Shown piece after piece: positions 1 to 64,000 of a DNA stretch of 64,000 bases (position 1 is the stretch's first letter; each line of letters begins with the position of its first letter). Made by a program: the position numbers and the translations under genes. The notes under the pieces are model-generated. The model ran no database searches, had not been told where the DNA came from, and saw only the letters and a program-made list of their open reading frames with translations. Where the stretch lies: NCBI RefSeq assembly GCF_005795905.1, contig NZ_VAWE01000001.1, positions 6,189,001-6,253,000 of the forward strand, given 5' to 3'. The DNA comes from Streptomyces marianii (GTDB taxonomy: Bacteria > Actinomycetota > Actinomycetes > Streptomycetales > Streptomycetaceae).

Positions 1-504
1 GAGAAGATCCGCGCCCTGATCCAGCACGGTCTGGTCGACGTCTCGGCCGGTCCCGAGGCCGAGGTGGAGCTGGACGCGAGCAGCGGACGCTTCGTGGTGC
101 GCGGCGGTGTCACCGGCGCCGAACTGCCGGTCGACATCCTCGTCGACTCGCGTGTGCACCCCTTCGACGCCGAGAACGACGTCCTGCCGATCTACCCGAA
201 CCTGCTGCGGCGCGGGCTCGTCCGCAAGTGGCGCAACCCGGGCGTCGGCGAGCCGGATTTCGCTCCCGGTGGCCTGGATCTCACGGAGGACTTCCACCCG
301 GTGCGCGCCGACGGCGAGGTGGACCGGCGGCTCACCCTGCTCGGCCCGCCCAGCGAGGGCGTGATGTTCTTCCAGTTGGGCGCGTTGCGCCCGAACCAGA
401 ACCATCACGTCATGCAGGACATCCTGTGCTGGATGCGGGAGTTCTGGGGACAGGACGGCACCGCCGCCGACACGGTCGGCGAGCGCATCACCACAGGGGT
501 CTGA
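1..504 (+). CDS. C-terminal part of a probable FAD/NAD(P)-binding protein (5' end outside window)
   Basis: The reading frame is open from base 1 to a TGA at 502-504, so the gene begins upstream of the window. Visible residues include DILVDSRVHPFD, a PGGLDLTEDFHPV stretch and a GVMFFQLGALRPNQNHH end. These resemble the C-terminal part of large actinobacterial FAD-NAD(P)-binding proteins of the lysine-monooxygenase-like type that occur in biosynthetic clusters. The nucleotide-binding motifs themselves are not in view, so the assignment rests on overall resemblance and is tentative. The stop lies 3 bases before the ATG of the next gene, which shows that it is the upstream member of the operon. 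Confidence 0.5.
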   Translation, partial: EKIRALIQHGLVDVSAGPEAEVELDASSGRFVVRGGVTGAELPVDILVDSRVHPFDAENDVLPIYPNLLRRGLVRKWRNPGVGEPDFAPGGLDLTEDFHPVRADGEVDRRLTLLGPPSEGVMFFQLGALRPNQNHHVMQDILCWMREFWGQDGTAADTVGERITTGV

Positions 505-507
505 GAG

Positions 508-1221
508 ATGGCGAACACACACGGCGAAAGCGCCGAACGGCTCGGCGAGATCGCGGCGATCCACGCCCGCCTGCGCGAGGACGCGGCGGCGCTGGACGAC
601 GCGGCGGCACGCGAGGCGACCGAGCTGCCGGGCTGGAGCAGGGGACACGTCCTCACCCACCTCGGCGACCTGGCCCGCGCCTTCGCCCGCCAGGCGCGCT
701 ACGCCGTCGAGGGCCGCACCGTAGAGGTGTACGACGGCGGTCGGCCCGGCCGTGACGCGGCCATCGAGCGGGGCGCGGGGCGTTCCGCGGCGGAGCTGCG
801 GGAGGGGCTGGAGGACGGGCTCACACAACTGGAGGAGGCGTGGGCCAAGCTGGGCCCCGACGACTGGAGCCTGCGCTGTGCCTACCGCGATGCGGATCTG
901 CTGGCCACCCAGCTGTGCTGGTGGCGCGAGGCGCACATCCACTACGCCGACCTGGGCACCGGCTACCGGCCCGAGGAATGGGGCGACGGCCTCGGCGCGC
1001 ACCTCGTCGGATACCTGCTGCCCCGGCTGCCCGATGCCCGCACCACGGTGCTGCTGTCCGGCGACACGACGCGCCGCTGGAAGCACGGTTCGGGCGCCCC
1101 GACCACGGTCCACGGCACCCAGAACACCCTGGCCGCCTGGCTCGCTGGGCGGTCCGCCGCCCAGCTGCCCAAGGCCTACGGGTCCACCGATTCCCTGCCG
1201 GACCTGGGCCCCTGGCCCTGA
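508..1221 (+). CDS. Mycothiol-dependent maleylpyruvate isomerase-like (MDMPI/DinB) enzyme
   Basis: This 237-residue protein has the MDMPI N-terminal domain: a four-helix DinB-like bundle with the GWSRGHVLTHL signature. His51, Glu141 and His145 sit at the spacing of the zinc ligands of the Corynebacterium maleylpyruvate isomerase, so metal binding is probably intact. Family members use mycothiol as cofactor or thiol donor for isomerisation, or for thiol transfer in natural-product pathways. In this cluster it may act on an electrophilic intermediate; that role is inference. It starts 3 bases after the preceding stop and is clearly co-transcribed with the flavin and ATP-grasp genes downstream. 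Confidence 0.8.
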   Translation: MANTHGESAERLGEIAAIHARLREDAAALDDAAAREATELPGWSRGHVLTHLGDLARAFARQARYAVEGRTVEVYDGGRPGRDAAIERGAGRSAAELREGLEDGLTQLEEAWAKLGPDDWSLRCAYRDADLLATQLCWWREAHIHYADLGTGYRPEEWGDGLGAHLVGYLLPRLPDARTTVLLSGDTTRRWKHGSGAPTTVHGTQNTLAAWLAGRSAAQLPKAYGSTDSLPDLGPWP

Positions 1222-1287
1222 TCACGGCGTCGGACACCGCACCGCGCGGGCCCGGAACACCACGCACGACAGAAGGAGACCACAGGC

Positions 1288-1929
1288 ATGGCGGCACAGA
1301 CACAGACTCTCAGCGGTGACACCACCTTGGTGCTGCCCGAGTTCGACACCCCGCCGCAGGACCCCTACCCGCTGATGCGTGCCTGGCTGGACTCCGCGGT
1401 GGCCCGCGAGGTCCGCGAGCCGTACGCGGCGGTGCTGGCCACCGCCGACCGGTCGGGCCGGGCGTCGAGCCGGGTGCTGCTGGTCAAGGAGATCGACGAC
1501 CGGGGGCTGCGGTTCACCAGTTTCAGGGGCAGCCGCAAGGGCCAGGACCTGGCCGAGACGCCCTGGGGGTCGCTCACCTTCTACTGGCGGGAGACGCTCC
1601 AGCAGCTCACCGTACAGGGCCCGGTGGAGGTCCTCACCGGCGCGGAGTCCGACGAGCTGTTCGCCCGGCGGCCGCTCGCCGCGCAGGCCACCACAGCGGT
1701 CTCCCGGCAGAGCCGCCCCCTCAAGGACGAGGCCGAGCTCAAGGCCGGTGCGAAGGCGCTGGTCGCCGCGGGCGGCCCGGTCGCCCGCCCCGACGAGTGG
1801 ACCGGCTACCGGCTCGTGCCGCAGGCCATCGAGTTCTGGTATGGCAGCCCCGACCGACTGCACCGGCGACTGCGCTACGACCGCGGCGCGGACAGCGCCG
1901 ACTGGACGCACCAGCGGCTCCAGCCCTGA
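1288..1929 (+). CDS. PhzG/PdxH-like FMN oxidase (PPOX family)
   Basis: This 213-residue protein has the pyridoxamine-phosphate-oxidase split-barrel fold. An N-terminal DPYPLMRAWLDSA region is followed by the FMN-binding SSRVLLVKEID and TSFRGSRKGQDL segments. A C-terminal PdxH-type dimerisation stretch contains RLHRRLRYDR and ends WTHQRLQP. A good AGAAGGAG ribosome site lies just upstream of the ATG. Enzymes of this group either make pyridoxal phosphate or, as with PhzG, oxidise a late pathway intermediate. The location inside a biosynthetic operon favours the latter. The substrate cannot be told from sequence. Confidence 0.8.
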   Translation: MAAQTQTLSGDTTLVLPEFDTPPQDPYPLMRAWLDSAVAREVREPYAAVLATADRSGRASSRVLLVKEIDDRGLRFTSFRGSRKGQDLAETPWGSLTFYWRETLQQLTVQGPVEVLTGAESDELFARRPLAAQATTAVSRQSRPLKDEAELKAGAKALVAAGGPVARPDEWTGYRLVPQAIEFWYGSPDRLHRRLRYDRGADSADWTHQRLQP

Positions 1930-1974
1930 GGTCCTCGATCCTCATCCGATCAGCAACAAGCTTGGAGAGACCCC

Positions 1975-3330
1975 ATGTACGCTACCGAGCCGCTCCAGGC
2001 GGTGGCAGGCGACCTGGTCAGCACGATGCGCCGACATCGCCCGCCGGATTGCGCGGGCACCTCGGGCGCCGTCCAGGCCTGGCACCGCACCAGCGGACGC
2101 TTCGCGGAGGGCCGGGTCAGCGACATCAGCGTCCAGCGGGGCGAGGGCACGTCCGCCAGGTACGTGCTCCGCGACGGCTTCCGGCACCGCTCGGTGTCGG
2201 GCCTCGATCCGTACGCCGCCGTCCTCGACGGGGACGGAGGCCGTGCCCCGGCCGGCGCGGGACCGGGGCGGACCGCCAGGGGCGGCACCGGGCCGGAGTG
2301 GATGGAGATCTCCTCCGTCCTGTCCGTGCTTCGCGATCTGGAGAAGTCGGCCCGGGACCTCGACCCCGCGGTGGCCCAGGTCGTCATCGACTTCGAGCTG
2401 AGCGAACAGGACATGGTCCTCGCCCAGGACGACCGGATACGCGAGGAACACCGGCTGCTCAGCTACCTCACCGTGCGGGTCATCGCCCGCAGAGGCGGCC
2501 GGATGTCCACTGGCTTCTACACCCCCGGCATCAGCGGCACCCTGGACGGCATCGACGCCGCGGCCGCCGGCATCGAGGTCGCCCGGCGCGCGGTGACCGG
2601 CCTCGACGCCCGGCCCGCCCCGATGGGCCACCTCCCGGTCGTGGTGGCCGGGGGGCGCGGCATGGTCCTGCTCCACGAGGCGTGCTGCCACCCGCTGGAG
2701 GGCGACGAGGTGCTGCGCGGTTCCGTCTACGCCGGGCGGCTCGGCGAGACCATCGCCTCCCCGCTGGTCACCATCACGGACGACCCCACCGTCCCCGGGG
2801 CGGTCGGCTCCTTCGGCCACGACGACGAGGGCACGGCCGGGACACCGACGACGCTCATCGAGAACGGCGTCCTCAAGGGCTATCTGACGGACCAGGAGTC
2901 AGCCGCGCGGCTCGGCCTCCCGTCCAGCGGCAACGGCCGGTGCACCACCGTGCTGCACCCGCCGCAGCCCCGGATGACGAACACCTGCCTCGCGGTCGGC
3001 ACGGCCGGCGTTGATGACATCGTCTCCGGCACCGAGTTCGGGATCTTCGCCCAGCATGTCGGCGGTGGCGAGGTCATCGAGTCCACGGGCGAGTTCACCT
3101 TCCGTGTGACCAACGGCTTCCTGATCGAGAACGGCAGGATCACCGACCCCATCGAGGAAACCACCATCACAGGAACAGGAACCCAGGTGCTCAGGGACAT
3201 CGACGCGATAGCCGACGACCCCGTCGTCGGGGCGGCCAAGTGCGGCAAGTTCGGCCAGTGGGTTCCGGTGGGTGTCGTCGGGCCTACGCTGCGCGTGCGG
3301 TCGCTCCTGGTCGGCGGTACCGGACGATGA
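1975..3330 (+). CDS. TldD-like metalloprotease subunit
   Basis: The 451-residue product matches the TldD/PmbA family. The metal-binding motif HEACCHPLEGDE has His234, Glu235 and His239, followed by the conserved GTAGTPTTLIENG and VESTGEFTFRV-like segments. TldD forms a heterodimer with TldE that degrades unfolded or modified peptides and matures small peptides such as microcin B17. The stop overlaps the start of the tldE-like gene by ATGA, so the subunits are translationally coupled. A pair inside a cluster rich in ATP-grasp ligases suggests trimming of a peptide-like product or protection from it (inference). Confidence 0.87.
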   Translation: MYATEPLQAVAGDLVSTMRRHRPPDCAGTSGAVQAWHRTSGRFAEGRVSDISVQRGEGTSARYVLRDGFRHRSVSGLDPYAAVLDGDGGRAPAGAGPGRTARGGTGPEWMEISSVLSVLRDLEKSARDLDPAVAQVVIDFELSEQDMVLAQDDRIREEHRLLSYLTVRVIARRGGRMSTGFYTPGISGTLDGIDAAAAGIEVARRAVTGLDARPAPMGHLPVVVAGGRGMVLLHEACCHPLEGDEVLRGSVYAGRLGETIASPLVTITDDPTVPGAVGSFGHDDEGTAGTPTTLIENGVLKGYLTDQESAARLGLPSSGNGRCTTVLHPPQPRMTNTCLAVGTAGVDDIVSGTEFGIFAQHVGGGEVIESTGEFTFRVTNGFLIENGRITDPIEETTITGTGTQVLRDIDAIADDPVVGAAKCGKFGQWVPVGVVGPTLRVRSLLVGGTGR

Positions 3331-4631
3331 GTGAGGCGTCCGACTTCCTGAACGCGACCGCCGCCGACCGGGGCGCCGACTCCGAGGTGTGGGAGAACGC
3401 CCACGAGACTGACGAGCTGGTCTGCCGGGAGGGCCTGGTGGAACGCCGGGTCTCCACCGCCGCCACGGCCACCGCCCTGACCGTCTGGAAGGACGGGAGC
3501 GAGGGGTACGCCGTGCACATCCCCGGCGGAGCCGACGCCTCGCTCGTCGACACCGCCCTCGCGGTCGGCCGGACCCTGGGCTCCGCGGCTCCCGCGCCCG
3601 CCCGCCGCACCGGGCAGGCCGCGGGGCCCCGGACGCTCGCGGACCCGCAGCTCGACGAGACGGTGGCCCGGCGCCTCGCCGGACTCACCACGGGTGCCGC
3701 CGATGTGGACGTCGAGCTGCGCGCCAGGGCCGACCGGTCCCGGGTCCTGCTGCACCGGGCCGGCTGCGAGCCGCTGCGGCACACCACGGGCACCTTCCAG
3801 TTGCAGGCCCGGATCACCGCCAAGGGCCGCCGCGTCGGGTTCATCGCGCACCAGATGTTCGGGCGGTCGGTGGACGCCGTCCTCGAGGACGCCGAAGCCA
3901 CCGAGCTCGCCCAGCTGACGGCCCTCGCACGGGTACTGGCCCGCGAACCCGTGCCGCGCCTCTCCTACGACGACGTCCTCCTCGACGGGCGTGTGATGGC
4001 GAAGCTGTTCATGCTCGCCGTGCCCGCCTTCCAGCTGGACTCCGTCCTGGAGGGCCGCTCGCCGCTGGCCGGCCGCACCGGCGAGCGGATCGGCAGCGCG
4101 GGCCTGTCCCTCGTGGACGACCCGATGGCGGCGGGCAGCCCCCTGCCCACGCCCTGGGACGACGAGGGCACCGCGTGTGGGCCCACCACGCTGCTGGAGG
4201 ACGGCGAGCTGCGCGGCTTCCTCAGCTCGCGCCGCACCGCCGCCGAGGCGGGGACGGTGAGCACCGGTTCGGGCCGCCGCGGGCCCTCCGGCGAGATGCC
4301 CACCGTGCAGCCGGGGTTCCTGGCTCTGCGCCCCGCCGCCGCGCTGGGGGACGCCCCGCTCGACGGCCGGACCCTGCTGAAGGTGGTGCAGGCCAACGGC
4401 GCCCACACATCGAACGTCATCACCGGCGACTTCTCCATCGGCGCCAACGCGGTCCTCATCACCCCCGACGGCGTCCAGCACAACGCCGGCAACATCACCC
4501 TCGCCGGTAACGTGTTCGAACTGCTCGCCCGGATAGACGGCCACGACGGGCGGCTGCGGCTCAACCGCGGTCACACCTCCTTCGTCGCGAGCCCCGGCGT
4601 CTGGGCGTCCGGGCTCACGATCGGGCGGTAG
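3327..4631 (+). CDS. TldE/PmbA-like partner subunit
   Basis: The ATG at 3327 overlaps the tldD-like stop (ATGA), which is why this start was chosen over upstream in-frame codons. The 434-residue product has the TldE/PmbA fold: an N-terminal SEVWENAHETDELVCREG region, a central GRSVDAVLEDAE region and a glycine-rich C-terminus with GDFSIGANAVLI and HNAGNITLAGN. As in other TldE proteins the HExxxH metal motif is absent, so it is expected to be the non-catalytic half of the heterodimer. An MFS exporter follows after 7 bases. Confidence 0.84.
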   Translation: MSEASDFLNATAADRGADSEVWENAHETDELVCREGLVERRVSTAATATALTVWKDGSEGYAVHIPGGADASLVDTALAVGRTLGSAAPAPARRTGQAAGPRTLADPQLDETVARRLAGLTTGAADVDVELRARADRSRVLLHRAGCEPLRHTTGTFQLQARITAKGRRVGFIAHQMFGRSVDAVLEDAEATELAQLTALARVLAREPVPRLSYDDVLLDGRVMAKLFMLAVPAFQLDSVLEGRSPLAGRTGERIGSAGLSLVDDPMAAGSPLPTPWDDEGTACGPTTLLEDGELRGFLSSRRTAAEAGTVSTGSGRRGPSGEMPTVQPGFLALRPAAALGDAPLDGRTLLKVVQANGAHTSNVITGDFSIGANAVLITPDGVQHNAGNITLAGNVFELLARIDGHDGRLRLNRGHTSFVASPGVWASGLTIGR

Positions 4632-4638
4632 CCGCACC

Positions 4639-5886
4639 ATGTCACTGATCAAGCAACGGGACTTCCGCTTCTTCTGGGCCGCCCAGACGGCCAGTACGCT
4701 CGGCGCCAACATGAGTCGGGTCTCGCTGCCCCTGCTGGCCGCGACGACGCTGGCCGCCACCCCCTTCCAGATGGGGCTGCTCCAAGCGGCGCAGACCATC
4801 GCCTTCCTGCTCATCGGCCTGCCGGCGGGCACGCTGGTCGACCGGGCTCGCCGGCGGCCGATCCTCATCGCCTGCGACGGGCTGCGCGCGCTCTTCCTGG
4901 TGTTCCTGGTCATCGGGTTCGCCCTGGACCGCGTGGACTTCACCGGGCTGATGGCGGCGACCCTGGCGATCGGCTTCGCCACCGCCTTCTACGAGATCGC
5001 CTACCAGTCGTACATCCCGGCCGTGGTGGGACGGGCCCACCTCGTCGAGGGCAACGCCAAGCTGGAGAGCACCAACGCCGTGGCCCGACTCGCCGGCCCC
5101 ACCCTCGGCGGCTCGCTCGTGCAGCTGCTGGGCGCCACGCTCACCGTGGCCTCCCAGACCGTCGGCCATGTGGTGTCGGCCCTGCTGGTGACCCGGATAC
5201 GTACCGTCGAGGAGCGACCGCCCCGCGGGGAACGGCCCCGGATGGCGGCCGAGATCAGCAGCGGCCTGCGGTTCGTGCTGCGCCAGCCGGTGTTCCGGGC
5301 CATCACCGGCTCCGCCGCGACGTACAACTTCTTCTACGCGGTCATGCTGCCGCTGATGATGCTCCTGCTGGTCGAGGAGCTGGGGCTGTCAGGCACCACC
5401 GTCGGTGTGCTGATGGCGGTCAGCGGACTCGGCGGCATCCTCGGTGCGGCGGCGGCCGGCCGCCTCGCCCTGCGGTTCGGGCAGGTGCGCGTCATGTGGC
5501 TGGCGTACCTGGTGACGGTACCGACCACCCTGCTCATCCCGCTGGCCCACAGCGGCTGGGGAATCGCTCTGTTCGCCGTCCCCTGGTTCACCGTCAGCTT
5601 CGGCATCGTCGTCTACAACGTCGGCCAGGTCAGCATCCGGCAGGCCCTGTGCCCGCCGGAGATGCTGGGCCGGATGAACGCCAGCGTGCGGTTCATCGTC
5701 TGGGGCATCCTCTCGCTCGGCTCGCTGACCGGTGGTGCCCTCGGCAAGTGGATCGGCCTGCGCGGCGGCCTGTTCGTCGCGGGCGCCGGGATGACCGCCG
5801 GGGTCCTGTGGCTGCTCCTGTCCCGCCTGGTCCGGATGCGCGATCTGCCCGCCGAGCCCCGGGCGGTGCCGGCCCCCTCCCCCTGA
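4639..5886 (+). CDS. MFS efflux transporter
   Basis: This 415-residue membrane protein has about 12 hydrophobic helices. The loop between helices 2 and 3 carries the major-facilitator motif as GTLVDRARRRPILIACD. It resembles the EntS-like MFS_3 group that exports siderophores and other secondary metabolites. It lies within the operon, directly after the TldE-like gene, so export of, or self-resistance to, the cluster product is the natural role. The C-terminal tail after the last helix is short and polar. Confidence 0.85.
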   Translation: MSLIKQRDFRFFWAAQTASTLGANMSRVSLPLLAATTLAATPFQMGLLQAAQTIAFLLIGLPAGTLVDRARRRPILIACDGLRALFLVFLVIGFALDRVDFTGLMAATLAIGFATAFYEIAYQSYIPAVVGRAHLVEGNAKLESTNAVARLAGPTLGGSLVQLLGATLTVASQTVGHVVSALLVTRIRTVEERPPRGERPRMAAEISSGLRFVLRQPVFRAITGSAATYNFFYAVMLPLMMLLLVEELGLSGTTVGVLMAVSGLGGILGAAAAGRLALRFGQVRVMWLAYLVTVPTTLLIPLAHSGWGIALFAVPWFTVSFGIVVYNVGQVSIRQALCPPEMLGRMNASVRFIVWGILSLGSLTGGALGKWIGLRGGLFVAGAGMTAGVLWLLLSRLVRMRDLPAEPRAVPAPSP

Positions 5887-5937
5887 CGAGCCCCGAAACC
5901 GACCGGCCCCCGAAGAAACTGATCAAGGAGAACCCCC

Positions 5938-7218
5938 ATGTCCGACCGGAAGACTCCCCGTTACGTGGTCTTCGTCGAGTCCCCCCTGACCGGCGCGGGC
6001 CAGGACTGCGCCCGATTCCTGCTGGAGCAGGGCGTGACCCCGGTCGTGGTGGCGGCCCGGCCCCCGGCCATGGCGCCCTCGCTGATCCGCGACTACGCCG
6101 AGCTGGGCGTGGAGGTCCGCGCCTGCGACACCCACGACGCCGACGCCGTCGCCGACGCCTGCCGGGAGATCGCCGCGGACGGCGAACTCGTCGGAGTCGC
6201 CTCGGTGTACGAGTACTACTGCGACATGGGCGCCCAGGTGGCCGCCCTGCTGGGAGTGCCCGGCCCCGACCCGGCGGCCGTGGCCGCCTGCCGTTCCAAG
6301 GCGTCCATGCGCGCCGCGATGGCCTCGACGCCCGGTCTCAACCCGCGCTTCGAGGTGTGCTCGTCGGCGGAGGAGGCCGCGTCCGCCGCGGCCTCGATCG
6401 GGTTCCCGGTCGTGGTGAAGCCGCTGGACCTCACCGGCAGCCTGTGGGTGCGACGGTGCGGGACGGCCGAGGAGGTCGACGCGATCACCCGGGAGATCAT
6501 GGGGATCGGCGAGTACCTCGGCCAGGAGGTGGCCCCCCGGGTGGTCGTCGAGGAGTACGTCCCCGGCGCCGAGTACTCCGCGGAGGTCATGCACGGCAAG
6601 GTGCTCGGCCTCACCGAGAAGATCTGCAGCGCGCCCCCGCTGTTCCTGGAGATGGGTCACATCTTCCCGGCGGCGGTCACCGGCGACCGGGAGCGCCTGC
6701 TCGTCGAGAAGGCCGAGCAGGCCGTCAAGGCGATCGGGCTGACCTGGGGCCCCGCCCATGTCGAGCTCAAGCTGACCGCCGGCGACAAGGACGCCCGGGT
6801 CATCGAGGTCAACGGGCGGATCGCCGGTGACCGGATTCCCGAAGCGGTGCGGATCGCCAGCGGCGTCGACATGTGCCGCCTCCACATGACCGCGCTGCTG
6901 GGCGACACCCCCGACCTGAACGTCGTCTGCGACCGCACCGCGGTCGTCCACTTCCTGATGTCGGCGCCGCTCGGCCGCCTCGACGCCATCGACGGCGTTG
7001 CCGAGGCGCAGGCCCTGGAGGGCGTGCACGAGGTGCACATGCGTCCCGGCGTGCAGCCGGGCATGGTCTACCGGGCCAACGGGTCGAACCGGGACCGCGC
7101 CGCCTGGATCATCGCCGAGGGAGCCGACCGCGACGAGGCGCTCGGCCGCGCCGTGGCGGCGGGCGAGAAGCTGACCTTCACCTGGTCGCCGGTGGACGAG
7201 TCCGAGGTCAGGGGCTAG
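5938..7218 (+). CDS. ATP-grasp ligase 1
   Basis: The 426-residue protein has the three-part ATP-grasp fold. An N-terminal Rossmann-like domain is followed by an ATP-binding segment with FPVVVKPLDLTGS and EEYVPGAEYSAEV. The catalytic part has HVELKLTAGDKDARVIEVNGRIAGD, in which Glu and Asn would bind magnesium. Such enzymes form amide bonds through an acyl-phosphate, typically joining amino acids (L-amino-acid ligase or carnosine-synthase type). A strong AAGGAGAACCCCC ribosome site precedes the ATG. It is one of three divergent ATP-grasp proteins in this operon, so each may make a different bond. Substrates are unknown. Confidence 0.85.
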   Translation: MSDRKTPRYVVFVESPLTGAGQDCARFLLEQGVTPVVVAARPPAMAPSLIRDYAELGVEVRACDTHDADAVADACREIAADGELVGVASVYEYYCDMGAQVAALLGVPGPDPAAVAACRSKASMRAAMASTPGLNPRFEVCSSAEEAASAAASIGFPVVVKPLDLTGSLWVRRCGTAEEVDAITREIMGIGEYLGQEVAPRVVVEEYVPGAEYSAEVMHGKVLGLTEKICSAPPLFLEMGHIFPAAVTGDRERLLVEKAEQAVKAIGLTWGPAHVELKLTAGDKDARVIEVNGRIAGDRIPEAVRIASGVDMCRLHMTALLGDTPDLNVVCDRTAVVHFLMSAPLGRLDAIDGVAEAQALEGVHEVHMRPGVQPGMVYRANGSNRDRAAWIIAEGADRDEALGRAVAAGEKLTFTWSPVDESEVRG

Positions 7219-7223
7219 CCGTC

Positions 7224-8666
7224 GTGCCAACCACCCCCGAGCACCGCCCGGTGCGCTTCGCAGCGGGCGAGGCGCACCGGGCACCGCTCACCTGGAGCCA
7301 GCGGTACTACCTGGCCGAGACGGACGCCGCCCGGCCGCTGGGGCGCGGGCTCGCCATCAGGAGGCTCTACGAGCTGCGGCCCGGTGTGAGCGAACAGGAC
7401 GTCGTGGCGGCCCTGCGCGACCTGCTGCATCGCTTCGAGGGCCTGCGCAGCACGGTCGTCCGCGAAACGGTCGGTGCGGATGCCGGAGCCGGTCAGCACG
7501 TCCACCCGGAGGGCGTCTTGCGCCTCGCCGTCCACGCCGTGGACGGCGAGGCCCAGGCCGCGGAGGCCGCGGCCGCCGTGCTGGACGCCCTGGCCGCGAA
7601 GCCGTTCGAGGTCGCCGAAGAGTGGCCAGTGCGCGCGGCGCTGATCGGCCCCGCGGGCTCACCCCGTTTCCTGGCGCTGGTGTTCAGCCACGTCGCGGTG
7701 GACGCGTTCGCTCTGCTGCCGGTCACCGACCACCTCGTCGCCGCCGTCGCCGTACGCCGTCCCGAGTGGCCGCCCGCCCGGAGCCGGGACGCGGGTCGCA
7801 GCCCTCGGGAACAGGCCGCCGCCGAGGCGGCCGAGCCGTCCCGCCGCACGGCGGAGCGCGCCCTGCGGCGAGCGGCCGAAGCCTTCCGCGCCATGCCGGC
7901 CGCGCCCCCTGCCCAGGGCCCCCCGGACGATGCCGGGTCCGCCGACCGGTGCCGGTTCCTGTCGCGCACCTCGCCCGCGCTGGACCTGGCGGCCGGTGCC
8001 GTGTCGCTGCGCACGGGGGAGGGCGTCGCCACCGTGCTCGCCGCTGCCATGGTCGCGGTCGACGCCCACCTCGCGGACAGCCCGACGGGGTACCTCCAGC
8101 TGCTCGCCGCAAACCGGTCGCGCCCCGAGACCGTCAACGCCGTGGTGCCCTGTTCACAACCCGTGCCGTGCTGTGTGCCCGTGGCGGGCTCGTCCTTTCC
8201 CGAGTTGGTCCGTGCCACCGCCTCGGCCACTCTGGGCGCGCTGCGCTTCGGTTCGTATCCGCCGGACCGGCTGGCCGGGCTGCACCGTGCCGTCGAACGG
8301 GAGCGGGGGGTCCGCCTGGACATCACGCCCACGTTCAACTACCGGCCCCGGGCGAGCGCCCTGCCCCGTCGCGTCGTCACCGCGGCGGAGCTGGAGGAGT
8401 CCGCCGCGGCCGGTGCCACCCGCTGGGTTCCCAGCGATCTGGTCTGGCGGTCCAGCCGCTATCTGAGCGCCGACGTCAGCGAGTCCGGTATCCGGCTGGT
8501 GCTCCAGGTGGACACCCGGGTGCACACCCCCCGCTGGGCCGAGCACTGGATGGCGGCGCTGGAGCGGCTGCTGTGCGCGGCTGCGACCCGGGAGGTGACC
8601 GCAGAGGAGCTGCGGCGCGTGGTGAAAGAGTCACAACCGACACGTCAGGAGTCGAGATGTCGCTGA
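7224..8666 (+). CDS. Stand-alone condensation-domain-like acyltransferase
   Basis: The chosen GTG lies 5 bases after the ATP-grasp 1 stop and gives a 480-residue protein. The N-terminus begins the CoA-dependent acyltransferase/condensation fold (APLTWSQRYYLAET). The active site is SHVAVDAF, with His156 and Asp160 forming HxxxD; the first His of the usual HHxxxDG is replaced by Ser. No carrier or adenylation domain is attached, so it would act in trans as a PapA-like acyltransferase or a free-standing condensation enzyme, joining an activated acyl group to an amine or alcohol. It overlaps the next ATP-grasp gene by 10 bases. Confidence 0.72.
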   Translation: MPTTPEHRPVRFAAGEAHRAPLTWSQRYYLAETDAARPLGRGLAIRRLYELRPGVSEQDVVAALRDLLHRFEGLRSTVVRETVGADAGAGQHVHPEGVLRLAVHAVDGEAQAAEAAAAVLDALAAKPFEVAEEWPVRAALIGPAGSPRFLALVFSHVAVDAFALLPVTDHLVAAVAVRRPEWPPARSRDAGRSPREQAAAEAAEPSRRTAERALRRAAEAFRAMPAAPPAQGPPDDAGSADRCRFLSRTSPALDLAAGAVSLRTGEGVATVLAAAMVAVDAHLADSPTGYLQLLAANRSRPETVNAVVPCSQPVPCCVPVAGSSFPELVRATASATLGALRFGSYPPDRLAGLHRAVERERGVRLDITPTFNYRPRASALPRRVVTAAELEESAAAGATRWVPSDLVWRSSRYLSADVSESGIRLVLQVDTRVHTPRWAEHWMAALERLLCAAATREVTAEELRRVVKESQPTRQESRCR

Positions 8667-9898
8667 GTGGTACGCAACGTTCCGTGGTCATGGTCGGCGC
8701 GGGCGTCATGGCGGAGGGCTATCTCCGCGCGGCCCAGCGCATGGGCCTGAGGGTGGGTCTGGTGGAGACCGCCGCCCGGCACGCCGCACTGGCCCCCCGG
8801 TTCCCGTGCGTCGTCGACTTCGAGCCGGTGGGTGGCGTCGCGGCCCGGGACGAGTCGTGGCTGCCCCCGGCGATGACGCTGGCCGGCCGGCTGGCTCCGG
8901 ACGCGGTGCTGGGGTTCGCCGAGCCGCACGTGCTCGCCACGGCGATCCTGCAGCACCGGCTCGGCGTGCCCGGGCCGGGCCTCGACGCCGCCACGGTCTC
9001 CCGCAACAAGGCGCTGCAGCGCGGTGAGTTCGCCCGCGCGGGCCTGCCGCAACCCGGCCACCGGCACACGGTACGGCTGTCGGACGCCTCCGAGTGGGCC
9101 CTGGAGAGGCTGCCCGTGGTCGTCAAGCCCGTGTCGCTGCAGGGCAGCACGGGCGTCGAGCGGATCGACACCCCCGAGCACTGGCAGGACGCCGTACGCC
9201 GCCGCGACGACGAGGGCCCTCTGCTGGTCGAGAGCTACGTCGAGGGGCCGGAGTACAGCATCGAGGCGCTGGTCCGGGACGGGCAGGTGCTGTTCACCAA
9301 CCTGACCCGCAAGGAGACCACCGGGGCCCCGTTCTTCGTGGAGCTGTTCCACGAGGCCGGCCACGGCGCCCGGAACCCGGTGCTGCGGAAGGCGGCGGAC
9401 GAGCTGTGCCGCGGTGTGGTGGCCGCCCTGCGCCTCGGCACCGGGATCGCGCATCTGGAGTTCAGGGCCCGCACCGACGACGACCTCGTGATCATGGAGG
9501 TCGCGGTACGCACCCCAGGCGACCACATCCTGGAGATCGTCTCCCTGGCGCACGACTTCGACGTGTACGAGGCCTGCCTGCGGATGGCCCTGGGCGAGCA
9601 ACCGCGACTGCCGCCCGTCGACCGGGGCCCCGCGCGCTCCGCGGGCAGCCTGTTCCTCGGCGCCGACCGGGCCGGGATCCTCACCGCGCTCGACCTGTCG
9701 GACTGGGCGGCCCAGGAGGACGTGGTCCACCATGCCGCCCGGCTGGCGCCCGGCACGGCCGTACGCCCCGCCGAGGACTCCGGGGACCGGCTGGCGTACG
9801 CCGTGCTCGCCTGCCCGGGGGCGGCGGAACTCGCCGCCCGGGCGGAGCGGTTGCGGGCGACCGCCCACGTGGAGATCACCGACGCCGCCCCCGCCTGA
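8657..9898 (+). CDS. ATP-grasp ligase 2
   Basis: The start at 8657 overlaps the end of the condensation-like gene and gives a 413-residue ATP-grasp protein. A dinucleotide-like N-terminus (VVMVGAGVMAEGYLRAA) is followed by LPVVVKPVSLQGSTG, ESYVEGPEYSIEALV and the metal-binding AHLEFRA and MEVAVRTPGD. The last motif lacks the Asn seen in ligase 1, and the sequence is clearly diverged, so it probably uses a different acyl donor or acceptor. Translational coupling to the condensation-like protein suggests that the two act on successive steps. Confidence 0.83.
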   Translation: MSLSGTQRSVVMVGAGVMAEGYLRAAQRMGLRVGLVETAARHAALAPRFPCVVDFEPVGGVAARDESWLPPAMTLAGRLAPDAVLGFAEPHVLATAILQHRLGVPGPGLDAATVSRNKALQRGEFARAGLPQPGHRHTVRLSDASEWALERLPVVVKPVSLQGSTGVERIDTPEHWQDAVRRRDDEGPLLVESYVEGPEYSIEALVRDGQVLFTNLTRKETTGAPFFVELFHEAGHGARNPVLRKAADELCRGVVAALRLGTGIAHLEFRARTDDDLVIMEVAVRTPGDHILEIVSLAHDFDVYEACLRMALGEQPRLPPVDRGPARSAGSLFLGADRAGILTALDLSDWAAQEDVVHHAARLAPGTAVRPAEDSGDRLAYAVLACPGAAELAARAERLRATAHVEITDAAPA

Positions 9899-9963
9899 GC
9901 CGCGCCCGCGCTCAGCCCTCGTACACGCCCTGAACCCCAGCACGCACAGGACAAGGAAGACGT

Positions 9964-11220
9964 ATGTCAGCAGAACGAGTCTTGATCATCGGCGGCCGGC
10001 TCGAGAACGTGCGCAAGGCCGTGGAGCAGGGCCTCTCAGTCGTGTACCTCCAGCAGCCGGGGCAGTTCACCCCCGAGCACGCGAAGCTGGTCGACGCGGC
10101 CTTCCTCGTCGACTTCGCGGACTGGTCCGTGGTCGAGCCCATCGTCGCGGCCGCCCACAAGGTCTACGGTTTCACCCGGGTGGCCACTACCGGCGAGGCG
10201 GGCGTGGAGGTCGCCGGGCGGATCAACGACCTGCTGGGTCTGGGCGGCGTCTCCCACGAGGTCGCCCGGCGGCTCCGGGACAAGCTGAGCATGCGCGAGC
10301 ATCTCGCCCGCGTCGGGGCCGCCACGGTGCCGGCGGCCGAGGTGACCGACCGGGCAGCGCTGGAGGCGTTCGGCGCCGCGCACGGCTACCCGTTCATCGT
10401 GAAGCCGGTCGACGGCATCGCGAGCCTGGGCATCCAGTTGGTACGGGGGCCGCAGGAGGTTGGCGCGGCCTGGGACCGTATCGGTGAACTGCGCGCCTCG
10501 GAGCACCAGTTCGCCCAGTACTTCCCGTTGGACCGCTTCATCGCCGAGAGCTATGTCGAGGGGCCCGAGTTCAGCGTCGAGGCCTTCACCTTCGAGGGCC
10601 GGCATGTGGTCGTCGCCGTCACGGAGAAGCTGACCGACGGCAACTTCGTGGAGGCGGGCCATGTGATCCCGGCCCGGATCGACGCGGATACCGAGCGCGC
10701 CGTCGAGGCGGCCGTCGTGGAGTTCCTGGACGCCGTGGGCGTGGTGCACGGCCCCACCCACACCGAGCTGCGGCTCTCCCCAGACGGACCCCGAGTGATC
10801 GAGTCCCACAACCGGCCGGGCGGCGACCGGATCAGAGATCTGGTGGAAGCGGCGTACGGCTTCGACATGGAGGCGTACACGGTCGCCTGGCCGTGCCCCG
10901 GACTGCCGGCCCCGGCCGGGCGTCCCCCGCTGGTGCAGGCCGCCGCGACCCGCTTCCTGACCGCCGAGCCCGGGGTGGTGTCACGGGTCGAGGGCGTCGA
11001 CGAGGCCCGCGCCCTGGAGGGGGTCGTGGAGCTGGATCTCCAGGTCTCCGCCGGGGACGAGGTGGCCGCGCTCAGGTCCAGCTGGGACCGGATCGGCCAG
11101 GTGATCGCGGTCGGCGCCGACGCCGACGCGGCCCTGGCGACCTGTGATGAGGTGTGTGCGTCGACGGTCGTCGTCACCGGGGAGGGCCCAGCGGAGGCCG
11201 TGCCCGGGACGGGCCGGTGA
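9964..11220 (+). CDS. ATP-grasp ligase 3
   Basis: This 418-residue ATP-grasp protein has a good AAGGAAG ribosome site before its ATG. Its motifs are YPFIVKPVDGIASLG, ESYVEGPEFSVEAFTF and HTELRLSPDGPRVIESHNRPGGD, where the last segment carries the magnesium ligands. It is the third amide-forming ligase of the operon and differs from the other two in all motif surroundings. Its TGA overlaps the GTG of the following PPOX gene (GTGA), so the interrupted flavoprotein was the next translationally coupled member of the pathway. Confidence 0.85.
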   Translation: MSAERVLIIGGRLENVRKAVEQGLSVVYLQQPGQFTPEHAKLVDAAFLVDFADWSVVEPIVAAAHKVYGFTRVATTGEAGVEVAGRINDLLGLGGVSHEVARRLRDKLSMREHLARVGAATVPAAEVTDRAALEAFGAAHGYPFIVKPVDGIASLGIQLVRGPQEVGAAWDRIGELRASEHQFAQYFPLDRFIAESYVEGPEFSVEAFTFEGRHVVVAVTEKLTDGNFVEAGHVIPARIDADTERAVEAAVVEFLDAVGVVHGPTHTELRLSPDGPRVIESHNRPGGDRIRDLVEAAYGFDMEAYTVAWPCPGLPAPAGRPPLVQAAATRFLTAEPGVVSRVEGVDEARALEGVVELDLQVSAGDEVAALRSSWDRIGQVIAVGADADAALATCDEVCASTVVVTGEGPAEAVPGTGR

Positions 11221-11329
11221 GCTACTCCGAGATCACGTCCCTGGAGGAACTGCGCGAGGTGGTCGGACCGGCCTCGCGCAGGGTGTTCGACAAGGCCTCG
11301 GCGACGCTGCGGGACGTGGACCGCCAGTG

Positions 11330-12864
11330 CAACACCGTTGCGTTTGGTCTTTGAGTTGTAAGTCAAGCCCTGCTGAACAGCGCGACGGGACCACCTGATA
11401 GATCAACGATCGGCGAAGAGAGTCGATCAAGGTCAGGGGTCCCGTTGCAGGAGAAGTCTGTCATCACGTCCACGATCGAGACAGCCCGGGGTGTGTTCGC
11501 GCCGGGTCATCTGGGGGAGTTGACCCAGGTCGTGGACTTCGCGCTGGTGGACGCGGTGCTGGAGGAGACCGGCCGGCGCGAGAAGCGCCTGCGGCTGCTG
11601 CCTTCTCGGGTGGTGGTGTACTTCGTGCTCGCTCTCGCGCTGTTCGAACACCGCTCGTACCGCACGGTGTGGTCCCAACTGACTGCCGCCCTGACCCCGC
11701 TGGCCCTGGTGCGTCCTGCGGTCTCCTCGCTGACGCGGGCCAGGCGCAGGGTGGGGGCCGCACCTCTGCGGCGTCTGTTCGAGACGCTTGCCGGGCCCGT
11801 CGCCCGCCCCGGGCAGGAGGGGTCCTTCTACCGGGGCCTGCGCACGGTGGCCGTCGACGGGACCCTGCTGCACACCCCCGACGACGAGACGCTCACCTGG
11901 CACTACCCCAAACGGGCCGGGGAGGGTCTGGAGTTCGGCTATCCGCTCCTGCGGCTGCTGACCCTGGTCGAGTGCGGCACCCGCGCGCTCATAGCCGCCG
12001 CCTTCGGACCGGAGTCCCAGGGCGAACTCCCCTACGCCAAGCGGCTTCTGACCTCCCTGGACCAGACAATGCTCCTACTCGCCGACACGGCCTTCGACGG
12101 CAACGAGTTCCTTGATGCCGTCCATCAGAGCGGGGCCCGGTTCCTGGTGCGCTCCGGGGCCCGCCGCGTCCCCACCCCCGCCGAGCACCTGGGCGACGGC
12201 TCCTACATCGCCCGCATCGGCTACGGCGTCCTGCCGGTGCTGCTGCCGGTGCGCATAATCGAGGCGGCCCTCACCGTCACCCTGGCCGATGGCACCGTCC
12301 GCACCGAGCAGTGGCGGCTGATCACCAACCTGCTGGACCCCGTCCGTTATCCGTCCGCCGAGCTCGTTGAGCTCTATCACCGCAGGTGGCAGGCGGAAAC
12401 CACGTATTTTTCGATCAAGGCCACGATGCTCGACGGCCGTGTCCTGCGCTCCCGCAGCACCGACGGCCTCGACCAGGAGGTCTACGCCCTGCTCACCGCC
12501 TACCAGGCTCTGATCCGCGCCGGCGACGACGCCCTGACCAGGCGGCCGGAAGTACCCAGGGAACGGATCAGTTTCACCGTCCTGCTGGCCGCCGCAACCG
12601 ACACCGTCACCGCCGGCCATGGAATCTTCCCCGGCACCCCCATCGACCTGGTCGGCACGATCGGCCACGCCGCCCTGAGCGACCTCCTGCCCGCCCACCG
12701 ACGGCAACGAGTGAAGGCCCGCACCCGCAAGAACCCCACCAGCAAGTACGGACCGAACGCCGGACAGCACCCCCAGAAGGCCCAGAACTACACCGTCCAC
12801 ACCACCGTCGCGTTCTTCGCCCACGGCCTCAACAGCCGCTCACAGCGCTAACGCAACGGTGTTG
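11330..12864 (+). mobile_element. IS4-family insertion sequence, 1535 bp
   Basis: The element starts CAACACCGTTGCGTT and ends with the exact complement, a 15-bp perfect terminal inverted repeat. It is flanked by a perfect 10-bp target duplication, ACCGCCAGTG, at 11320-11329 and 12865-12874. The single internal gene encodes an IS4-type DDE transposase. Undamaged ends, a perfect duplication and an otherwise intact target gene all point to a recent transposition. Confidence 0.93.
11445..12851 (+). CDS. IS4-family transposase
   Basis: The 468-residue DDE transposase has an N-terminal IS4 domain (HRSYRTVWSQLT). The first Asp lies in AVDGTLLHTPDDE and the second in LLADTAFDGNEF. The IS4 signature YHRRWQAETTYFSIK fits the Y-(2)-R-(3)-E-(6)-K rule exactly. 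The start is a TTG at 11445; no better ATG or GTG lies close to it. The stop falls just inside the right terminal repeat. The enzyme looks intact and probably active. Confidence 0.88.
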   Translation: MQEKSVITSTIETARGVFAPGHLGELTQVVDFALVDAVLEETGRREKRLRLLPSRVVVYFVLALALFEHRSYRTVWSQLTAALTPLALVRPAVSSLTRARRRVGAAPLRRLFETLAGPVARPGQEGSFYRGLRTVAVDGTLLHTPDDETLTWHYPKRAGEGLEFGYPLLRLLTLVECGTRALIAAAFGPESQGELPYAKRLLTSLDQTMLLLADTAFDGNEFLDAVHQSGARFLVRSGARRVPTPAEHLGDGSYIARIGYGVLPVLLPVRIIEAALTVTLADGTVRTEQWRLITNLLDPVRYPSAELVELYHRRWQAETTYFSIKATMLDGRVLRSRSTDGLDQEVYALLTAYQALIRAGDDALTRRPEVPRERISFTVLLAAATDTVTAGHGIFPGTPIDLVGTIGHAALSDLLPAHRRQRVKARTRKNPTSKYGPNAGQHPQKAQNYTVHTTVAFFAHGLNSRSQR

Positions 12865-13433
12865 ACCGCCAGTGGCTGGAGCGATCACCCTTCTGCCTGG
12901 TCGCGACGGCGGCGGCGGACGGCACGTGCGACGTCTCCCCCAGGGGCGACCCGCCGGGCTTCGCCCATGTTGTGGACGACTCGACCCTGGCGATCCCGGA
13001 CCGGCCGGGCAACCGGCGGGCCGACAGCTGGCGCAACGTACTCGGCAACCCACGGGTGGGCCTGGCGTTCGTCGTGCCCGGCCGGCCCGACACGCTGCGG
13101 ATCAACGGCCGCGCGAGGCTGCTGCGGGACGCGCCGTTCTTCGACCGTATGACGGTCCGCGGCAGCAGGCCCCGGCTCGCCCTGCTCGTGGAGGTGGAGG
13201 AGGTCTACTTCCACTGCGGCAAGTCCTTCCTGCGCGCCCGGTTCTGGGACCCCTCCACCTGGGCGCCGGACGCCGTGCCCTCGCGTGCCCGGATCGCCCA
13301 CACCACAGAGTGGACCGGCACGCCGCTGGACCAGCTGGAACGCCGCTACGGCCCCGAGTACGAGCGGCTTCTCTATCCACAACCGCCCGACTCCACATGA
13401 CGAAGCGCACTACTCGCCAAGGCTGTCAATTCC

Positions 13434-13463
13434 TTGCCTATACATCCGCTCGCCATCTAGTGT
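13434..13463 (+). promoter_or_regulatory. Candidate promoter of the small peptide gene
   Basis: TTGCCT (13434-13439) and TAGTGT (13458-13463) are separated by 18 bases, resembling a vegetative streptomycete -35/-10 pair. The pair lies about 100 bases before the GTG of the peptide gene, in the gap after the cluster. This makes separate transcription of the peptide plausible. The assignment rests on similarity only. Confidence 0.35.
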
Positions 13464-13560
13464 TCGAACAGAACCGCGCGACCGGGGTCCGCCGCTTCTT
13501 TCGGCCAGACGCCGCAGTCGACAGCGCGGGGCTGAGCCATTGATAGCAAGGAGCCAGATC

Positions 13561-13725
13561 GTGAAGATCGACAAGCTTGTCAAGATCGCCACCGGGGGGC
13601 TGGCCGTCCTCGTCCTGTCCGTCACCTTTATGCTCGGAGCCCAGGCCACGTCCGGGCACCCCGTCGACGCGAGCGCGCGCACGCAGTCCGATGCACCGCT
13701 GGCTGGCAACATCGACTGGCCGTAG
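13561..13725 (+). CDS. Small secreted peptide, possible signalling propeptide
   Basis: The GTG at 13561 follows an excellent AAGGAG site with a 7-base spacer and gives 54 residues. MKIDKLVK is followed by a hydrophobic segment (IATGGLAVLVLSVTFML), a likely cleavage site near GAQA, a polar stretch and the end PLAGNIDWP. This has the build of an exported propeptide whose mature form or C-terminal residues are the product. A hairpin at 13,732 closes the unit, and an HTH-TPR regulator of the type that binds peptides lies immediately downstream. A pheromone role is inference; a simple secreted peptide of other function is possible. Confidence 0.6.
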   Translation: MKIDKLVKIATGGLAVLVLSVTFMLGAQATSGHPVDASARTQSDAPLAGNIDWP

Positions 13726-13731
13726 CACCAC

Positions 13732-13765
13732 CGGTCCGGTGGCCGTTCGACCGGCCACCGGACCG
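13732..13765 (+). terminator. Strong hairpin after the peptide gene
   Basis: CGGTCCGGTGGCC (13732-13744) pairs perfectly with GGCCACCGGACCG (13753-13765) around an 8-base loop, and it begins 6 bases after the peptide stop codon. There is no T-tract, which is common for streptomycete terminators. It would uncouple the peptide mRNA from the regulator gene. Confidence 0.6.
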
Positions 13766-13906
13766 ATTGCCAGCATTGGGTCAAAATTTGCCAAGCCGCC
13801 CCACGGCGTGGAAGTATCGGAAGCCAGTGTCCAAGCCCGACTCACGGTCGGCTTGGAGTTGTCCGGTCGGGGACAAGGCGCCACGTGTTCCACGCAGAGG
13901 TGGAAG

Positions 13907-15121
13907 TTGCTCGAACAGCCAGCATTTGGTCGACGCCTGCGCCAGTTGAGGCAGGAGCGCGGCAAATCCCAGGTCGAACTGACAGGACCCGGGATGTCCG
14001 CCACCTATCTGTCACGCCTGGAGTCGGGCAGCCGTCGACCGACGGAGCGATCGGTCGCCTACCTGGCCGAGCGCCTCGGCGTTCCGGTCGAGAGCTTCGA
14101 GAAGCAACCCGGGGAGAGCCTGACCGACGCGGTCGCCTCCGTCGCCGCACTCTCGGCGCGGGAGATCGACGAGGAGGCGGCGGGTATCCTCGTCGAGGCC
14201 CTGGACACCACCGATGACGCCGACCCCGTCATGCGCTGGCACGCGCTCGCCCAACTCGCCAGGTGCCACGAGGCCCTCGGTGACTTTCCCGGTCAGCGAA
14301 GCGTCCTGACGCGCCTGAGCGAGCTCAGCGACGACATGGGTCGGCCCGCCCTCCAGGTCCAGGCCAAGCTGCGGTTGGCGCGCTGCGCCCGCAATCTCGG
14401 CGACGCGGAGGCGGCCCGCGCGGCCGTGCGCCAGATGCTGGCCATCAGCCAGGAGCACAGCGTCCGTATCTCCACCTCCGACCTGGTGCGCAGCAAACTC
14501 GTCCTGGTGTCGGCGGAGGTGGAGCTGGGCGACCTGGCAGAGGCGGCCCGGCTCATCGACGCGGTTCGCGAGTCGCTGAAGGGCACCGACGAGGCGCTGG
14601 TGGCCGAGGTGCTCTGGACCGCGGCCACCGTCAGCACCAGGCAGGGCAACCACACCCGCGCCTTCTCCTTCCTGCTGGAGGCTCTAGGGGGCCTCAGCAG
14701 CCGAGACAACCTCATACTCTGGATCAGGCTGCGGCTGGCCGCGGCGTCCCTGTGCATGCAGGCCATGCCCACCCGGCTCGCCGAAGCGGAGTCCTTCCTC
14801 GACAGCGTCGAACCGCTGCTGAAGGCCACCGGTCCGCTGCGGCACTGGCACGAACTCCTCTTCCTCAAGGCCAAGCTCGCCTACCACCAGGGCGACGCCG
14901 ACCGCGCCACGGAACTCGTGGCCCAGGCCGAGGAGGGCGTCCAGTCGTTCACCTACCGCGACCAGGTGCGGCTGGAGGTCCTGCGCGGTGTGCTCGACCT
15001 GAAGGCCGGCAACCACGAGGCGAGCGGTCGGCTCAGGGAACTTGTTGCCCAGGTGGAGACGGCCAACATGCCCGACCTCGCGGCCGAGATCTGGCGAACG
15101 GTGGCCGAAGTCTCGCTCTAA
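13907..15121 (+). CDS. HTH (XRE)-TPR transcriptional regulator
   Basis: A TTG at 13907 preceded by AGAGGTGG gives a 404-residue protein beginning LEQPAFGRRLRQLRQERGKSQ, the usual N-terminus of this family. Residues 6-65 or so form an XRE helix-turn-helix (MSATYLSRLESGSRRPTE). The remainder is helical TPR-like repeats rich in Ala/Leu. The layout is like that of RRNPP-type regulators, in which the TPR domain binds a secreted peptide that has been re-imported. It sits directly behind a small exported peptide gene and at the end of the biosynthetic operon, so it may control both. Regulation of the cluster is inferred from position only. Confidence 0.78.
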   Translation: MLEQPAFGRRLRQLRQERGKSQVELTGPGMSATYLSRLESGSRRPTERSVAYLAERLGVPVESFEKQPGESLTDAVASVAALSAREIDEEAAGILVEALDTTDDADPVMRWHALAQLARCHEALGDFPGQRSVLTRLSELSDDMGRPALQVQAKLRLARCARNLGDAEAARAAVRQMLAISQEHSVRISTSDLVRSKLVLVSAEVELGDLAEAARLIDAVRESLKGTDEALVAEVLWTAATVSTRQGNHTRAFSFLLEALGGLSSRDNLILWIRLRLAAASLCMQAMPTRLAEAESFLDSVEPLLKATGPLRHWHELLFLKAKLAYHQGDADRATELVAQAEEGVQSFTYRDQVRLEVLRGVLDLKAGNHEASGRLRELVAQVETANMPDLAAEIWRTVAEVSL

Positions 15122-15237
15122 CCTCATGTATTCAGCCGGAAAGGCGATCTGACGCACCGAAAGTACAAGGGTTCCTCTCACCTGCGATGATCTGGACTGT
15201 CTAGACCAAGAGCATCGATGGGAGAGGCATCCTCGGA

Positions 15238-15328
15238 GTGAAAGCTACCAGTTGGGACAGGCGGCTCGAGGGCGGGCCGACGACAGGAACCCTGGTCGGG
15301 CACGCGGGGATCGTGCTGCTGCGCCATA
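15238..15328 (+). pseudogene. Probable IS1380-family transposase N-terminal scrap
   Basis: A GTG at 15238 opens a frame reading KATSWDRRLEGGP, then TLVGHAGIVLLRHM. This resembles the N-terminus of IS1380-type transposases, with their VxHAGxxLL motif. It is cut off exactly where the IS3 left end (TGAACCGC) begins at 15329. Only about 30 codons remain, so the family call is tentative. The rest of the 15,122-15,328 gap shows no gene. Confidence 0.35.
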
Positions 15329-15378
15329 TGAACCGCTCCGGGTCTGATGGAGGCTCGATTCCCTGAGAGGATCGAGTC

Positions 15379-15648
15379 ATGGCACGTCCGTCCCCATACC
15401 CGCCCGAGCTTCGTGAGCGTGCGGTGCGCATGGTCGCGGAGATCCGCCCGAACTATCCGACCGAGTGGGCCGCGATGAAGGCGGTCGCAGCCAAGCTGGG
15501 GATCGGTGCGGCGGAGACGGTGCGGACCTGGGCCTGCAAGGCCGAAGCCGACGGCGGCCGGCGGCCCGGCGTCACGTCCGAGGAGGCCGCGGAGATCAAG
15601 CGGCTGCGGGCCGAGAACGCCGAGCTGCGGCGGGCGAACGAGTCTTGA
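15379..15648 (+). CDS. IS3-family OrfA
   Basis: The 89-residue protein is a typical IS3 OrfA. An N-terminal helix-turn-helix (PPELRERAVRMVAEIRP) is followed by a C-terminal leucine-zipper-like stretch (EIKRLRAENAELRRANE) used for multimerisation. It would normally be fused to OrfB by a -1 frameshift near its end. A GAGAGGAT-type ribosome site lies 5' of the ATG. The gene itself is intact, but its partner is destroyed. Confidence 0.8.
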   Translation: MARPSPYPPELRERAVRMVAEIRPNYPTEWAAMKAVAAKLGIGAAETVRTWACKAEADGGRRPGVTSEEAAEIKRLRAENAELRRANES

Positions 15649-16315
15649 AGGCGGCGTCGGCTTTCTTCGCGGCCGAGCTCGACCGGCCGTCGAAGCGCTC
15701 GTAGCGTTCATCGACGCACACCGCCAGGTGTTCGGAGTCGAGCCGATCTGCCGAGTCCTGACCAGCCACGGACTGAAGATCGCAACGAGCACCTACTACG
15801 CCGCCAAGAACCGCACCCCCAGCGCCCGGTCGGTCCGCGATGCGGAGCTGAAGACGCAGATCAGCCGCGTCCACACGGACAACTTCAGTGTCTACGGCGG
15901 GCGAAAAGTCTGGCGGCAACTGCACCGCGAGGGCATACCCGTGGCCCGCTGCACCGTCGCCCGGCTGATGCGCGACCTCGGCCTTCAGGGCGCCCGACGC
16001 GGGAAGAAGATCCGCACCACCATCCGGGACGACGGCCAGGACAGGGCTGGTGACCTGCTCCGGCGCGACTTCACCGCGTCACGTCCGAACGAGCGGTGGG
16101 TGGCCGACTTCACCTACGTTGCCACCTGGTCCGGGATCGTCTACGTCGCGTTCGTCGTGGATGTCTTCGCCCGCACGATCGTGGGCTGGTCCGCCGCCAC
16201 CAGCAAGCGGGCCAGGCTCGTCCTCGACGCCCTCGACATGGCCTTGTGGCGACGCCACCGCGCCGGAACTCCCGCTGGACCGGGGCTGGTTCACCATTCC
16301 GACGCGGGCAGTCAA

Positions 16316-17766
16316 GGCGGATTCAATCGGTCGTCGCAACACCTCATGATCAGCGAGGTGTGGGATGGTTCGTCGTCAGCAGGGAGCCGATCGGGCGATA
16401 CGGCCAAAGTTGAGGTCTCCGGGGCATCCGAAATTTCAGCGTCATATCGAAGCAGCGTTCTGGGATGAAATCGCCAAAGGTCTGCTCGCGGAGGAAGCGG
16501 CCGGGGTTATCCGCGTGGCGCCGGCGGTGGCCACGCGCTGGTTTCGGCAGCATGGCGGCATGCGACCGTTCGATCCGAAGCCGAATTCGGGCAGGTACCT
16601 GTCGTTCTCTGAGCGGGAGGAGATCGCGCTCCTCAACGCCCAAGGCATGGGCGTTCGTGAAATCGCTCGGCAAGTCGGCCGTGATCCGGGGACGATTTCC
16701 CGCGAGTTGCGGCGCAACGCGGCCACGAGGGGCGGGAAGCTCGATTACCGGGCCTCGGTCGCGCAATGGAAATCGGACATGGCCGCCCGCCGGCCGAAGA
16801 CATCGAAGCTGGTCGCCAATCCGCGGTTGCACGCATACGTCCAGAAGCGGCTGTCCGGAGAGATCAGCACGCCTGACGGCAGGGCAATCGCAGGACCTGC
16901 GACAGCCACGTGGACGGGGCGGAACAAGCCGCACCGCAAGGACCGCGCGTGGGTGCAGGCGTGGAGTCCGGAGCAGATCGCGAACCGGATCAAGTTTGAT
17001 TTCCCGCATGATGAGTCCATGCGCATCAGCCACGAGGCGATCTACCAGGCGCTCTACATTCAGGGCCGCGGGGCGCTGAAGCGAGAGCTGATCTTGTGCC
17101 TACGCACGGGCCGCGCACTGCGTGCCCCGCGCGCTCGTTCGCGCCGCAAGACCTGGGCGCACGTGACACCCGAAGCGCTGATCAGTGAACGACCTGCCGA
17201 AGTCGAGGACCGTGCCGTTCCTGGCCACTGGGAAGGCGACCTGATCATCGGGCTGGAGCGGTCCGCGATCGGCACTGTCGTCGAGCGGTCAACTCGATTC
17301 ACGATGCTGGTTCACCTGCCGCGCGAGGAAGGCTACCGGCACAAGCAATCGGTCAAGAATGGTCCTGCGCTGGCCGGTTATGGGGCGATCACGATGAAGA
17401 CCGCCCTCGCCAATACGATGTCGACGCTGCCCGAACAGCTCGCACGGTCTCTGACCTGGGACCGCGGCAAGGAGATGTCGGCCCATGCGCAATTCAGAGT
17501 CGAGACGGGCATTCCCGTGTTCTTCGCCGATCCGCATAGTCCGTGGCAGCGTGGCACGAACGAGAACACCAACGGGCTCTTGCGCCAGTACTTCCCGAAA
17601 GGCACCGATCTCTCGAGATGGTCCGCCGAGGAAATCGAGGCCGTCGCTCACACTCTCAACAGCAGACCCCGCAAGACGCTCGGTTGGAAGACACCCGCCG
17701 AGGCGTTCAACGAGCAGCTACAGTTGCTTCAACAAGCTGGTGTTGCAACGACCGGTTGAATCCGGT
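16316..17766 (+). mobile_element. IS30-family insertion sequence
   Basis: Imperfect terminal repeats of about 26 bases (CGGATTCAA, then YCGGTCGTYGCAACACC) lie at 16318-16343 and 17739-17764 with two mismatches. The interrupted IS3 orfB retains CAA on both sides (16313-16315 and 17767-17769), a 3-bp duplication that could be read as up to 5 bp (GTCAA). Short duplications are usual for IS30. One intact transposase gene fills the element. Confidence 0.82.
16365..17759 (+). CDS. IS30-family transposase
   Basis: The 464-residue protein has the IS30 layout. An N-terminal HTH (SEREEIALLNAQGMGVREIARQ) is followed by a linker and a C-terminal DDE catalytic domain. The catalytic Asp residues lie in HWEGDLIIG and LTWDRGKEM. 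The Glu lies in the NENTNGLLRQYFPKGTDLS signature, which is highly characteristic of the family. Codon use is slightly less GC-rich than in the flanking cluster. It appears full length and intact. Confidence 0.9.
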   Translation: MVRRQQGADRAIRPKLRSPGHPKFQRHIEAAFWDEIAKGLLAEEAAGVIRVAPAVATRWFRQHGGMRPFDPKPNSGRYLSFSEREEIALLNAQGMGVREIARQVGRDPGTISRELRRNAATRGGKLDYRASVAQWKSDMAARRPKTSKLVANPRLHAYVQKRLSGEISTPDGRAIAGPATATWTGRNKPHRKDRAWVQAWSPEQIANRIKFDFPHDESMRISHEAIYQALYIQGRGALKRELILCLRTGRALRAPRARSRRKTWAHVTPEALISERPAEVEDRAVPGHWEGDLIIGLERSAIGTVVERSTRFTMLVHLPREEGYRHKQSVKNGPALAGYGAITMKTALANTMSTLPEQLARSLTWDRGKEMSAHAQFRVETGIPVFFADPHSPWQRGTNENTNGLLRQYFPKGTDLSRWSAEEIEAVAHTLNSRPRKTLGWKTPAEAFNEQLQLLQQAGVATTG

Positions 17767-17960
17767 CAATACACGTCCTTCGCGTTCACCGCGCACCTCC
17801 TCGACGCCGGCATCGACGCCTCAATCGGCACCGTCGGCGACGCCCGGGCCAACGCGCTCATGGAATCCCAGATCGGCCTCTACAAGACGGAGCTGATCAA
17901 GCACCGCAAGCCCTGGCACGGCCTCGCCGACGTCGAACTCGCCACCGCGGAGAAGCAGCA

Positions 17961-17993
17961 GCGGTGGTGGTGGTGTTGGTGTTGGTGTTGGTG
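17961..17993 (+). repeat. GGT/GTT simple repeat at broken end of IS3
   Basis: Consecutive TGG and TGT trinucleotides (coding Trp-Cys repeats in one frame) begin precisely where the IS3 OrfB match ends. This probably marks the junction of a deletion or recombination that removed the right end of the IS. Confidence 0.7.
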
Positions 17994-18028
17994 CGATGTG
18001 ACATGCGGCCGAGCGTCTTACGGGCGGC

Positions 18029-18481
18029 TCAGTCGCCGAGGGTGATCGGTCCGTCCGGCAGCCATCCGTCCCAGTAGCCGTCGATCAGGTCGATGAGCGG
18101 CGGCGGGTCGAGCGGCGTTTGGCTGGCGCGGATCTGTGCGACCGTCCACCAGCGAGCGTCGGGATGGAGCAGAACTCGGACGTCGGCCGGCCAGGCCAGG
18201 GCGGGCGCGACCAAGACCACGAACCGCTCCGGGCCGTCCGCGCCGGTGGCCCGGATGCGGCCGATGACGGGAGCGATACGCAACGGCGGCAGGCCGAGGT
18301 TTCGGCGCAGGTGGCGGACGGCTGCGCGACGGCAGGTGTCGCCGGGTCGCATCCGGACCATGGGGACGCTCCAGCAGGCCCGGCCGTTGATGACGGCGGG
18401 GTGCAGCAGGAACCGGCGCCTGGGCGGGTCGATGAGGACCGGGCGCAGAGCCGCGGTGCGGGGTGGTGGCGGGTGGGTCAC
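18029..18481 (-). CDS. NUDIX-like protein with a degenerate Nudix box
   Basis: The GTG start gives 150 residues. The region GDTCRRAAVRHLRRNLGL aligns with the Nudix box GX5EX7REUXEEXGU, and the surrounding sequence (RPVLIDPPRRRFLL, CWSVPMVRM) matches the family's strands. However, the metal-binding REUXEE is replaced by RHLRRN, so catalytic glutamates are missing. The protein may bind a nucleotide without hydrolysing it, or be a relic. It stands alone between the broken IS3 element and the NB-ARC gene. Confidence 0.5.
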   Translation of the reverse strand: MTHPPPPRTAALRPVLIDPPRRRFLLHPAVINGRACWSVPMVRMRPGDTCRRAAVRHLRRNLGLPPLRIAPVIGRIRATGADGPERFVVLVAPALAWPADVRVLLHPDARWWTVAQIRASQTPLDPPPLIDLIDGYWDGWLPDGPITLGD

Positions 18482-18637
18482 GGCACCACCCTGCCTGCCT
18501 GTTATTGGAATGGCATCTCGGGAGAGCTGGGCGGGGTGTGTGCGTCAGCCGGATGTCCGTGGGGAGTCGCCGATTGTGGGTCCGCCGCTCGTTTTCCGGC
18601 GGTGCTCACCATCGGGCCACGCAGGGGCGATCGGTGC

Positions 18638-21102
18638 TCACCTGGCGCTCTGCTCCAGTTGTTGGATGCGCTCGCGTAGTCGCACCTCGGCAGGGCTGTG
18701 TGCCGCCTGGTGGATCTCGGCTGCCCGAATCAGCCAGTCCCGAACCCGGTCCCGCTCCGGGCCTCCGGTCCGTTCGGCGATGTCTGCAAGGAGTTCCAAG
18801 GTTTGTGCCTCGTGATAGCTCGCGCCCTGCTCGCGAAGGGCGCATGCCGCATCCCGCAGTGCGTGCAGGGCAAGGACAGGATCGCCGAGGTGGTCGTGGA
18901 CGACTCCGATGGCCGTCAGCGTCCGCGCGGCCGCCCTCTCGTCGTCCAGGGCTGTGAGCTCGGCGTGCGCCATGCGCAGGGTGGACAGTGCCTGGGCGTG
19001 GGCTCCGAGCGTGCTCTGGCAGCGCCCCAGGTGGTATCGCGCCAGGGCGGCACCCCGCGCATGTCCGGCGTCTTCGTAGAGGCTGACGCAGCGCTCGTAT
19101 GCGGCCGCGGCGGTCTGCGGGGCGGTGCGTTCGGCGTACCGGCCGACGACCTCCTGCACCCCGGCTTTCAGCACGGGGTGACCGGCTGCTTCGGCGCAGG
19201 CTGCGGCCTTGTGGAGCTCTTCGCGGGCCTGCTCGTGCTCGCCCAGGTCCAACAGGGGATAGGCCAGCAGGCTGCGCAGTCGGGCCTCGGCTGCCGGGGC
19301 ACCGGCCGCGGAGGCGGCCTCGGCCCCCAGGGCGGCCGCCTTCCGCCAGTCCTGCGGGTACGCGCGGTGCCAGAACAAGGACATGCAGGCTTCGGCCAAC
19401 TGCCATGCGGGAGAGTGCAGTTCGAACCTGAGTGCGGCTTCCAGGACCGCCAGGATGTTGGCACGCTCCGTGTCCATCCACTCCAGTGCGGCGACACCGT
19501 CCGCGAACGGGTTGCGCCAGTACTGCATCAGCGCGGACGAATCGGCGACCCGCATTCGGCCCGGGTGCAGAGCCTGGTCGGCGAGCGCCGTGAGGGATAG
19601 GTAGTGGGTGACCACGCGCTCGGTCAGAGCTGCTTCCTCGCTCTCCGCCTCTTCCTCGACCGCGCGCTCCCAGGCGTGGAGACGTACGAGGTCGTGCATC
19701 TGGTGCCGGTCGTCGTCCGCCCGGTCGACGAGTCCTGATGTCATCAGTTCGTCGAGGAGGCTCACGGTCTGTGTCGTGGCAAGATCTGCGGCGACCGCGG
19801 CTGTCTGCATGCCGAACGTTCGGGTGGGTAGCCAGCCCATGAGGCGGTAGAGCCGGGCCGCGTCGGGGGGGGGGGGGGGAGCTGCTGGTAGACGAGGTCG
19901 AGAGCGGCGCCGACCGCACGGTCGGCCAAGGGCGCTGCCGGATACCTCGGCGGTATTCCCTGCAACCACTCGGCCGTGGACTCCAGCTCCGACAGCAGCG
20001 AGTTCACGGTCTGCTTCGGGCCGTTGCGAAGCAGGGCCGCCACCATCTGGAGCGCGAGAGGCACGCCGCCGCAGAGTTCCACCAGGCGCACGGCGGCAGG
20101 GCGGTCGGCCTCGATGAGTTGCTGTCCGCAACGATCGGCAAGGAGGGCCAGTCCGTCCTCGGCGCTCAGGGGCTGCAGGTGAAGGAACCGGGCTCCGTCG
20201 CCGACCAGTTCGCCGAGTCTGCTGCGGCTGGTGGCGACTACGACGCTGCCCGATCCCCGAGAGATCAGGGGTCTGATCTGGGCCGGGCAGGCGACGTTGT
20301 CGAGTACGAGAAGGAGCCGGCGGTCTGCCGAGACGGCCCGGAACAGCTCTGCCCGTGCGGCGAGCGAGTCCGGCAGGAATTCTCCGCCCACCCCCAGAGC
20401 CCGCAGACAGGTGGCCACGGCCTCCGACACGTCTGCGCCGACTTGATCACGCAGGGCTGGGAAGTGCACGAAGAGCTGACCGTCGGGGAATCGGTCACGT
20501 GCCTGACGGGCCCACGCCAGCACCGTCGTGGTCTTGCCGATCCCGGGCATACCGTGAACGAGCCAGATATTCCCGGCCGTTGGATCGTCGGCGGCAAGCC
20601 ACTCGTCTAATACCCGCAGCGGCATGCTGCGGTTGACAAACAAGCGACCTGGGACGGGTACCTCGTGAGGCGCGGCCCGCGATACTCTGCCGCTCGGCGG
20701 TGCCAGAACCTCAAAAGAAACTCCGCCAGGGCGCCGGCTGCTCTGTCCGGCTGGATCACGGGCGGCGCTCACGGCCCATGGGAGAGCCCACAGCCGACTT
20801 ATCAGTTCCCTCAACTCGGGCGCGGCACCGAGGTCGTTCTGAAGAGTCCTCCTGATCCGTACCTCCCACGCGTGGCCGATCTCCACCGCAGCGTCCTCGT
20901 CCCCCCGCGCGCGGGCATCCTGCACCGCCTCGCTCGCCGCCTGGAGCTCCGCTGCGATGTCGGCTTCCCTCGCCGCGGTACCTCCGTGCCGGGAGAGGAA
21001 CGCGGCCAGTGCGGCCTTCACCGCGTCCCAGGAATCCGATCCCATCAATGCCACCACGGCGGACGATCCGGCCGCCGCAAGTGCCGCCAACTCGACTTCC
21101 AT
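18638..21102 (-). pseudogene. NB-ARC/TPR STAND ATPase, frameshifted at a 15-C tract
   Basis: The start at 21102 (after a GAAGGGGG site) gives an N-terminal helical domain. An NB-ARC ATPase follows with P-loop GMPGIGKTT, Walker B LLLVLDNV and the GLPL-like GGVPLAL. At 19,865-19,879 the coding strand has 15 consecutive C and the frame shifts. The remainder, with RLYRLMGWLP, a winged-helix MHDLVRLHAWE and then many TPR units, continues in another frame to 18638. A tract of 13 or 16 would give one protein of about 820 residues. The family is AfsR-like but without a DNA-binding SARP domain. It could be a signalling or defence ATPase; its present state is off unless the tract slips. Confidence 0.8.
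19865..19879 (+). repeat. 15-base homopolymeric G tract inside the NB-ARC gene
   Basis: Fifteen uninterrupted G residues on the plus strand encode a run of prolines in the NB-ARC gene. Related proteins normally have LPPDAARLYRLMGW here, which needs only a short C run, so the tract is expanded. Its present length puts the two halves of the gene out of register. Confidence 0.9.
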
Positions 21103-22125
21103 ACAGCCCCCTTCGCACCCGACCCGGTGGCAGCGGCCAGCCACATCCACGCGGTCAGCGCGCCCGGCTCGCTCTTCGGCCAGCGAGGAAGCCCGGCGCA
21201 CCCACACCAGGGTGGCACGTGCACGAACACTCGCGGTGCCGTTGGGATGGCGCGCTGTGTGTTCCGCGCAGCGGATGCGGGGCAGGATCATCGGCGTACG
21301 GCTTCCGGCGTACATGCCGCGGAAGCCGGACGCGAGTCGGCGAGCCGTTGGCAGCGTGGTGCTGCCGGGCGGAGAGCGGGAGGCGGATGGAGGACACGGT
21401 GTGGCCCGAGTGGATCGGCCTGGGTGACCGGGTCCGGTTCGACGGTCGGTCGTGCACGGTCACCGAGGTGTACGGACGCCGTCTCACACTGACGGATGCC
21501 TTCGGCGACGTGGCGCCGGTGGACGTGGCCGCACTGCTGGTGGCCCCGGGGTTCACCATGCTCGATCAGCAACGCCCCTCTGGTGAAGACACATCACTTG
21601 TCACTGTGCGGACCGAGACGCGCGCTCGGTGGTGGCAGTCGCACATCGTCGAGGTGCTGACCGGCCTGCCGCCGAACACTCCGCCGGGCACGCCACCCCG
21701 GCCCGGCTACGACCCTGCGCTGCACACGCTGGGGGAGCGTGAGGCGGCCAAGGCCCAGGAGCTCACCGGTCAGGGTGTGCCTGGTGCCTCGGCCCGATCG
21801 GTACGCCGCAAGCGGCAGCGGTACGAGGCCATGGGGCTGGCGGGCCTGGTCGACGGTCGCACTGATCGGCGCGAGGAGATCGGGGCCCGGTGGGACCCGC
21901 GCCTCCTCAGCGCCGTGCGCCAGGCGGCACGCCCGGGAGCCGACGGCAGACGTCGTTCGGTCGAGGAGGTACGGCGCCGTGTGACGAGGATCTTCGAGCA
22001 CCGAACCGGGCGCCAAAGCGTGGACCTGCCCTCGCGATCTACGTTTCACCGCCTGTACGCCGAGATGGAATCCGCCGGGCTGCTGGAATCCGCCGCGCGA
22101 TGGCCGGGGCGCCAGGTCGTCCTAG

Positions 22126-23217
22126 GGCGTGTTCTGAGTTGAGATCACGGGAGGGCTGGCAGGCTGCGTAACCAGAGGATGGATCCGCGCAAGTGGAGCC
22201 CGGCGGCATAGCTCTCGGGCGTCTTGTCGTAGCGAGTGGCCAGCCCCCGCCATTCCTTGAACTTGTTGATGGCGCGCTCGACGGTGTTGCGATCTTTGTA
22301 GAGCGCGGCGTCGTGGCTGACCGGGCGTCCGCCGGAGCGTCCCTTCTTCTTGCGGTTGGCGGCCTGGTCGGCCTTCTCCGGGATCACCGCCTTAATGTTG
22401 CGTCTGCGCAGGTGGGCGCGGTTGGCGCGGGAGGAGTACGCCTTGTCGCCAGCGACCGCGTCCGGCCGGGTCCTGGGGCGGCCGACCGGGACACGCACCT
22501 TGATCTTCTTGAGGACCGGGATGAAGCGCGGACTGTCCGCGGCCTGGCCGGGGGTGAGGATGATGGACAGCGGGCGGCACCGCCGCTCGACGGCGAGGTG
22601 GACCTTGCTGGTCAGCCCGCCCCGGGAGCGGCCCAGTTCGGCGGCCCGCAGCCGGGCCCTGCGGCGTCGGCGCACGGCGCGGCGCTGTTCCCGCCCGGAG
22701 TCCTCCATGTCCGCGGGTTGCTCGCCTACGGGGTTGTTTTGTCCCTTTGCTGCAGCCCCTTTTCCTCCGCCACGGCCTTCTCCAGGTCCTCGAGGAGTTC
22801 CGGGGCGACGACCATGCCCGCCGCGTGGTGATGCGCGCGGGCAACAGTCGAGTCCACGCTGACCAGGCTGAGATCTACATCGTCGCGGGCCGCCGCCTCG
22901 GCGATCATCGCGTCCATGAGGGCCTGAAAGACCCCCTCACGCACCCACATCCGGAACCTGTCGTAGATCGTCGACCAGGAGCCGTAGCTCTCCGGCACAT
23001 CTCGCCAGGGGCAGCCGGTGCGGAACCGCCACATCACCGCGTTGAAGTAGCTGCGCAGGTCAGGGATCGGTCCGAACGCACCCAGCGGCAGGTGCGGCTC
23101 GACCAACCCCCACTCGGCATCGGTCAGATCGCCACGAGTCACGCGACCGGTCTATCGCAACCGGCACCCTCCTGGAGCGGGAATGACCGAGCTCGTGATC
23201 TCAACCCAGAACACGCC
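22126..23217 (-). mobile_element. IS5-family element, copy 1 (1092 bp)
   Basis: Terminal repeats beginning GGCGTGTTCTGRGTTGAGAT (about 24 bp, one mismatch) bound the element. A CTAG duplication flanks it at 22122-22125 and 23218-23221. The two-frame transposase lies on the minus strand. An apparently identical copy in the opposite orientation is found at 34,655-35,746. The insertion lies in the TniA-like gene. Confidence 0.9.
22145..23142 (-). CDS. IS5-family transposase made by frameshifting (copy 1)
   Basis: The first frame (23142-22726) encodes MTRGDLTDAEW, then CPWRDVPESYGSWSTIYDRF and the catalytic Asp in VSVDSTVARAHHHAAG. The second frame (down to 22145) carries SRGGLTSKVHLAVE, VAGDKAYSSRANR (Asp) and NTVERAINKFKEWR (Glu). 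The frames are joined near the GGGACAAAACAACCCC slippery stretch, as is usual for the IS427-type subgroup. Both halves look intact. Confidence 0.85.
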
Positions 23218-24416
23218 CTAGACGCGTTGTCGCTGCCTCCGCTTGCGGGAACGGACACTGAAAATCGGGACAGGCGGCTGCTGTTCGCCGTCGACCTCGA
23301 CACACAGGTGCTCCTGGCCGCGGTGGTACACGACGCATCCCGCCCGGTGGACGGTTCGGCGCTACTCGCCCGGATATGGCTGCCCGCAGACCTGCGGGCC
23401 GACTGGCCGTCCGGGCGGACCGCCCCCGTCTCACAGCCCGTCGAACAACTCCCACCACTGATACGGCCGCAAGTTCTGCTCATCGAGCAGTCCGTCGCCC
23501 TGTCCGCGCGGGGGCTGACGGACACCTGTCGCCGTCACGGCATCAAGCTGCAGCGCACGGCCACCGTAGGCCCTCAGGCGAAGGCCATGGTGGAGCGTAT
23601 GGGAGCGCGGCTGAGCTCACGGTTTTCCGACTTCGCCGAGGCGACGGCCAGGGACGCAAACCAGGCTGCAGGGCGGCCGACGGACAGGCTGCAGGAACTC
23701 CTTGATCTCTGGTCCCGGACCGTATGGCCGCATCAGGAAGAACCCACTGTGCAAAGGGACTTCCGGATTCAGGGTGGTCTGCCGGCCGGTCTGCGCAGAT
23801 ACGCGGGCCTGGTCACACGGGCCGGATGGGTGCCCACCCCGCCGCCGCCGAGTGTCTTCGTGGAGCTGTTGTCCTCCGCCCGGCGCAAGGTGGGCCCTGC
23901 GGGTGTGTATCTGCGCGGTCGCCGCTACAGCGGCCCCGGTCTCGACGAGCTCCACGGGCCGTTGCCTGCGTCCGCTGCCTTTCAGGAGCGCCAGGTCCGC
24001 TACGACCCCTTCGACGCCCGCCGGGTGTGGGTGTCCGCCGGCGACCAGCGCTGGATCGCCCTCACCACCGCTCCGGGTACGCAGCCTTCACCATTGCCGC
24101 CGACGACGGAGCTCACGGTCAACGCCCTCGTCTCCCTGCACCACAGCCCAGCCCGGCCCGCCCCGGCCGACATGGTCATCTCGCCTTCTGCCACCGTGCC
24201 TCCACCAGCCCCGGCAACGCCAGTTCCGGTCGACGCACCCGCCCAGGTCAGGGTGGCCTACCATGCCCGACTGCCGCTGCACACGCCCGATGTACTGAGA
24301 AGCCATCCGCTTTCCGAACGTGATCGTTTGGTTCGGGCTGGGTGGGCATGAACTCCGGCTGGCGGCGGGAGAGATGGGCGTGGTTCGTCTGCTCGTCTCG
24401 CTTGTGGAGGTGGCTG

Positions 24417-24647
24417 GTGCCGTCGGTGCTCGGTCTGCTGGAGGCTCGGGAGAAGAAGGTGCGGGAAGAGGTGGCACGGCTGCGGGAGGAGGCTGAGCGG
24501 GTGGAGGCTGCCCTTGGCGAGGCGGAACGGGCACTTCAGCGTCTGGCGGATGCCCGCGTGACGGTGGCCGAGGTGCTGGCCGAGCCGCCCGTCGTGGTCG
24601 CGGAGCCGGTGGTGAGGCGGTGGTGCCCAGACGGACCGAGGGCATGA
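24417..24647 (+). CDS. Coiled-coil passenger protein of the IS5-type element
   Basis: A GTG at 24417 behind GGAGG gives 76 residues, of which about 15-55 (EAREKKVREEVARLREEAER) form a clear heptad coiled coil. A Val/Glu/Pro-rich end follows. An upstream ATG at 24348 would add a Trp/Arg-rich leader, but it has a poorer ribosome site. The end overlaps the next small gene. Its function is unknown; similar small pairs accompany IS elements in other streptomycetes as far as I recall. Confidence 0.55.
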   Translation: MPSVLGLLEAREKKVREEVARLREEAERVEAALGEAERALQRLADARVTVAEVLAEPPVVVAEPVVRRWCPDGPRA

Positions 24648-24874
24648 CGGCGGCGGTCCTGCCTGCGGACTACCAGCGGATCATGTCCGTGCTGGAGTCG
24701 GATGCGGCCCGGGAGGGTGTGCGGTGCCAGCATCTGGCCGCGGCCCTGGGCCTTCAGGCGGTCCCGGCGAAGGTCGAGGGGCTGCGGTCGAAGGCGAAAC
24801 GCCTGGTGGAGCGGGGGTGGGCGCTCCAGGTGCGGCCGGGGGTGTTCACCTCGCTCGCGGCGTCGGCCGGCTGA
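24620..24874 (+). CDS. Small winged-helix-like passenger protein
   Basis: The GTG at 24620 overlaps the coiled-coil gene and gives 84 residues. The region LPADYQRIMSVLES, then GVRCQHLAAALGLQ and GLRSKAKRLVERGWALQVRPGVFT, looks like a small winged helix with a C-terminal beta hairpin. It may bind the IS ends or regulate transposition (inference). Its 3' end overlaps the convergent transposase gene by 29 bases. Confidence 0.55.
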   Translation: MVPRRTEGMTAAVLPADYQRIMSVLESDAAREGVRCQHLAAALGLQAVPAKVEGLRSKAKRLVERGWALQVRPGVFTSLAASAG

Positions 24875-25787
24875 AGGCGCCTGGCCGGCGCCCGGCCAGG
24901 CGGCTGCCCATGAGCATGGTCATGGACCACAGCACTATGGCCTCGTGCATGGCGGGCAGTGTCTCGTAGTCACGCACCAGGCGGCGCGAGCGCATCAGCC
25001 AGCTCAGGGTGCGCTCCACGACCCACCTGCGCGGCAGCACCACGAACCCGCTGGTGTCGTCGGTGCGTTTGACGATCTCAAGGGTGAGCTGGAGTTTCTC
25101 GGCTTCCCAGCCGACGAGCCGACCCGCATAACCGCCGTCCGCCCAGACGAGGCGGATGGAGAAGTACATGGTGCGCAGCCGCTCGAGCAGCGGGACGGCG
25201 GCGTCGCGGTCCTGCACGCTTGCCGCGGTCACCGCAACGGCCAGGACCAGGCCGAGGCAGTCCACGACCAGGTGCCGCTTGCGGCCGCCCACCTTCTTCC
25301 CGCCGTCCCACCCGGACGTCGAGCGCGGGATGTTCGTCGCCGCCCGCAGTGACTGCGAGTCCACGATGGCGGCCGTCGGGTCCGACGAACGGCCTTCCTT
25401 CTGGCGGACCTTGTCGCGCAGCCGGTCGTGGAGCTCGGTGAGCAGGCCCGTCACCTGCCAGCGTCGGGCGAACGCGTGCACTCGTCGGTACGGCGGGAAG
25501 TCACAGGGCAGGTTGACCCACTTGACGCCGTTGTCGACGACATAGCGGACCGCATCAAGCATGACGCGGTGGCAATAGCCCTCCGGTCTGCCGCCCCGCC
25601 CCTGAAGCCACGCGGGGACCGGCAGCAGCGGCCGGATGACCTGCCATTCCGCCTCCGTCAGGTCGGAGCCGTAACACGGGACGCGGTCCGGTCCGTCCGC
25701 CGCGTTGCCGAACCTGTGCGCGAGACAGTCACACGCCGGAGACGGCTCGTTGGACTCCACAGACGCAAGCGCGACAGACTGCAGCAA
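24846..25787 (-). CDS. IS5-family transposase
   Basis: From a TTG at 25787 the frame encodes 313 residues with the IS5 N-terminal domain (SDLTEAEWQVIRPLLP). The DDE residues lie in AIVDSQSLRAA (Asp), VWADGGYAGRLVGW (Asp) and RRWVVERTLSWLMRSRRL (Glu). The product is a single frame, unlike the two-frame IS5 copies nearby. It appears complete. The exact start is uncertain because the first 30-35 residues are weakly conserved. Confidence 0.82.
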   Translation of the reverse strand: MLQSVALASVESNEPSPACDCLAHRFGNAADGPDRVPCYGSDLTEAEWQVIRPLLPVPAWLQGRGGRPEGYCHRVMLDAVRYVVDNGVKWVNLPCDFPPYRRVHAFARRWQVTGLLTELHDRLRDKVRQKEGRSSDPTAAIVDSQSLRAATNIPRSTSGWDGGKKVGGRKRHLVVDCLGLVLAVAVTAASVQDRDAAVPLLERLRTMYFSIRLVWADGGYAGRLVGWEAEKLQLTLEIVKRTDDTSGFVVLPRRWVVERTLSWLMRSRRLVRDYETLPAMHEAIVLWSMTMLMGSRLAGRRPGAFSRPTPRAR

Positions 25788-25928
25788 CAGGGCCTCCCGG
25801 TGCTCGTTGGCTTCGACAACCCCGAGCTACCGCGAGGCCCTGCCTTCATGCACCGACCCCACCGCGATCACCCGATCAAGACCCTTGTTCGACCGACAAA
25901 CCCACTGATCGGAAAGCGGATGGCTTCT

Positions 25929-26642
25929 TAGGCCAGCGCGAGTCGCTGTTAGGCGTTAGGCGGTAGCTCGTCCCAGGCGAATCGTGGGCTGTTTTGGAGG
26001 CGTGCCCTCGAAATGCCCGCCTGCGGCACGGATTGCCGCGGCCGTGTGATGCACGTCACGGGCTGTGTCCACATGTTGGACGCTCTAGTGTCGGGTTGGC
26101 GTGTCTGCGTGACGGTGTCCGTGTGCCTGATGCCCTGGCATACTCGGGTCCTCGTTGGTGCTGTGCCGGGGTTGCTACGAGGTAGGCATGGAGCGGGACG
26201 GGAAGCCCAAGCCGCCAAGGTAGCCACCAAGGTAGCCACGGAAACGCCCTCCCTGCATGTTTTGTGCAGGTCGTAGCGCTGCGGTGATTCTCCCCGGCGT
26301 ACAGCCCGACTCGTCTGCCCCCACCTGCGGCTTTGCCTCGGAAAGGGCATCTGACCTGCATCGGAGGTCCTTTCCGATCTTTCAGGAGCTTGCCGCGTTA
26401 GGCGGCGGAAAGTCCCTCGGAAGTCCCTCGGACAGCACTGAAAGTCCCTGAAAAGTCCCTGGCGCGGAGGCGCGGGCGAAGCCTCTGAGCTGGTTCGGAT
26501 CGATGGGGCATGACGCTGTTGCTCGACCCCTGCCAGGCCGTCACCGCCACACCCCCACTAAATTCGAAGACCCGCTATCCGGCTACAGTAGGTGAGCCCG
26601 TTGAGTGGCCTAGCGAATCCGTGCAGAGAGGGGCAGCGGGGA
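25929..26642 (+). other. Gene-free stretch with short direct repeats
   Basis: I find no convincing gene in these 714 bases. Visible structure is limited to a GGCGTTAGGCGG-type repeat near 25,955, the doubled phrase AAGGTAGCCAC near 26,220, and four copies of AAGTCCCT between 26,409 and 26,460. It is less GC-rich than its surroundings and may be debris between the IS cluster and the SMI1 gene. Confidence 0.5.
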
Positions 26643-27176
26643 ATGAGTGTGGAGAGCTGGTCCCGCGTAATGAATCTCCTCCGGGAGCATGCTCCGGCCG
26701 ATCACGCGGATCTGCCCGGACCGGCTACGGAGCAGATGCTCCGGGCCGCCGAGGCACGTATGGGCATCGCTCTGCCCGGGGATCTTCGGGCCTGGCTGCT
26801 GCAGAACAACCTGGATCTCCCCGAAGAGGAGGTCGAGGATCCGGGCTACGTCGGGTTCGCCGGATTCGCCGGTTTCCCGGACGAGGGGAGCTTCTTCCTC
26901 GGCATCCGCGCGATCGAGTGGCTGCACGGGAACCATCCCATGCCCTGGCGCGCGGAGTGGATCCCGATCGTGTCCGATCAGGACAGCTGGACGGGCCTCT
27001 TCCTCGATGCCCGGGACGGACGTATCGGCAAGTGGTTCGTGGGCGAGAACATCGCCACCGGCACGTACGCATCCCTGGCGGACTACTTCGACTCGGTGGC
27101 CGGAGTGCTCCAGCGGATCGCCGACGGGACCCACCCCTACGGCTCCTTCACGGAAGGACGCCTCGTCTGGTCGTGA
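26643..27176 (+). CDS. SMI1/KNR4 (SUKH) family protein
   Basis: The ATG at 26643 gives 177 residues. The N-terminus has the SUKH start (EQMLRAAEARMGIALPGDLRAWLLQNN), followed by EWIPIVSDQDSWTGLFLDARDG and FVGENIATGTYASLADYFDSV, the usual SMI1/KNR4 core. SUKH proteins often serve as immunity proteins against polymorphic toxins, but others are house-keeping. No matching toxin is seen beside it here; the convergent neighbour is a large secreted NocE-like protein. Confidence 0.82.
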   Translation: MSVESWSRVMNLLREHAPADHADLPGPATEQMLRAAEARMGIALPGDLRAWLLQNNLDLPEEEVEDPGYVGFAGFAGFPDEGSFFLGIRAIEWLHGNHPMPWRAEWIPIVSDQDSWTGLFLDARDGRIGKWFVGENIATGTYASLADYFDSVAGVLQRIADGTHPYGSFTEGRLVWS

Positions 27177-27243
27177 AGAAGGGGGGGTCCCCCCGGCGCA
27201 TGGCCGAGGGGACCTGGACCTTTCCTTACGGGCCTTGCGGTCC

Positions 27244-30200
27244 TTACGGAGCGGGTGCGGTGAATCCGTCGAGGTCGAGCCAGTAGTTGTCGTCCTCCAA
27301 CAACCGCTGCTCACCGATGAAGGTGCCGAACGGCTGCATGGACTGGGTGTTCTGCCATTTCGACATCGAGGACCGGCCGCAGGGCTCCTTCCACGTCGGG
27401 GCCGGGGTGTTCGGGCGCAGGTGCAGCGTCATGGTGTCGTCGGGGTTGCGCCGCAGATAGGTCTGCACGCACTCCGCGCCGCTGTACTGGACAGGGTTGG
27501 GACCCTTGAGGTTTCCGGCGCTCTGGAGCGAGTTGGCGAAGCTGAACTCGTCACAGCTCGGACCGTCGGTGGTGGGCTTGCCCGCGTCCAGAGTCCACAT
27601 GTCGGTGAACAGACCGGTCCCGCTGTAGGTCTTCCACTTCCTGGCGCAGATGATCTGGCGGTTGCGGTACTGCTGCGTCTGGGTGTCGTTGGGGGCGAGC
27701 TTGTTGGCCAGATACGTGAGCGGCTTGCCGCTGCTGCGCTGACCCCACTTGATGTTGGTCTTGCGCCACATCATGTCGATGTGCGCGGCGGCTCCCGGGA
27801 ACTTCTTGGAGTTCATGACGTACGTCGGGATGTACCCCGAGAACACACAGCCGGTGCCGGAGCCTTCGCTGTCGCAGCGGACGTCCAGCTTGGCATTCTC
27901 GAATTCGGCCGGATTGGCGACCGTGGTGCTGCCGACCTTTCCGCCGAGGGTCAGGTACGGGGTGATCGTGTTCTTGGTGCTGCCGCTGGGCGTCCACTTG
28001 AACCGCGTGGTGACGGTCCGCAGAAGCGTGTCGCCCTTGGCGAAGGTCTTCGACCCGTTCCAGTCGACGCTGGTGACGGTGCAGTAGCCGCGGCACTTGG
28101 CCGCGTAGTCGAGCGTCGCGGAGGTCGCCGAACCGTCCATCATCTTCAGCCGGATCGTGGTGACCTGCGAGAACTCGGCACTCTTCGGGTCGAGGTAGTA
28201 CGTGGCGTAGATATCGAAAGCCGCGTTGCCGATCGGAACGGTGTTCGAGTACTCCGTCATCCCGTAGTCGCTGTGGATACAGGCGGTGGTGCGCTTGCGG
28301 GTGAGGTTGTGGATGACCATCGAGCATGACGCGGTGCTCGTGGCGGCCAGTGCCATCGGGGCCGCCGTGGCGGTGTCCGCCGAGGATCCGGCGGCCGCGG
28401 AGAAGGTGCTGGCGGTGATGTCCTCGCCCGGCTCGACCGGCGCCGGGTCCGGAGCGGTCGGGTCGGCCGTCATATTGCCGGTCAGCTTCTGGCCGTTGTA
28501 CGTGCCCGGGACGAACGCCAGCGCGTCGAAGGCGATGTCCTTCGAACCGTCGCCGCCGTTGAAGTTGTCGAGCCGCACCTCGGGGATCTGGTCACCGAAC
28601 TCGTAGGCGCCCAGGTCCACCCACTTGTTGGCCTGGTTCGCCGTCTGCGAGATCGCCGCCTCCTCTTCCCCCTCGGGTGTCTGGATCCGGTAGACGGCGT
28701 TGGTGGTCTGCGCCCCGTGGTCGGGGATGTGCGCGAAGATCTTCGCCTGGCGGGTCGTGTTGGTCAGCGGAGCGTTCAGCTTCCAGGTGCCGGTGACCTT
28801 CATACGGTTCGCGTTGGCCGGGTCGGACTCCGGCGAGCGGGTGTGCGTGAACCAGAAGTGGTTGCCGTAGCCCGCGCCGATCTGGTGCGTGTCGATCTTC
28901 CCCGGATACGTGGTGACAGTGGTCGGGTTGTCCGTACCGTCGTGGGTGAGATCCATCTGGGTGTCCCACGGCACGTAGCTGAGGCTGAACGTGCCACTCG
29001 ACTTCACCGCTCCGCAGCCGCGGCTGGTGTCGACTCCCGCGGGGATGGTGCCGTCGGGCAGGTCGTCGACCACCAAGGTGTGGGCGGGCAGGGACCCGAT
29101 GGAGCAGTTCGGCGGGTAGGAGCCGGCATCCGGCTGCTCGCCGTAGGACGTCGTGAAGCGGTGCACACCGTTGCCGCACTTGGCCCCCGTGTTGCAGTTC
29201 TTCCACTGCGCTTCGGTGACTGACTGGTTCCACCAGCAGTGCAGCCAGTGCGGGTTGGTGTCGCTGTTGCCCGCGTCCAGGGTGCAGGCGCCCATGCCCT
29301 GGTCGTTGGAGTCGTTGTCACCGATCTTGGACGGGTTGCAGTTGTTCGACGCGTTGCAGAACAGGTCGACCGGAGGCTTGGCGCTCGCGCGGTCCGCGTT
29401 GGTGGTCCACCATGCGGGGCGATAGCCCGCCTGGAAGTCACCCGGAGCGAACATCGCTGAGATCGGGCGTGCCGCCCAGCCGATCACCTTCTCCTGGTAC
29501 GGCCAGTCCTGCGGGTGCGCGGCGTGGCTGTAGTCGTCCTTGGAGGAGTCGGTGGCGTGCTGCAGGAACGGCACCCTGTTGGCCTTCCACAGCGGGTTGG
29601 CCGGGTTGTTCGTCCAGCCCACGCCCCAGTGCCCCGCGGAGTCGGCGGTGTCGTAGAAGCCGGAGTTGTACGCCCACAGGGCGAAGAACCAGTTCTCGAT
29701 CCACTTGGGGTGGCCGCCGTTGATCTTCATGCCGGCGTTGTACGTCAGGTTCCACTTCTCCGACAGGATCCGCACGCCAGCCGCGACGTTCGCGGTGTAG
29801 TCCAGCGCGACCGCTTCCTGGGCGACCGTGGACAGGGCGGTCTCGCCCGGCTTGGTCTTGCCCGCCAGGCGCATGCCGTCGGTGGCCTGGGTGATGCCGT
29901 AACCGCAGTCGGCATCGGCCCAGTTGATCCGCCAGGGGTCGAGCTGCTCGCCGGAGGCGGCGTAGTCGACGCCGTAGTAGTTGCCGATCAGGGAGTTGGC
30001 GGTGACACCGGGCACGGCGAAACGGGTGGCCTGCCACATGTTGGATTCCTGCGCGGTGATGCCCAGCATCACCTGTGCGGGAATGTGCCACTTGTCGGTG
30101 ACGTCGGGGTCCTCGTTGTCGAGCTTGCCGTTGGGGTCACCCGCGAGGACGGTCGGCGGGAACAGGCCCTGGGGCTGGTAGCCGCCGGCGATGCCGGTGT

Positions 30201-31722
30201 TCTTCCAGTTGCTGTCGCGGTAGAAGTTCAACTCACCGACGACGGCCTGGTCCACGGCCCATTCGACCTGGCGCGGAGTGGGCTGGAACGCCTGCTTCTT
30301 CACGTCGTTGCGGGCCACCGCGCAGTAGCGTTCCCCGGTGCCCTCGCTCGGGTTGTCGGCCTGTGCGGTCAGGGCCTGGGTGCGCACGGTCTGCGTGGAC
30401 AGGCCGTCCGTGCTCTTCTTGCCCATGTCCGGGCCGGAGTCGACCGGGCCGCCGGTGGGTAGAGCGGGGGACAGGGCGTGCCCCTGTGCCTCGTCGCCCA
30501 CGCGGTGCGCGCCGGGGCGCAGGTCGAGGGTTACGGACTTGCCCGAGTCCAGCATGCGCAGGGCCGTACGGGCGGGGCGCGGCTTGGCGGCGTCCTCCGG
30601 GTTGACCAGGGTGGTCTTCCCATCGGACCAGGTGGTGGTCAGGGCCGCCTGGGCGTGACTGGAGATCGCCGCGCCCTTGGGGAGCTTGCCGGGGTTGTGC
30701 ACCCGCTTGGGCAGGGCCTTGGACGTGGCGTCACCGGTGACGAACACCTCGCCGCGTGCCGAGCGGGTCAGGTCCCAGGCGTGCAGCCCGCCGGAGGCGA
30801 CGGTGACGGGCTTGGTCTTCTTGCCCTGCTTCACCTTCGTACGGTCCAGGTGCTTGGCCCAGGCGGCCGGCTTGTCGGACGCCTTCTTGTCCAACTCGCG
30901 GTCGATGAAGGTGATACCGCCGTCGGCGTCGGCGGTGATCTGGAACGGCACCGTGGTGGTGGACGCCAGGGTCTTCTCGGCCGTGCCGTTGATCCGTACC
31001 AGCTTGTTGCCGTGGGCGGCGACGATGCCCGCGTCGGTGGGGATCGCCGAGGTGATCTGGCCGGCGAGCGTGACCGGCTTCGACTTCTTGCCGGTGGCCG
31101 CGTCGACGGTGATCAGGCGGGTCTGCTGCTTGTCGTCACCATCATGGGTGAGCTGGGTGAACACCGCCTGATCGCCCTGGCCTCAGCCGGGCGAGAAGTA
31201 GGCGAGCGACGACTGGAACGGCAGCTTGGTGACCTCGCCCGAGGTCAGGTCGACCACCGCGGTGAAGGCACCGCGCACCATCAGCTCGGGCTTGTTGGTG
31301 AACATCCGCGGCGCGTACGAGACGGCCGCGTACTTGCCGGACTCGGTGACGCAGTGGTTGCCGATCCAGGTGTCCGAGGCGAAACCGTCCTCGAACAGAC
31401 TGGCCACTGTGCGGAGTTGGTAGCCGTCCTTCTCCTTGCCCGCAAGGAGGTGGAAGCCGGTGCCGTCACCGGTCGCGGTGACCGCGGTGTCCGCGGACTT
31501 CTCGTAGCCCTTGCCGAGCAGGCCGGCGCGGTCCTTCGCGGGGATCGCGGAGGGCTTCAGGGAGAGCTTCTTCTGCTGCTGGGTGGTGTCGCTCCACCCC
31601 TGCGCCGCGCCCTTGGGCGGCCTTGGTGCCTCGGCCTGCGCGGGCAGGCTCAGCGGTATCGCCAGCGCGGTGGTCACCGCAAGGGTGACCGGCACGCGCA
31701 GACGGATACGTATCTGTCTCAA
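27244..31722 (-). pseudogene. NocE-like giant secreted protein with a lysozyme-like domain, interrupted by one in-frame TGA
   Basis: The ATG at 31722 opens a signal peptide (RVPVTLAVTTALAIPLSLPAQA). The frame runs to YFSPG, then TGA (31185-31183), and continues in the same frame with GQGDQAVFTQL for 1306 more residues. The order is a beta-propeller-like N-terminal region, then a lytic-transglycosylase-like domain (MLGITAQESNMWQ, CGYGITQATDGM). A golvesin-C-like beta domain (WFTHTRSPESDPANA) and a long C-terminus ending in an aspartate-rich GFTAPAP follow. The whole would be 1492 residues. The stop replaces what I believe is a Cys in relatives. Either the gene is inactivated, the stop is read through, or the base is an error. 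Confidence 0.78.
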
Positions 31723-31739
31723 CTGTGTTCCTTCTCTGG

Positions 31740-32720
31740 TTACTTGGTGGCCTTCGCGGCCTCAAGGACCTCGCCCATGCGCTTCTTGATGGCGGCAAGC
31801 TGGTCCTTGTTCTCCTCGATCAGCCGCTTCTGGACGGCCGACTCCTCCTTGAACCAGACCTCGATCAGACGGGTCTGCTCCTTGCAGTCGATGTCGTCCA
31901 GCGCGAGCTCGATCGCGTTCTTGGTGGTGCCGTCGCCGTCGGCGTAGCCCTGCTCCATCGCCCGGTACGGATCGGCGGCCTTGCGGCCCTTGTCCTTCAT
32001 GCAGGCCGACCAGCTCTTGAGAGCCTTCTCGACCGGCTTCAGCGGCCGGGACTCGGAGAGGCTTGTCGAGGCGAGCCCGGAGACAAAGCCCGCATCCTCC
32101 TCGTTCACCTTGAGCCGCCGCTTCGACCAGCCGGCGCAGCCGCCCTCGTGCAGCTTCTTTCCGTTGTGCTCGGCGCGCGCGGGCTCCGGGACCCTGCCGA
32201 AATGGCCGTCGCTGACCTTGGCGCCCTTGGGCGGGGCGAACTCGGGCTTCTTCCGCCCGGTCAGGACCTCCACCTCGATGCCTGAAAGCCCCTCCTCGAC
32301 GGATTCGAGGCTCCGGGTCAGCTCCTTCGGCAGCCCGTACCCGTACTTCTGTGCCTGTGCGCGGTCACTGAGGCCATAACGCCGCTCGATCGAGACGGCG
32401 TTGCTGTGGGGCGGCGGGTTCGCGCCGGGACGCGGCAGATCGACGGTCAGCCCGTACTCGGACATGCACCGCATCTGCAGGGTGCGCAGCGCGGTGTCGA
32501 CGGCGACCTGATCCGCGTAGGAAGGCAGGTAAGCCTCGAGCGGCAGCTCCAGGCCCTTGACCAGTCCGGAAGTAGGCACCTCAGCAGGCCAGTTGGTTCG
32601 GTCGATGGGGGCCTTGTCCTTCGCCGAGTCGGAGGCCGATCCGGACGAGGAGCAGGCACCGAGCGAGATTGCCGCGAGCATGACAGTGGTGGCGACGGTC
32701 GTTCGCCTGAGGACGTGCAT
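31740..32720 (-). CDS. Secreted lipoprotein upstream of the NocE-like gene
   Basis: The 326-residue protein starts with a lipoprotein signal (TTVATTVMLAAISLGACSSSG, lipobox LGAC). It continues with a helical region containing paired Cys residues (RCMSEYG, GGCAGWS, SACMKD, DIDCKEQ) and ends in a Lys/Glu-rich coiled stretch. Such lipoproteins commonly sit next to NocE-like genes and MacB-type ABC genes in streptomycetes, as here. The NocE-like start is 18 bases downstream, so they form one transcription unit. Function unknown. Confidence 0.75.
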   Translation of the reverse strand: MHVLRRTTVATTVMLAAISLGACSSSGSASDSAKDKAPIDRTNWPAEVPTSGLVKGLELPLEAYLPSYADQVAVDTALRTLQMRCMSEYGLTVDLPRPGANPPPHSNAVSIERRYGLSDRAQAQKYGYGLPKELTRSLESVEEGLSGIEVEVLTGRKKPEFAPPKGAKVSDGHFGRVPEPARAEHNGKKLHEGGCAGWSKRRLKVNEEDAGFVSGLASTSLSESRPLKPVEKALKSWSACMKDKGRKAADPYRAMEQGYADGDGTTKNAIELALDDIDCKEQTRLIEVWFKEESAVQKRLIEENKDQLAAIKKRMGEVLEAAKATK

Positions 32721-32789
32721 GAGTTTTCCTTCTCTACGTGACGTGAGGTGGTCCGCGTGCGTGGCGCATGCCAGCCGCGCTCCTTACGC

Positions 32790-34043
32790 TCAGCGGCGCA
32801 GCGCCTCTACCGGCGTGATGCGGGAAGCTCTCCAAGCCGGATACAGGCCGGCCAGCAGACCAGTCGCCAGGCCGATGGCGGGCGCGGTTGTCACCGTCAT
32901 GGAATGGATGACGGGCGTCCAGTCCCGGGCGATCGCTACTCCGACAACAGTCAGCGTGCCAAGGGAGGTACCAACGAGGCCACCCAGGGCCCCCAAGGTC
33001 GCGGATTCCGTGAGGAACTGAGTGGTGATGTGCCGACCGCGTGCTCCCAGCGCACGCCGCAGCCCGATCTCACTCGTGCGTTCCAGCACTGCCACGAGTG
33101 TGGTGTTGGCGATACCGACGGCTCCAATGAAGAGGCAGATCGCCGCAAGGAGGAGAAAGAGCTGGTCGAGGTCCCCCGTGACCTTGCCCCGCAGGGTCCT
33201 CGGATCCGGCGGGGGGATGGCCTTGAAGTACTGGGGATGAGCGGGGTCGAGCGCCATCGGGGATTCCTGGGCCACCTGGGTCGCTGCTCCCAGACGGGTC
33301 GACACCAGCATCTTGGCACCATCTTTGGGGGTACCCCATATGTGCTGTGCCGTTGAGCGCGGGACGACAACAGACAGGAGAAGATCTGCCTTGCGTTCCA
33401 CATCACCGATCACACCGATCACGGTGAACGCCTCGTCGCCGATGAAGACCGCCGGCTGAGTCTCGACGGTTGAGATACCGAGCTGGGCAGCGACCCCTGA
33501 CCCAACAACGGCCACACGCTGGCGGGTTCTGTCGTGCCAGACATCGAAATTCCTGCCCTGGACAATCGAGGGACCGGCGGCATCGAGGACACCTGAGGAG
33601 GCGGCAACGACTTGGATGTCCTCCCCACCGCGTGAGACTCCGACGGGTGCCGAACGCACGGAGTTGCCGTCCTGCAACTGAACGGGCCAGTACACCCCTG
33701 CATGTTCCACGCCGTTGAGGCGCTCTACCTGCTGCTCCCCATCAGCTGGGAATGCGAGATCCACAAACTCGTTGTGGTCTTTTGCAACGTCCTCGATGGT
33801 CACTTCCGTCGCGCTCAGGGCGCTGAAACGCTCGTCGATCTGCGACGAGGCTGTTGATGTCAATCCCAGGACGGCCACGAAGGTGCCCACTCCCAGAACC
33901 GTCCCCACGGACGTGAGCAATGAGCGTGCGGGACGCTGCAGCATGCCGGCACTCGACTCCGCCAGCACGTCTCGTACGGGGAATCGCGTGACGGGTATGG
34001 ACCGAGCGTTGTGGCGACCTTGGCGCAGTCGCACCATTGGCAT
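32790..34043 (-). CDS. FtsX/MacB-type ABC transporter permease
   Basis: From ATG 34043 the product is 417 residues. An N-terminal membrane helix (SLLTSVGTVLGVGTFVAVLGL) is followed by a large extracytoplasmic MacB-PCD domain, then three C-terminal helices (LFLLLAAICLFIGAVGIANTT and two later ones) with the FtsX signature VLERTSEIGLRRALGA. An alternative GTG overlapping the ATPase stop is possible. It is co-transcribed with the ATPase gene upstream, which is now broken. The system would export or extract a substrate such as a lipoprotein or peptide across the membrane. Confidence 0.82.
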   Translation of the reverse strand: MPMVRLRQGRHNARSIPVTRFPVRDVLAESSAGMLQRPARSLLTSVGTVLGVGTFVAVLGLTSTASSQIDERFSALSATEVTIEDVAKDHNEFVDLAFPADGEQQVERLNGVEHAGVYWPVQLQDGNSVRSAPVGVSRGGEDIQVVAASSGVLDAAGPSIVQGRNFDVWHDRTRQRVAVVGSGVAAQLGISTVETQPAVFIGDEAFTVIGVIGDVERKADLLLSVVVPRSTAQHIWGTPKDGAKMLVSTRLGAATQVAQESPMALDPAHPQYFKAIPPPDPRTLRGKVTGDLDQLFLLLAAICLFIGAVGIANTTLVAVLERTSEIGLRRALGARGRHITTQFLTESATLGALGGLVGTSLGTLTVVGVAIARDWTPVIHSMTVTTAPAIGLATGLLAGLYPAWRASRITPVEALRR

Positions 34044-34054
34044 GAGTCTGCGCC

Positions 34055-34654
34055 TCACCTCCTTACCTCTTCCGTGAGTCGTCCGTCGCGGATAGTGATC
34101 GTTCGTTCGCCTTGCTGGGCCACTAGCAGATCGTGCGTAATGACAAGAATGGTCATGCCAGCCCCGTGCAAGACGTGCAGCAACTCCAGAATCGAGGCGG
34201 CAGTTGAGGTATCGAGATTGCCGGTTGGTTCGTCGCACAGAAGTAGAGATGGGCGCCCAACCATCGCGCGGGCGATGGCCACCCGCTGACGCTCACCGCC
34301 CGACAGAGTGGATGGCACGGCATCGACACGGTGCTCCAGGCCAACGCGAACGAGTGCTTCCCTGGCCTTCCTCATCCGTTCCTTGTGGCTGATGCTTCGG
34401 TAGACGAGAGCCAAAGCCACGTTCTCCAATGCTGTGCGGTGCGGCAGGAGATGGAAGGACTGGAAGACGAATCCGATACGGTGGCCCCTCAGGGCGGTTC
34501 GGTCCGTGTCCCCCAGTCCAGCCGTGTCGTGGCCGTCGAGGAGATAGGTGCCGTGCGTGGGGATGTCGAGCAGGCCAATGATATTGAGCAGCGTGGATTT
34601 ACCCGCGCCTGAGGGGCCAACCACCGTGACGAACTCTCCCCGCTGGACCACTAG
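34055..34654 (-). pseudogene. MacB-type ABC ATPase lacking its N-terminus
   Basis: The frame carries Walker A GPSGAGKST, the Q-loop FVFQSFHLLP, the ABC signature LSGGERQRVAIARAM, Walker B SLLLCDEPTGNLD and the H-loop. However, it begins only at VVQRGEFVTVVG next to the IS5 right-hand CTAG. About 25-30 N-terminal residues, including the aromatic A-loop, are absent. The missing piece is not found beyond the IS elements. A GTG at 34651 could start a shortened protein, but with no proper ribosome site. Confidence 0.8.
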
Positions 34655-35746
34655 GGCGTGTTCTGGGTTGAGATCACGAGCTCGGTCATTCCCGCTCCAG
34701 GAGGGTGCCGGTTGCGATAGACCGGTCGCGTGACTCGTGGCGATCTGACCGATGCCGAGTGGGGGTTGGTCGAGCCGCACCTGCCGCTGGGTGCGTTCGG
34801 ACCGATCCCTGACCTGCGCAGCTACTTCAACGCGGTGATGTGGCGGTTCCGCACCGGCTGCCCCTGGCGAGATGTGCCGGAGAGCTACGGCTCCTGGTCG
34901 ACGATCTACGACAGGTTCCGGATGTGGGTGCGTGAGGGGGTCTTTCAGGCCCTCATGGACGCGATGATCGCCGAGGCGGCGGCCCGCGACGATGTAGATC
35001 TCAGCCTGGTCAGCGTGGACTCGACTGTTGCCCGCGCGCATCACCACGCGGCGGGCATGGTCGTCGCCCCGGAACTCCTCGAGGACCTGGAGAAGGCCGT
35101 GGCGGAGGAAAAGGGGCTGCAGCAAAGGGACAAAACAACCCCGTAGGCGAGCAACCCGCGGACATGGAGGACTCCGGGCGGGAACAGCGCCGCGCCGTGC
35201 GCCGACGCCGCAGGGCCCGGCTGCGGGCCGCCGAACTGGGCCGCTCCCGGGGCGGGCTGACCAGCAAGGTCCACCTCGCCGTCGAGCGGCGGTGCCGCCC
35301 GCTGTCCATCATCCTCACCCCCGGCCAGGCCGCGGACAGTCCGCGCTTCATCCCGGTCCTCAAGAAGATCAAGGTGCGTGTCCCGGTCGGCCGCCCCAGG
35401 ACCCGGCCGGACGCGGTCGCTGGCGACAAGGCGTACTCCTCCCGCGCCAACCGCGCCCACCTGCGCAGACGCAACATTAAGGCGGTGATCCCGGAGAAGG
35501 CCGACCAGGCCGCCAACCGCAAGAAGAAGGGACGCTCCGGCGGACGCCCGGTCAGCCACGACGCCGCGCTCTACAAAGATCGCAACACCGTCGAGCGCGC
35601 CATCAACAAGTTCAAGGAATGGCGGGGGCTGGCCACTCGCTACGACAAGACGCCCGAGAGCTATGCCGCCGGGCTCCACTTGCGCGGATCCATCCTCTGG
35701 TTACGCAGCCTGCCAGCCCTCCCGTGATCTCAACTCAGAACACGCC
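34655..35746 (+). mobile_element. IS5-family element, copy 2 (1092 bp)
   Basis: The structure is the same as the minus-strand copy at 22,126: equal length, the same termini and the same translated proteins, with CTAG on both sides (34651-34654 and 35747-35750). The right CTAG directly adjoins the IS701 terminus, so this copy jumped into the junction of the ATPase gene and IS701 after that junction existed. Confidence 0.9.
34730..35727 (+). CDS. IS5-family transposase made by frameshifting (copy 2)
   Basis: Frame one (34730-35146) and frame two (35164 region to 35727) encode the same two products as the copy at 22,145-23,142, including VSVDSTVARAHHHAAG, VAGDKAYSSRANR and NTVERAINKFKEWR. Both halves are intact. 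I saw no amino-acid difference between the copies, which suggests very recent duplication. Confidence 0.86.
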
Positions 35747-35750
35747 CTAG

Positions 35751-37183
35751 TACTACAGGGCTAGATCTTGATCATCTGAAGCTGTAGCCGCCTTCTGAAA
35801 TGGTGCCGTCGCGCCTCCGCTTGATGCGCGCGCCGCCAGATCGACCAGCGAAGTCCCTGGTCAATGGCGATGCGAGTCAGGCCGATCAGGTTGAACAGGC
35901 GCCGGACCTCGGCGACGGTCAGGGCCGCGAGCCGCCGCGTTCGCGGCCCGCGCCCGCCGCCCAGGTTCGAAGAGCCCCCTTTTGCGGGGTTCGGGCCATC
36001 GCGGCCAGGAACGCCAACGCCAGCATGGACAGGGTGATATGGCGATACCAGGCGTCGTATTTGCGTACCTGGTAGTTGTCCAGCCCGGCCTGCTGCTTGG
36101 CCGCCTCGAAACACTCCTCGACCGGCCAGCGCAGTCCTATGACCGCCACCAGTTCCGACAGTGATTCCCCGCGCGGGTTGTAGCAGTGGAAGTAGGCGAG
36201 CTCCCCATCCGCGATGGAGCGGCGTACTACGTACTGGCGCCCGTCCCGCCCGGCGATTACCGCCCAGTCGTAGGTGCGGAACCCTTTGGCTCCGATCCCG
36301 CAGGCACGCCGGGAGAAGTCCCCCGGCCGCAGGTGTGATGCCAGGTTGTCCAACCGGGTCGGAGTGTCGGGGTTGGTGGAGATGCCCGCGGTGTTCACGT
36401 CGGTAGATTTCGGAACGGCCATGCAGTAGGCAATGTCCTCTGCTTCCAGATACCTGCGCAGAATCCTGTTCTGGCCGAACTCCTCGTCCGCAACGAACCA
36501 CGAAAACGGCACCCCGGCCGCCACGGCGCGCTCGATCATGGCCTGGACCTGCTGCGGACGGGTGCGGAAGACCACCTCGTCCGGGATCCCCGCCTCCCGG
36601 CGGCGTTCGAAGTCGACGGCCCAGGAATCCTTGGGCAGGTAGAGCTCCCGGTCGATCAGTACACGGTCGCCACGACGGTTGGCGTAGGCCAGGAACGACC
36701 CGATCTGGCAATTGTCGACACGTCCGAGGGTGCCGGAATACTGCCGCTGGACCCCGGCGGATTTGGTGCCCTTCTTCGCGAAGCCGGTGGGGTCGGCGAT
36801 CAGCACGCCCCGGGGATCCGCGAAGCGTTCCATGGCGTAGTCGCAGACCAGGTCCCGCATCAGAGCCGCGCTCCACGGGGTGAGGTTCAAGAACCGCTGG
36901 AGTGCTTTGGGCTCCTTCTCGCCGGCGAACTCAGCCATGGTCCAGCCGTTCTTGCGCTGCAACGGGGAGAGGAGCCCACGTAAGTACTGAAGGGCGTGCC
37001 CTTGGGATTCCGGGCGGTAGAACAGGGGGGTTATCCGCTCACCCAGCGCGGCGAACTCGCGGTCCCAGACGGCTAAATCGGCAGGGCTCACTGCGTCCGA
37101 CGAAGAATCTTGATCATGGGGCTGTGTCGTGGCCACAGGCAGAGCCTCCCATCACCCCATGATCAAGATCTAGCCCTGTAGTA
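35751..37183 (-). mobile_element. IS701-family element (1433 bp) with unmatched flanks
   Basis: Perfect 25-bp terminal repeats begin TACTACAGGGCTAGATCTTG. The flanking tetranucleotides are CTAG on the left and CTAA on the right. Both fit the YTAR target preference reported for the family, but they are not identical, so the two flanks probably come from different insertion sites. The transposase gene is on the minus strand and has a C-terminal frameshift. Confidence 0.85.
35761..37136 (-). pseudogene. IS701-family transposase, frameshifted near the C-terminus
   Basis: The main frame (37136 to 35919) gives IADPTGFAKKGTKSAGVQRQ (first Asp), FSWFVADEEFG and EECFEAAKQQAGLDNYQVR, typical of IS701. 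After MARTPQKG the frame slips. The genuine family end (ALTVAEVRRLFNLIGLTR, then WSIWRRAHQAEARR, ending QMIKI) is in another frame and reaches 35761. The catalytic residues lie before the lesion, so partial activity cannot be excluded. Confidence 0.75.
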
Positions 37184-37187
37184 CTAA

Positions 37188-37482
37188 CCGGCCACGGCCC
37201 AGCGCCCGCTCGGCGCCGGGGCCGGCGCCCTGCTCATCGACCTGCTGCGGGAGCCCGGCACGCACCGGCACGGCAGTCGACACCAACGGCGCAGCCTGCG
37301 CCGCCGGGCATGACGCCGCCCTCGCTTCCGGGGTGCACGAGCGCCTGACGGTGATCGAGCGGCCCATCGAGTCACTGGCCGACGACCCGGGGCCGGTCGC
37401 CGGCGCGGAAGCCTCGCCAAGGCGGGCTTCTCAGGGACCAGGACCGTGCCGATCGGTCTGCCCGGGGCGGCCGTGCCCGGTG
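37188..37482 (+). other. Gap with possible coding relic
   Basis: No intact gene is present between IS701 and the TetR gene. A plus-strand frame reading TAVDTNGAACAAGHDAALAS, then VHERLTVIERPIESLADDPG, has a protein-like composition with GC-biased third positions. It lacks a start and runs into the TetR gene. It may be the tail of a gene truncated when IS701-associated sequence was lost. I do not recognise the family. Confidence 0.35.
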
Positions 37483-38589
37483 TCACACCGCCCCGCTCCG
37501 CCCGGGATCGGGGGAGTGGTGGCGGGACGCGGCGTGGCCCGCGCCGCGGCCGGTCGCGTGGGCCGTGATCAGTCCGTCGCGGACCCGGACTGCGATCTCG
37601 GTGAGGTCGAGGTCGTCGGCCGAGGAGTGGTCGAGGGCTGCCGGGACCGTGCCGGCGTGGTCGAACACGACGCGTGCCCGGGGCAGCCGGTCGGGCGTGA
37701 ACACCCGGCGCAGACAGCCGACGAGATCCACGATCCGGAGCCGGGCCAGTCGGCCGATCTCGGCGGGGTCGCTCGTGACGACGACGATCGTCACCTCGTC
37801 GACCGGCCGCGCCGAGCGCATCACGTCCTCGGCCGCGGACAGGCGCCCCACACCCAGCACGACGACCACCCCGTCGTCGCCGAGGTCGACCGACCGGCCG
37901 GTGATCTCGTCGCGCAGATTGCCCGGCGGCGCCCACGGGGCCTCGGTCGAGCGCGCCGGAGTGACGTAGGGCAGATGCGGCGGCTCGGGGTCGTCGCCGA
38001 GGGCGATATCGGCGAGATGCTCGGCGGCGCGCGCCAGATCGAAGGGGTCGCCGACGCCGGGGGCGTTCTCCGCGAGGCCGGCCGCACCGTGGAGTAGGGT
38101 CAGGGCCAGCCCGGCGGGCCGCACGAACCCGGCGCGCACGGCGGAACGCGGCTCAACCGCCAGCGCGAGCAACAGCGCCTCGAACCGGACGAGTTCCGCG
38201 AGCGCGGCCCGCGCCGACTCGGTGCCCAGCACTCCGGACAGCGAGCGCAACTGCAGATGGCCGCTTCCCGGGGTGTCACCGAGGAAGGGCAGACGTTCCA
38301 GCCAGACCCGGGCGAACGAGCCGAGCGCCTGTCCGACGGAGTCGGGGGATTCCGCCGGGGGTTCGGCGGCGTCCCTGGCCCGTTCGGCGGCGTCGACCAG
38401 CACCGCGAAGTAGAGCGCGCGCTTGCCGGTGAAGTTGGAGTAGACCGCCCCCCTGGTCAGTTCGGCCCGCTCGGCGATCCGGTCGATCTTGGCCTCGACA
38501 TAGCCGAACTCGGCGAACTCCTGCCGGGCCGCGACCAGCACCGACGCACGGGTCCGCTCCTGCTGCTGTGCGCGGGTCAGTCTCGCCAT
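37483..38589 (-). CDS. TetR/AcrR-family regulator with extended C-terminal domain
   Basis: The ATG at 38589, after GAAGGGGG, gives 368 residues. The first 60 hold a TetR helix-turn-helix (AEFGYVEAKIDRIAERAELTRGAVYSNFTGKRALY). A normal-sized ligand domain follows to about residue 200. The extra 160 residues contain a Rossmann-like part (GVVVVLGVGRLSAAEDVM, VTIVVVTSDPAEIGRLARL), much longer than usual TetR proteins. It is divergent from the broken drug-exporter gene, which it probably used to regulate. Confidence 0.82.
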   Translation of the reverse strand: MARLTRAQQQERTRASVLVAARQEFAEFGYVEAKIDRIAERAELTRGAVYSNFTGKRALYFAVLVDAAERARDAAEPPAESPDSVGQALGSFARVWLERLPFLGDTPGSGHLQLRSLSGVLGTESARAALAELVRFEALLLALAVEPRSAVRAGFVRPAGLALTLLHGAAGLAENAPGVGDPFDLARAAEHLADIALGDDPEPPHLPYVTPARSTEAPWAPPGNLRDEITGRSVDLGDDGVVVVLGVGRLSAAEDVMRSARPVDEVTIVVVTSDPAEIGRLARLRIVDLVGCLRRVFTPDRLPRARVVFDHAGTVPAALDHSSADDLDLTEIAVRVRDGLITAHATGRGAGHAASRHHSPDPGRSGAV

Positions 38590-38681
38590 CGTGCCCCCTT
38601 CGGCTCCTGGTGTGTCATGATACAAGGAGCATCCAGATGATGCTGGTATCTGAAATGCGTGAACATCGGAGTTGGTCTTGG

Positions 38682-39206
38682 GTGAACGGGTTCGAGGTCG
38701 ACGGACTGATCAAGGCATTCGGCCGGACGGCGGCCGCCGATGGAGTGAGCCTCTCCGCTCCTCGCGGGCATGTGCTCGGACTGCTGGGGCCCAACGGCGC
38801 CGGCAAGACGACCGCCGTCCGTGTGCTGGCGACTCTGCTGCGCCCCGACGCGGGAGAGGTGCGCGTGGCCGGAACCGGCGCCCGGCGGGATCCGGCCCAG
38901 GTCCGCCGGCGCATCGCGCTGTCGGGGCAGCATCGTCAAGAGCGCCGAGGCCGTGCCGGCGTTCACCTTCAGCGCCTTCCTGCCGCTCCAACCGGGCAGC
39001 AGCCTGCCTCCCCGACCGGCACCCTCCCCGGATGGCTGGGGGCCTGGGCGGACATCAACCCCGTCACCCATGTCATGGACGCCTGCCGTGCCCTGCTGAA
39101 CGGGACGCCGGACGACGGAAGCATCGGCCGCACACTGCTGTGGTCGACCATCCTGTTCGTCGTCTTCCGCCCCCTCGCGGTCCGCGCCTACGGCCGCCAG
39201 GAATGA
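38682..39206 (+). pseudogene. Deletion fusion of DrrA-like ABC ATPase and DrrB-like permease
   Basis: The 5' part encodes a DrrA-type ATPase start (VDGLIKAFGRTAAADGVSLS, Walker A GPNGAGKTT) up to RRRIALSGQ. It then jumps directly to the C-terminal part of an ABC-2 permease: IVKSAEAVPAFTFSAFLPL in another frame, then LPGWLGAWADINPVTHVMDA and GRTLLWSTILFVVF. Roughly the last two thirds of the ATPase and the first two thirds of the permease are missing. This is the remains of an anthracycline-type resistance exporter, divergent from the TetR gene. Confidence 0.8.
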
Positions 39207-39340
39207 CGACGCCGACCCTCGTCGAGGCCGGTCGCGGAACAAGAGGGTCGAGGCCGGTCGCGGACAAGCGGCGCACGCCGCGAGCCGGCGACGACCGACG
39301 AACTTCCCGCACAACGCATCACACCCCGGGAGGACCACCC

Positions 39341-39631
39341 ATGACCTGGCCCGAAGCTCGCGTGACGGACACCGGCCTGCTGGTACTGCACACCCTGCGC
39401 TGCGCCGGCACCATCAGCCTCGCCCGGCTCCACGCGATCACGGGGCTCGACGAATCCGATGCCGAGTCCGAGCTCATCGATCTCGGGGCCGACGGTCTGG
39501 TCACACGCCTGTCCGGCGACATACCGGGGTGGAGCCTCACGGACGCCCTGGCGGTCCGCGCAGGAACGGTCGCTTCCCTCCCGGACGTGTGCCGGACTCG
39601 CGTGCTCAGCCCAGTGCCCGGTCCAGGTTGA
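39341..39631 (+). CDS. Truncated winged-helix regulator
   Basis: The ATG at 39341 behind GGGAGGACC gives 96 residues. RVTDTGLLVLHTLRCAGTISL and LHAITGLDESDAESELIDLG, then LVTRLSGDIPGWSLTDA, match the N-terminal winged-helix part of a streptomycete regulator family that is normally about twice this length. The end is unrelated and overlaps the convergent GH15 gene by 26 bases, so the C-terminal effector domain appears lost. Whether the remainder still binds DNA is unknown. Confidence 0.5.
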   Translation: MTWPEARVTDTGLLVLHTLRCAGTISLARLHAITGLDESDAESELIDLGADGLVTRLSGDIPGWSLTDALAVRAGTVASLPDVCRTRVLSPVPGPG

Positions 39632-41465
39632 ACGCCGCGCTGATCAGTGCGAGATGGGTGAACGCCTGCGGGAAGTTGCCGTTCTGCTCGCCCGTGCGGC
39701 CGATCTCCTCCGCGTACAGGCCGAGGTGGTTGGCGTACGTGAGCATCTTCTCGAACGCCAGCCGGGCCTCGTCCGGCCGGCCGGCGCGGACCAGGGCCTC
39801 GACGTACCAGAAGGAGCAGATCGAGAACGTGCCCTCCTCGCCGCGCACCCCGTCCGGGCTGGCCTGCGGGTCGTAGCGGTAGACCAGGGAGTCCGAGACG
39901 AGTTCCTCACCGAGCGCGTCCAGGGTCGTGAGCCACTTCGGGTCGGTCGGGGAGATGAACTTCGCCAGCGGCATCATCAGCAAGGCCGCGTCGAGGACGC
40001 TGTCGCCCTCGTGCTGCACGAAGGCGTTGCGCTCGGCCGACCAGCCGCGCTGCATGATCCGCCGGTAGATCGCGTCGCGGACGCCGCCCCAGCGCGCCAT
40101 GTCCGCGGGCAGCCCCCGGCGGCGGGCGATGCGCATGGCACGCTCGATCGCGACCCAGCACATCAGCCGGGAGTACAGGAAGCACTTGCGTCCGCCGCGC
40201 GTCTCCCAGATGCCCTCGTCGGGCTGGTCCCAGTTCTCGCAGACCCACTCGACGATGCCGCAGACGTGGTCCCACTGCTGGCTGGAGATCGGCTCGCCCC
40301 ATTTGTCGTAGAGGTAGATCGAGTCGATGAGCGCGCCGTAGATGTCGAGCTGGAGCTGGTCAACCGCGTCGTTGCCGACGCGGACCGGGGAGGAGGCCAG
40401 ATACCCCTCGAGATGGCGCAGTTCGCGCTCCGTCAGCTCACGGCGGCCGTCGATCCCGTACATGATCTGCAGGGGGCCTCCCTCGCCGCACGAGACGCAG
40501 ACGTGCTCGGTCAGGAACCGCATGAACGCCTGCGCCTCGTCGGTGAAGCCCAGCCGGAGCAGGGCGTAGACGCAGAAGGCCGCGTCGCGTACCCAGACGT
40601 AGCGGTAGTCCCAGTTGCGCTCGCCGCCGATCTGCTCGGGCAGGCTCGTCGTGGGCGCGGCCACGATGGCGCCGGTGGGCGCGTAGGTGAGCAGTTTGAG
40701 CGTCAGGGCGGAGCGGTGCACCATCTCGCGCCAGCGCCCGCGGTAGCGCGACGTGGAGAGCCAGCGCCGCCAGTAGCGCACCGTCGCCTCGAACGCCTCC
40801 TCGGCCGTGGCGGTGGGGCACGCCTGCGGCACGATGTCGCTGCCGAGCCGGTCGAGCGCGAAGACGGCCGTCTCCCCCTCGTGCAGTTTGAACAGCGACC
40901 ACACGTCCCGGCCGTCGGTCTCGACCGGCACGCTTGAGGTGAGCGAGAGACTCAGCGCGGGCGACTCGAAGACCGGATAGTCGCCCTCCACGCGGACGGT
41001 GTGGGCATGGCAGCCGTAGTCGAAGCGCGGAGCGACCACGGCCCGGAACGGCAGGGAGCCGCGGACGCAGACCACTCGGCGGATCAGCCGGTGCCGGTCG
41101 GCCTCGCGCGAGTCGTCGGCGATCGGCATGAAGTCCTGGATCTCGCCGACTCCGTCCTCCGCGAAGAAGCGTGTGATGAGCACGTTCGTGTCGGGGAAGT
41201 AGAACTGCTTCGTCCGGGCCGGTACGTCCGGTGCCAGCTCGAAGCGGCCGCCCTTCTCGGCGTCGAGGATCGACGCGAAGACACTGGGTGCGTCGAAGCG
41301 GCCGCAGCAGTACCAGTCGATCGTGCCGTTGGTGCCGACGAGGGCGGCACTGCGCAGGTCGCCGATCAGTCCGTGTTCGGAGATCGGCAGGTACCGGGGG
41401 GCGCCGGGGCCCCCGGGAGCGCCCGCTTCGCGGGCCGCCTCGTACGCCAGAGACTCAGCGGTCAC
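39606..41465 (-). CDS. GH15-family glucan hydrolase (trehalase/glucoamylase-like)
   Basis: The GTG at 41465 is preceded by AGGGAGGACC, preferred over an upstream start. The 619-residue protein has the N-terminal beta domain (YLPISEHGLIGDLRSAALVG, NGTIDWYCCGRFDAPSVF) and the (alpha/alpha)6 barrel of GH15. Likely acid/base residues lie in DEGIWETRGG and GEEGTFSICSFW. There is no signal peptide, so it acts in the cytoplasm, probably on trehalose or short alpha-glucans; mycobacterial trehalases share this build. Confidence 0.88.
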   Translation of the reverse strand: MTAESLAYEAAREAGAPGGPGAPRYLPISEHGLIGDLRSAALVGTNGTIDWYCCGRFDAPSVFASILDAEKGGRFELAPDVPARTKQFYFPDTNVLITRFFAEDGVGEIQDFMPIADDSREADRHRLIRRVVCVRGSLPFRAVVAPRFDYGCHAHTVRVEGDYPVFESPALSLSLTSSVPVETDGRDVWSLFKLHEGETAVFALDRLGSDIVPQACPTATAEEAFEATVRYWRRWLSTSRYRGRWREMVHRSALTLKLLTYAPTGAIVAAPTTSLPEQIGGERNWDYRYVWVRDAAFCVYALLRLGFTDEAQAFMRFLTEHVCVSCGEGGPLQIMYGIDGRRELTERELRHLEGYLASSPVRVGNDAVDQLQLDIYGALIDSIYLYDKWGEPISSQQWDHVCGIVEWVCENWDQPDEGIWETRGGRKCFLYSRLMCWVAIERAMRIARRRGLPADMARWGGVRDAIYRRIMQRGWSAERNAFVQHEGDSVLDAALLMMPLAKFISPTDPKWLTTLDALGEELVSDSLVYRYDPQASPDGVRGEEGTFSICSFWYVEALVRAGRPDEARLAFEKMLTYANHLGLYAEEIGRTGEQNGNFPQAFTHLALISAAFNLDRALG

Positions 41466-41583
41466 AGGTCGGTCCTCCCTCTGCCTCGCGGCAAATGCGC
41501 CCGTACCCCGCAATTCATGTTAGGTCGACTTGTCGACTTGTGGAGGCGGGTTGTGGAGGCAGGCGCCGGAAGGGCTTCTGAGT

Positions 41584-41650
41584 GCCGGGGAGCCGGGGAG
41601 CCGGGGTGCCGGGGTGCCGGGGTGCCTGGGAGTCGGGGAGTCGGCGAGCC
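41584..41650 (+). repeat. Imperfect 8-bp GC-rich tandem repeat
   Basis: Units of GGGGAGCC, GGGGTGCC and GGGAGTC repeat about eight times in the gap between the GH15 gene and the secreted-protein gene. No gene occupies 41,466-41,780. Confidence 0.7.
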
Positions 41651-41780
41651 GGGCGGGCCCGGGTGTGCCGAGAGGGTCCGGGGGCGGAGTCCGGGGGGAC
41701 GCCGCCCCCGGGCGGTGTCACCGTCGGTGGAGTGGCGGTGACACCGTGCTTCGAGGTGGTCGGCGGGGCGGGGGTGTGGG

Positions 41781-42245
41781 TCAGAAGACGAACGGGCCGG
41801 GGTTCTGCGGCGAGGTGGCGTTGCAGGTCGCCGCGATGCCGAAGACGACGACCTTGAGGGACGTCGCCTCGAGGCTGTCTCCCGTGGCGACCGTGCCGTT
41901 CAGTGGCCCGGTGGAGACCGTGCCGCCGGCCGGGATCGCCGGGTTGGCGCTGCCGGTGAACGTCGTCGTGCCGGAGCCGTTCCTGGTCAGCGTGAGGGTC
42001 GAGCTGACGGAGTTGGCGGAGAGGGGGAAGGGCGACTTGATTGCGGAGGTGGACAGGGTGATGGTGGCCGCGGAGCCGTCCTGGGTGGCCGTGAGCGAGG
42101 CCTCGCCGGATCCGAACGAGCCGCAGTCGAACGACAGGGTCGCCGTCGTGGGATCGACCGCGAGCGCCGCCGGGGCCAGGGCGAGGGCGCCGACGGCCGT
42201 CGCAGTGAGCAAGGCCATGCCGGTACCGAGTGCGCGGTGCTTCAT
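41781..42245 (-). CDS. Small secreted protein of unknown function
   Basis: The ATG at 42245 gives 154 residues with a clear signal peptide (GMALLTATAVGALALAPAALA, cleavage after ALA). The mature part is Ser/Thr/Gly-rich, has two Cys residues and alternates short strands, suggesting a compact beta-sandwich with one disulphide. No family is recognised. It lies alone between a repeat tract and a truncated methyltransferase gene on the same strand. Confidence 0.7.
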   Translation of the reverse strand: MKHRALGTGMALLTATAVGALALAPAALAVDPTTATLSFDCGSFGSGEASLTATQDGSAATITLSTSAIKSPFPLSANSVSSTLTLTRNGSGTTTFTGSANPAIPAGGTVSTGPLNGTVATGDSLEATSLKVVVFGIAATCNATSPQNPGPFVF

Positions 42246-42465
42246 CGGGGTCCCGCCTTCGTGTGTGGGGGTCACGGGATGGCGTCGCCGACCGCCGCTG
42301 CCTGCGTGGGCACCGGCCCCGGCGCAAGGGGGGTGCTGATGGGCAGTCAGGGACGGTTGTCATTGGGGCAGGAACTCCCGGAGAAGGCAAGGGTGCCGAC
42401 CGACATTGGTGGCATGTGTCGGTCAATTCAGGCCGTCCGGGCGGCCGCGGGGAAACGACGCGTGG

Positions 42466-43002
42466 CTCGGCGAGGGTGGCGAGGTCGCCGGGTTCGGCCC
42501 AGTCGCAGGCTTCCTCGTCCCATTCGCCGAGGGCCAGGGTGCCGCCCGGGGCGAGAGCCGCGGCCAGGACGGCGAGGGTGGCGGTGCGGGCGGGGCCGCG
42601 GGGCGGCAGGGCGTAGGAGCTGACGGCGAAGTCGTAGGCGGTCTCGGGCTGCCAGGTGGCGCTGTCGGCGATGGCGAGTTCGACCCGGTCGTCCAGGCCG
42701 CGGGCGCAGGCGCCGGCGCGGGTGGAGGCGATGGCGCGGGGTGCCAGGTCCACTCCGGTGACGCGCCAGCCGCGTTCGGCGAGCCCGAGGGCGTTGCCGC
42801 GGGAACCGCAGCCCAGGTCCAGGGCCCTGCCCGGAGGGAGGTCGTCGGCCGGGGCGAGGAGCGTGGGGTCGGGATCGGAGGTGCCACTGCCGTCGCCGGT
42901 GTAGAGGTCGTCCCACGCGAAGTCCGGGTACGCGGCCGCCCCGGGCCCGTGGGCATGGCCGCTGTCGTGCGAGTCGCAAGCGCGGCCGGTGTTGTGGGTC
43001 AC
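42466..43002 (-). pseudogene. Class I SAM methyltransferase, C-terminally truncated
   Basis: The GTG at 43002 follows GGAGGAACT. The product has AYPDFAWDDLYTGDGSG, motif I RALDLGCGSRGNALGLAERG, VTGVDLAPRAIA and the post-motif GGTLALGEWDEEACDWAEPG. The match ends near residue 179, about 40 residues short of family members. The frame then runs on meaninglessly through the next gene. It resembles the methyltransferase half of the NAD(P)/FAD oxidoreductase-methyltransferase system and lies divergently from an oxidoreductase fragment, with a shared operator between them. Confidence 0.7.
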
Positions 43003-43030
43003 AGTTCCTCCAGCGGGAATGGGATCAAGC

Positions 43031-43068
43031 GAATGACCGTTGGTCAGTAATATGACTGCCGGTCATTC
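43031..43068 (+). promoter_or_regulatory. TetR-type operator between divergent gene fragments
   Basis: GAATGACCG (43031-43039) and its exact complement CGGTCATTC (43060-43068) flank a partially symmetric TGGTCA/TGACTG core. The palindrome overlaps the divergent promoter region and is typical of a TetR operator. No TetR gene is adjacent, so the cognate regulator has been lost or lies elsewhere. Confidence 0.65.
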
Positions 43069-43098
43069 GTTCTCGTCAAGTCCCATTGGAGGCACTCC

Positions 43099-43744
43099 AT
43101 GGACCGCACCGCCCAGTACGACACCGTGATCGTCGGCGGAGGACCCGCCGGCCTGACGGCCGCGCTGACCCTGACCCGCTACTCGACCTCGCCCCTCCAC
43201 CGTCTGGCCCGACGTCACCTACCTCGACGCCGACGCCAACGCCCGCAAGGCCTTCCAGGGCCCCGACGCCACCAGCCTGGCCACCCGGCACAAGCGCTAC
43301 CCCGAGCAGCCCCGCATCGCGTTCGTACCCGGCGACTACACCCACACCCTCGCGGAACTGCCCGCGGCCGAGTGGGATCTGGTGATCGCCCTGTACGCGG
43401 GCCCCGTCTCCGAGCACGCCACCCGCTGCCTGCGCCCAGGGGGCTGGCTCCTGGCCAACAACACCCACGCCGACGCCGGCCTCTCCCACCTCGACCCCCG
43501 CTACCGGCTCGCCGCCGTCCTCCACCACCGCTCCGGCCGCTACCGCCTCACAACCGAGGGCCTCGACCGCTATCTGCAGCCCAAACGCCCGCCCCACCCC
43601 ACCCGCGAACAACTCCACGCCGCGGGCAGAGGAACCGCCTACATCCACCCGGTCGCCGCCTACCTCTTCCGCATCCACCCCCACACGCGAGAACGTGGAC
43701 CCGACCCGGAAGCCCACCAGAACCCGGCAGGCCGGCACCCCTGA
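43099..43744 (+). pseudogene. Chimeric remnant: FAD oxidoreductase start joined to another gene's 3' end
   Basis: The ATG at 43099 begins a thioredoxin-reductase-like protein (YDTVIVGGGPAGLTAALTLTRY, complete FAD-binding GxGxxG). After about 28 residues the sequence changes. From 43,190, in a different frame, it encodes PSTVWPDVTYLDADANARKAF through WDLVIALYAGPVSEHATRCL to a TGA at 43742. This 180-residue tail looks like a methyltransferase-like protein of unknown type lacking its start. A deletion fused the two genes out of frame. Confidence 0.7.
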
Positions 43745-43811
43745 CCGGGCCCGTACGCGCCCGGCGACCGGGCGGGGAGAGTGACGGCCCCGCACCGGGC
43801 GCCTGGCACGT

Positions 43812-44114
43812 TCACCTAACCCATTCGTCGCCGTCCTCCCGGTCAGCGTCGCGGCCGTCCCCGTCGAGCAGGTCGTTCACCTCGTTCTCGGTGAGCTCGC
43901 GTGTCCGGTCCATGACCCTGATGATGCCGACCCGCCCGACGCCGGCTCAGGCGGCTTGGCCGAGGCCGGCGGCGGTCAGGTCCCGTTCGCGGAGCTGGGT
44001 GGAGTCGACGTCCAGCTTCGGGTCGCAGGCGTCGGGCTGGATGCCGAGCTCGTGTGTGGAGTACTCGCCGAACGGTCACCCGCCGGCGAAGCGCCGGATC
44101 AGTCGTGTCCTCAT
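43812..44114 (-). pseudogene. Unrecognised small gene with two in-frame TGA codons
   Basis: From ATG 44114 one frame reads MRTRLIRRFAGG, a TGA, PFGEYSTHELGIQPDACDPK and further to GLGQAA, then a TGA, AGVGRVGIIRVMDRTRELTE, ending GDEWVR and TGA. The composition and third-base GC are those of real coding sequence throughout. The two stops make it a probable pseudogene of about 100 codons. A 33-residue remainder from an internal ATG is also possible. I do not recognise the family. Confidence 0.4.
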
Positions 44115-44159
44115 GGCGTTCACCGCCCGGGCGGCAGGGAGGCACTCGCTGAGCGGCCT

Positions 44160-44896
44160 GTTCCGTGCGGGGCCGATTACCTCCCTAATGGAAACGCGAA
44201 AATCTATGCTGGCTGGAGTAGAAATTCGGGTGTGATGTGGGTATGGTTCTTCTCGTAGTCGAGAGAGACCGTAGGGCCTGGCAGAGACGACCTGCCGGGC
44301 AGCAGTACCGCAGTACAGGTAGTTGAAGTCCGCACGACGGTCCGGTGGTGGAGTCCGAAACCACAGCAGTAGCAGGACGGCGACGGGACTGACCGCCGGA
44401 CCGGGTGGCCCGCAGTGATCAGGGGCTGCCGAGCAGTATCGACGTGCCCGATCAGTATGTGCAGTGCGAAGTACCAGCAGTGTGGTGACAGAGGTTCCCC
44501 GGTAAAGGCGTCAGCTGCAACGCGCGTACCGGGAAGCGGCAGTGGGTTCTCGGTCAGGGGCACGTGCCCGGCTGCCGACGAGCGGCGCTGTGACAGGCCG
44601 TTGAGCAGTACCAGTAGAAGTCAAGTGATTGATCAATCCCAGAAGAAGAACGGAGGAACCAAGCGCCATCAGGATCGCCCGGGCGGCAAGCCTGAGCCCG
44701 GGTACCGCAGGACATCGTTAGCGAGGTGGTCTCCGGTCAAGCAACCGCGATCCCCGCACACCCGACAGCATCTCGGTCGGGTCTGCGGAAACAGAAGGTC
44801 GGCGCAGTGTCAGGGCCGGCAGATGGTGTAGTTCCTTCGGGGCCCTGGTGCCGTACGGCACCAGGGCCCCTCCAGCGTGTTCCACAGAGAGGTGCA
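44160..44896 (+). ncRNA. Long structured leader or small RNA region before the MerR-type gene
   Basis: No convincing protein gene is visible in about 730 bases. The stretch begins with an unusually AT-rich promoter-like segment (44,175-44,235) and contains at least ten CAGTA/CAGTG-type words (for example near 44,303, 44,355, 44,430, 44,455, 44,470 and 44,606). It has many short hairpins and ends in a 32-base perfect palindrome just before the next gene's ribosome site. It may be a long 5' leader with attenuation, or may produce an independent RNA. This is inference from structure only. Confidence 0.35.
44839..44870 (+). terminator. 32-base perfect palindrome (terminator or attenuator)
   Basis: GGGGCCCTGGTGCCGT at 44839-44854 is followed immediately by its exact complement to 44870. 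The RNA would form a very stable hairpin, 27 bases before the start codon of the MerR-type gene. In this position it would terminate leader transcription or act as an attenuator. Confidence 0.65.
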
Positions 44897-45235
44897 ATGA
44901 CCGCAGACGACTCGTTCGGCCGTCTCGATGACGACGACTACCCTGCCTACACCATGGGCCGGGCCGCCGAAATGCTCGGCACCACCCAGGGCTTCCTCCG
45001 TGCCCTCGGCGAAGCCCGCCTCATCACCCCGCTCCGCTCCGCCGGCGGCCACCGCCGCTACTCCCGCTACCAACTGCGCATCGCCGCCCGCGCCCGCGAG
45101 CTCGTAGACCAGGGCACCACCATCGAGGCCGCCTGCCGCATCATCATCCTCGAAGACCAGCTCGAGGAAGCCCAGCGCCTCAACGCCGCATACCGCCGCG
45201 CCGCCGAGTCGGCGAGCCCGCCCCCCGAAGCCTGA
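44897..45235 (+). CDS. MerR-type helix-turn-helix regulator
   Basis: The ATG at 44897 follows AGAGAGGTG. The 112-residue protein has an acidic start (DDSFGRLDDDDYPAYTM), then a MerR winged helix (GRAAEMLGTTQGFLRALGEARLI, PLRSAGGHRRYSRYQLRIAARA) and a C-terminal coiled helix (LEDQLEEAQRLNAAYRRAAE) for dimerisation. No effector domain follows, so it resembles the small stand-alone MerR group. It is preceded by a long structured leader. Confidence 0.82.
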   Translation: MTADDSFGRLDDDDYPAYTMGRAAEMLGTTQGFLRALGEARLITPLRSAGGHRRYSRYQLRIAARARELVDQGTTIEAACRIIILEDQLEEAQRLNAAYRRAAESASPPPEA

Positions 45236-45639
45236 GGCAGCTGAGACCGGCAACGCCCCCGGGACGTCGGGACAGTTTCCCACTTGCGCAGCACCGGCAT
45301 ACTCGTGCCGCTCCGCTGTAGGGGTCGCAGTAGTTCTCGCCGAAAACAACGCTAAGCCCGCAAGGCTCCCCCTGAGCTGGGGTGACCTCGGGGACGGCGG
45401 GGCGGTGGCCCGTTGCTGGGCGCAGGGTGGCTCGTTGGGCTGACCGGGTGCCGACCCTGTTCGTGCCGTCCGTCCCGTGCCGTGCCGCCTTCCGTCCCGT
45501 CCGTCTCGTCCGCCCCGGCCGTGCCGTCCCGGGCCGGCTCTGAGTGGCCCGGCGTTCCGGCTCGGGCTGGCGCGCTGGCCCTTGCCCGGGCGGCGCGGCC
45601 GTGCGGTTCGCGCGGCGGCCGGACGGCGCCGGAGCCCCG
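45236..45639 (+). other. Gene-free intergenic stretch
   Basis: These 404 bases between the MerR-type gene and the convergent SDR gene show no gene. The right half is low-complexity sequence built from CCGTCC and CCGTGCCG phrases (45,460-45,545). No clear terminator stands out. Confidence 0.5.
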
Positions 45640-46395
45640 TCAGCCGCGGCCGATGTACGGCATCGTCGTGGACATCACCGTCGCGAACTGCACGTTCGCC
45701 TCCAGGGGCAGCTCCGCCATGTGGAGCACCGTCCTGGCCACGTCGTCCACGTCCATGACCGGTTCGGGGGCGGTGCGGCCGTCGGCCTGGAGGACGCCGG
45801 TCTCCATACGGGCCGTCATCTCCGTGGCCGCGTTGCCGATGTCGATCTGGCCGCAGGCGATGCGGTAGGGACGGCCGTCCAGGGACAGGGACTTGGTGAG
45901 CCCGGTGACGGCGTGCTTCGTCGCCGTGTACGCCACCGAGTGCGGACGCGGCGCGTGTGCGGAGATGGAGCCGTTGTTGATGATGCGGCCGCCCTGCGGG
46001 TCCTGGCCCTTCATCACCCGGAACGCGGCCTGGGCGCACAGGAACGACCCCGTCAGATTGACGTCCACGACATGGCGCCACGCCTCGTGGGGGAGGTCCT
46101 CGAGGTGCACCCCGCCGGGGCCGAACGTGCCCGCGTTGTTGAACAGCAGGTCCACTCGCCTGAACCGCTCCCGCGCCGCCGTGAAGAGTGCCGTGACGGC
46201 CTCCGGGGACGTGATGTCCGTCGGGACGCAGAGCACGTCCGCACCGCCGGCCAGTGAGGCCGTCTCCTCCAGCGCGTCCGCCCGCCGACCTGCCAGCGCC
46301 AGCGACCAGCCCGCGCCGGCGAACGCCAGGGCGACGCTGCGCCCGATGCCCGAGCCGGCGCCCGTGACCACCGCACTTCTCCGTTCTGCGTTCAT
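45640..46395 (-). CDS. Short-chain dehydrogenase/reductase
   Basis: The ATG at 46395 gives 251 residues of classical SDR. The cofactor motif is TGAGSGIG with a GRR stretch favouring NADP binding. [10 protein letters not shown], the catalytic Ser region [14 protein letters not shown] and the active-site YTATK follow. The substrate is not predictable from sequence. It is divergent from the PhoD phosphatase gene. Confidence 0.87.
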
Positions 46396-46529
46396 GGCGC
46401 CGCAGCGTACGGCAGAGATGCCTCCGCGGTTCTCATCCGTCCGACACGCGGATGTTGTGTACCGGACAACCCGCGGACGCCGGGCCCGGCTCAAATGCGG
46501 AGTGACAACGTCCGCAAGGGGAGGGCCAG

Positions 46530-48161
46530 ATGACATCCGCACACCGGCACTCGGACGAACTCCGCGCCGTTGCCCGGCACATGGGCCGCCGCCGCTTTCT
46601 GACCGCCACCGGAGCCGCAGCCGCGCTCGCCTTCGCCGTGAACCTGCCCGCGGCCGGCACCGCGGCCGCCGCCGAACTGGACGCCGCGAATCTCGCCGAG
46701 AACCCGTTCACGCTCGGCGTGGCGTCCGGAGACCCGCTGCCCGGTTCCGTACTGCTGTGGACGCGGCTCGCGCCCCGCCCGTACGAGCCCGGCGGGGGAC
46801 TGCCCTCCGCCCGGATCCGGGTCGGCTGGGAGATCGCCCACGACGCCCGGTTCACCCGCGTCGCCGGACGCGGACAGGCCACGGCCCACCCCGAGTTCGA
46901 CCACGCCGTCCACGTGGACGTCACCGGACTCGACCCCGATCGCGTCTACCACTACCGCTTCCGCGCGGGCCGCTGGATCAGTCCCGTCGGACGCACCCGC
47001 ACCGCACCCCGTGCCGGTTCCCGGATCTCCGAGCTGAGGCTCGCGGCCGTCTCCTGCCAGGCGTACCACGACGGGTACTTCACCGCGTACCGGCACCTCG
47101 CCGACGAGGACCTGGACGCGGTCTTCCACCTCGGCGACTACCTCTACGAGTACGCCGTCAACGCCGTCGGCGGCGCCCGCAACCACACCGACCGGCTCCT
47201 GCCCGCCCATTTCAACCGCGAGACCGTCACCCTGGAGGACTACCGGCTGCGCTACGCGCTCTACCGCAGTGATCCGGACCTCGCCGCCGCGCACGCCGCC
47301 CATCCCTTCGTCGTCACCTGGGACGACCACGAGACCGAGAACAACTACGCGGGCGAGACGCCCGAGAACGACGTCCCGCCGGAGGAGTTCCTGCTGCGCC
47401 GCGCCGCCGCGTACCGCTCCTACTGGGAGAACCAGCCGCTGCGCAGGCCGCAGCGGCCGGCCGGCCCGGACATGCGGCTCTACCGCCGGCTGCGGTTCGG
47501 CCGCCTCGCCCAGTTCGACGTGCTCGACACCCGCCAGTACCGCTCCGACCAGGCGTACGGCGACGGCTGGCAGACCCCGGGGCCCGAGTCCGAGGATCCG
47601 GCGCGCACGATGACGGGCGAGGAGCAGGAGCGCTGGCTGCTCGACGGCTGGCGGGCCTCGGACGCCGTCTGGAACGTGGTGCCGCAACAGGTTGCTTTCG
47701 CCCAGCGGCGCAACCTCCCCACGCCCGACTTCAAGCTCTCGATGGACTCCTGGGACGGCTACCCGGCCTCCCGGCAGCGGGTCCTCGACGGCGCCGAGGC
47801 CGCCGGCATCGACAACCTCGTCGTCCTCACCGGCGATGTCCACGTCGGTTACGCGTTCGACCTGAAGAAGGACTTCGACGACCCGTCCTCGCGAACGGTC
47901 GGCACGGAGTTCGTCGCCACGTCCGTCAGCAGCGGCAAGGACGGCGCCGAGAAGCCCGCCAACTGGGACAACCTCACCCGGGCCAATCCGCACATGAGGT
48001 TCTACAACGGCCGCCGCGGCTATGTGACGGTCACACTGACCACCGAGCACGCCCGTGCGGACTTCCGTACGGTCTCCGCGGTGACGACCCCGGGCGCGCC
48101 GGTCACCACGGCCGCGTCCTTCGTCACCCAGGCCGGCGACCCCGGCCTCGAGCCCGTGTGA
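46530..48161 (+). CDS. phoD: PhoD-family alkaline phosphatase/phosphodiesterase
   Basis: The 543-residue protein begins with a Tat signal ([19 protein letters not shown]). An N-terminal beta domain ([22 protein letters not shown]) and the PhoD metallophosphatase core follow, with metal-site motifs [32 protein letters not shown] and [10 protein letters not shown]. Length and order match secreted streptomycete PhoD, which releases phosphate from organic esters. A GCAAGGGGAGGG site precedes the ATG. No Pho box could be confirmed by eye. Confidence 0.9.
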
Positions 48162-48389
48162 CCCGGGCGCCCCGCGGCCACCTCGGGAGGACCGGGTCCG
48201 CGCGCCTGAGGGGACGCGGGCCCGTGTTCCGGCCCGCCGGAGGGGACCGCCTTTCCCGGGGTCTCCGACGCCCGGCCCGGCCAGGACCGTGCGGCCTTCA
48301 CCGGCGCGCCGCCGCGCACCGGTTCCGTCAGCCGCCGGACGAACGGGTCGCAGTACGTCCACACGGCCGCCATCGGAAACCGGCCGTGC

Positions 48390-48545
48390 CGCCCTGCCGT
48401 GCCGTCCCGCCGTGTCGCCGGTCCGCCGCCCTGCCGTGCCGCCCCGTCGGTTCGCCGTGTCGCCCCGTCGGTTCGCCGGTCTGCCGGTTCGCCGGTTCGC
48501 CGGTCCGTCGGTCCGTCGGTCCGTCGGTTCGCCGTGTCGGTGTGA
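48390..48545 (+). repeat. Minisatellite of CGGTTCGC/CGGTCCGT units
   Basis: About 20 imperfect 8-base units (CGGTTCGC, CGGTCCGT, CCGTGTCG) fill the space after phoD and before a decayed gene. The units are continuous, without spacers. Confidence 0.75.
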
Positions 48546-48549
48546 CCGG

Positions 48550-48833
48550 CTACTCGGGCGCGGGCACGATCCGCGTGGAAAGAAAGGCTTCTCGCGCAAA
48601 GGCGGCCCTGTCCGCCTCCAGCCACAGCCCTGCCGCTGCCCAGTGCCCCGGGCGGGGTGTCGCGACGTACACCACGTCCGCGTGGCCGTCCGCGGGCGGC
48701 CACGCCCAGCCGCCGAGGCCGCCGGGACGCCGAACCGCCCGGCGAAGGCCCGCGCCGCCCGGCGGAAGGCCACCCCGTGAACGCCGTCGCGATCCCGGCG
48801 GGCGCACACCCCGCCGCACCGCGTCACCGGCGC
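48550..48833 (-). pseudogene. Remnant of a Gfo/Idh/MocA-type oxidoreductase
   Basis: Reading the minus strand across two frames gives RAARAFAGRFGVPAA, then GHADVVYVATPRPGHWAAAG and DRAAFAREAFLSTR. This matches the N-terminal dinucleotide domain of Gfo/Idh proteins (SRDPARAxAFAxRFGIP followed by DVVYVATP). The dinucleotide-binding start, the EKP motif and the whole C-terminal domain are missing. It is a heavily decayed relic. Confidence 0.55.
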
Positions 48834-48972
48834 CCACCTCTCGGCCCCGGCACCCGACCGGTCCGCTGGCCCGCCGGTCCCCCGTGGCCGTTCCCGGCGG
48901 TGCGCGCACAGGCATCGACCACTCCGGAGGAGCTGAGAGCATATGGGGCGACGACCAGAACAGGAGCTGTTG

Positions 48973-50427
48973 ATGCCGGAGAGCGGGCCGACCACCCCAG
49001 AGCACATATCCCCCGCCGCGTCCGGCCCGTTGCCGGTAGCGACCTCTTCTCCGGCACCGGTTCCCGCTCAGACGGCCGCCCCCACCCCGTCCCGGGCCGC
49101 GGTACCCGCCGCCGTCGCGGCCGCGCGCCGGGCCGGTCTGCTCGTCACCCTGGTCCTCGGTGGGCTCACCGCGCTTCCGCCGCTCTCCATGGACATGTAT
49201 CTCCCGGCGCTCCCGCAGGTCACCGGCGATCTCCGCGCGCCCGCCGCCACCATCCAGCTCACCCTCACCGCCTGCCTCGCCGGGATGGCCCTCGGCCAAC
49301 TCGTCGTCGGCCCGATGAGCGACAGATGGGGCCGCCGCCGTCCGCTGCTCGCGGGCATGGCGGTGTACGTGGCGGCCACCGCTGCCTGTGCCCTCGCGAC
49401 CGGCGCCGAGATGCTGATCGCCTTCCGGCTGCTCCAGGGACTGGCGGGGGCGGCCGGGATCGTCATCGCGAGGGCCGTCGTGCGCGACCTCTACGACGGC
49501 GTGGAGATGGCCCGCTTCTTCTCGACGCTGATGCTGGTCTCCGGGGCCGCCCCGATCGTGGCACCGCTCGTCGGCGCCCAGGTACTCCGCGTCACCGACT
49601 GGCGGGGCGTCTTCCACGTCCTCACCGGGATCGGAGTGCTGCTCACCCTCGTCGTGGCGAAGTGGCTGCACGAGACGCTGCCCCCGGAGCGCCGCCACAG
49701 CGGCGGCGTGGGCCATGCCCTGCGCACCATGCGCGCGCTGGTCGCCGACCGGGTCTTCACCGGCTACACGCTGGCGGGTGGTCTCGCCTTCGCCGCGCTG
49801 TTCGCCTACATCTCGGCCTCTCCGTTCGTGGTCCAGAACCTTTACGGCGCCTCGCCCCAGACGTTCGGGCTGCTCTTCGCCGTCAACTCGATCGGCCTGG
49901 TCGCGGTGGGCCAGATCAACGGCAAGCTGCTGGTGGGCCGGGTCAGTCCGGACAAGGCCCTGGGCTTCGGGCTCGCCGTGATCGCGCTGTCGGCCCTCGC
50001 GCTGCTGCTGGTCACCGCCGGCGTCTTCGGCGGGACCGGACTCCTTCCCGTGGCCGCCGGGCTCTTCGTCCTGATGTCGGCGATGGGCGTCACTCTGCCG
50101 AACACCAACGCCCAGGCCCTGATGCGCGCGCCGCACGCGGCCGGATCGGCGTCGGCGCTGCTCGGCGCGTCCTCCTTCCTCGTCGGGGCGATCGCCTCCC
50201 CGCTCGTCGGGATCGCGGGCGAGGCGACGGCGGTGCCGATGGCCGTCGTCCAACTGGTGTGCGCGTTGGGTGCGGTGGGCTGCTTCCTGGGTCTGTGCCG
50301 GCCGTGGCGGGCGCGGGGGCCCCAGGGCGCGGCGGTACGGTCGGCGGCCGACGAGGCGGATGGGGCGGACGGGGAAGGCAAGGCGGACGGGGAACGTGGG
50401 GCGGACGAGGTCGGTAGGTCCGCGTAG
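48973..50427 (+). CDS. Bcr/CflA-type MFS drug exporter
   Basis: The ATG at 48973 behind AGGAG was preferred over an upstream ATG at 48943. The 484-residue protein has a Pro/Ala-rich cytoplasmic leader and then 12 membrane helices. The family signature is ALPPLSMDMYLPALPQ, and the MFS loop is GPMSDRWGRRRPLL. The tail after the last helix is an acidic, repetitive Ala/Asp/Gly stretch. Bcr/CflA proteins export bicyclomycin, chloramphenicol-type drugs or sulphonamides; the actual substrate here is unknown. Confidence 0.87.
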   Translation: MPESGPTTPEHISPAASGPLPVATSSPAPVPAQTAAPTPSRAAVPAAVAAARRAGLLVTLVLGGLTALPPLSMDMYLPALPQVTGDLRAPAATIQLTLTACLAGMALGQLVVGPMSDRWGRRRPLLAGMAVYVAATAACALATGAEMLIAFRLLQGLAGAAGIVIARAVVRDLYDGVEMARFFSTLMLVSGAAPIVAPLVGAQVLRVTDWRGVFHVLTGIGVLLTLVVAKWLHETLPPERRHSGGVGHALRTMRALVADRVFTGYTLAGGLAFAALFAYISASPFVVQNLYGASPQTFGLLFAVNSIGLVAVGQINGKLLVGRVSPDKALGFGLAVIALSALALLLVTAGVFGGTGLLPVAAGLFVLMSAMGVTLPNTNAQALMRAPHAAGSASALLGASSFLVGAIASPLVGIAGEATAVPMAVVQLVCALGAVGCFLGLCRPWRARGPQGAAVRSAADEADGADGEGKADGERGADEVGRSA

Positions 50428-50650
50428 CGACGGGCTCGTTGGGAACGGGCTCGCGAGAACGGGCTCGTTGGGAACGGCCTGCGGGATGCGCGGGAGCGGA
50501 TGGGCGGGCGCCGGCTCAAGGACATGGGTTCTCACGCAGGGGCGTAGCCACGGGGACTCGGGCACGGGCCAGCCGGCACAGGCCCGCAGACAGAGGGAGC
50601 CTGGGGCAGGGGCAGGGGCAGCCGCGCCTGCCTCGGCGCCCCTCCGGGGG

Positions 50651-51988
50651 TCAGGGGGCTGTGACGGGGCGGTCCGCGCGTACGTAGCCGATCAGGTGCA
50701 GCCGGTCGCGGTTGTCCGTCCAGCGGAAGACGCCGACGCCCGATGCCTCCGCCGCGGGCAGCCGGACGCTGGGGGACAGCGGCTCGGGCGCGCCGCTCGC
50801 GAGGTCCACGACGTGCGGCGCCCCGACGCCCGCCAGCGCCTCGGCGGGGCCTCGGGCGTCGGTCGCCCCGTAGGCGATTCCCGCGTCTGTGACCGTCGTC
50901 AGCGTCAGCGGACGCGTGCCGTCCGGCTCCTCGAAGCAGCGGCCGGTGCGCTTCTCCAGGTCGAAGGCGAGGTTCCCGGCGGCGAGGTAGCGCAGCCGGG
51001 GGGAGATCACGGCCTGCGGGTACGTCCCCGGCTCGATCGCCGGCTTGTGGCACTCGGCCGTGACCAGCGGCTTGCCCGACGCGGCGTCGTGCACCGCCCA
51101 GAGGTCGCGGGTGGTGGCCGCCTCGGTGCCCTTGGCCTTCTGCCAGCGCACGAGCAGCCGCCCGGAGGCCAGGGACACCGGTACCCCGTTCACCCGGTCC
51201 GCGCCGCGCGGCGCGACGTTCCGGCTGAACCAGCCGTCGCGTACCCAGAACTCCCGGGCCCCGCGCACCAGCAGGCCCTTCACCGTCACCCCCTGGACCG
51301 CGGTGAGCTGCCGGCAGGTGGTGCAGCCTTTCGGCGGGCGCAGGTCCTCGGGCGCGACCACGGACACCTCGCCGCTGTCGGGATCGACGACCGCGCTGCG
51401 CGCGCCGCCGTCGCCGATGAGGATGCCGGGCCCGGTCCCGGAGACCGTGGGCGCGCCGGTCCAGGGCACCTCCACCCGGCGCCGCGAGCCGTCCACCGCG
51501 TCGTAGACGTCGAGGGAGACGAAGGGGCCCGAGGGCGTGAGGGAGCCGCGGCCCGTCTTTCCGTACGACCAGACGACGAAGAACTGCCGGTCGGCCTTGG
51601 CCACGGACAGCAGCCGAGGGAAGTTCGCCGCGCCGGCGAGCGGGGAGAAGGGCTCGCCGGACCAGCCGGGGCGCCCCGTGCCGGTGTACAGCGTGCGCAG
51701 CCGGAACCGGGTGTCCTGCACCCGTTCCAGATAGGCGATGAGCCCGGACCGGGTGGCGAGTGCGTGGTCGGGCGAGGCGTCGGGGATCTCCCAGCCCCTG
51801 GCGGTGTCGTACGCGGCGGGGACGGTGAGCTCGGTGACCGGGCCGGAGGCGCGCTTCTGCGGCCTCTTCGGCCCGCCGCCGCGGTGCTCGTCCTTCCCGC
51901 CTCCGCCGCCGCAGGTGGCGAGCAGAAGGATCATGGCCAGTACGGCGACGCCGGTCACCAGGGCCGTGCGCACGATCCTCTGTCTCAT
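50651..51988 (-). CDS. Secreted/lipoprotein beta-propeller-like protein
   Basis: From ATG 51988 the protein has 445 residues. It starts with a signal or membrane anchor (IVRTALVTGVAVLAMILLLAT, then Cys and a Gly run, an atypical lipobox). A His/Lys/Arg-rich linker and repeated strand pairs follow (GLIAYLERVQDTRFRLRTLY, FFVVWSYGKTGRG, GYVRADRPV), suggestive of a beta propeller. A CTTC pair of cysteines is visible in the middle. No enzyme motif is recognised. Confidence 0.65.
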   Translation of the reverse strand: MRQRIVRTALVTGVAVLAMILLLATCGGGGGKDEHRGGGPKRPQKRASGPVTELTVPAAYDTARGWEIPDASPDHALATRSGLIAYLERVQDTRFRLRTLYTGTGRPGWSGEPFSPLAGAANFPRLLSVAKADRQFFVVWSYGKTGRGSLTPSGPFVSLDVYDAVDGSRRRVEVPWTGAPTVSGTGPGILIGDGGARSAVVDPDSGEVSVVAPEDLRPPKGCTTCRQLTAVQGVTVKGLLVRGAREFWVRDGWFSRNVAPRGADRVNGVPVSLASGRLLVRWQKAKGTEAATTRDLWAVHDAASGKPLVTAECHKPAIEPGTYPQAVISPRLRYLAAGNLAFDLEKRTGRCFEEPDGTRPLTLTTVTDAGIAYGATDARGPAEALAGVGAPHVVDLASGAPEPLSPSVRLPAAEASGVGVFRWTDNRDRLHLIGYVRADRPVTAP

Positions 51989-52220
51989 GGTCCCCCCGAT
52001 GAGCGTTGCCAGGTACAACGGCCGTCAGATTAGCAACTGGGCGTGTACGCAGAGTAGTTCGGCCGTGTGCTTGTTCCGGGACGGTTCCCACCGGCCCCGG
52101 GGAGCGGCGCCGTGCCGGGGGTGACGACGGAGGGCCCACCGGCACTCAACGCCCCGCACGGCGCCTCGCGGTCGTTGCCGGAGTCGCCCGGGGCGTGCCC
52201 GGGCACGAGGGTGGTTCTCC

Positions 52221-52393
52221 GCCTCGCGGGGCACCGGGCCGGACACCGTGGGCCTCGCGGGGCTCCGCGCGGGACGCCGTGTTTCTCTGCCTCGCGGGGC
52301 ACCGGGCCGGACGCCGTGGGCCTCGCGGGGCTCCGCGCCGGACGCCGTGGGCCTCGCGGGGCTCCGCGCCGGACGCCGTGGGCCTCGCGGGGC
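52221..52393 (+). repeat. 31-bp tandem repeat, about 5.5 copies
   Basis: The unit GGGCCTCGCGGGGCTCCGCG, then CCGGACGCCGT, repeats head to tail with small changes immediately before the Rsm22-type gene. The last copies are nearly identical. There are no unique spacers. Confidence 0.8.
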
Positions 52394-52425
52394 GACCCTT
52401 CCGGCCGCGGCACTAGAATTCGCCG

Positions 52426-53415
52426 GTGAACACAACCCTCCCCGACGCCCTCGCCGGTCTCCTCGACGGACTGCCGCAGGGTCGTGCCGCCCAGGCGGTG
52501 GAGCGCCTGATCGCCAGCTACCGGGGGGACACTCCGACCGACGCGCCGGTGCTGCGCGACCGCGCTGACGTGGCCGCCTACGCCGCGTACCGGATGCCCG
52601 CGACGTTCGAGGCGGTACGGTCCGCGCTCGACGCGTTCCGGGCGGCGGCGCCCGGGTGGACGCCCGCGACCCACACCGACATCGGCGGCGGTACGGGCGC
52701 GGCGAGCTGGGCGGTCGCCGACGCCTGGCCGGAGGGGGAGCACCGGACCACGGTCCTGGACTGGGCGGAACCCGCGCTGGAGCTCGGCCGCGAGCTGGCG
52801 GCGTCGGCGGACTCGCCGGCGCTGCGGGGCGCGCGGTGGCGGCGGGCGCGGATCGGCGAGTCGATGGGGCTGGAGCCGGCGGACCTGGTCACGGTCTCGT
52901 ACGTGCTGAAGGAGCTCGACGAGCGGACCCGGGCGGCGGTCGTGCGCCAGGCCGCGGCGGCGGGGCGGACCGTCCTCGTCGTGGAACCCGGCACACCGGA
53001 CGGCTACGAGCGGATCATCGCGGCGCGTGACCTGCTGGTGGACGCCGGGCTGCGGGTGGCGGCGCCGTGCCCGCACAGCGGGGAGTGCCCCATCGTGCCG
53101 GGGACGGACTGGTGCCATTTCGCGGCGCGGGTGAGCCGCTCGTCGCTCCACCGGCGGGTGAAGGGCGGCTCGTTGTCCTACGAGGACGAGAAGTTCGCCT
53201 ACGTCGCCGTGACCCGTGACCCGGCGACCCCGGCACCCTCCCGGGTGACGCGGAAACCGCAGATCCGCAAGGGCCAGGTCCTGCTGGACCTGTGCTCCGC
53301 CGACGGCACCCTCCACCGCGAAACGGTCGCCAAACGCCACGGCTCCCTCTACCGTGCGGCGCGCGACACGTCCTGGGGCGCCGCCTGGCCGCCGCCGGAC
53401 GCCGAGGACGCCTGA
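52426..53415 (+). CDS. Rsm22-type small-ribosome-subunit methyltransferase-like protein
   Basis: The GTG at 52426 gives 329 residues. Class I SAM motif I reads HTDIGGGTGAASWAVADAW, followed by VTVSYVLKELDERTR. The Rsm22 cysteine cluster is present: CPHSGECP, then DWCHFAARV. A C-terminal basic segment follows. Rsm22 family members act on or with the small ribosomal subunit; bacterial forms are little studied. The gene is preceded directly by a 31-bp minisatellite, which must overlap its promoter. Confidence 0.82.
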   Translation: MNTTLPDALAGLLDGLPQGRAAQAVERLIASYRGDTPTDAPVLRDRADVAAYAAYRMPATFEAVRSALDAFRAAAPGWTPATHTDIGGGTGAASWAVADAWPEGEHRTTVLDWAEPALELGRELAASADSPALRGARWRRARIGESMGLEPADLVTVSYVLKELDERTRAAVVRQAAAAGRTVLVVEPGTPDGYERIIAARDLLVDAGLRVAAPCPHSGECPIVPGTDWCHFAARVSRSSLHRRVKGGSLSYEDEKFAYVAVTRDPATPAPSRVTRKPQIRKGQVLLDLCSADGTLHRETVAKRHGSLYRAARDTSWGAAWPPPDAEDA

Positions 53416-53500
53416 GCCGGCCGGTTCGGGCCCGCCTGCGGGCGGTGGGCGGCAGACACGCGGGTCGGTGGGGGCGGCGGACCGCCCCCGCCTTCGGCAC

Positions 53501-54364
53501 TCAGACGCGTAGCTCCTGAGTGCAGCACTTCACGCTGCCGCCTCCCTTCAGCAGTTCGCCCGTGTCCATCCCGATCGGTTCGAAGCCCCGCGCCCGCAGA
53601 AGGTCGAAGAGGCCCAGGGCCGCCTGCGGCAGCAGGACGTGGCGGCCGTCACTGACCGCGTTGAGGCCGAAGGCCGCCGCGTCCGCCTCGCGGGCGACGA
53701 GGGCGTCGGGGAAGAGGCGGGCGAGAACCGCGCGGCTGCCCGGGGAGAAGGCGCCGGGGTAGTACATGATCTCGTCCGTCTCGTCGTCGAGGACCGACAG
53801 CGCGGTGTCCAGGTGGTAGTAGCGCGGGTCCACCAGATCGAGCCCGATCACCGGCCGTCCGAAGAACTCCTGCGCCTCGTCGTGCGACAGCGGGCTCGAC
53901 CGGAAGCCCCGGCCCGCCAGCACATAGGTCGAGGTCACCGCGAAGTCGCCCTCGCCCTCGTTGATGTGGGCCGGCTCGTGGATCTCGGTGAAGCCGTGGG
54001 CTCGGAACCACTCGATATGGGCGTCCGCCTCCGCGGCCCGCTCGGGGAAGGCGAAGCGCGCGCCGAGCACCCGGCCTTCGACCACGGTGGCGCCGTTGGC
54101 GGCGAAGACCATGTCCGGCAGGTCCGCGCGGGGTTCCAGCAGTTCGACGGTGTGGCCGAGGGCGCGGTAGCGGTCGCGCAGGACCTCCCACTGGGTCATC
54201 GCCAGCGACAGGTCGACGGGCTTCCCGGGGTCCATCCAGGGGTTGATGGAGTACGTCACCTCGAAGTGCGTGGGTGGGCACATGAGGTAGCGGCGGGATC
54301 TGGCGTCACGAGGCAATGCGGGCTCCTCACGGACGACTGGGTGCACGGTTGTGCGTGAGGCCAT
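53501..54364 (-). CDS. Dimethylargininase (DDAH-like amidinohydrolase)
   Basis: The ATG at 54364, 8 bases after GGAGG, is preferred over an upstream ATG. The 287-residue pentein-fold protein has LMCPPTHFEVTYSINPWMDP, DMVFAANGATVV, the catalytic His in YYHLDTALSVLD and the nucleophile in GSVKCCTQELRV. It would hydrolyse dimethylarginine or arginine-like amidines to citrulline derivatives, releasing an amine. A divergent TetR gene with a palindrome between them probably controls it. Confidence 0.86.
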   Translation of the reverse strand: MASRTTVHPVVREEPALPRDARSRRYLMCPPTHFEVTYSINPWMDPGKPVDLSLAMTQWEVLRDRYRALGHTVELLEPRADLPDMVFAANGATVVEGRVLGARFAFPERAAEADAHIEWFRAHGFTEIHEPAHINEGEGDFAVTSTYVLAGRGFRSSPLSHDEAQEFFGRPVIGLDLVDPRYYHLDTALSVLDDETDEIMYYPGAFSPGSRAVLARLFPDALVAREADAAAFGLNAVSDGRHVLLPQAALGLFDLLRARGFEPIGMDTGELLKGGGSVKCCTQELRV

Positions 54365-54436
54365 GGTGCGGCCTCCGGCGCCTTCGCGCAGTGATCCGAT
54401 CGGGTGGTTCATCGGACGTACGCCTGGTATGAATCA

Positions 54437-54449
54437 AGACGATACGTCT
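54437..54449 (+). promoter_or_regulatory. Palindromic operator between dimethylargininase and tetR
   Basis: AGACGATACGTCT is a 5-3-5 inverted repeat (AGACG/CGTCT) located 28 bases before the tetR start and in the divergent promoter region. Its size and place suit a TetR-family dimer that regulates itself and the dimethylargininase gene. Confidence 0.55.
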
Positions 54450-54476
54450 CGTCGCGGAAATTGCTAGATTGGGCCC

Positions 54477-55082
54477 ATGCCACAGAGCAGGAAGCCCGAC
54501 TCCTCACGCCGCAGCGAGCGCTCCCGCCGCGCCATCTACGACGCCGCCCTCGCGCTCGTCGGCGAAGTCGGCTACACCCGGACGACGATCGAGGGTATCG
54601 CCGCCCGCGCGGGCGTCGGCAAGCAGACCATCTACCGCTGGTGGCCCTCCAAGGCCGCCGTCCTCCTGGAAGCCTTCCTCGACGTCGCCGAGCAGGCCGC
54701 CCGGGGCGAGCACGAACTCCCCGACACCGGGGACCTGGAGCAGGACCTGAAGCTCGTGCTGCGCGCCACCGTCGACGAACTCAACTCGCCCGTCTACGAC
54801 GCCCCCGCACGCGCCCTCGCCGCCGAGAGCGTCGTGGACCCCGCCCTCGCCGCCCGGTTCGTGGAGAAGGTCCTCGAACCGCAACTGGAGCTGTACGTGC
54901 ACAGACTGCGCGGGGCCCAGGACGTCGGGCAGGCGAGCCCCGGCGTCGACCCCCGCATCGCCCTGGAGCTGCTCGTGGGACCGCTGGCCCACCGCTGGCT
55001 GCTGCGTACCCTGCCCCTCACGCACGAGTACGCCGACAGGGTCGTCGAGTACGCCCTCCACGGCCTCGCCCCCCGCCCCTGA
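54477..55082 (+). CDS. TetR/AcrR-family regulator
   Basis: The 201-residue protein has a TetR helix-turn-helix at about residues 20-60 (EVGYTRTTIEGIAARAGVGKQTIYRWWPSKAAV) and a helical C-terminal ligand domain ending YADRVVEYALHGL. It is transcribed away from the dimethylargininase gene, with a short inverted repeat between them. This suggests auto-regulation and control of arginine-derivative breakdown. The ligand is unknown. Confidence 0.87.
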   Translation: MPQSRKPDSSRRSERSRRAIYDAALALVGEVGYTRTTIEGIAARAGVGKQTIYRWWPSKAAVLLEAFLDVAEQAARGEHELPDTGDLEQDLKLVLRATVDELNSPVYDAPARALAAESVVDPALAARFVEKVLEPQLELYVHRLRGAQDVGQASPGVDPRIALELLVGPLAHRWLLRTLPLTHEYADRVVEYALHGLAPRP

Positions 55083-55256
55083 CCGGCCCCGCCACCCGTC
55101 CCTGACCGGCCCCGCCACCCGTCCCGACCGGCGATTCGGCCACTCGATCGGGGGGTGCGGCCACCCGGCGCGTCCGATGGTGGGACGATGGCGGCAGTGC
55201 CGACGCGCGGCCGTGCCCGCGCGTGCCGGGGCGAGCAGGGAGATGTGAGGGGATAG

Positions 55257-56030
55257 ATGGGCGACGGCAACGGCCGCTACCGCGGCACGGAGAACAGGCT
55301 TTCCTGGGACAACCGGCTGCCGCAGTGGCTGCGCCGCCGCTCCCGGGAGGACGCCGCCGGCGCCGCGTCCGACCGCGCCCGGGACCGTCTCGACCAGCTT
55401 CTGGCGGCGGCAGCCGCGGGACTCCCGCTCGCGCCCGCCGCGCACCCCTCGGGATACAGCTGCTCCTGTGAGCGCATCGGTTGTCCGACGCCGGCCCGGC
55501 ACCCCGTCTCGTTCGCCTGGCAGACCCAGTCCACGCACGACCCCGCCTCCGTCGAGCGCTGGGCGGAGGACCAGCCCGAGGCGAACTTCATCACCGCCAC
55601 CGGCATGGTCCACGACGTCCTCGACGTACCGCTGGAGGCCGGACGGGCCGCGCTGGAGCGGCTGCTCGCGGACGGCACCGACGTCGGCCCGGTCACCGAG
55701 TCCGGAGAAGGGCGGATGCTGTTCTTCACCGCGACCCGCGGTACGCCCGAGGACGAGGACGAGTGGTGGCCCTGCGAACTCGACTGCCATCCCGGGACGA
55801 TGGACGAGCATCCGGGCCTGCGCTGGCACAGCCGCGGCAGTTACGTCCTCGTACCGCCCTCGCGGCTCCCCGGTGATCTCGGTGTCGCCTGGGTGCGCGG
55901 CCCCGAGCACCCGCTGCCGGACCCGCTGACCCTGCTGGAGGCACTGGCGGACGCCTGCACCAGGTACGCCGAGAAGACCGGCCGGCACGACCCGGACCAC
56001 CACACGGTGACCTGGCCGTCGAGCCGTTGA
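55257..56030 (+). CDS. Bifunctional DNA primase/polymerase-type (prim-pol) protein
   Basis: The 257-residue product has the prim-pol N-terminal domain fold: HPSGYSCSCERIGCPTPARHP, then SVERWAEDQPEANFITATG and DVLDVPLEAGRAALERL. A later segment reads WHSRGSYVLVPPSRLPG. The first Cys cluster (CSCxxxxC) is typical of this streptomycete subgroup. No helicase or other domain is attached. A short chromosomal homologue of plasmid or phage primases is the likely origin; activity is untested. Its stop codon lies inside the start of a 20-bp repeat array. Confidence 0.75.
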   Translation: MGDGNGRYRGTENRLSWDNRLPQWLRRRSREDAAGAASDRARDRLDQLLAAAAAGLPLAPAAHPSGYSCSCERIGCPTPARHPVSFAWQTQSTHDPASVERWAEDQPEANFITATGMVHDVLDVPLEAGRAALERLLADGTDVGPVTESGEGRMLFFTATRGTPEDEDEWWPCELDCHPGTMDEHPGLRWHSRGSYVLVPPSRLPGDLGVAWVRGPEHPLPDPLTLLEALADACTRYAEKTGRHDPDHHTVTWPSSR

Positions 56031-56150
56031 GCCGCTGGCCGTCGCGTTGAGCCGCTGGCCGTCGCGTTGAGCCGCTGGCCGTCGCGTTGAGCCGCTGGCC
56101 GTCGCGTTGCGCCGCTGGCCGTCGCGTTGCGCCGCTGGCTGTCGTGTTGC
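56025..56150 (+). repeat. 20-bp tandem repeat, about six copies
   Basis: GTCGCGTTGAGCCGCTGGCC repeats perfectly three times from 56041, with diverged copies before and after. The array starts in the stop codon of the prim-pol gene and decays into CGTCGTTGAGC phrases by 56,215. No gene is seen in 56,031-56,373. Confidence 0.85.
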
Positions 56151-56373
56151 GTCTCCGCGCGTCGTTGAGCGTTGCGTCTCTGCGCGTCGTTGAGCCGTTG
56201 AGCTGCTGGCCGTCGCGTTGCGCCTCCCCGCGCCGCTGAGTCGTTCAGGCGCTCGGCCTTCGCGCGCCCGTGCCCCCGAGTCACCCGCCCCTTACGCCCG
56301 CCCATGGTGCCCGTGGCACCCGTGCCCCCTGATGCCCCTGAACGCCGCCACGCCCCGGAGAGGCCCGCGCGGT

Positions 56374-57363
56374 CTACGAGCCGCGCGCCGCCGTCACGCC
56401 CTGCAGCCGGCTGATGATCCGCATCGGCGGGCCGGCCGCACCCTTCGGGGCCACCGTCACCGCCTGGCTCGAGACCCACTCCTTGGTGAGCGTGCTCTTC
56501 ACCTCACCGCTCATGAGCGCCTTCACGTCCGGGCTCACCTTGGGCCGGTAACCCTGCGCGGCGGTCTGCCGGTCGAAGTAGCGCAGCGCGAAGAACACCA
56601 GTGCCCCGCCGTCCTCCGTGGCCAGCCCGAGGGGCGCGAAGTCCCCGGTGTCCAGCGCCTGGTCGACGTACTGCGTGCTGAGCCCCGCCCGCCGGCCGTT
56701 CTGCTCGCGCACCTGCCGCCATCCGCTCGTGTGCGCGCCGTCGGCGAAGTGCCGCGGCTTGCCGGTCCGCAGGTACGAGGCGTACTCCTCGCTCAGATCG
56801 CGCGGGGCGACGGCCGTCGCGTCGGAGTCGGGGGCTACCGGCTCCGCCCAGCCCTCCTGGTCCGTGCGGAACTTCGGCACATCGCCCGGCGAGAGGATCG
56901 CCAGATACGCGGCCTCCCACAGCTGCTTGTTGCTGTTCTTGACGAACACGATCAGCCAGCGGCTGTCCTGGTCGCCCGAGTCGGTGTCCCGGTTGCTGTC
57001 GGCGTCCGCCACGAAGAAGCGCGGCCAGCCCGCCTTCTTGGGGATGTGGTAGGTCGTGTCGCTGAGCTCCAGCGGGCGGTGACGTGGGTTGCCGCCGGGC
57101 GTGGTGATGCTGCGGGCCTTCAGGCCCGCCTGGTTGATGGCGCCCAGCGCGCCCGTGACCCGGCCCGCGTCGAGGGCCGGGTCGTAGGCCTTGTCGGCCG
57201 CGTTGTAGGCGTCGGTGAAGTCCTGGAGGGCCTGCTCGGCCTCAGCGTTCGTCGCCGACGGTACGACCTCCAGCTCGCCGTGCACCGTCACGCACCCGCT
57301 CGCCGTCAGCGACAGCACCGTCACCGTCGCGAGCCCCGTCGCCGCCCGACCCAGCCTGCTCAT
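56374..57363 (-). CDS. Lipoprotein downstream of efeU
   Basis: The ATG at 57363 gives 329 residues with a lipoprotein signal (ATGLATVTVLSLTASGC, lipobox TASGC). A mixed alpha/beta region with RWLIVFVKNSNKQLWEAAYL and LVFFALRYFDRQTAAQGY follows. Its first 40 codons overlap the 3' end of efeU by 122 bases in another frame, which is unusually long. The family is a common streptomycete lipoprotein of unknown function. Association with efeUOB could point to envelope or iron-related work (inference). Confidence 0.72.
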   Translation of the reverse strand: MSRLGRAATGLATVTVLSLTASGCVTVHGELEVVPSATNAEAEQALQDFTDAYNAADKAYDPALDAGRVTGALGAINQAGLKARSITTPGGNPRHRPLELSDTTYHIPKKAGWPRFFVADADSNRDTDSGDQDSRWLIVFVKNSNKQLWEAAYLAILSPGDVPKFRTDQEGWAEPVAPDSDATAVAPRDLSEEYASYLRTGKPRHFADGAHTSGWRQVREQNGRRAGLSTQYVDQALDTGDFAPLGLATEDGGALVFFALRYFDRQTAAQGYRPKVSPDVKALMSGEVKSTLTKEWVSSQAVTVAPKGAAGPPMRIISRLQGVTAARGS

Positions 57364-58210
57364 CGGTTGCCTTCTGTTCCTCGCCGCCCCGCACTGACCG
57401 TCCGAACCCTACCGGGGCGAGGAACAGCGTGAGTGCCGGGACCAGATACAGCGCCCACACCGTGACCTGGAGGACGGTCGGGTTCGGCTGGAAGTTGAAC
57501 ACGCCCTTCAGCAGGGTGCCGTACCAGCTGTCCGGCGGGACGGTGGCGCTGATGTCGAACGCCTTGTCGGCGAGGCCGCCCAGGAAACGGGCCTCCTGCA
57601 GATCGTGCACCCCGTACGCCAGCACACCGGCGGCCACGACCACCAGCATCCCGCCGGTCCAGGTGAAGAACCTCGCCAGGTTGATCCGCAGGGCACCCCG
57701 GTAGAACAGCCAGCTGAGCAGCACGGCCGTCGCGATCCCGAGCAGGACCCCGGCGAGCGGCGCGGACGAGCCGGCGGTGTCCGCGGCCGCCCGGACGGAC
57801 GCCCAGACGAACAGGGCCGTCTCCAGGCCCTCCCGGCCCACCGCCAGGAACGCCGTGGCGACCAGCGCACCGGTGCCCATCCGCAGTGCGGCGTCCAGCC
57901 TGCCGTGCAGTTCGGCCCTCAGATGCCGTGCGGTCCGCCGCATCCAGAAGACCATCCAGGTGACCAGGCAGACCGCGACGATCGACAGGGTGCCGCCCAG
58001 CAGTTCCTGGGCCTCGAACGTCAGCTCCTGGGAACCGAACTCGAGGGCCGCGCCGAAGGCGAGGGACACCCCGCAGGCGACGCCGACGCCGGCCCACACC
58101 GGCTTCAGCGCGTCCCTGCGGTCCGTCTTGACCAGATAGGCGACGAGGATGCAGACGACCAGCCCGGCCTCCAGACCCTCGCGCAGCCCGATCAGATAGT
58201 TGCCGAACAC
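57242..58210 (-). CDS. efeU: EfeU ferrous iron permease (FTR1 family)
   Basis: The 322-residue membrane protein has seven hydrophobic helices. The two iron-transport motifs are GLREGLEAGLVV in helix 1 and VGREGLETALFV in helix 4 (REXXE). The C-terminus after helix 7 is a Gly/Asp/Arg tail that overlaps the next gene. It is the third gene of the efeO-efeB-efeU unit and forms the channel for ferrous iron. Confidence 0.92.
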   Translation of the reverse strand: MFGNYLIGLREGLEAGLVVCILVAYLVKTDRRDALKPVWAGVGVACGVSLAFGAALEFGSQELTFEAQELLGGTLSIVAVCLVTWMVFWMRRTARHLRAELHGRLDAALRMGTGALVATAFLAVGREGLETALFVWASVRAAADTAGSSAPLAGVLLGIATAVLLSWLFYRGALRINLARFFTWTGGMLVVVAAGVLAYGVHDLQEARFLGGLADKAFDISATVPPDSWYGTLLKGVFNFQPNPTVLQVTVWALYLVPALTLFLAPVGFGRSVRGGEEQKATDEQAGSGGDGARDGDGAVADGERVRDGARRAGGRTVGDER

Positions 58211-58226
58211 GGGAGGTCCCTTCCGC

Positions 58227-59768
58227 TCACGAGAACAGCGCCCGGCCCCACCAGTCGTCCTTGTCCCGGACTCCCGGCGGGATCGCGTACAGCGCCGAAC
58301 CCACGTGCTGGATGTACTCGTTGAGGTCGTCGGAGGCCAGACTCCGCTGTACCGGGACGAAGCCGTGGGCGACGTCCCGCTGGTAGGCGAGGAAGAACAG
58401 GCCCGCGTCGAGCCGGCCGAGCCCGTCCGTGCCGTCGGTGAAGGAGAAGCCGCGGCGCAGCATCCTCGCCCCGCCGTTGGAGTCGGGGTGCGCGAGGCGT
58501 ACGTGCGCCGTGGGCAGCATCGCGGGCAGGAACGGCTCGTCCCGTTCCCTCGCCCTGCCGACCGGGGCGCCCTCGCCCTTGTCGCGGCCGAAGATGTCCT
58601 CCTGCTCCTTCAGCGACGTCCGGTCCCAGGTCTCGATGTTCATCCGGATCCGGCGTGCCACGAGGTAGGAGCCGCCGACGAGCCAGGCCGGGCCGTCCTT
58701 CCGCGAGACCCAGACGTGCTTGCCGAGGGCGGCGGTGTCGGTGCCGGCGATGTTGCGGGTGCCGTCCTTGAAGCCCATCAGATTGCGCGGCGTCTGCGCC
58801 TCGGGCGTCGTCGAGGACGTCTTGCCGAAGCCGAGCTGCGACCAGCGGACGGCGACCTTGCCGAAGCCGATCCGGGCGAGCTGGCGGATGGCGTGCACCG
58901 CCACCTGCGGGTCGTCGGCGCAGGCCTGGACGCACAGGTCGCCCCCGCTGCGCGCGGGATCGAGGTTGTCCCCGGCGAACTTCGGCAGCTCGACGAGGGC
59001 CGCGGGGCGGCGGTCCCCCAGCCCGAAGCGGGCGTCGAAGAGCGACGGGCCGAAGCCGACGGTGAGGGTGAGCCGGGAAGGCTTCAGTCCGAGCGCCTCG
59101 CCGGTGTCGTCCGGCGGGGCCTCGGCGAGACCGCCGTACGCGCCCTCGCCGACCGTGTCGCCGGCGGTCATTTGCTCGGCGGCCCGGGTCCAGTCCTGCA
59201 GCAACCGGACCAGTTCGGCCCGGTCCCGGGTCTTCACGTCGAAGGACGCGAAGTGCAGCCGGTCCTGCACCGCGGTGGCGATGCCGGCCTGGTGCGCGCC
59301 GTGGAAAGGCACCGCGGCGCCGCTCGCGGCCGCCGGCGCGGTCCGGTCCTCGCCGGCCGTCGCGGCGGCCACGGCGCCCCCGGCCACGGCGGCGCCGAGC
59401 GCGAGCCCGGCACCTCCCCAGCCGAGCAGCGCACGCCGCGAGGGCGCGGCCGTCGCCCGGGCGACGCCCGTGCCGGTGTGGGTGGGCTTGTCGGTCGGCT
59501 CCGGTGTGCCGGTGTGGGTGGGCTTGTCGGTCGGCTCCGGTGTGCTGGTGTGGGTGGGCTTGTCGGTCGGCTCCGGTGTGCTGGTGTGGGTGGGCTTGTC
59601 GGTCGGCTCCGGCGTGCCGGTGTGCGTGGGCTCGTCCGTCCGCTCCCGCGCGCCGGTGTGCGTGGGCTCGGCGGTCCGTTCGTTCCTGCCGGTCCCCGTG
59701 CCGGTGTCCCCGCGCTCGTCCGTGCCGGGCTGCGCCGTCCCGGCCGGGGGTGTGGTCTCCTCGGACAT
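58227..59768 (-). CDS. efeB: EfeB, Tat-exported DyP-type heme peroxidase with repeat leader
   Basis: The ATG at 59768 gives 513 residues. The first 105 are a low-complexity Thr/Pro/Glu region with about seven PEPTDKPTHTGT-like 12-residue repeats. A Tat signal (SRRALLGWGGAGLALGAAV) then starts at about residue 105, and the DyP fold follows with GFKDGTRNI (the GxxDG motif). EfeB oxidises ferrous iron or extracts it from heme for EfeU. An N-terminal extension ahead of a Tat signal is odd; the true start may be further in, or the leader may stay cytoplasmic. Confidence 0.87.
   Translation of the reverse strand: MSEETTPPAGTAQPGTDERGDTGTGTGRNERTAEPTHTGARERTDEPTHTGTPEPTDKPTHTSTPEPTDKPTHTSTPEPTDKPTHTGTPEPTDKPTHTGTGVARATAAPSRRALLGWGGAGLALGAAVAGGAVAAATAGEDRTAPAAASGAAVPFHGAHQAGIATAVQDRLHFASFDVKTRDRAELVRLLQDWTRAAEQMTAGDTVGEGAYGGLAEAPPDDTGEALGLKPSRLTLTVGFGPSLFDARFGLGDRRPAALVELPKFAGDNLDPARSGGDLCVQACADDPQVAVHAIRQLARIGFGKVAVRWSQLGFGKTSSTTPEAQTPRNLMGFKDGTRNIAGTDTAALGKHVWVSRKDGPAWLVGGSYLVARRIRMNIETWDRTSLKEQEDIFGRDKGEGAPVGRARERDEPFLPAMLPTAHVRLAHPDSNGGARMLRRGFSFTDGTDGLGRLDAGLFFLAYQRDVAHGFVPVQRSLASDDLNEYIQHVGSALYAIPPGVRDKDDWWGRALFS
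59472..59680 (+). repeat. 36-bp in-frame tandem repeat in the efeB leader
   Basis: A 36-base unit (GGTGTGGGTGGGCTTGTCGG, then TCGGCTCCGGTGTGCC) repeats four times almost perfectly, with diverged copies on one side. Because 36 is a multiple of three, copy changes alter leader length without breaking the frame. Confidence 0.85.
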
Positions 59769-59781
59769 GTCTGCCGTCCCC

Positions 59782-60930
59782 CTACTCGACCACGGCCGCG
59801 GCCAGCTTCGACAGCGGCTCGGCCAGCGCGTTGACCCCGTCGGACAGCTCCTTGCGCTGGGCCCCGGAGACCTTGTCGTACGAGGTGAAGACGTAGGTGC
59901 TCTTGTCCGCACGGTACTTGTCGAGCAGCGTGTTCAGCGCGGCGAACTGCTTGTCGAGCTCGGCGACGAGCTCCGCGTCGTTCTTCGACGCGACCGGCTT
60001 CAGCAGCTCGTACGACTTCTGCGCGCCCTCGACGTTGGCCTTGAAGTCGACCAGGTCGGTGTGGGAGTAGCGCTCCTCCTCGCCGGTGACCTTGCCCGTG
60101 GCCACCTCGTCCAGGAGTTCCTTGGCGCCGTTGGCCATCGACGTCGGGGTGATCTCGGCGGTACCGACCTTCTTCACCCAGACCGCGAGGTCCTTGTCGA
60201 GGGTGTCGGCGAGCGCCTTCTCCTCGGCGCCCAGCTTCCCGTCCTGCCACAGCGCCTTCTCCAGGCGGTGCCAGCCGGTCCACTTCTCGCCCGGCTCCAG
60301 GTCGGCCACACCGTCCTCGCGGAGGTCGACCTTCGGGTCGATGTCGCCGAACGACTCGGCGACCGGCTCCGTGCGCTCCCAGCCGATCCGGGAGTCCGCG
60401 TACGCCTTCTTCGCCGCCTCGATGTCGCCGGCGCGGACGGCGTCGGTGAACACCTTCGCCTTCGGGAGCGTCTCGTCGGCCTGCTGCTGCGCGTACGTGC
60501 GGTACGCGGCGACCGCCGCGTCCATCTCCGGGGAGCGCTTCGCCGCGGTGCCGCCGGTCGCCTTGACCGGGCGGCGGATGCCCTCGCCCCGCATCCCCGG
60601 CTTGCAGGCGATCTCGTAGTCGCCGGCCTTCACCTCCGCGGTCAGACTCGCCTTGGTGCCGGGGCCGATGTTCTCGCGCTCGGTGACGATGCGGTCGTCG
60701 GGGAAGAGGATGTAGACCTCGGTGACCTTGGAGCCCTTGTTCTCGATGTCCAGCCGGACGTGACCGGCCGGGAACTCCTTCGCGGACACCTCGCAGGAGT
60801 CGTCCTTCGCGGTCACGGCGATGGCACCGCTGCCGTCCTCTGCATCGCTCTTCTCGGCGCAGCCCGTGACGGCGGTGAGCGCGGAAAGCGCGGCCGCGGC
60901 GGTGACGACGGACAGGCGGGCGGGTTGCAT
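59782..60930 (-). CDS. efeO: EfeO periplasmic iron-binding lipoprotein
   Basis: The 382-residue protein has a lipobox (SALTAVTGCAEKS). An N-terminal cupredoxin domain (SCEVSAKEFPAGHVRLDIEN, then DYEIACKPGM) is followed by a C-terminal M75/imelysin-type helical domain carrying GWHRLEKALW with the HxxE metal motif. This two-domain layout is the standard EfeO. It is the first gene of the iron-import operon, and two iron boxes lie just upstream. Confidence 0.92.
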   Translation of the reverse strand: MQPARLSVVTAAAALSALTAVTGCAEKSDAEDGSGAIAVTAKDDSCEVSAKEFPAGHVRLDIENKGSKVTEVYILFPDDRIVTERENIGPGTKASLTAEVKAGDYEIACKPGMRGEGIRRPVKATGGTAAKRSPEMDAAVAAYRTYAQQQADETLPKAKVFTDAVRAGDIEAAKKAYADSRIGWERTEPVAESFGDIDPKVDLREDGVADLEPGEKWTGWHRLEKALWQDGKLGAEEKALADTLDKDLAVWVKKVGTAEITPTSMANGAKELLDEVATGKVTGEEERYSHTDLVDFKANVEGAQKSYELLKPVASKNDAELVAELDKQFAALNTLLDKYRADKSTYVFTSYDKVSGAQRKELSDGVNALAEPLSKLAAAVVE

Positions 60931-60979
60931 ACGGGCTCCACGGGGACGGGTTCGGGGACGGGGTGCGGACGGGCGGTCA

Positions 60980-61018
60980 GCCGGTGAGGCTGACCTAACT
61001 TAACCGAGCCTTACCTGA
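60980..61018 (-). promoter_or_regulatory. Tandem iron boxes (DmdR/IdeR type) before efeO
   Basis: On the minus strand, 60998-60980 reads TTAGGTCAGCCTCACCGGC. Its first 16 bases follow the streptomycete DmdR1/IdeR consensus TTAGGTTAGGCTCACCTAA closely. A second, weaker match lies at 61000-61018 (TTAACCGAGCCTTACCTGA). Placement 50-90 bases before the efeO start fits iron-dependent repression. Confidence 0.65.
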
Positions 61019-61120
61019 GCGGCAGCGGTCCGTCCAGTGATTCGGATCTCATCCCCGCACATCGGGAACGGGGAGGTCACGGCACCGCCACGACCGCCCC
61101 ACGAGTGGGTCAAGTGCGGG

Positions 61121-61315
61121 TCAAGGTTCCCGTTTCGCCGCGATGAGCGGGGTGCCGGTGCGCGGGTGCGGCAGCACCTCCACCGGCCGCCGGCGGACGT
61201 CGCCGAGCAGTTCGCCGCGGAACACCCTCGCCGGGCCGCCCTCGACGGCGATCCGCCGCCGCGCCACCGCCCGGGGCTGACGCCCTCCCGGCACCGGCAG
61301 GGTCGCGTCCGCCAC
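61121..61315 (-). CDS. Possible small basic protein
   Basis: A GTG at 61315 opens 64 residues, including RRRIAVEGGPARVFRGELLG and PVEVLPHPRTGTPLIAAKRE, divergent from the phzF-like gene. The composition is protein-like and the opposite strand is not plausible here. However, no ribosome site is evident and no family is recognised. Confidence 0.35.
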   Translation of the reverse strand: MADATLPVPGGRQPRAVARRRIAVEGGPARVFRGELLGDVRRRPVEVLPHPRTGTPLIAAKREP

Positions 61316-61372
61316 CGAGCCGGTAGGCGCGACCTGCCGGTCCGTGTCGTACGGGGATGCTTCAATGCCCGG

Positions 61373-62035
61373 GTGACACACGAACGACCCCGCGGCCTCG
61401 ACGTCCTGCGCGTCTTCTGCTCCGGCGACGGCCGCCACGGCAACGCCCTCGGAGTCGTGCGCGACGGGCGGCCGTACCCCGACGAGACGTCCCGCCGGGC
61501 GCTCGCCGCCGAACTGGGCTTCAGTGAGACCGTGTTCGTCGACGACCCCGAGCGCGGCGTCGTCGACATCCACACCCCGGGGGCACGTCTGCCGTTCGCC
61601 GGCCATCCTCTCGTCGGGGTGGCGTGGCTGCTGGACCTGGAGACGGTGAACCCCCCGGCGGGGGAGGTGTGGGTGCGCTCCGACGGCGAGTTCACCTGGA
61701 TCGCCGCCCCCGCCGAGTGGGCCCCGCCGCGCACCTTGCGCCGGTACGGCTCGGCGGCCGAGGTCGAGGCACTGGAGGTGCCGCCGCCGGGCGAATGGAC
61801 GTACGCATGGGCGTGGGAGGACGAGGCCGCGGGCCGGATCCGGGCCCGCGCCTTCCCCGGCAGGGGCGACGGCATCGACGAGGACGAGGCCACCGGCGCG
61901 GCGGCGCTGCTGCTGACCGAACGGCTCGGCCGCGCACTGAACATCACCCAGGGGCGCGGCTCCCAGCTCCTGACGGCCCCCGCACCCGGCGGACTGATCG
62001 AACTCGGCGGCCGCGTACGGCTCGCGGGCCCCTGA
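61373..62035 (+). CDS. PhzF-family isomerase/epimerase
   Basis: A GTG at 61373 gives 220 residues. The family landmarks are GNALGVVRDG, the catalytic Glu in GFSETVFVDD, PFAGHPLVGVAWLL in the first half, and DEATGAAALLLTERLG and TQGRGSQLL in the second. It is about 60 residues shorter than typical PhzF proteins (about 280), with the loss in the middle region, so this is a compact member. The reaction is unknown; relatives isomerise or epimerise small acids. Confidence 0.8.
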   Translation: MTHERPRGLDVLRVFCSGDGRHGNALGVVRDGRPYPDETSRRALAAELGFSETVFVDDPERGVVDIHTPGARLPFAGHPLVGVAWLLDLETVNPPAGEVWVRSDGEFTWIAAPAEWAPPRTLRRYGSAAEVEALEVPPPGEWTYAWAWEDEAAGRIRARAFPGRGDGIDEDEATGAAALLLTERLGRALNITQGRGSQLLTAPAPGGLIELGGRVRLAGP

Positions 62036-62304
62036 CGCGTCGCGGCGGAGGCGCCGACCCGGGAAGGCCGGCGCCCGGGGCGCGCGATGCCGTGCCCGAG
62101 GTCGCACCGCTCCGTCGCCCGCGGTCACGGCGGTCACGCGCTGGCCTGCGGTCGCGGGACGCCTTCGCGACGCCTGCGGCCACGCGGCGTCCGGGTGCGT
62201 GGGAAGAGAACGGTCGGGGACGCTCCCGCGACGCCTGCGGTCATGCGGCGTCCGCAGGCGCGGGAAGAGCACGGGCACGGGAAACGCGCTGTCCCGCCGC
62301 CGCG

Positions 62305-62967
62305 TCACGCCGCGCTGAGCGGGAACTCCCGGCCCAGCTCGCGGAACACCGCGCCGTTGAAGTCGAAGGCGCGCCTGCACTCGTCGATGATGCGCTGCTT
62401 CTCGAGGTCGTCCGCGTTCACCGCGTCCAGCAGTTCCCGGTAACCCCGCTTGAACGCGGCCGGGTTGGAGATCTGCTCGAAGACGTAGAAGCGGACCCCG
62501 TCACCCTTGCGGTCGAAGCCCCAGGTGCGCTCGGCCTTGTCGCGGATGACCTGGCCGCCGGAGAGGTCCCCGAGGTACCGGGTGTAGTGGTGGGCCACAT
62601 AGCCCGCCGGCCACGTCCGGGCGCACTCCTCGACCCGGGCCGCGTACGCGGCCGTGGCGGGCAGCGGGCGCAGACCGGCACGCCAGTCCGGCCCGCGCAG
62701 ATGCGCCAGGTCCCGCTGCAGCTCGGCCGCGCGGAACAGCTCCGGCCGGATGAACGGCCCCGCGACCGGGTCGGCATCGAGGGCCCCGGCCGAGTCCTCC
62801 AGCGCCCGGTACACGAACCACAGTTGTTCCGTGTAGCGGGCGTACGCCTCGACCGCCAGCCGGCCGTCGAGCAGATCGCTCATGAAGGTCGACGTCTCCG
62901 CCTCGGTGTGCTGTTCGTGCGACGCGACACGGATCTGGGTCGAGAAGGGCGTGTCCGGCGTGTCCAA
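62305..62967 (-). CDS. Heme oxygenase (biliverdin-producing)
   Basis: The ATG at 62967 gives 220 residues of HmuO/HO-1-type heme oxygenase. The proximal heme ligand region is RVASHEQHTEAE, and the distal signature is YLGDLSGGQVIRDKA. Length is typical. It opens heme to biliverdin, CO and iron. An iron box lies 50 bases upstream, so expression should rise in iron starvation together with efeUOB. Confidence 0.92.
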   Translation of the reverse strand: MDTPDTPFSTQIRVASHEQHTEAETSTFMSDLLDGRLAVEAYARYTEQLWFVYRALEDSAGALDADPVAGPFIRPELFRAAELQRDLAHLRGPDWRAGLRPLPATAAYAARVEECARTWPAGYVAHHYTRYLGDLSGGQVIRDKAERTWGFDRKGDGVRFYVFEQISNPAAFKRGYRELLDAVNADDLEKQRIIDECRRAFDFNGAVFRELGREFPLSAA

Positions 62968-63015
62968 GGCGGGCCTCCGGGGACCGATGGGGACGGGAAC
63001 CAGTGGGATCCTCTT

Positions 63016-63033
63016 ACTTAGGCTTACCTAAGT
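63016..63033 (-). promoter_or_regulatory. Iron box before heme oxygenase gene
   Basis: ACTTAGGCTTACCTAAGT is a 7-4-7 perfect inverted repeat containing TTAGGCTTACCTAA, the core of the DmdR/IdeR iron box. It lies 49 bases before the heme oxygenase start, where it would block its promoter when iron is plentiful. Confidence 0.75.
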
Positions 63034-63082
63034 CAACTGGTTCCCGACGACCTGTCGGTAAAAACGCTACCCAGGATTCGCG

Positions 63083-63940
63083 TCAGGGCAACGTCAGGAT
63101 GTCGGCTCCGGTCTCCGTCACCACCAGCGTGTGCTCGAACTGCGCGGTCCGCTTGCGGTCCTTCGTCACCACGGTCCAGCCGTCGTCCCACATGTCGTAC
63201 TCGTGCGTCCCGAGCGTCAGCATCGGCTCGATGGTGAACGTCATGCCGGGCTGCATCACGGTCGTCGCGTGCGGGCTGTCGTAGTGCGGGATGATCAGGC
63301 CGGAGTGGAACGAGGAGTTGATGCCGTGGCCGGTGAAGTCGCGTACGACGCCGTAGCCGAACCGCTTCGCGTACGACTCGATGACCCGCCCGATGACGTT
63401 GATCTGGCGGCCGGGCCGGACCGCCTTGATCGCGCGGTTGAGTGACTCCCGCGTCCGCTCGACCAGCAGCGCGGACTGCTCGTCCACGTCGCCGCAGAGA
63501 TAGGTGGCGTTGTTGTCGCCGTGCACACCGCCGATGTACGCGGTGACGTCCAGGTTCACGATGTCGCCGTCCCGCAGCACCGTGGAGTCGGGGATGCCGT
63601 GGCAGATGACCTCGTTGAGCGAGGAGCACAGCGACTTGGGGAAGCCCCGGTAGCCGAGCGTCGACGGGTACGCCCCGTGGTCGCACATGAACTCGTGCGC
63701 GACCCGGTCGAGTTCGTCCGTGGTCACCCCGGGGGCGATGAGCTTCGCGGCCTCCTCCATCGCCTGGGCGGCGATTCGGCCCGCGACGCGCATCCTCTCG
63801 ATCGTCTCGGTGTCCTGGATCTCCGGCCCGGTGTACGGCTTGGGCGCGGGCCTCCCGACGTACTCGGGGCGCCGGATGTTTCCGGGTACGGAACGGGTGG
63901 GAGAGAGCTTCCCTGGTACGAGCAGCGACTGGCCAGACAT
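63083..63940 (-). CDS. map: Type I methionine aminopeptidase
   Basis: The 285-residue protein has the actinobacterial N-terminal extension ([20 protein letters not shown], with a proline-rich stretch) and the pita-bread core. The metal ligands are visible in [17 protein letters not shown] (two Asp), [11 protein letters not shown] (His), [12 protein letters not shown] (Glu) and [11 protein letters not shown] (Glu). It removes the initiator methionine from nascent proteins. The length matches the second MetAP commonly found in mycobacteria and streptomycetes. Confidence 0.93.
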
Positions 63941-64000
63941 GCAGCGAGTCTAACCGGGGGTTCCCGGCGCTCCGGGCGCCGGGAACGGCGTCGTTCTCGG

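What the first reader, a model, noticed from the sequence alone, without database searches (positions are those of the whole stretch)
1..13400. Unassigned biosynthetic operon with three ATP-grasp ligases, TldD/TldE and a lone condensation-like enzyme
Sequence shows one coupled operon with a flavoprotein, an MDMPI enzyme with intact metal ligands, a PhzG-like oxidase, a TldD/E protease pair, an exporter, three mutually divergent ATP-grasp proteins, an HxxxD acyltransferase and a second PPOX protein. There is no NRPS adenylation or carrier domain. Established knowledge: ATP-grasp ligases build short peptides and TldD/E matures or degrades peptides. Inference: the product is a small modified oligopeptide or amide made without an assembly line, with mycothiol involved. 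I know no characterised cluster with exactly this set.
Basis: partly seen in the sequence, partly recalled or inferred. Interest (0 to 1): 0.82.

Follow-up and report, generated by a model that had tools for sequence, protein, structure and literature searches.

The report
Hybrid phosphonate-peptide gene cluster
The 'unassigned operon' is the right half of a roughly 32-kilobase Streptomyces gene cluster that probably makes a small peptide carrying a carbon-phosphorus group with an oxidised nitrogen, an unusual mixture of known chemistries whose product is not yet known.

Summary
The listed genes are there, but the window's left edge cut the cluster in two and misled the interpretation. The 17 kb to the left hold PEP mutase (PepM), SbnA/SbnB (diaminopropionate), an NRPS adenylation domain, a carrier protein, a FomA-like kinase, a PhnW-like aminotransferase and most of the 'flavoprotein', a PcxL/FzmM-type N-oxidase. 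A divergent operon carries 2-hydroxyacid dehydrogenase, PGK-like, ArgC-like, Zn-ADH and Fe-ADH genes, the C3 phosphonate set recalled from valinophos. So this is a phosphonate cluster, and the 'lone' condensation enzyme has an A domain and a carrier. The 'second PPOX' gene is broken by an IS4-family element. Three of four named relatives carry the same order. The fourth, S. hokutonensis, keeps 18 of 25 genes but has phosphonopyruvate decarboxylase in place of the C3 module: one tailoring cassette on two phosphonate cores. Best reading: a transaminated, N-oxidised C3 phosphonate, with mycothiol involved, joined to a short peptide by a dissociated A/PCP/C module plus three ATP-grasp ligases. The product is unknown; phosphonocystoximate is the main known-product rival. 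A new variant of a known kind (PepM phosphonopeptide clusters).

The parts
1..504 (+). C-terminal 167 codons of a 742-aa FAD/NADPH N-oxidase (PcxL/FzmM/CreE kin). The other upstream parts, in window coordinates (L009 minus 17000): DUF402 gene -16986..-16396 (+); Fe-ADH -16362..-15244 (-); PGK-like -15244..-13991 (-); ArgC-like -13998..-12895 (-); Zn-ADH -12904..-11804 (-); 2-hydroxyacid dehydrogenase -11798..-10851 (-); PepM -10633..-9773 (+); SbnA -9720..-8752 (+); SbnB -8755..-7694 (+); A domain -7697..-6045 (+); NTP_transf_5 -6048..-4864 (+); PCP -4788..-4516 (+); kinase-like -4519..-3872 (+); FomA-like -3875..-2916 (+); PhnW-like -2903..-1776 (+); N-oxidase start -1724 (+)
   Evidence: PDB 8cp2 match 147.7 bits
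508..1221 (+). MDMPI/DinB-type mycothiol-dependent enzyme
   Evidence: PF11716 78.7 bits, TIGR03083 88.6 bits, cut-off 50; triad H51/E141/H145
1288..1929 (+). PhzG-type FMN oxidase
   Evidence: NF038138 292 bits, cut-off 270; no match on the two S. hokutonensis cluster contigs
1975..3330 (+). TldD metalloprotease subunit
   Evidence: PF19289 201 bits; HEACCH
3327..4631 (+). TldE/PmbA partner subunit
   Evidence: PF19289 145 bits (start)
4639..5886 (+). MFS exporter
   Evidence: PF05977 122 bits, PF07690 118 bits
5938..7218 (+). ATP-grasp amino-acid ligase 1
   Evidence: PF13535 61.8 bits, LAL_C2 50.9 bits
7221..8666 (+). free-standing NRPS-type condensation enzyme
   Evidence: PF00668 20.5 bits, below cut-off 30.6; model pLDDT 89.4 matches 7kvw, SgcC5 4znm, CmnI 9uay at E about 1e-18
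8672..9898 (+). ATP-grasp amino-acid ligase 2 (start codon uncertain, 8630-8672)
   Evidence: PF13535 67.5 bits, LAL_C2 41.9 bits
9964..11220 (+). ATP-grasp amino-acid ligase 3
   Evidence: PF13535 88.6 bits, LAL_C2 84.3 bits
11217..11329 (+). 5' piece of the MSMEG_1061-type PPOX gene, broken by the IS
   Evidence: 94.6% identical over 37 aa to the intact S. anulatus gene L011:13984-14619
11330..12864 (+). IS4-family insertion sequence (transposase 11445-12851)
   Evidence: NF033592 164 bits, cut-off 115; 8 copies in the genome, 10-bp duplication at 8 of 8
12865..13400 (+). rest of the broken PPOX gene
   Evidence: 88.2% identical over 178 aa to the intact S. anulatus gene
13847..15121 (+). 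HTH-TPR regulator, probable right edge of the cluster (start uncertain)
   Evidence: PF13560 46.4 bits; found to the right of the last cluster gene in 4 of 4 relatives, 55-88% identical

Best explanation
The finding is the distal half of a phosphonate biosynthetic gene cluster of about 32 kb that makes an N-oxidised three-carbon phosphonate joined to a short peptide. SHOWN by sequence: gene content, one 20-gene operon plus a divergent five-gene operon, conservation, no recognisable phosphonopyruvate decarboxylase (Ppd) in the genome, and replacement of the C3 module by a Ppd in a relative. INFERRED: PepM turns PEP into phosphonopyruvate; the 2-hydroxyacid dehydrogenase pulls it on to phosphonolactate; PGK-like and ArgC-like enzymes give the acyl phosphate and phosphonolactaldehyde; Fe-ADH and Zn-ADH interconvert it with dihydroxy- or keto-propylphosphonate; the PhnW-like enzyme aminates the aldehyde or ketone; the PcxL-type N-oxidase takes the amine to hydroxylamine or oxime; the MDMPI enzyme adds or exchanges mycothiol. 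SbnA/SbnB supply 2,3-diaminopropionate, which the A domain probably loads on the carrier and the free-standing condensation enzyme transfers. Three ATP-grasp ligases add residues. TldD/E trims peptides, the MFS protein exports, and the FomA-like kinase protects the host by phosphorylating the phosphonate.
For: PepM: TIGR02320 304 bits (just under its cut-off 319.6; next best phosphonopyruvate hydrolase 246) and EDKLFPKMNS, which has the Asn of the solved PepM where the hydrolase has Thr; the only PepM in the genome at E<=0.001. C3 set: ArgC 318.5 > 233.6 bits, PGK, Fe-ADH, Zn-ADH, 2-hydroxyacid dehydrogenase. No Ppd in G000-G003 (best 40.8 bits against a cut-off of 312.5). SbnA 386 > 350, SbnB 404 > 327 bits. 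A domain and PCP. N-oxidase: 148 bits to the aspartate N-hydroxylase 8cp2; 9 of 120 listed homologues are fused to a PEP-mutase domain; 20 contig lengths are shared by the N-oxidase and PGK-like listings. PhnW/AepZ 355 bits, cut-off 361; FomA 211 bits, cut-off 550, PDB FomA 204 bits against 44 for the next family. Condensation fold. 24 of 24 genes searched, PepM side and window side, are in the same order in 3 of 3 close relatives at 85-96% identity.
Against: No product or activity was measured. The valinophos steps are recalled; the paper is not held. PepM, PhnW-like and FomA-like proteins score under their curated cut-offs. The substrate of the PhnW-like enzyme and of the N-oxidase is not fixed by sequence. 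The A-domain substrate rests on a pocket read by motif anchors on recalled GrsA positions. One small kinase-like and one nucleotidyltransferase-like protein have no assigned role, and the TldD/E role is a guess: in lincomycin both homologues' mutants were rescued by precursors and a regulatory role was proposed. The last gene is broken here and in two relatives.
Confidence: 0.6

Rival explanations
1. This is in substance the phosphonocystoximate (pcx) cluster family, so that the product is the known thiohydroximate or a close relative, and the peptide genes are accessory or build a peptide on it.
For: Streptomyces sp. NRRL S-481, the reported producer (PMC12723261), has a PGK-like protein 99.5% identical to that of the S-455 cluster. 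The survey found one pepM per genome except in three strains, S-481 not among them. The N-oxidase is PcxL kin. The product holds N-acetyl-Cys and a thiohydroximate (PMC13302981), which suits an MDMPI gene beside an N-oxidase.
Against: As recalled, phosphonocystoximate has a C2 core made from 2-aminoethylphosphonate and so needs Ppd; the S-455 genome and the window's genome have none that the search recognised. S-481 itself could not be opened. The survey may have used only part of the S-481 data.
Confidence: 0.18
2. The PhnW-like enzyme transaminates phosphonopyruvate to phosphonoalanine, an aspartate analogue, and the N-oxidase, kin of aspartate N-hydroxylases, oxidises that; the C3 reductive module feeds a separate residue.
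For: N-oxidase matches aspartate N-hydroxylase; phosphonoalanine peptides made by ATP-grasp ligases are known (PMC11867202).
Against: PhnW/AepZ-type aminotransferases act on phosphonoacetaldehyde/2-AEP; the phosphonoalamide enzyme PnaA is described as analogous to aspartate aminotransferase. In S. hokutonensis the PhnW-like protein (64%) sits with a Ppd, which argues for an aldehyde substrate.
Confidence: 0.14
3. The core is plain DHPPA carried as amino-acid or peptide conjugates (valinophos-like), and the N-oxidase acts on an amino acid such as aspartate or diaminopropionate rather than on the phosphonate.
For: C3 set; VlpF-type ATP-grasp ester formation is reported (PMC12723261 passage).
Against: Nine listed N-oxidase homologues are fused to a PEP-mutase domain, and the PhnW-like gene directly precedes the N-oxidase gene.
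Confidence: 0.1
4. Two unrelated clusters abut, and the window half has nothing to do with the phosphonate half.
For: Only the general fact that clusters can abut.
Against: 20 genes on one strand with gaps of at most 75 bp; same order in 3 of 3 close relatives; in the more distant S. hokutonensis cluster 18 genes drawn from both halves are still together.
Confidence: 0.03

Closest known systems
Valinophos and phosphonothrixin pathways (2,3-dihydroxypropylphosphonate branch)
   Same: PepM with 2-hydroxyacid dehydrogenase, PGK-like kinase, ArgC-like reductase and Fe-ADH; ATP-grasp ligases in valinophos (pathway recalled; VlpF from PMC12723261). A PGK-like homologue (59%) is listed for the phosphonothrixin producer Saccharothrix sp. 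ST-888.
   Different: Here also an aminotransferase, N-oxidase, MDMPI, SbnA/B, A/PCP/C module, TldD/E and three ligases.
Phosphonocystoximate / hydroxynitrilaphos clusters (PcxL, HpxL)
   Same: PepM, PcxL-type N-oxidase, signs of mycothiol use
   Different: Those are C2 phosphonates (recalled); this genome lacks a recognisable Ppd and has the C3 set.
Phosphonoalamides (PnaB, PnaC)
   Different: Two ligases and four essential enzymes there; no N-oxidase or NRPS parts are mentioned in the passages I saw.
Lincosamide synthetase (lincomycin/celesticetin)
   Same: Stand-alone A domain, carrier, a DinB/MDMPI-like protein and a pair of TldD-family proteins in one cluster (PMC4351081)
   Different: No phosphonate; LmbD had no similarity to other proteins, whereas the condensation enzyme here has the NRPS C fold.
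SgcC5 and CmnI free-standing condensation enzymes
   Same: Same fold by Foldseek, stand-alone
   Different: 17-18% identity; other clusters and substrates.

Membership tests
PepM-initiated phosphonate cluster | PEP mutase with EDKx(4)NS motif in the cluster | tested here: met
   EDKLFPKMNS in the window's cluster and 4 of 4 relatives; family score 304 v cut-off 319.6
PepM-initiated phosphonate cluster | phosphonate production | not testable with these tools
   needs 31P NMR
DHPPA-type (valinophos, phosphonothrixin) pathway | 2-hydroxyacid dehydrogenase, PGK-like, ArgC-like and Fe-ADH genes with pepM | tested here: met
   present in 3 of 4 relatives
DHPPA-type (valinophos, phosphonothrixin) pathway | no phosphonopyruvate decarboxylase | tested here: met
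   best TIGR03297 match 40.8 bits or less in G000-G003, the level of generic TPP enzymes (13 of 14 control genomes also ring below cut-off)
DHPPA-type (valinophos, phosphonothrixin) pathway | enzymes make phosphonolactate and DHPPA | not testable with these tools
   needs enzyme assays
PcxL/FzmM/CreE N-oxidase family | sequence similarity to a characterised member | tested here: met
   8cp2, E 3.5e-42, 147.7 bits
Phosphonocystoximate (pcx) cluster | C2 entry through Ppd | tested here: not met
   no Ppd over cut-off or near it in the window's genome
Phosphonocystoximate (pcx) cluster | orthology to the S-481 pcx genes | tested here: inconclusive
   only the S-481 PGK-like protein was seen (99.5% to S-455); the genome was not available
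Dissociated NRPS module | A domain, carrier with GxDS, and condensation fold with HxxxD | tested here: met
Dissociated NRPS module | A-domain specificity for a diamino acid | tested here: inconclusive
   pocket read as D-I-W-E-M-T-A-D-D on recalled GrsA positions; Glu kept in 4 of 4 relatives, one position varies M/L/I; no printed match for guessed codes
TldD/E metalloprotease | HExxxH in TldD and a TldE partner | tested here: met
   HEACCH in the window and the 4 relatives' TldD; PF19289 in both
FomA phosphonate kinase | equivalog-level score | tested here: not met
   211 bits v cut-off 550; nearest solved relative is FomA, so it is FomA-like, not FomA

The most novel reading that the evidence does not exclude
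A peptide-caged, N-oxidised three-carbon phosphonate (an oxime, thiohydroximate or hydroxamate of an aminohydroxypropylphosphonate, close in shape to fosmidomycin-type warheads), assembled by a mixture of dissociated NRPS, three ATP-grasp ligases and mycothiol chemistry. The same tailoring cassette serves C2 cores in other strains by exchange of the entry enzymes, so that phosphonate warhead and carrier peptide evolve as separate modules.
Probability: 0.3. Interest if true: 0.82.

Novelty: new variant of a known kind. Interest (0 to 1): 0.6.

Why it matters
Phosphonates are a productive source of antibiotics and herbicides, and mining by pepM depends on knowing what surrounds it. This family joins chemistries I know only apart: the C3 (DHPPA) route, oxime-forming N-oxidation, diaminopropionate with a dissociated NRPS module, and an ATP-grasp trio with TldD/E. 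The C2/C3 entry swap under one cassette is a natural experiment for what MDMPI, TldD/E and the condensation enzyme do. If mycothiol is a substrate, it would also explain why phosphonocystoximate carries N-acetylcysteine.

Tried and rejected
Rejected: primary metabolism (pepM cluster, cluster-type genes); two abutting clusters. Not settled: the S. hokutonensis decarboxylase beta subunit scores alike as phosphonopyruvate (133.8 bits) and sulfopyruvate (132.9 bits) decarboxylase; its place beside pepM decides for the former. Led nowhere: model of the kinase-like protein (pLDDT 46.7, not searched further); A-domain codes in print (0 papers); promoter/terminator scan of the divergent region (none found); plasmid collection (no match); a genus-wide survey with the condensation protein, never answered, so there are no counts of genomes with and without the cluster.

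An error of mine, mended: the C-terminal PPOX piece was first translated in a wrong but open frame (window:12866-13399 and 12872-13399), so the PPOX rows mean nothing. One search repeats the comparison in the right frame with the intact S. anulatus protein and replaces them; it also shows an intact-looking gene in S. hokutonensis.

The N-oxidase tree is a FastTree run of 122 rows with an arbitrary root and flagged long branches; its 'PGK-linked' labels are positive evidence only. The S. hokutonensis cluster lies on two contigs that both end inside TldE; that they adjoin is inferred.
Full report
WHERE IT IS. The window is bases 6189001-6253000 of contig C1 of a 9.0-Mb genome. I fetched the 17 kb to its left (L009; window coordinate = L009 coordinate minus 17000). 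The finding's 1-13400 is the right half of a cluster that runs from a DUF402 gene (L009:14) to an HTH-TPR regulator ending at window 15121, about 32 kb. The regulator is found in 4 of 4 relatives and the DUF402 gene in the two whose left edge I listed (G001, G003). From PepM to the last PPOX gene there are 20 genes on one strand with gaps of at most 75 bp; five genes run the other way.

WHAT THE GENES ARE. Divergent operon: 2-hydroxyacid dehydrogenase, Zn-dependent alcohol dehydrogenase, ArgC-like reductase (TIGR01850, 318.5 bits, cut-off 233.6), PGK-like kinase and Fe-dependent alcohol dehydrogenase. The 742-residue N-oxidase matches the solved aspartate N-hydroxylase 8cp2 (148 bits). The paper behind that structure (PMC10404684, passages) groups it with FzmM, CreE and PcxL, which oxidise amines to the oxime or nitro level in fosfazinomycin, cremeomycin and phosphonocystoximate biosynthesis. 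Nine of the 120 listed N-oxidase homologues (273 matched) are fused to a PEP-mutase domain, which ties this enzyme family to phosphonates.

THE CONDENSATION ENZYME IS NOT ALONE. Pfam's condensation model hits it only below cut-off (20.5 v 30.6 bits), but the predicted structure (41 sequences, mean pLDDT 89.4) matches PCP-C didomains and the free-standing enzymes SgcC5 and CmnI at E about 1e-18 (17-21% identity), and H157 and D161 of HxxxD are invariant in 41 of 41 sequences. With the A domain and carrier upstream this is a dissociated NRPS module. By anchoring on recalled GrsA positions the A-domain pocket reads D-I-W-E-M-T-A-D-D. The Glu is kept in 4 of 4 relatives, the first and last anchors are kept, and one position varies M/L/I. 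Since the operon makes diaminopropionate I infer that it is the substrate; I found no printed match for such a code.

CONSERVATION AND THE ENTRY-MODULE SWAP. Of four named genomes found with the condensation protein, three (S. anulatus NRRL B-2873 = G001, Streptomyces sp. I6 = G002, Streptomyces sp. NRRL S-455 = G003) carry all 24 genes compared (all but PPOX2 and the transposase) in the same order at 85-96% identity. Some matches in I6 are partial (Fe-ADH 1-297, ATP-grasp 3 1-319), which may be assembly errors. The fourth, S. hokutonensis (G004), keeps 18 of 25: PepM 75%, SbnA, SbnB, A, NTP_transf_5, PCP (47% over 59 residues), FomA-like, PhnW-like 64%, N-oxidase 61%, MDMPI, TldD, TldE, MFS, three ATP-grasp, condensation 54% and PPOX2 63%. 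It lacks seven: the five divergent genes, the kinase-like gene and PhzG (no tblastn match at E 0.01 on its two cluster contigs; the best PGK match in its whole genome is 32%). Next to its MDMPI gene lies a two-gene phosphonopyruvate decarboxylase (halves of 132 and 96 bits to TIGR03297, each under the full-length cut-off of 312.5), which the window's genome and the three close relatives lack (best 40.8 bits, the level of generic TPP enzymes). So one tailoring cassette is served by a C2 entry in one lineage and by a C3 entry in the other. In the N-oxidase tree the S. hokutonensis protein lies in a 27-row clade on a long branch with 0 of 27 rows linked to a PGK-like gene, against 21 linked rows elsewhere, the window included. 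Ten of 41 condensation-protein rows share a contig length with the N-oxidase list and 3 of 41 with the PGK list; the tree shows condensation-linked rows on both the C3 side and the C2 side.

THE BROKEN LAST GENE. The second PPOX gene is cut in its 38th codon by a 1,535-bp IS4-family element with inverted ends and a 10-bp target duplication; eight copies exist in the genome and 8 of 8 show 10-bp duplications. The orthologue in S. anulatus is intact, an MSMEG_1061-type FMN protein (236 > 170 bits), and the S. hokutonensis one looks intact (63% over 207 residues). In I6 and S-455 the gene is full of frame breaks and stops. So it is broken in 3 of the 5 clusters compared: dispensable, or a sign that these clusters are starting to decay.

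MECHANISM. Most likely: PEP to phosphonopyruvate to phosphonolactate to phosphonolactaldehyde, as I recall for valinophos. The original papers are not held; PMC12871164 states the dehydrogenase-to-phosphonolactate branch (outline) and PMC12723261 the DHPPA ester ligase VlpF (passages). Then amination by the PhnW-like enzyme and N-oxidation. The MDMPI gene directly after the N-oxidase makes sense if mycothiol captures the oxidised intermediate: phosphonocystoximate is described as a thiohydroximate with N-acetyl-Cys (PMC13302981, passage), the cysteine form expected after mycothiol breakdown. That link is my inference. Peptide assembly by A/PCP/C plus ATP-grasp ligases follows the phosphonoalamide precedent for the ligases (PMC11867202, passages). 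FomA kinship suggests self-protection by phosphorylation. A stand-alone A domain, a carrier, a DinB/MDMPI-like protein and a TldD-family pair also occur together in lincosamide clusters (PMC4351081, passages), where the role of the TldD pair was unresolved.

NOVELTY. Streptomyces sp. I6 is named in PMC12723261 as one of three strains with two pepM clusters, so a member of this family may already sit in that survey uncharacterised. I found no paper in the held library that describes the gene set (open-licence papers only; for most I saw listings or passages). The closest threat to novelty is phosphonocystoximate: its producer NRRL S-481 has a PGK-like protein 99.5% identical to that of S-455. 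I could not open S-481, and the C2 structure of that product (recalled) does not fit a genome type without Ppd.

CONFIDENCE (my estimates). PepM phosphonate cluster 0.97; C3 entry 0.85; N-oxidised amine 0.7; diaminopropionate on the carrier 0.6; the whole best explanation as worded 0.6; any one final structure below 0.35.

Noticed in passing
window 15506-17759: Transposase genes with rve/HTH_21 and HTH_38/rve domains lie overlapping just right of the cluster, which looks like one insertion element run into by another.
   Followed up: partly
L007/L008 (G000:C1:1033537-1036616): Two copies of the same 1,535-bp IS4-family element sit in tandem, 10 bp apart, sharing the duplicated target sequence.
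   Followed up: partly
L009:12481-13125 (window -4519..-3872): P-loop kinase-like protein (GSDGAGKST) with no family above cut-off, 93-96% identical in the three C3 relatives and not found on the C2 cluster contigs; substrate unexplained.
   Followed up: partly
L019 (G002:C1:3205216-3205989): A second PepM-like gene (39% identical) elsewhere in Streptomyces sp. I6, in line with the survey's note of two pepM clusters in that strain.
   Followed up: no
L010:11362-12762: A tRNA-synt_1b family gene (looks like tyrosyl-tRNA synthetase) on the - strand, about 8 kb left of the cluster; probably housekeeping.
   Followed up: no
P0242, P0246, P0249-P0251, P0256, P0264, P0269, P0270: Natural PepM-N-oxidase fusion proteins of about 980-1118 residues, several from metagenomes and Solirubrobacterales; they form one clade in the N-oxidase tree.
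   Followed up: partly
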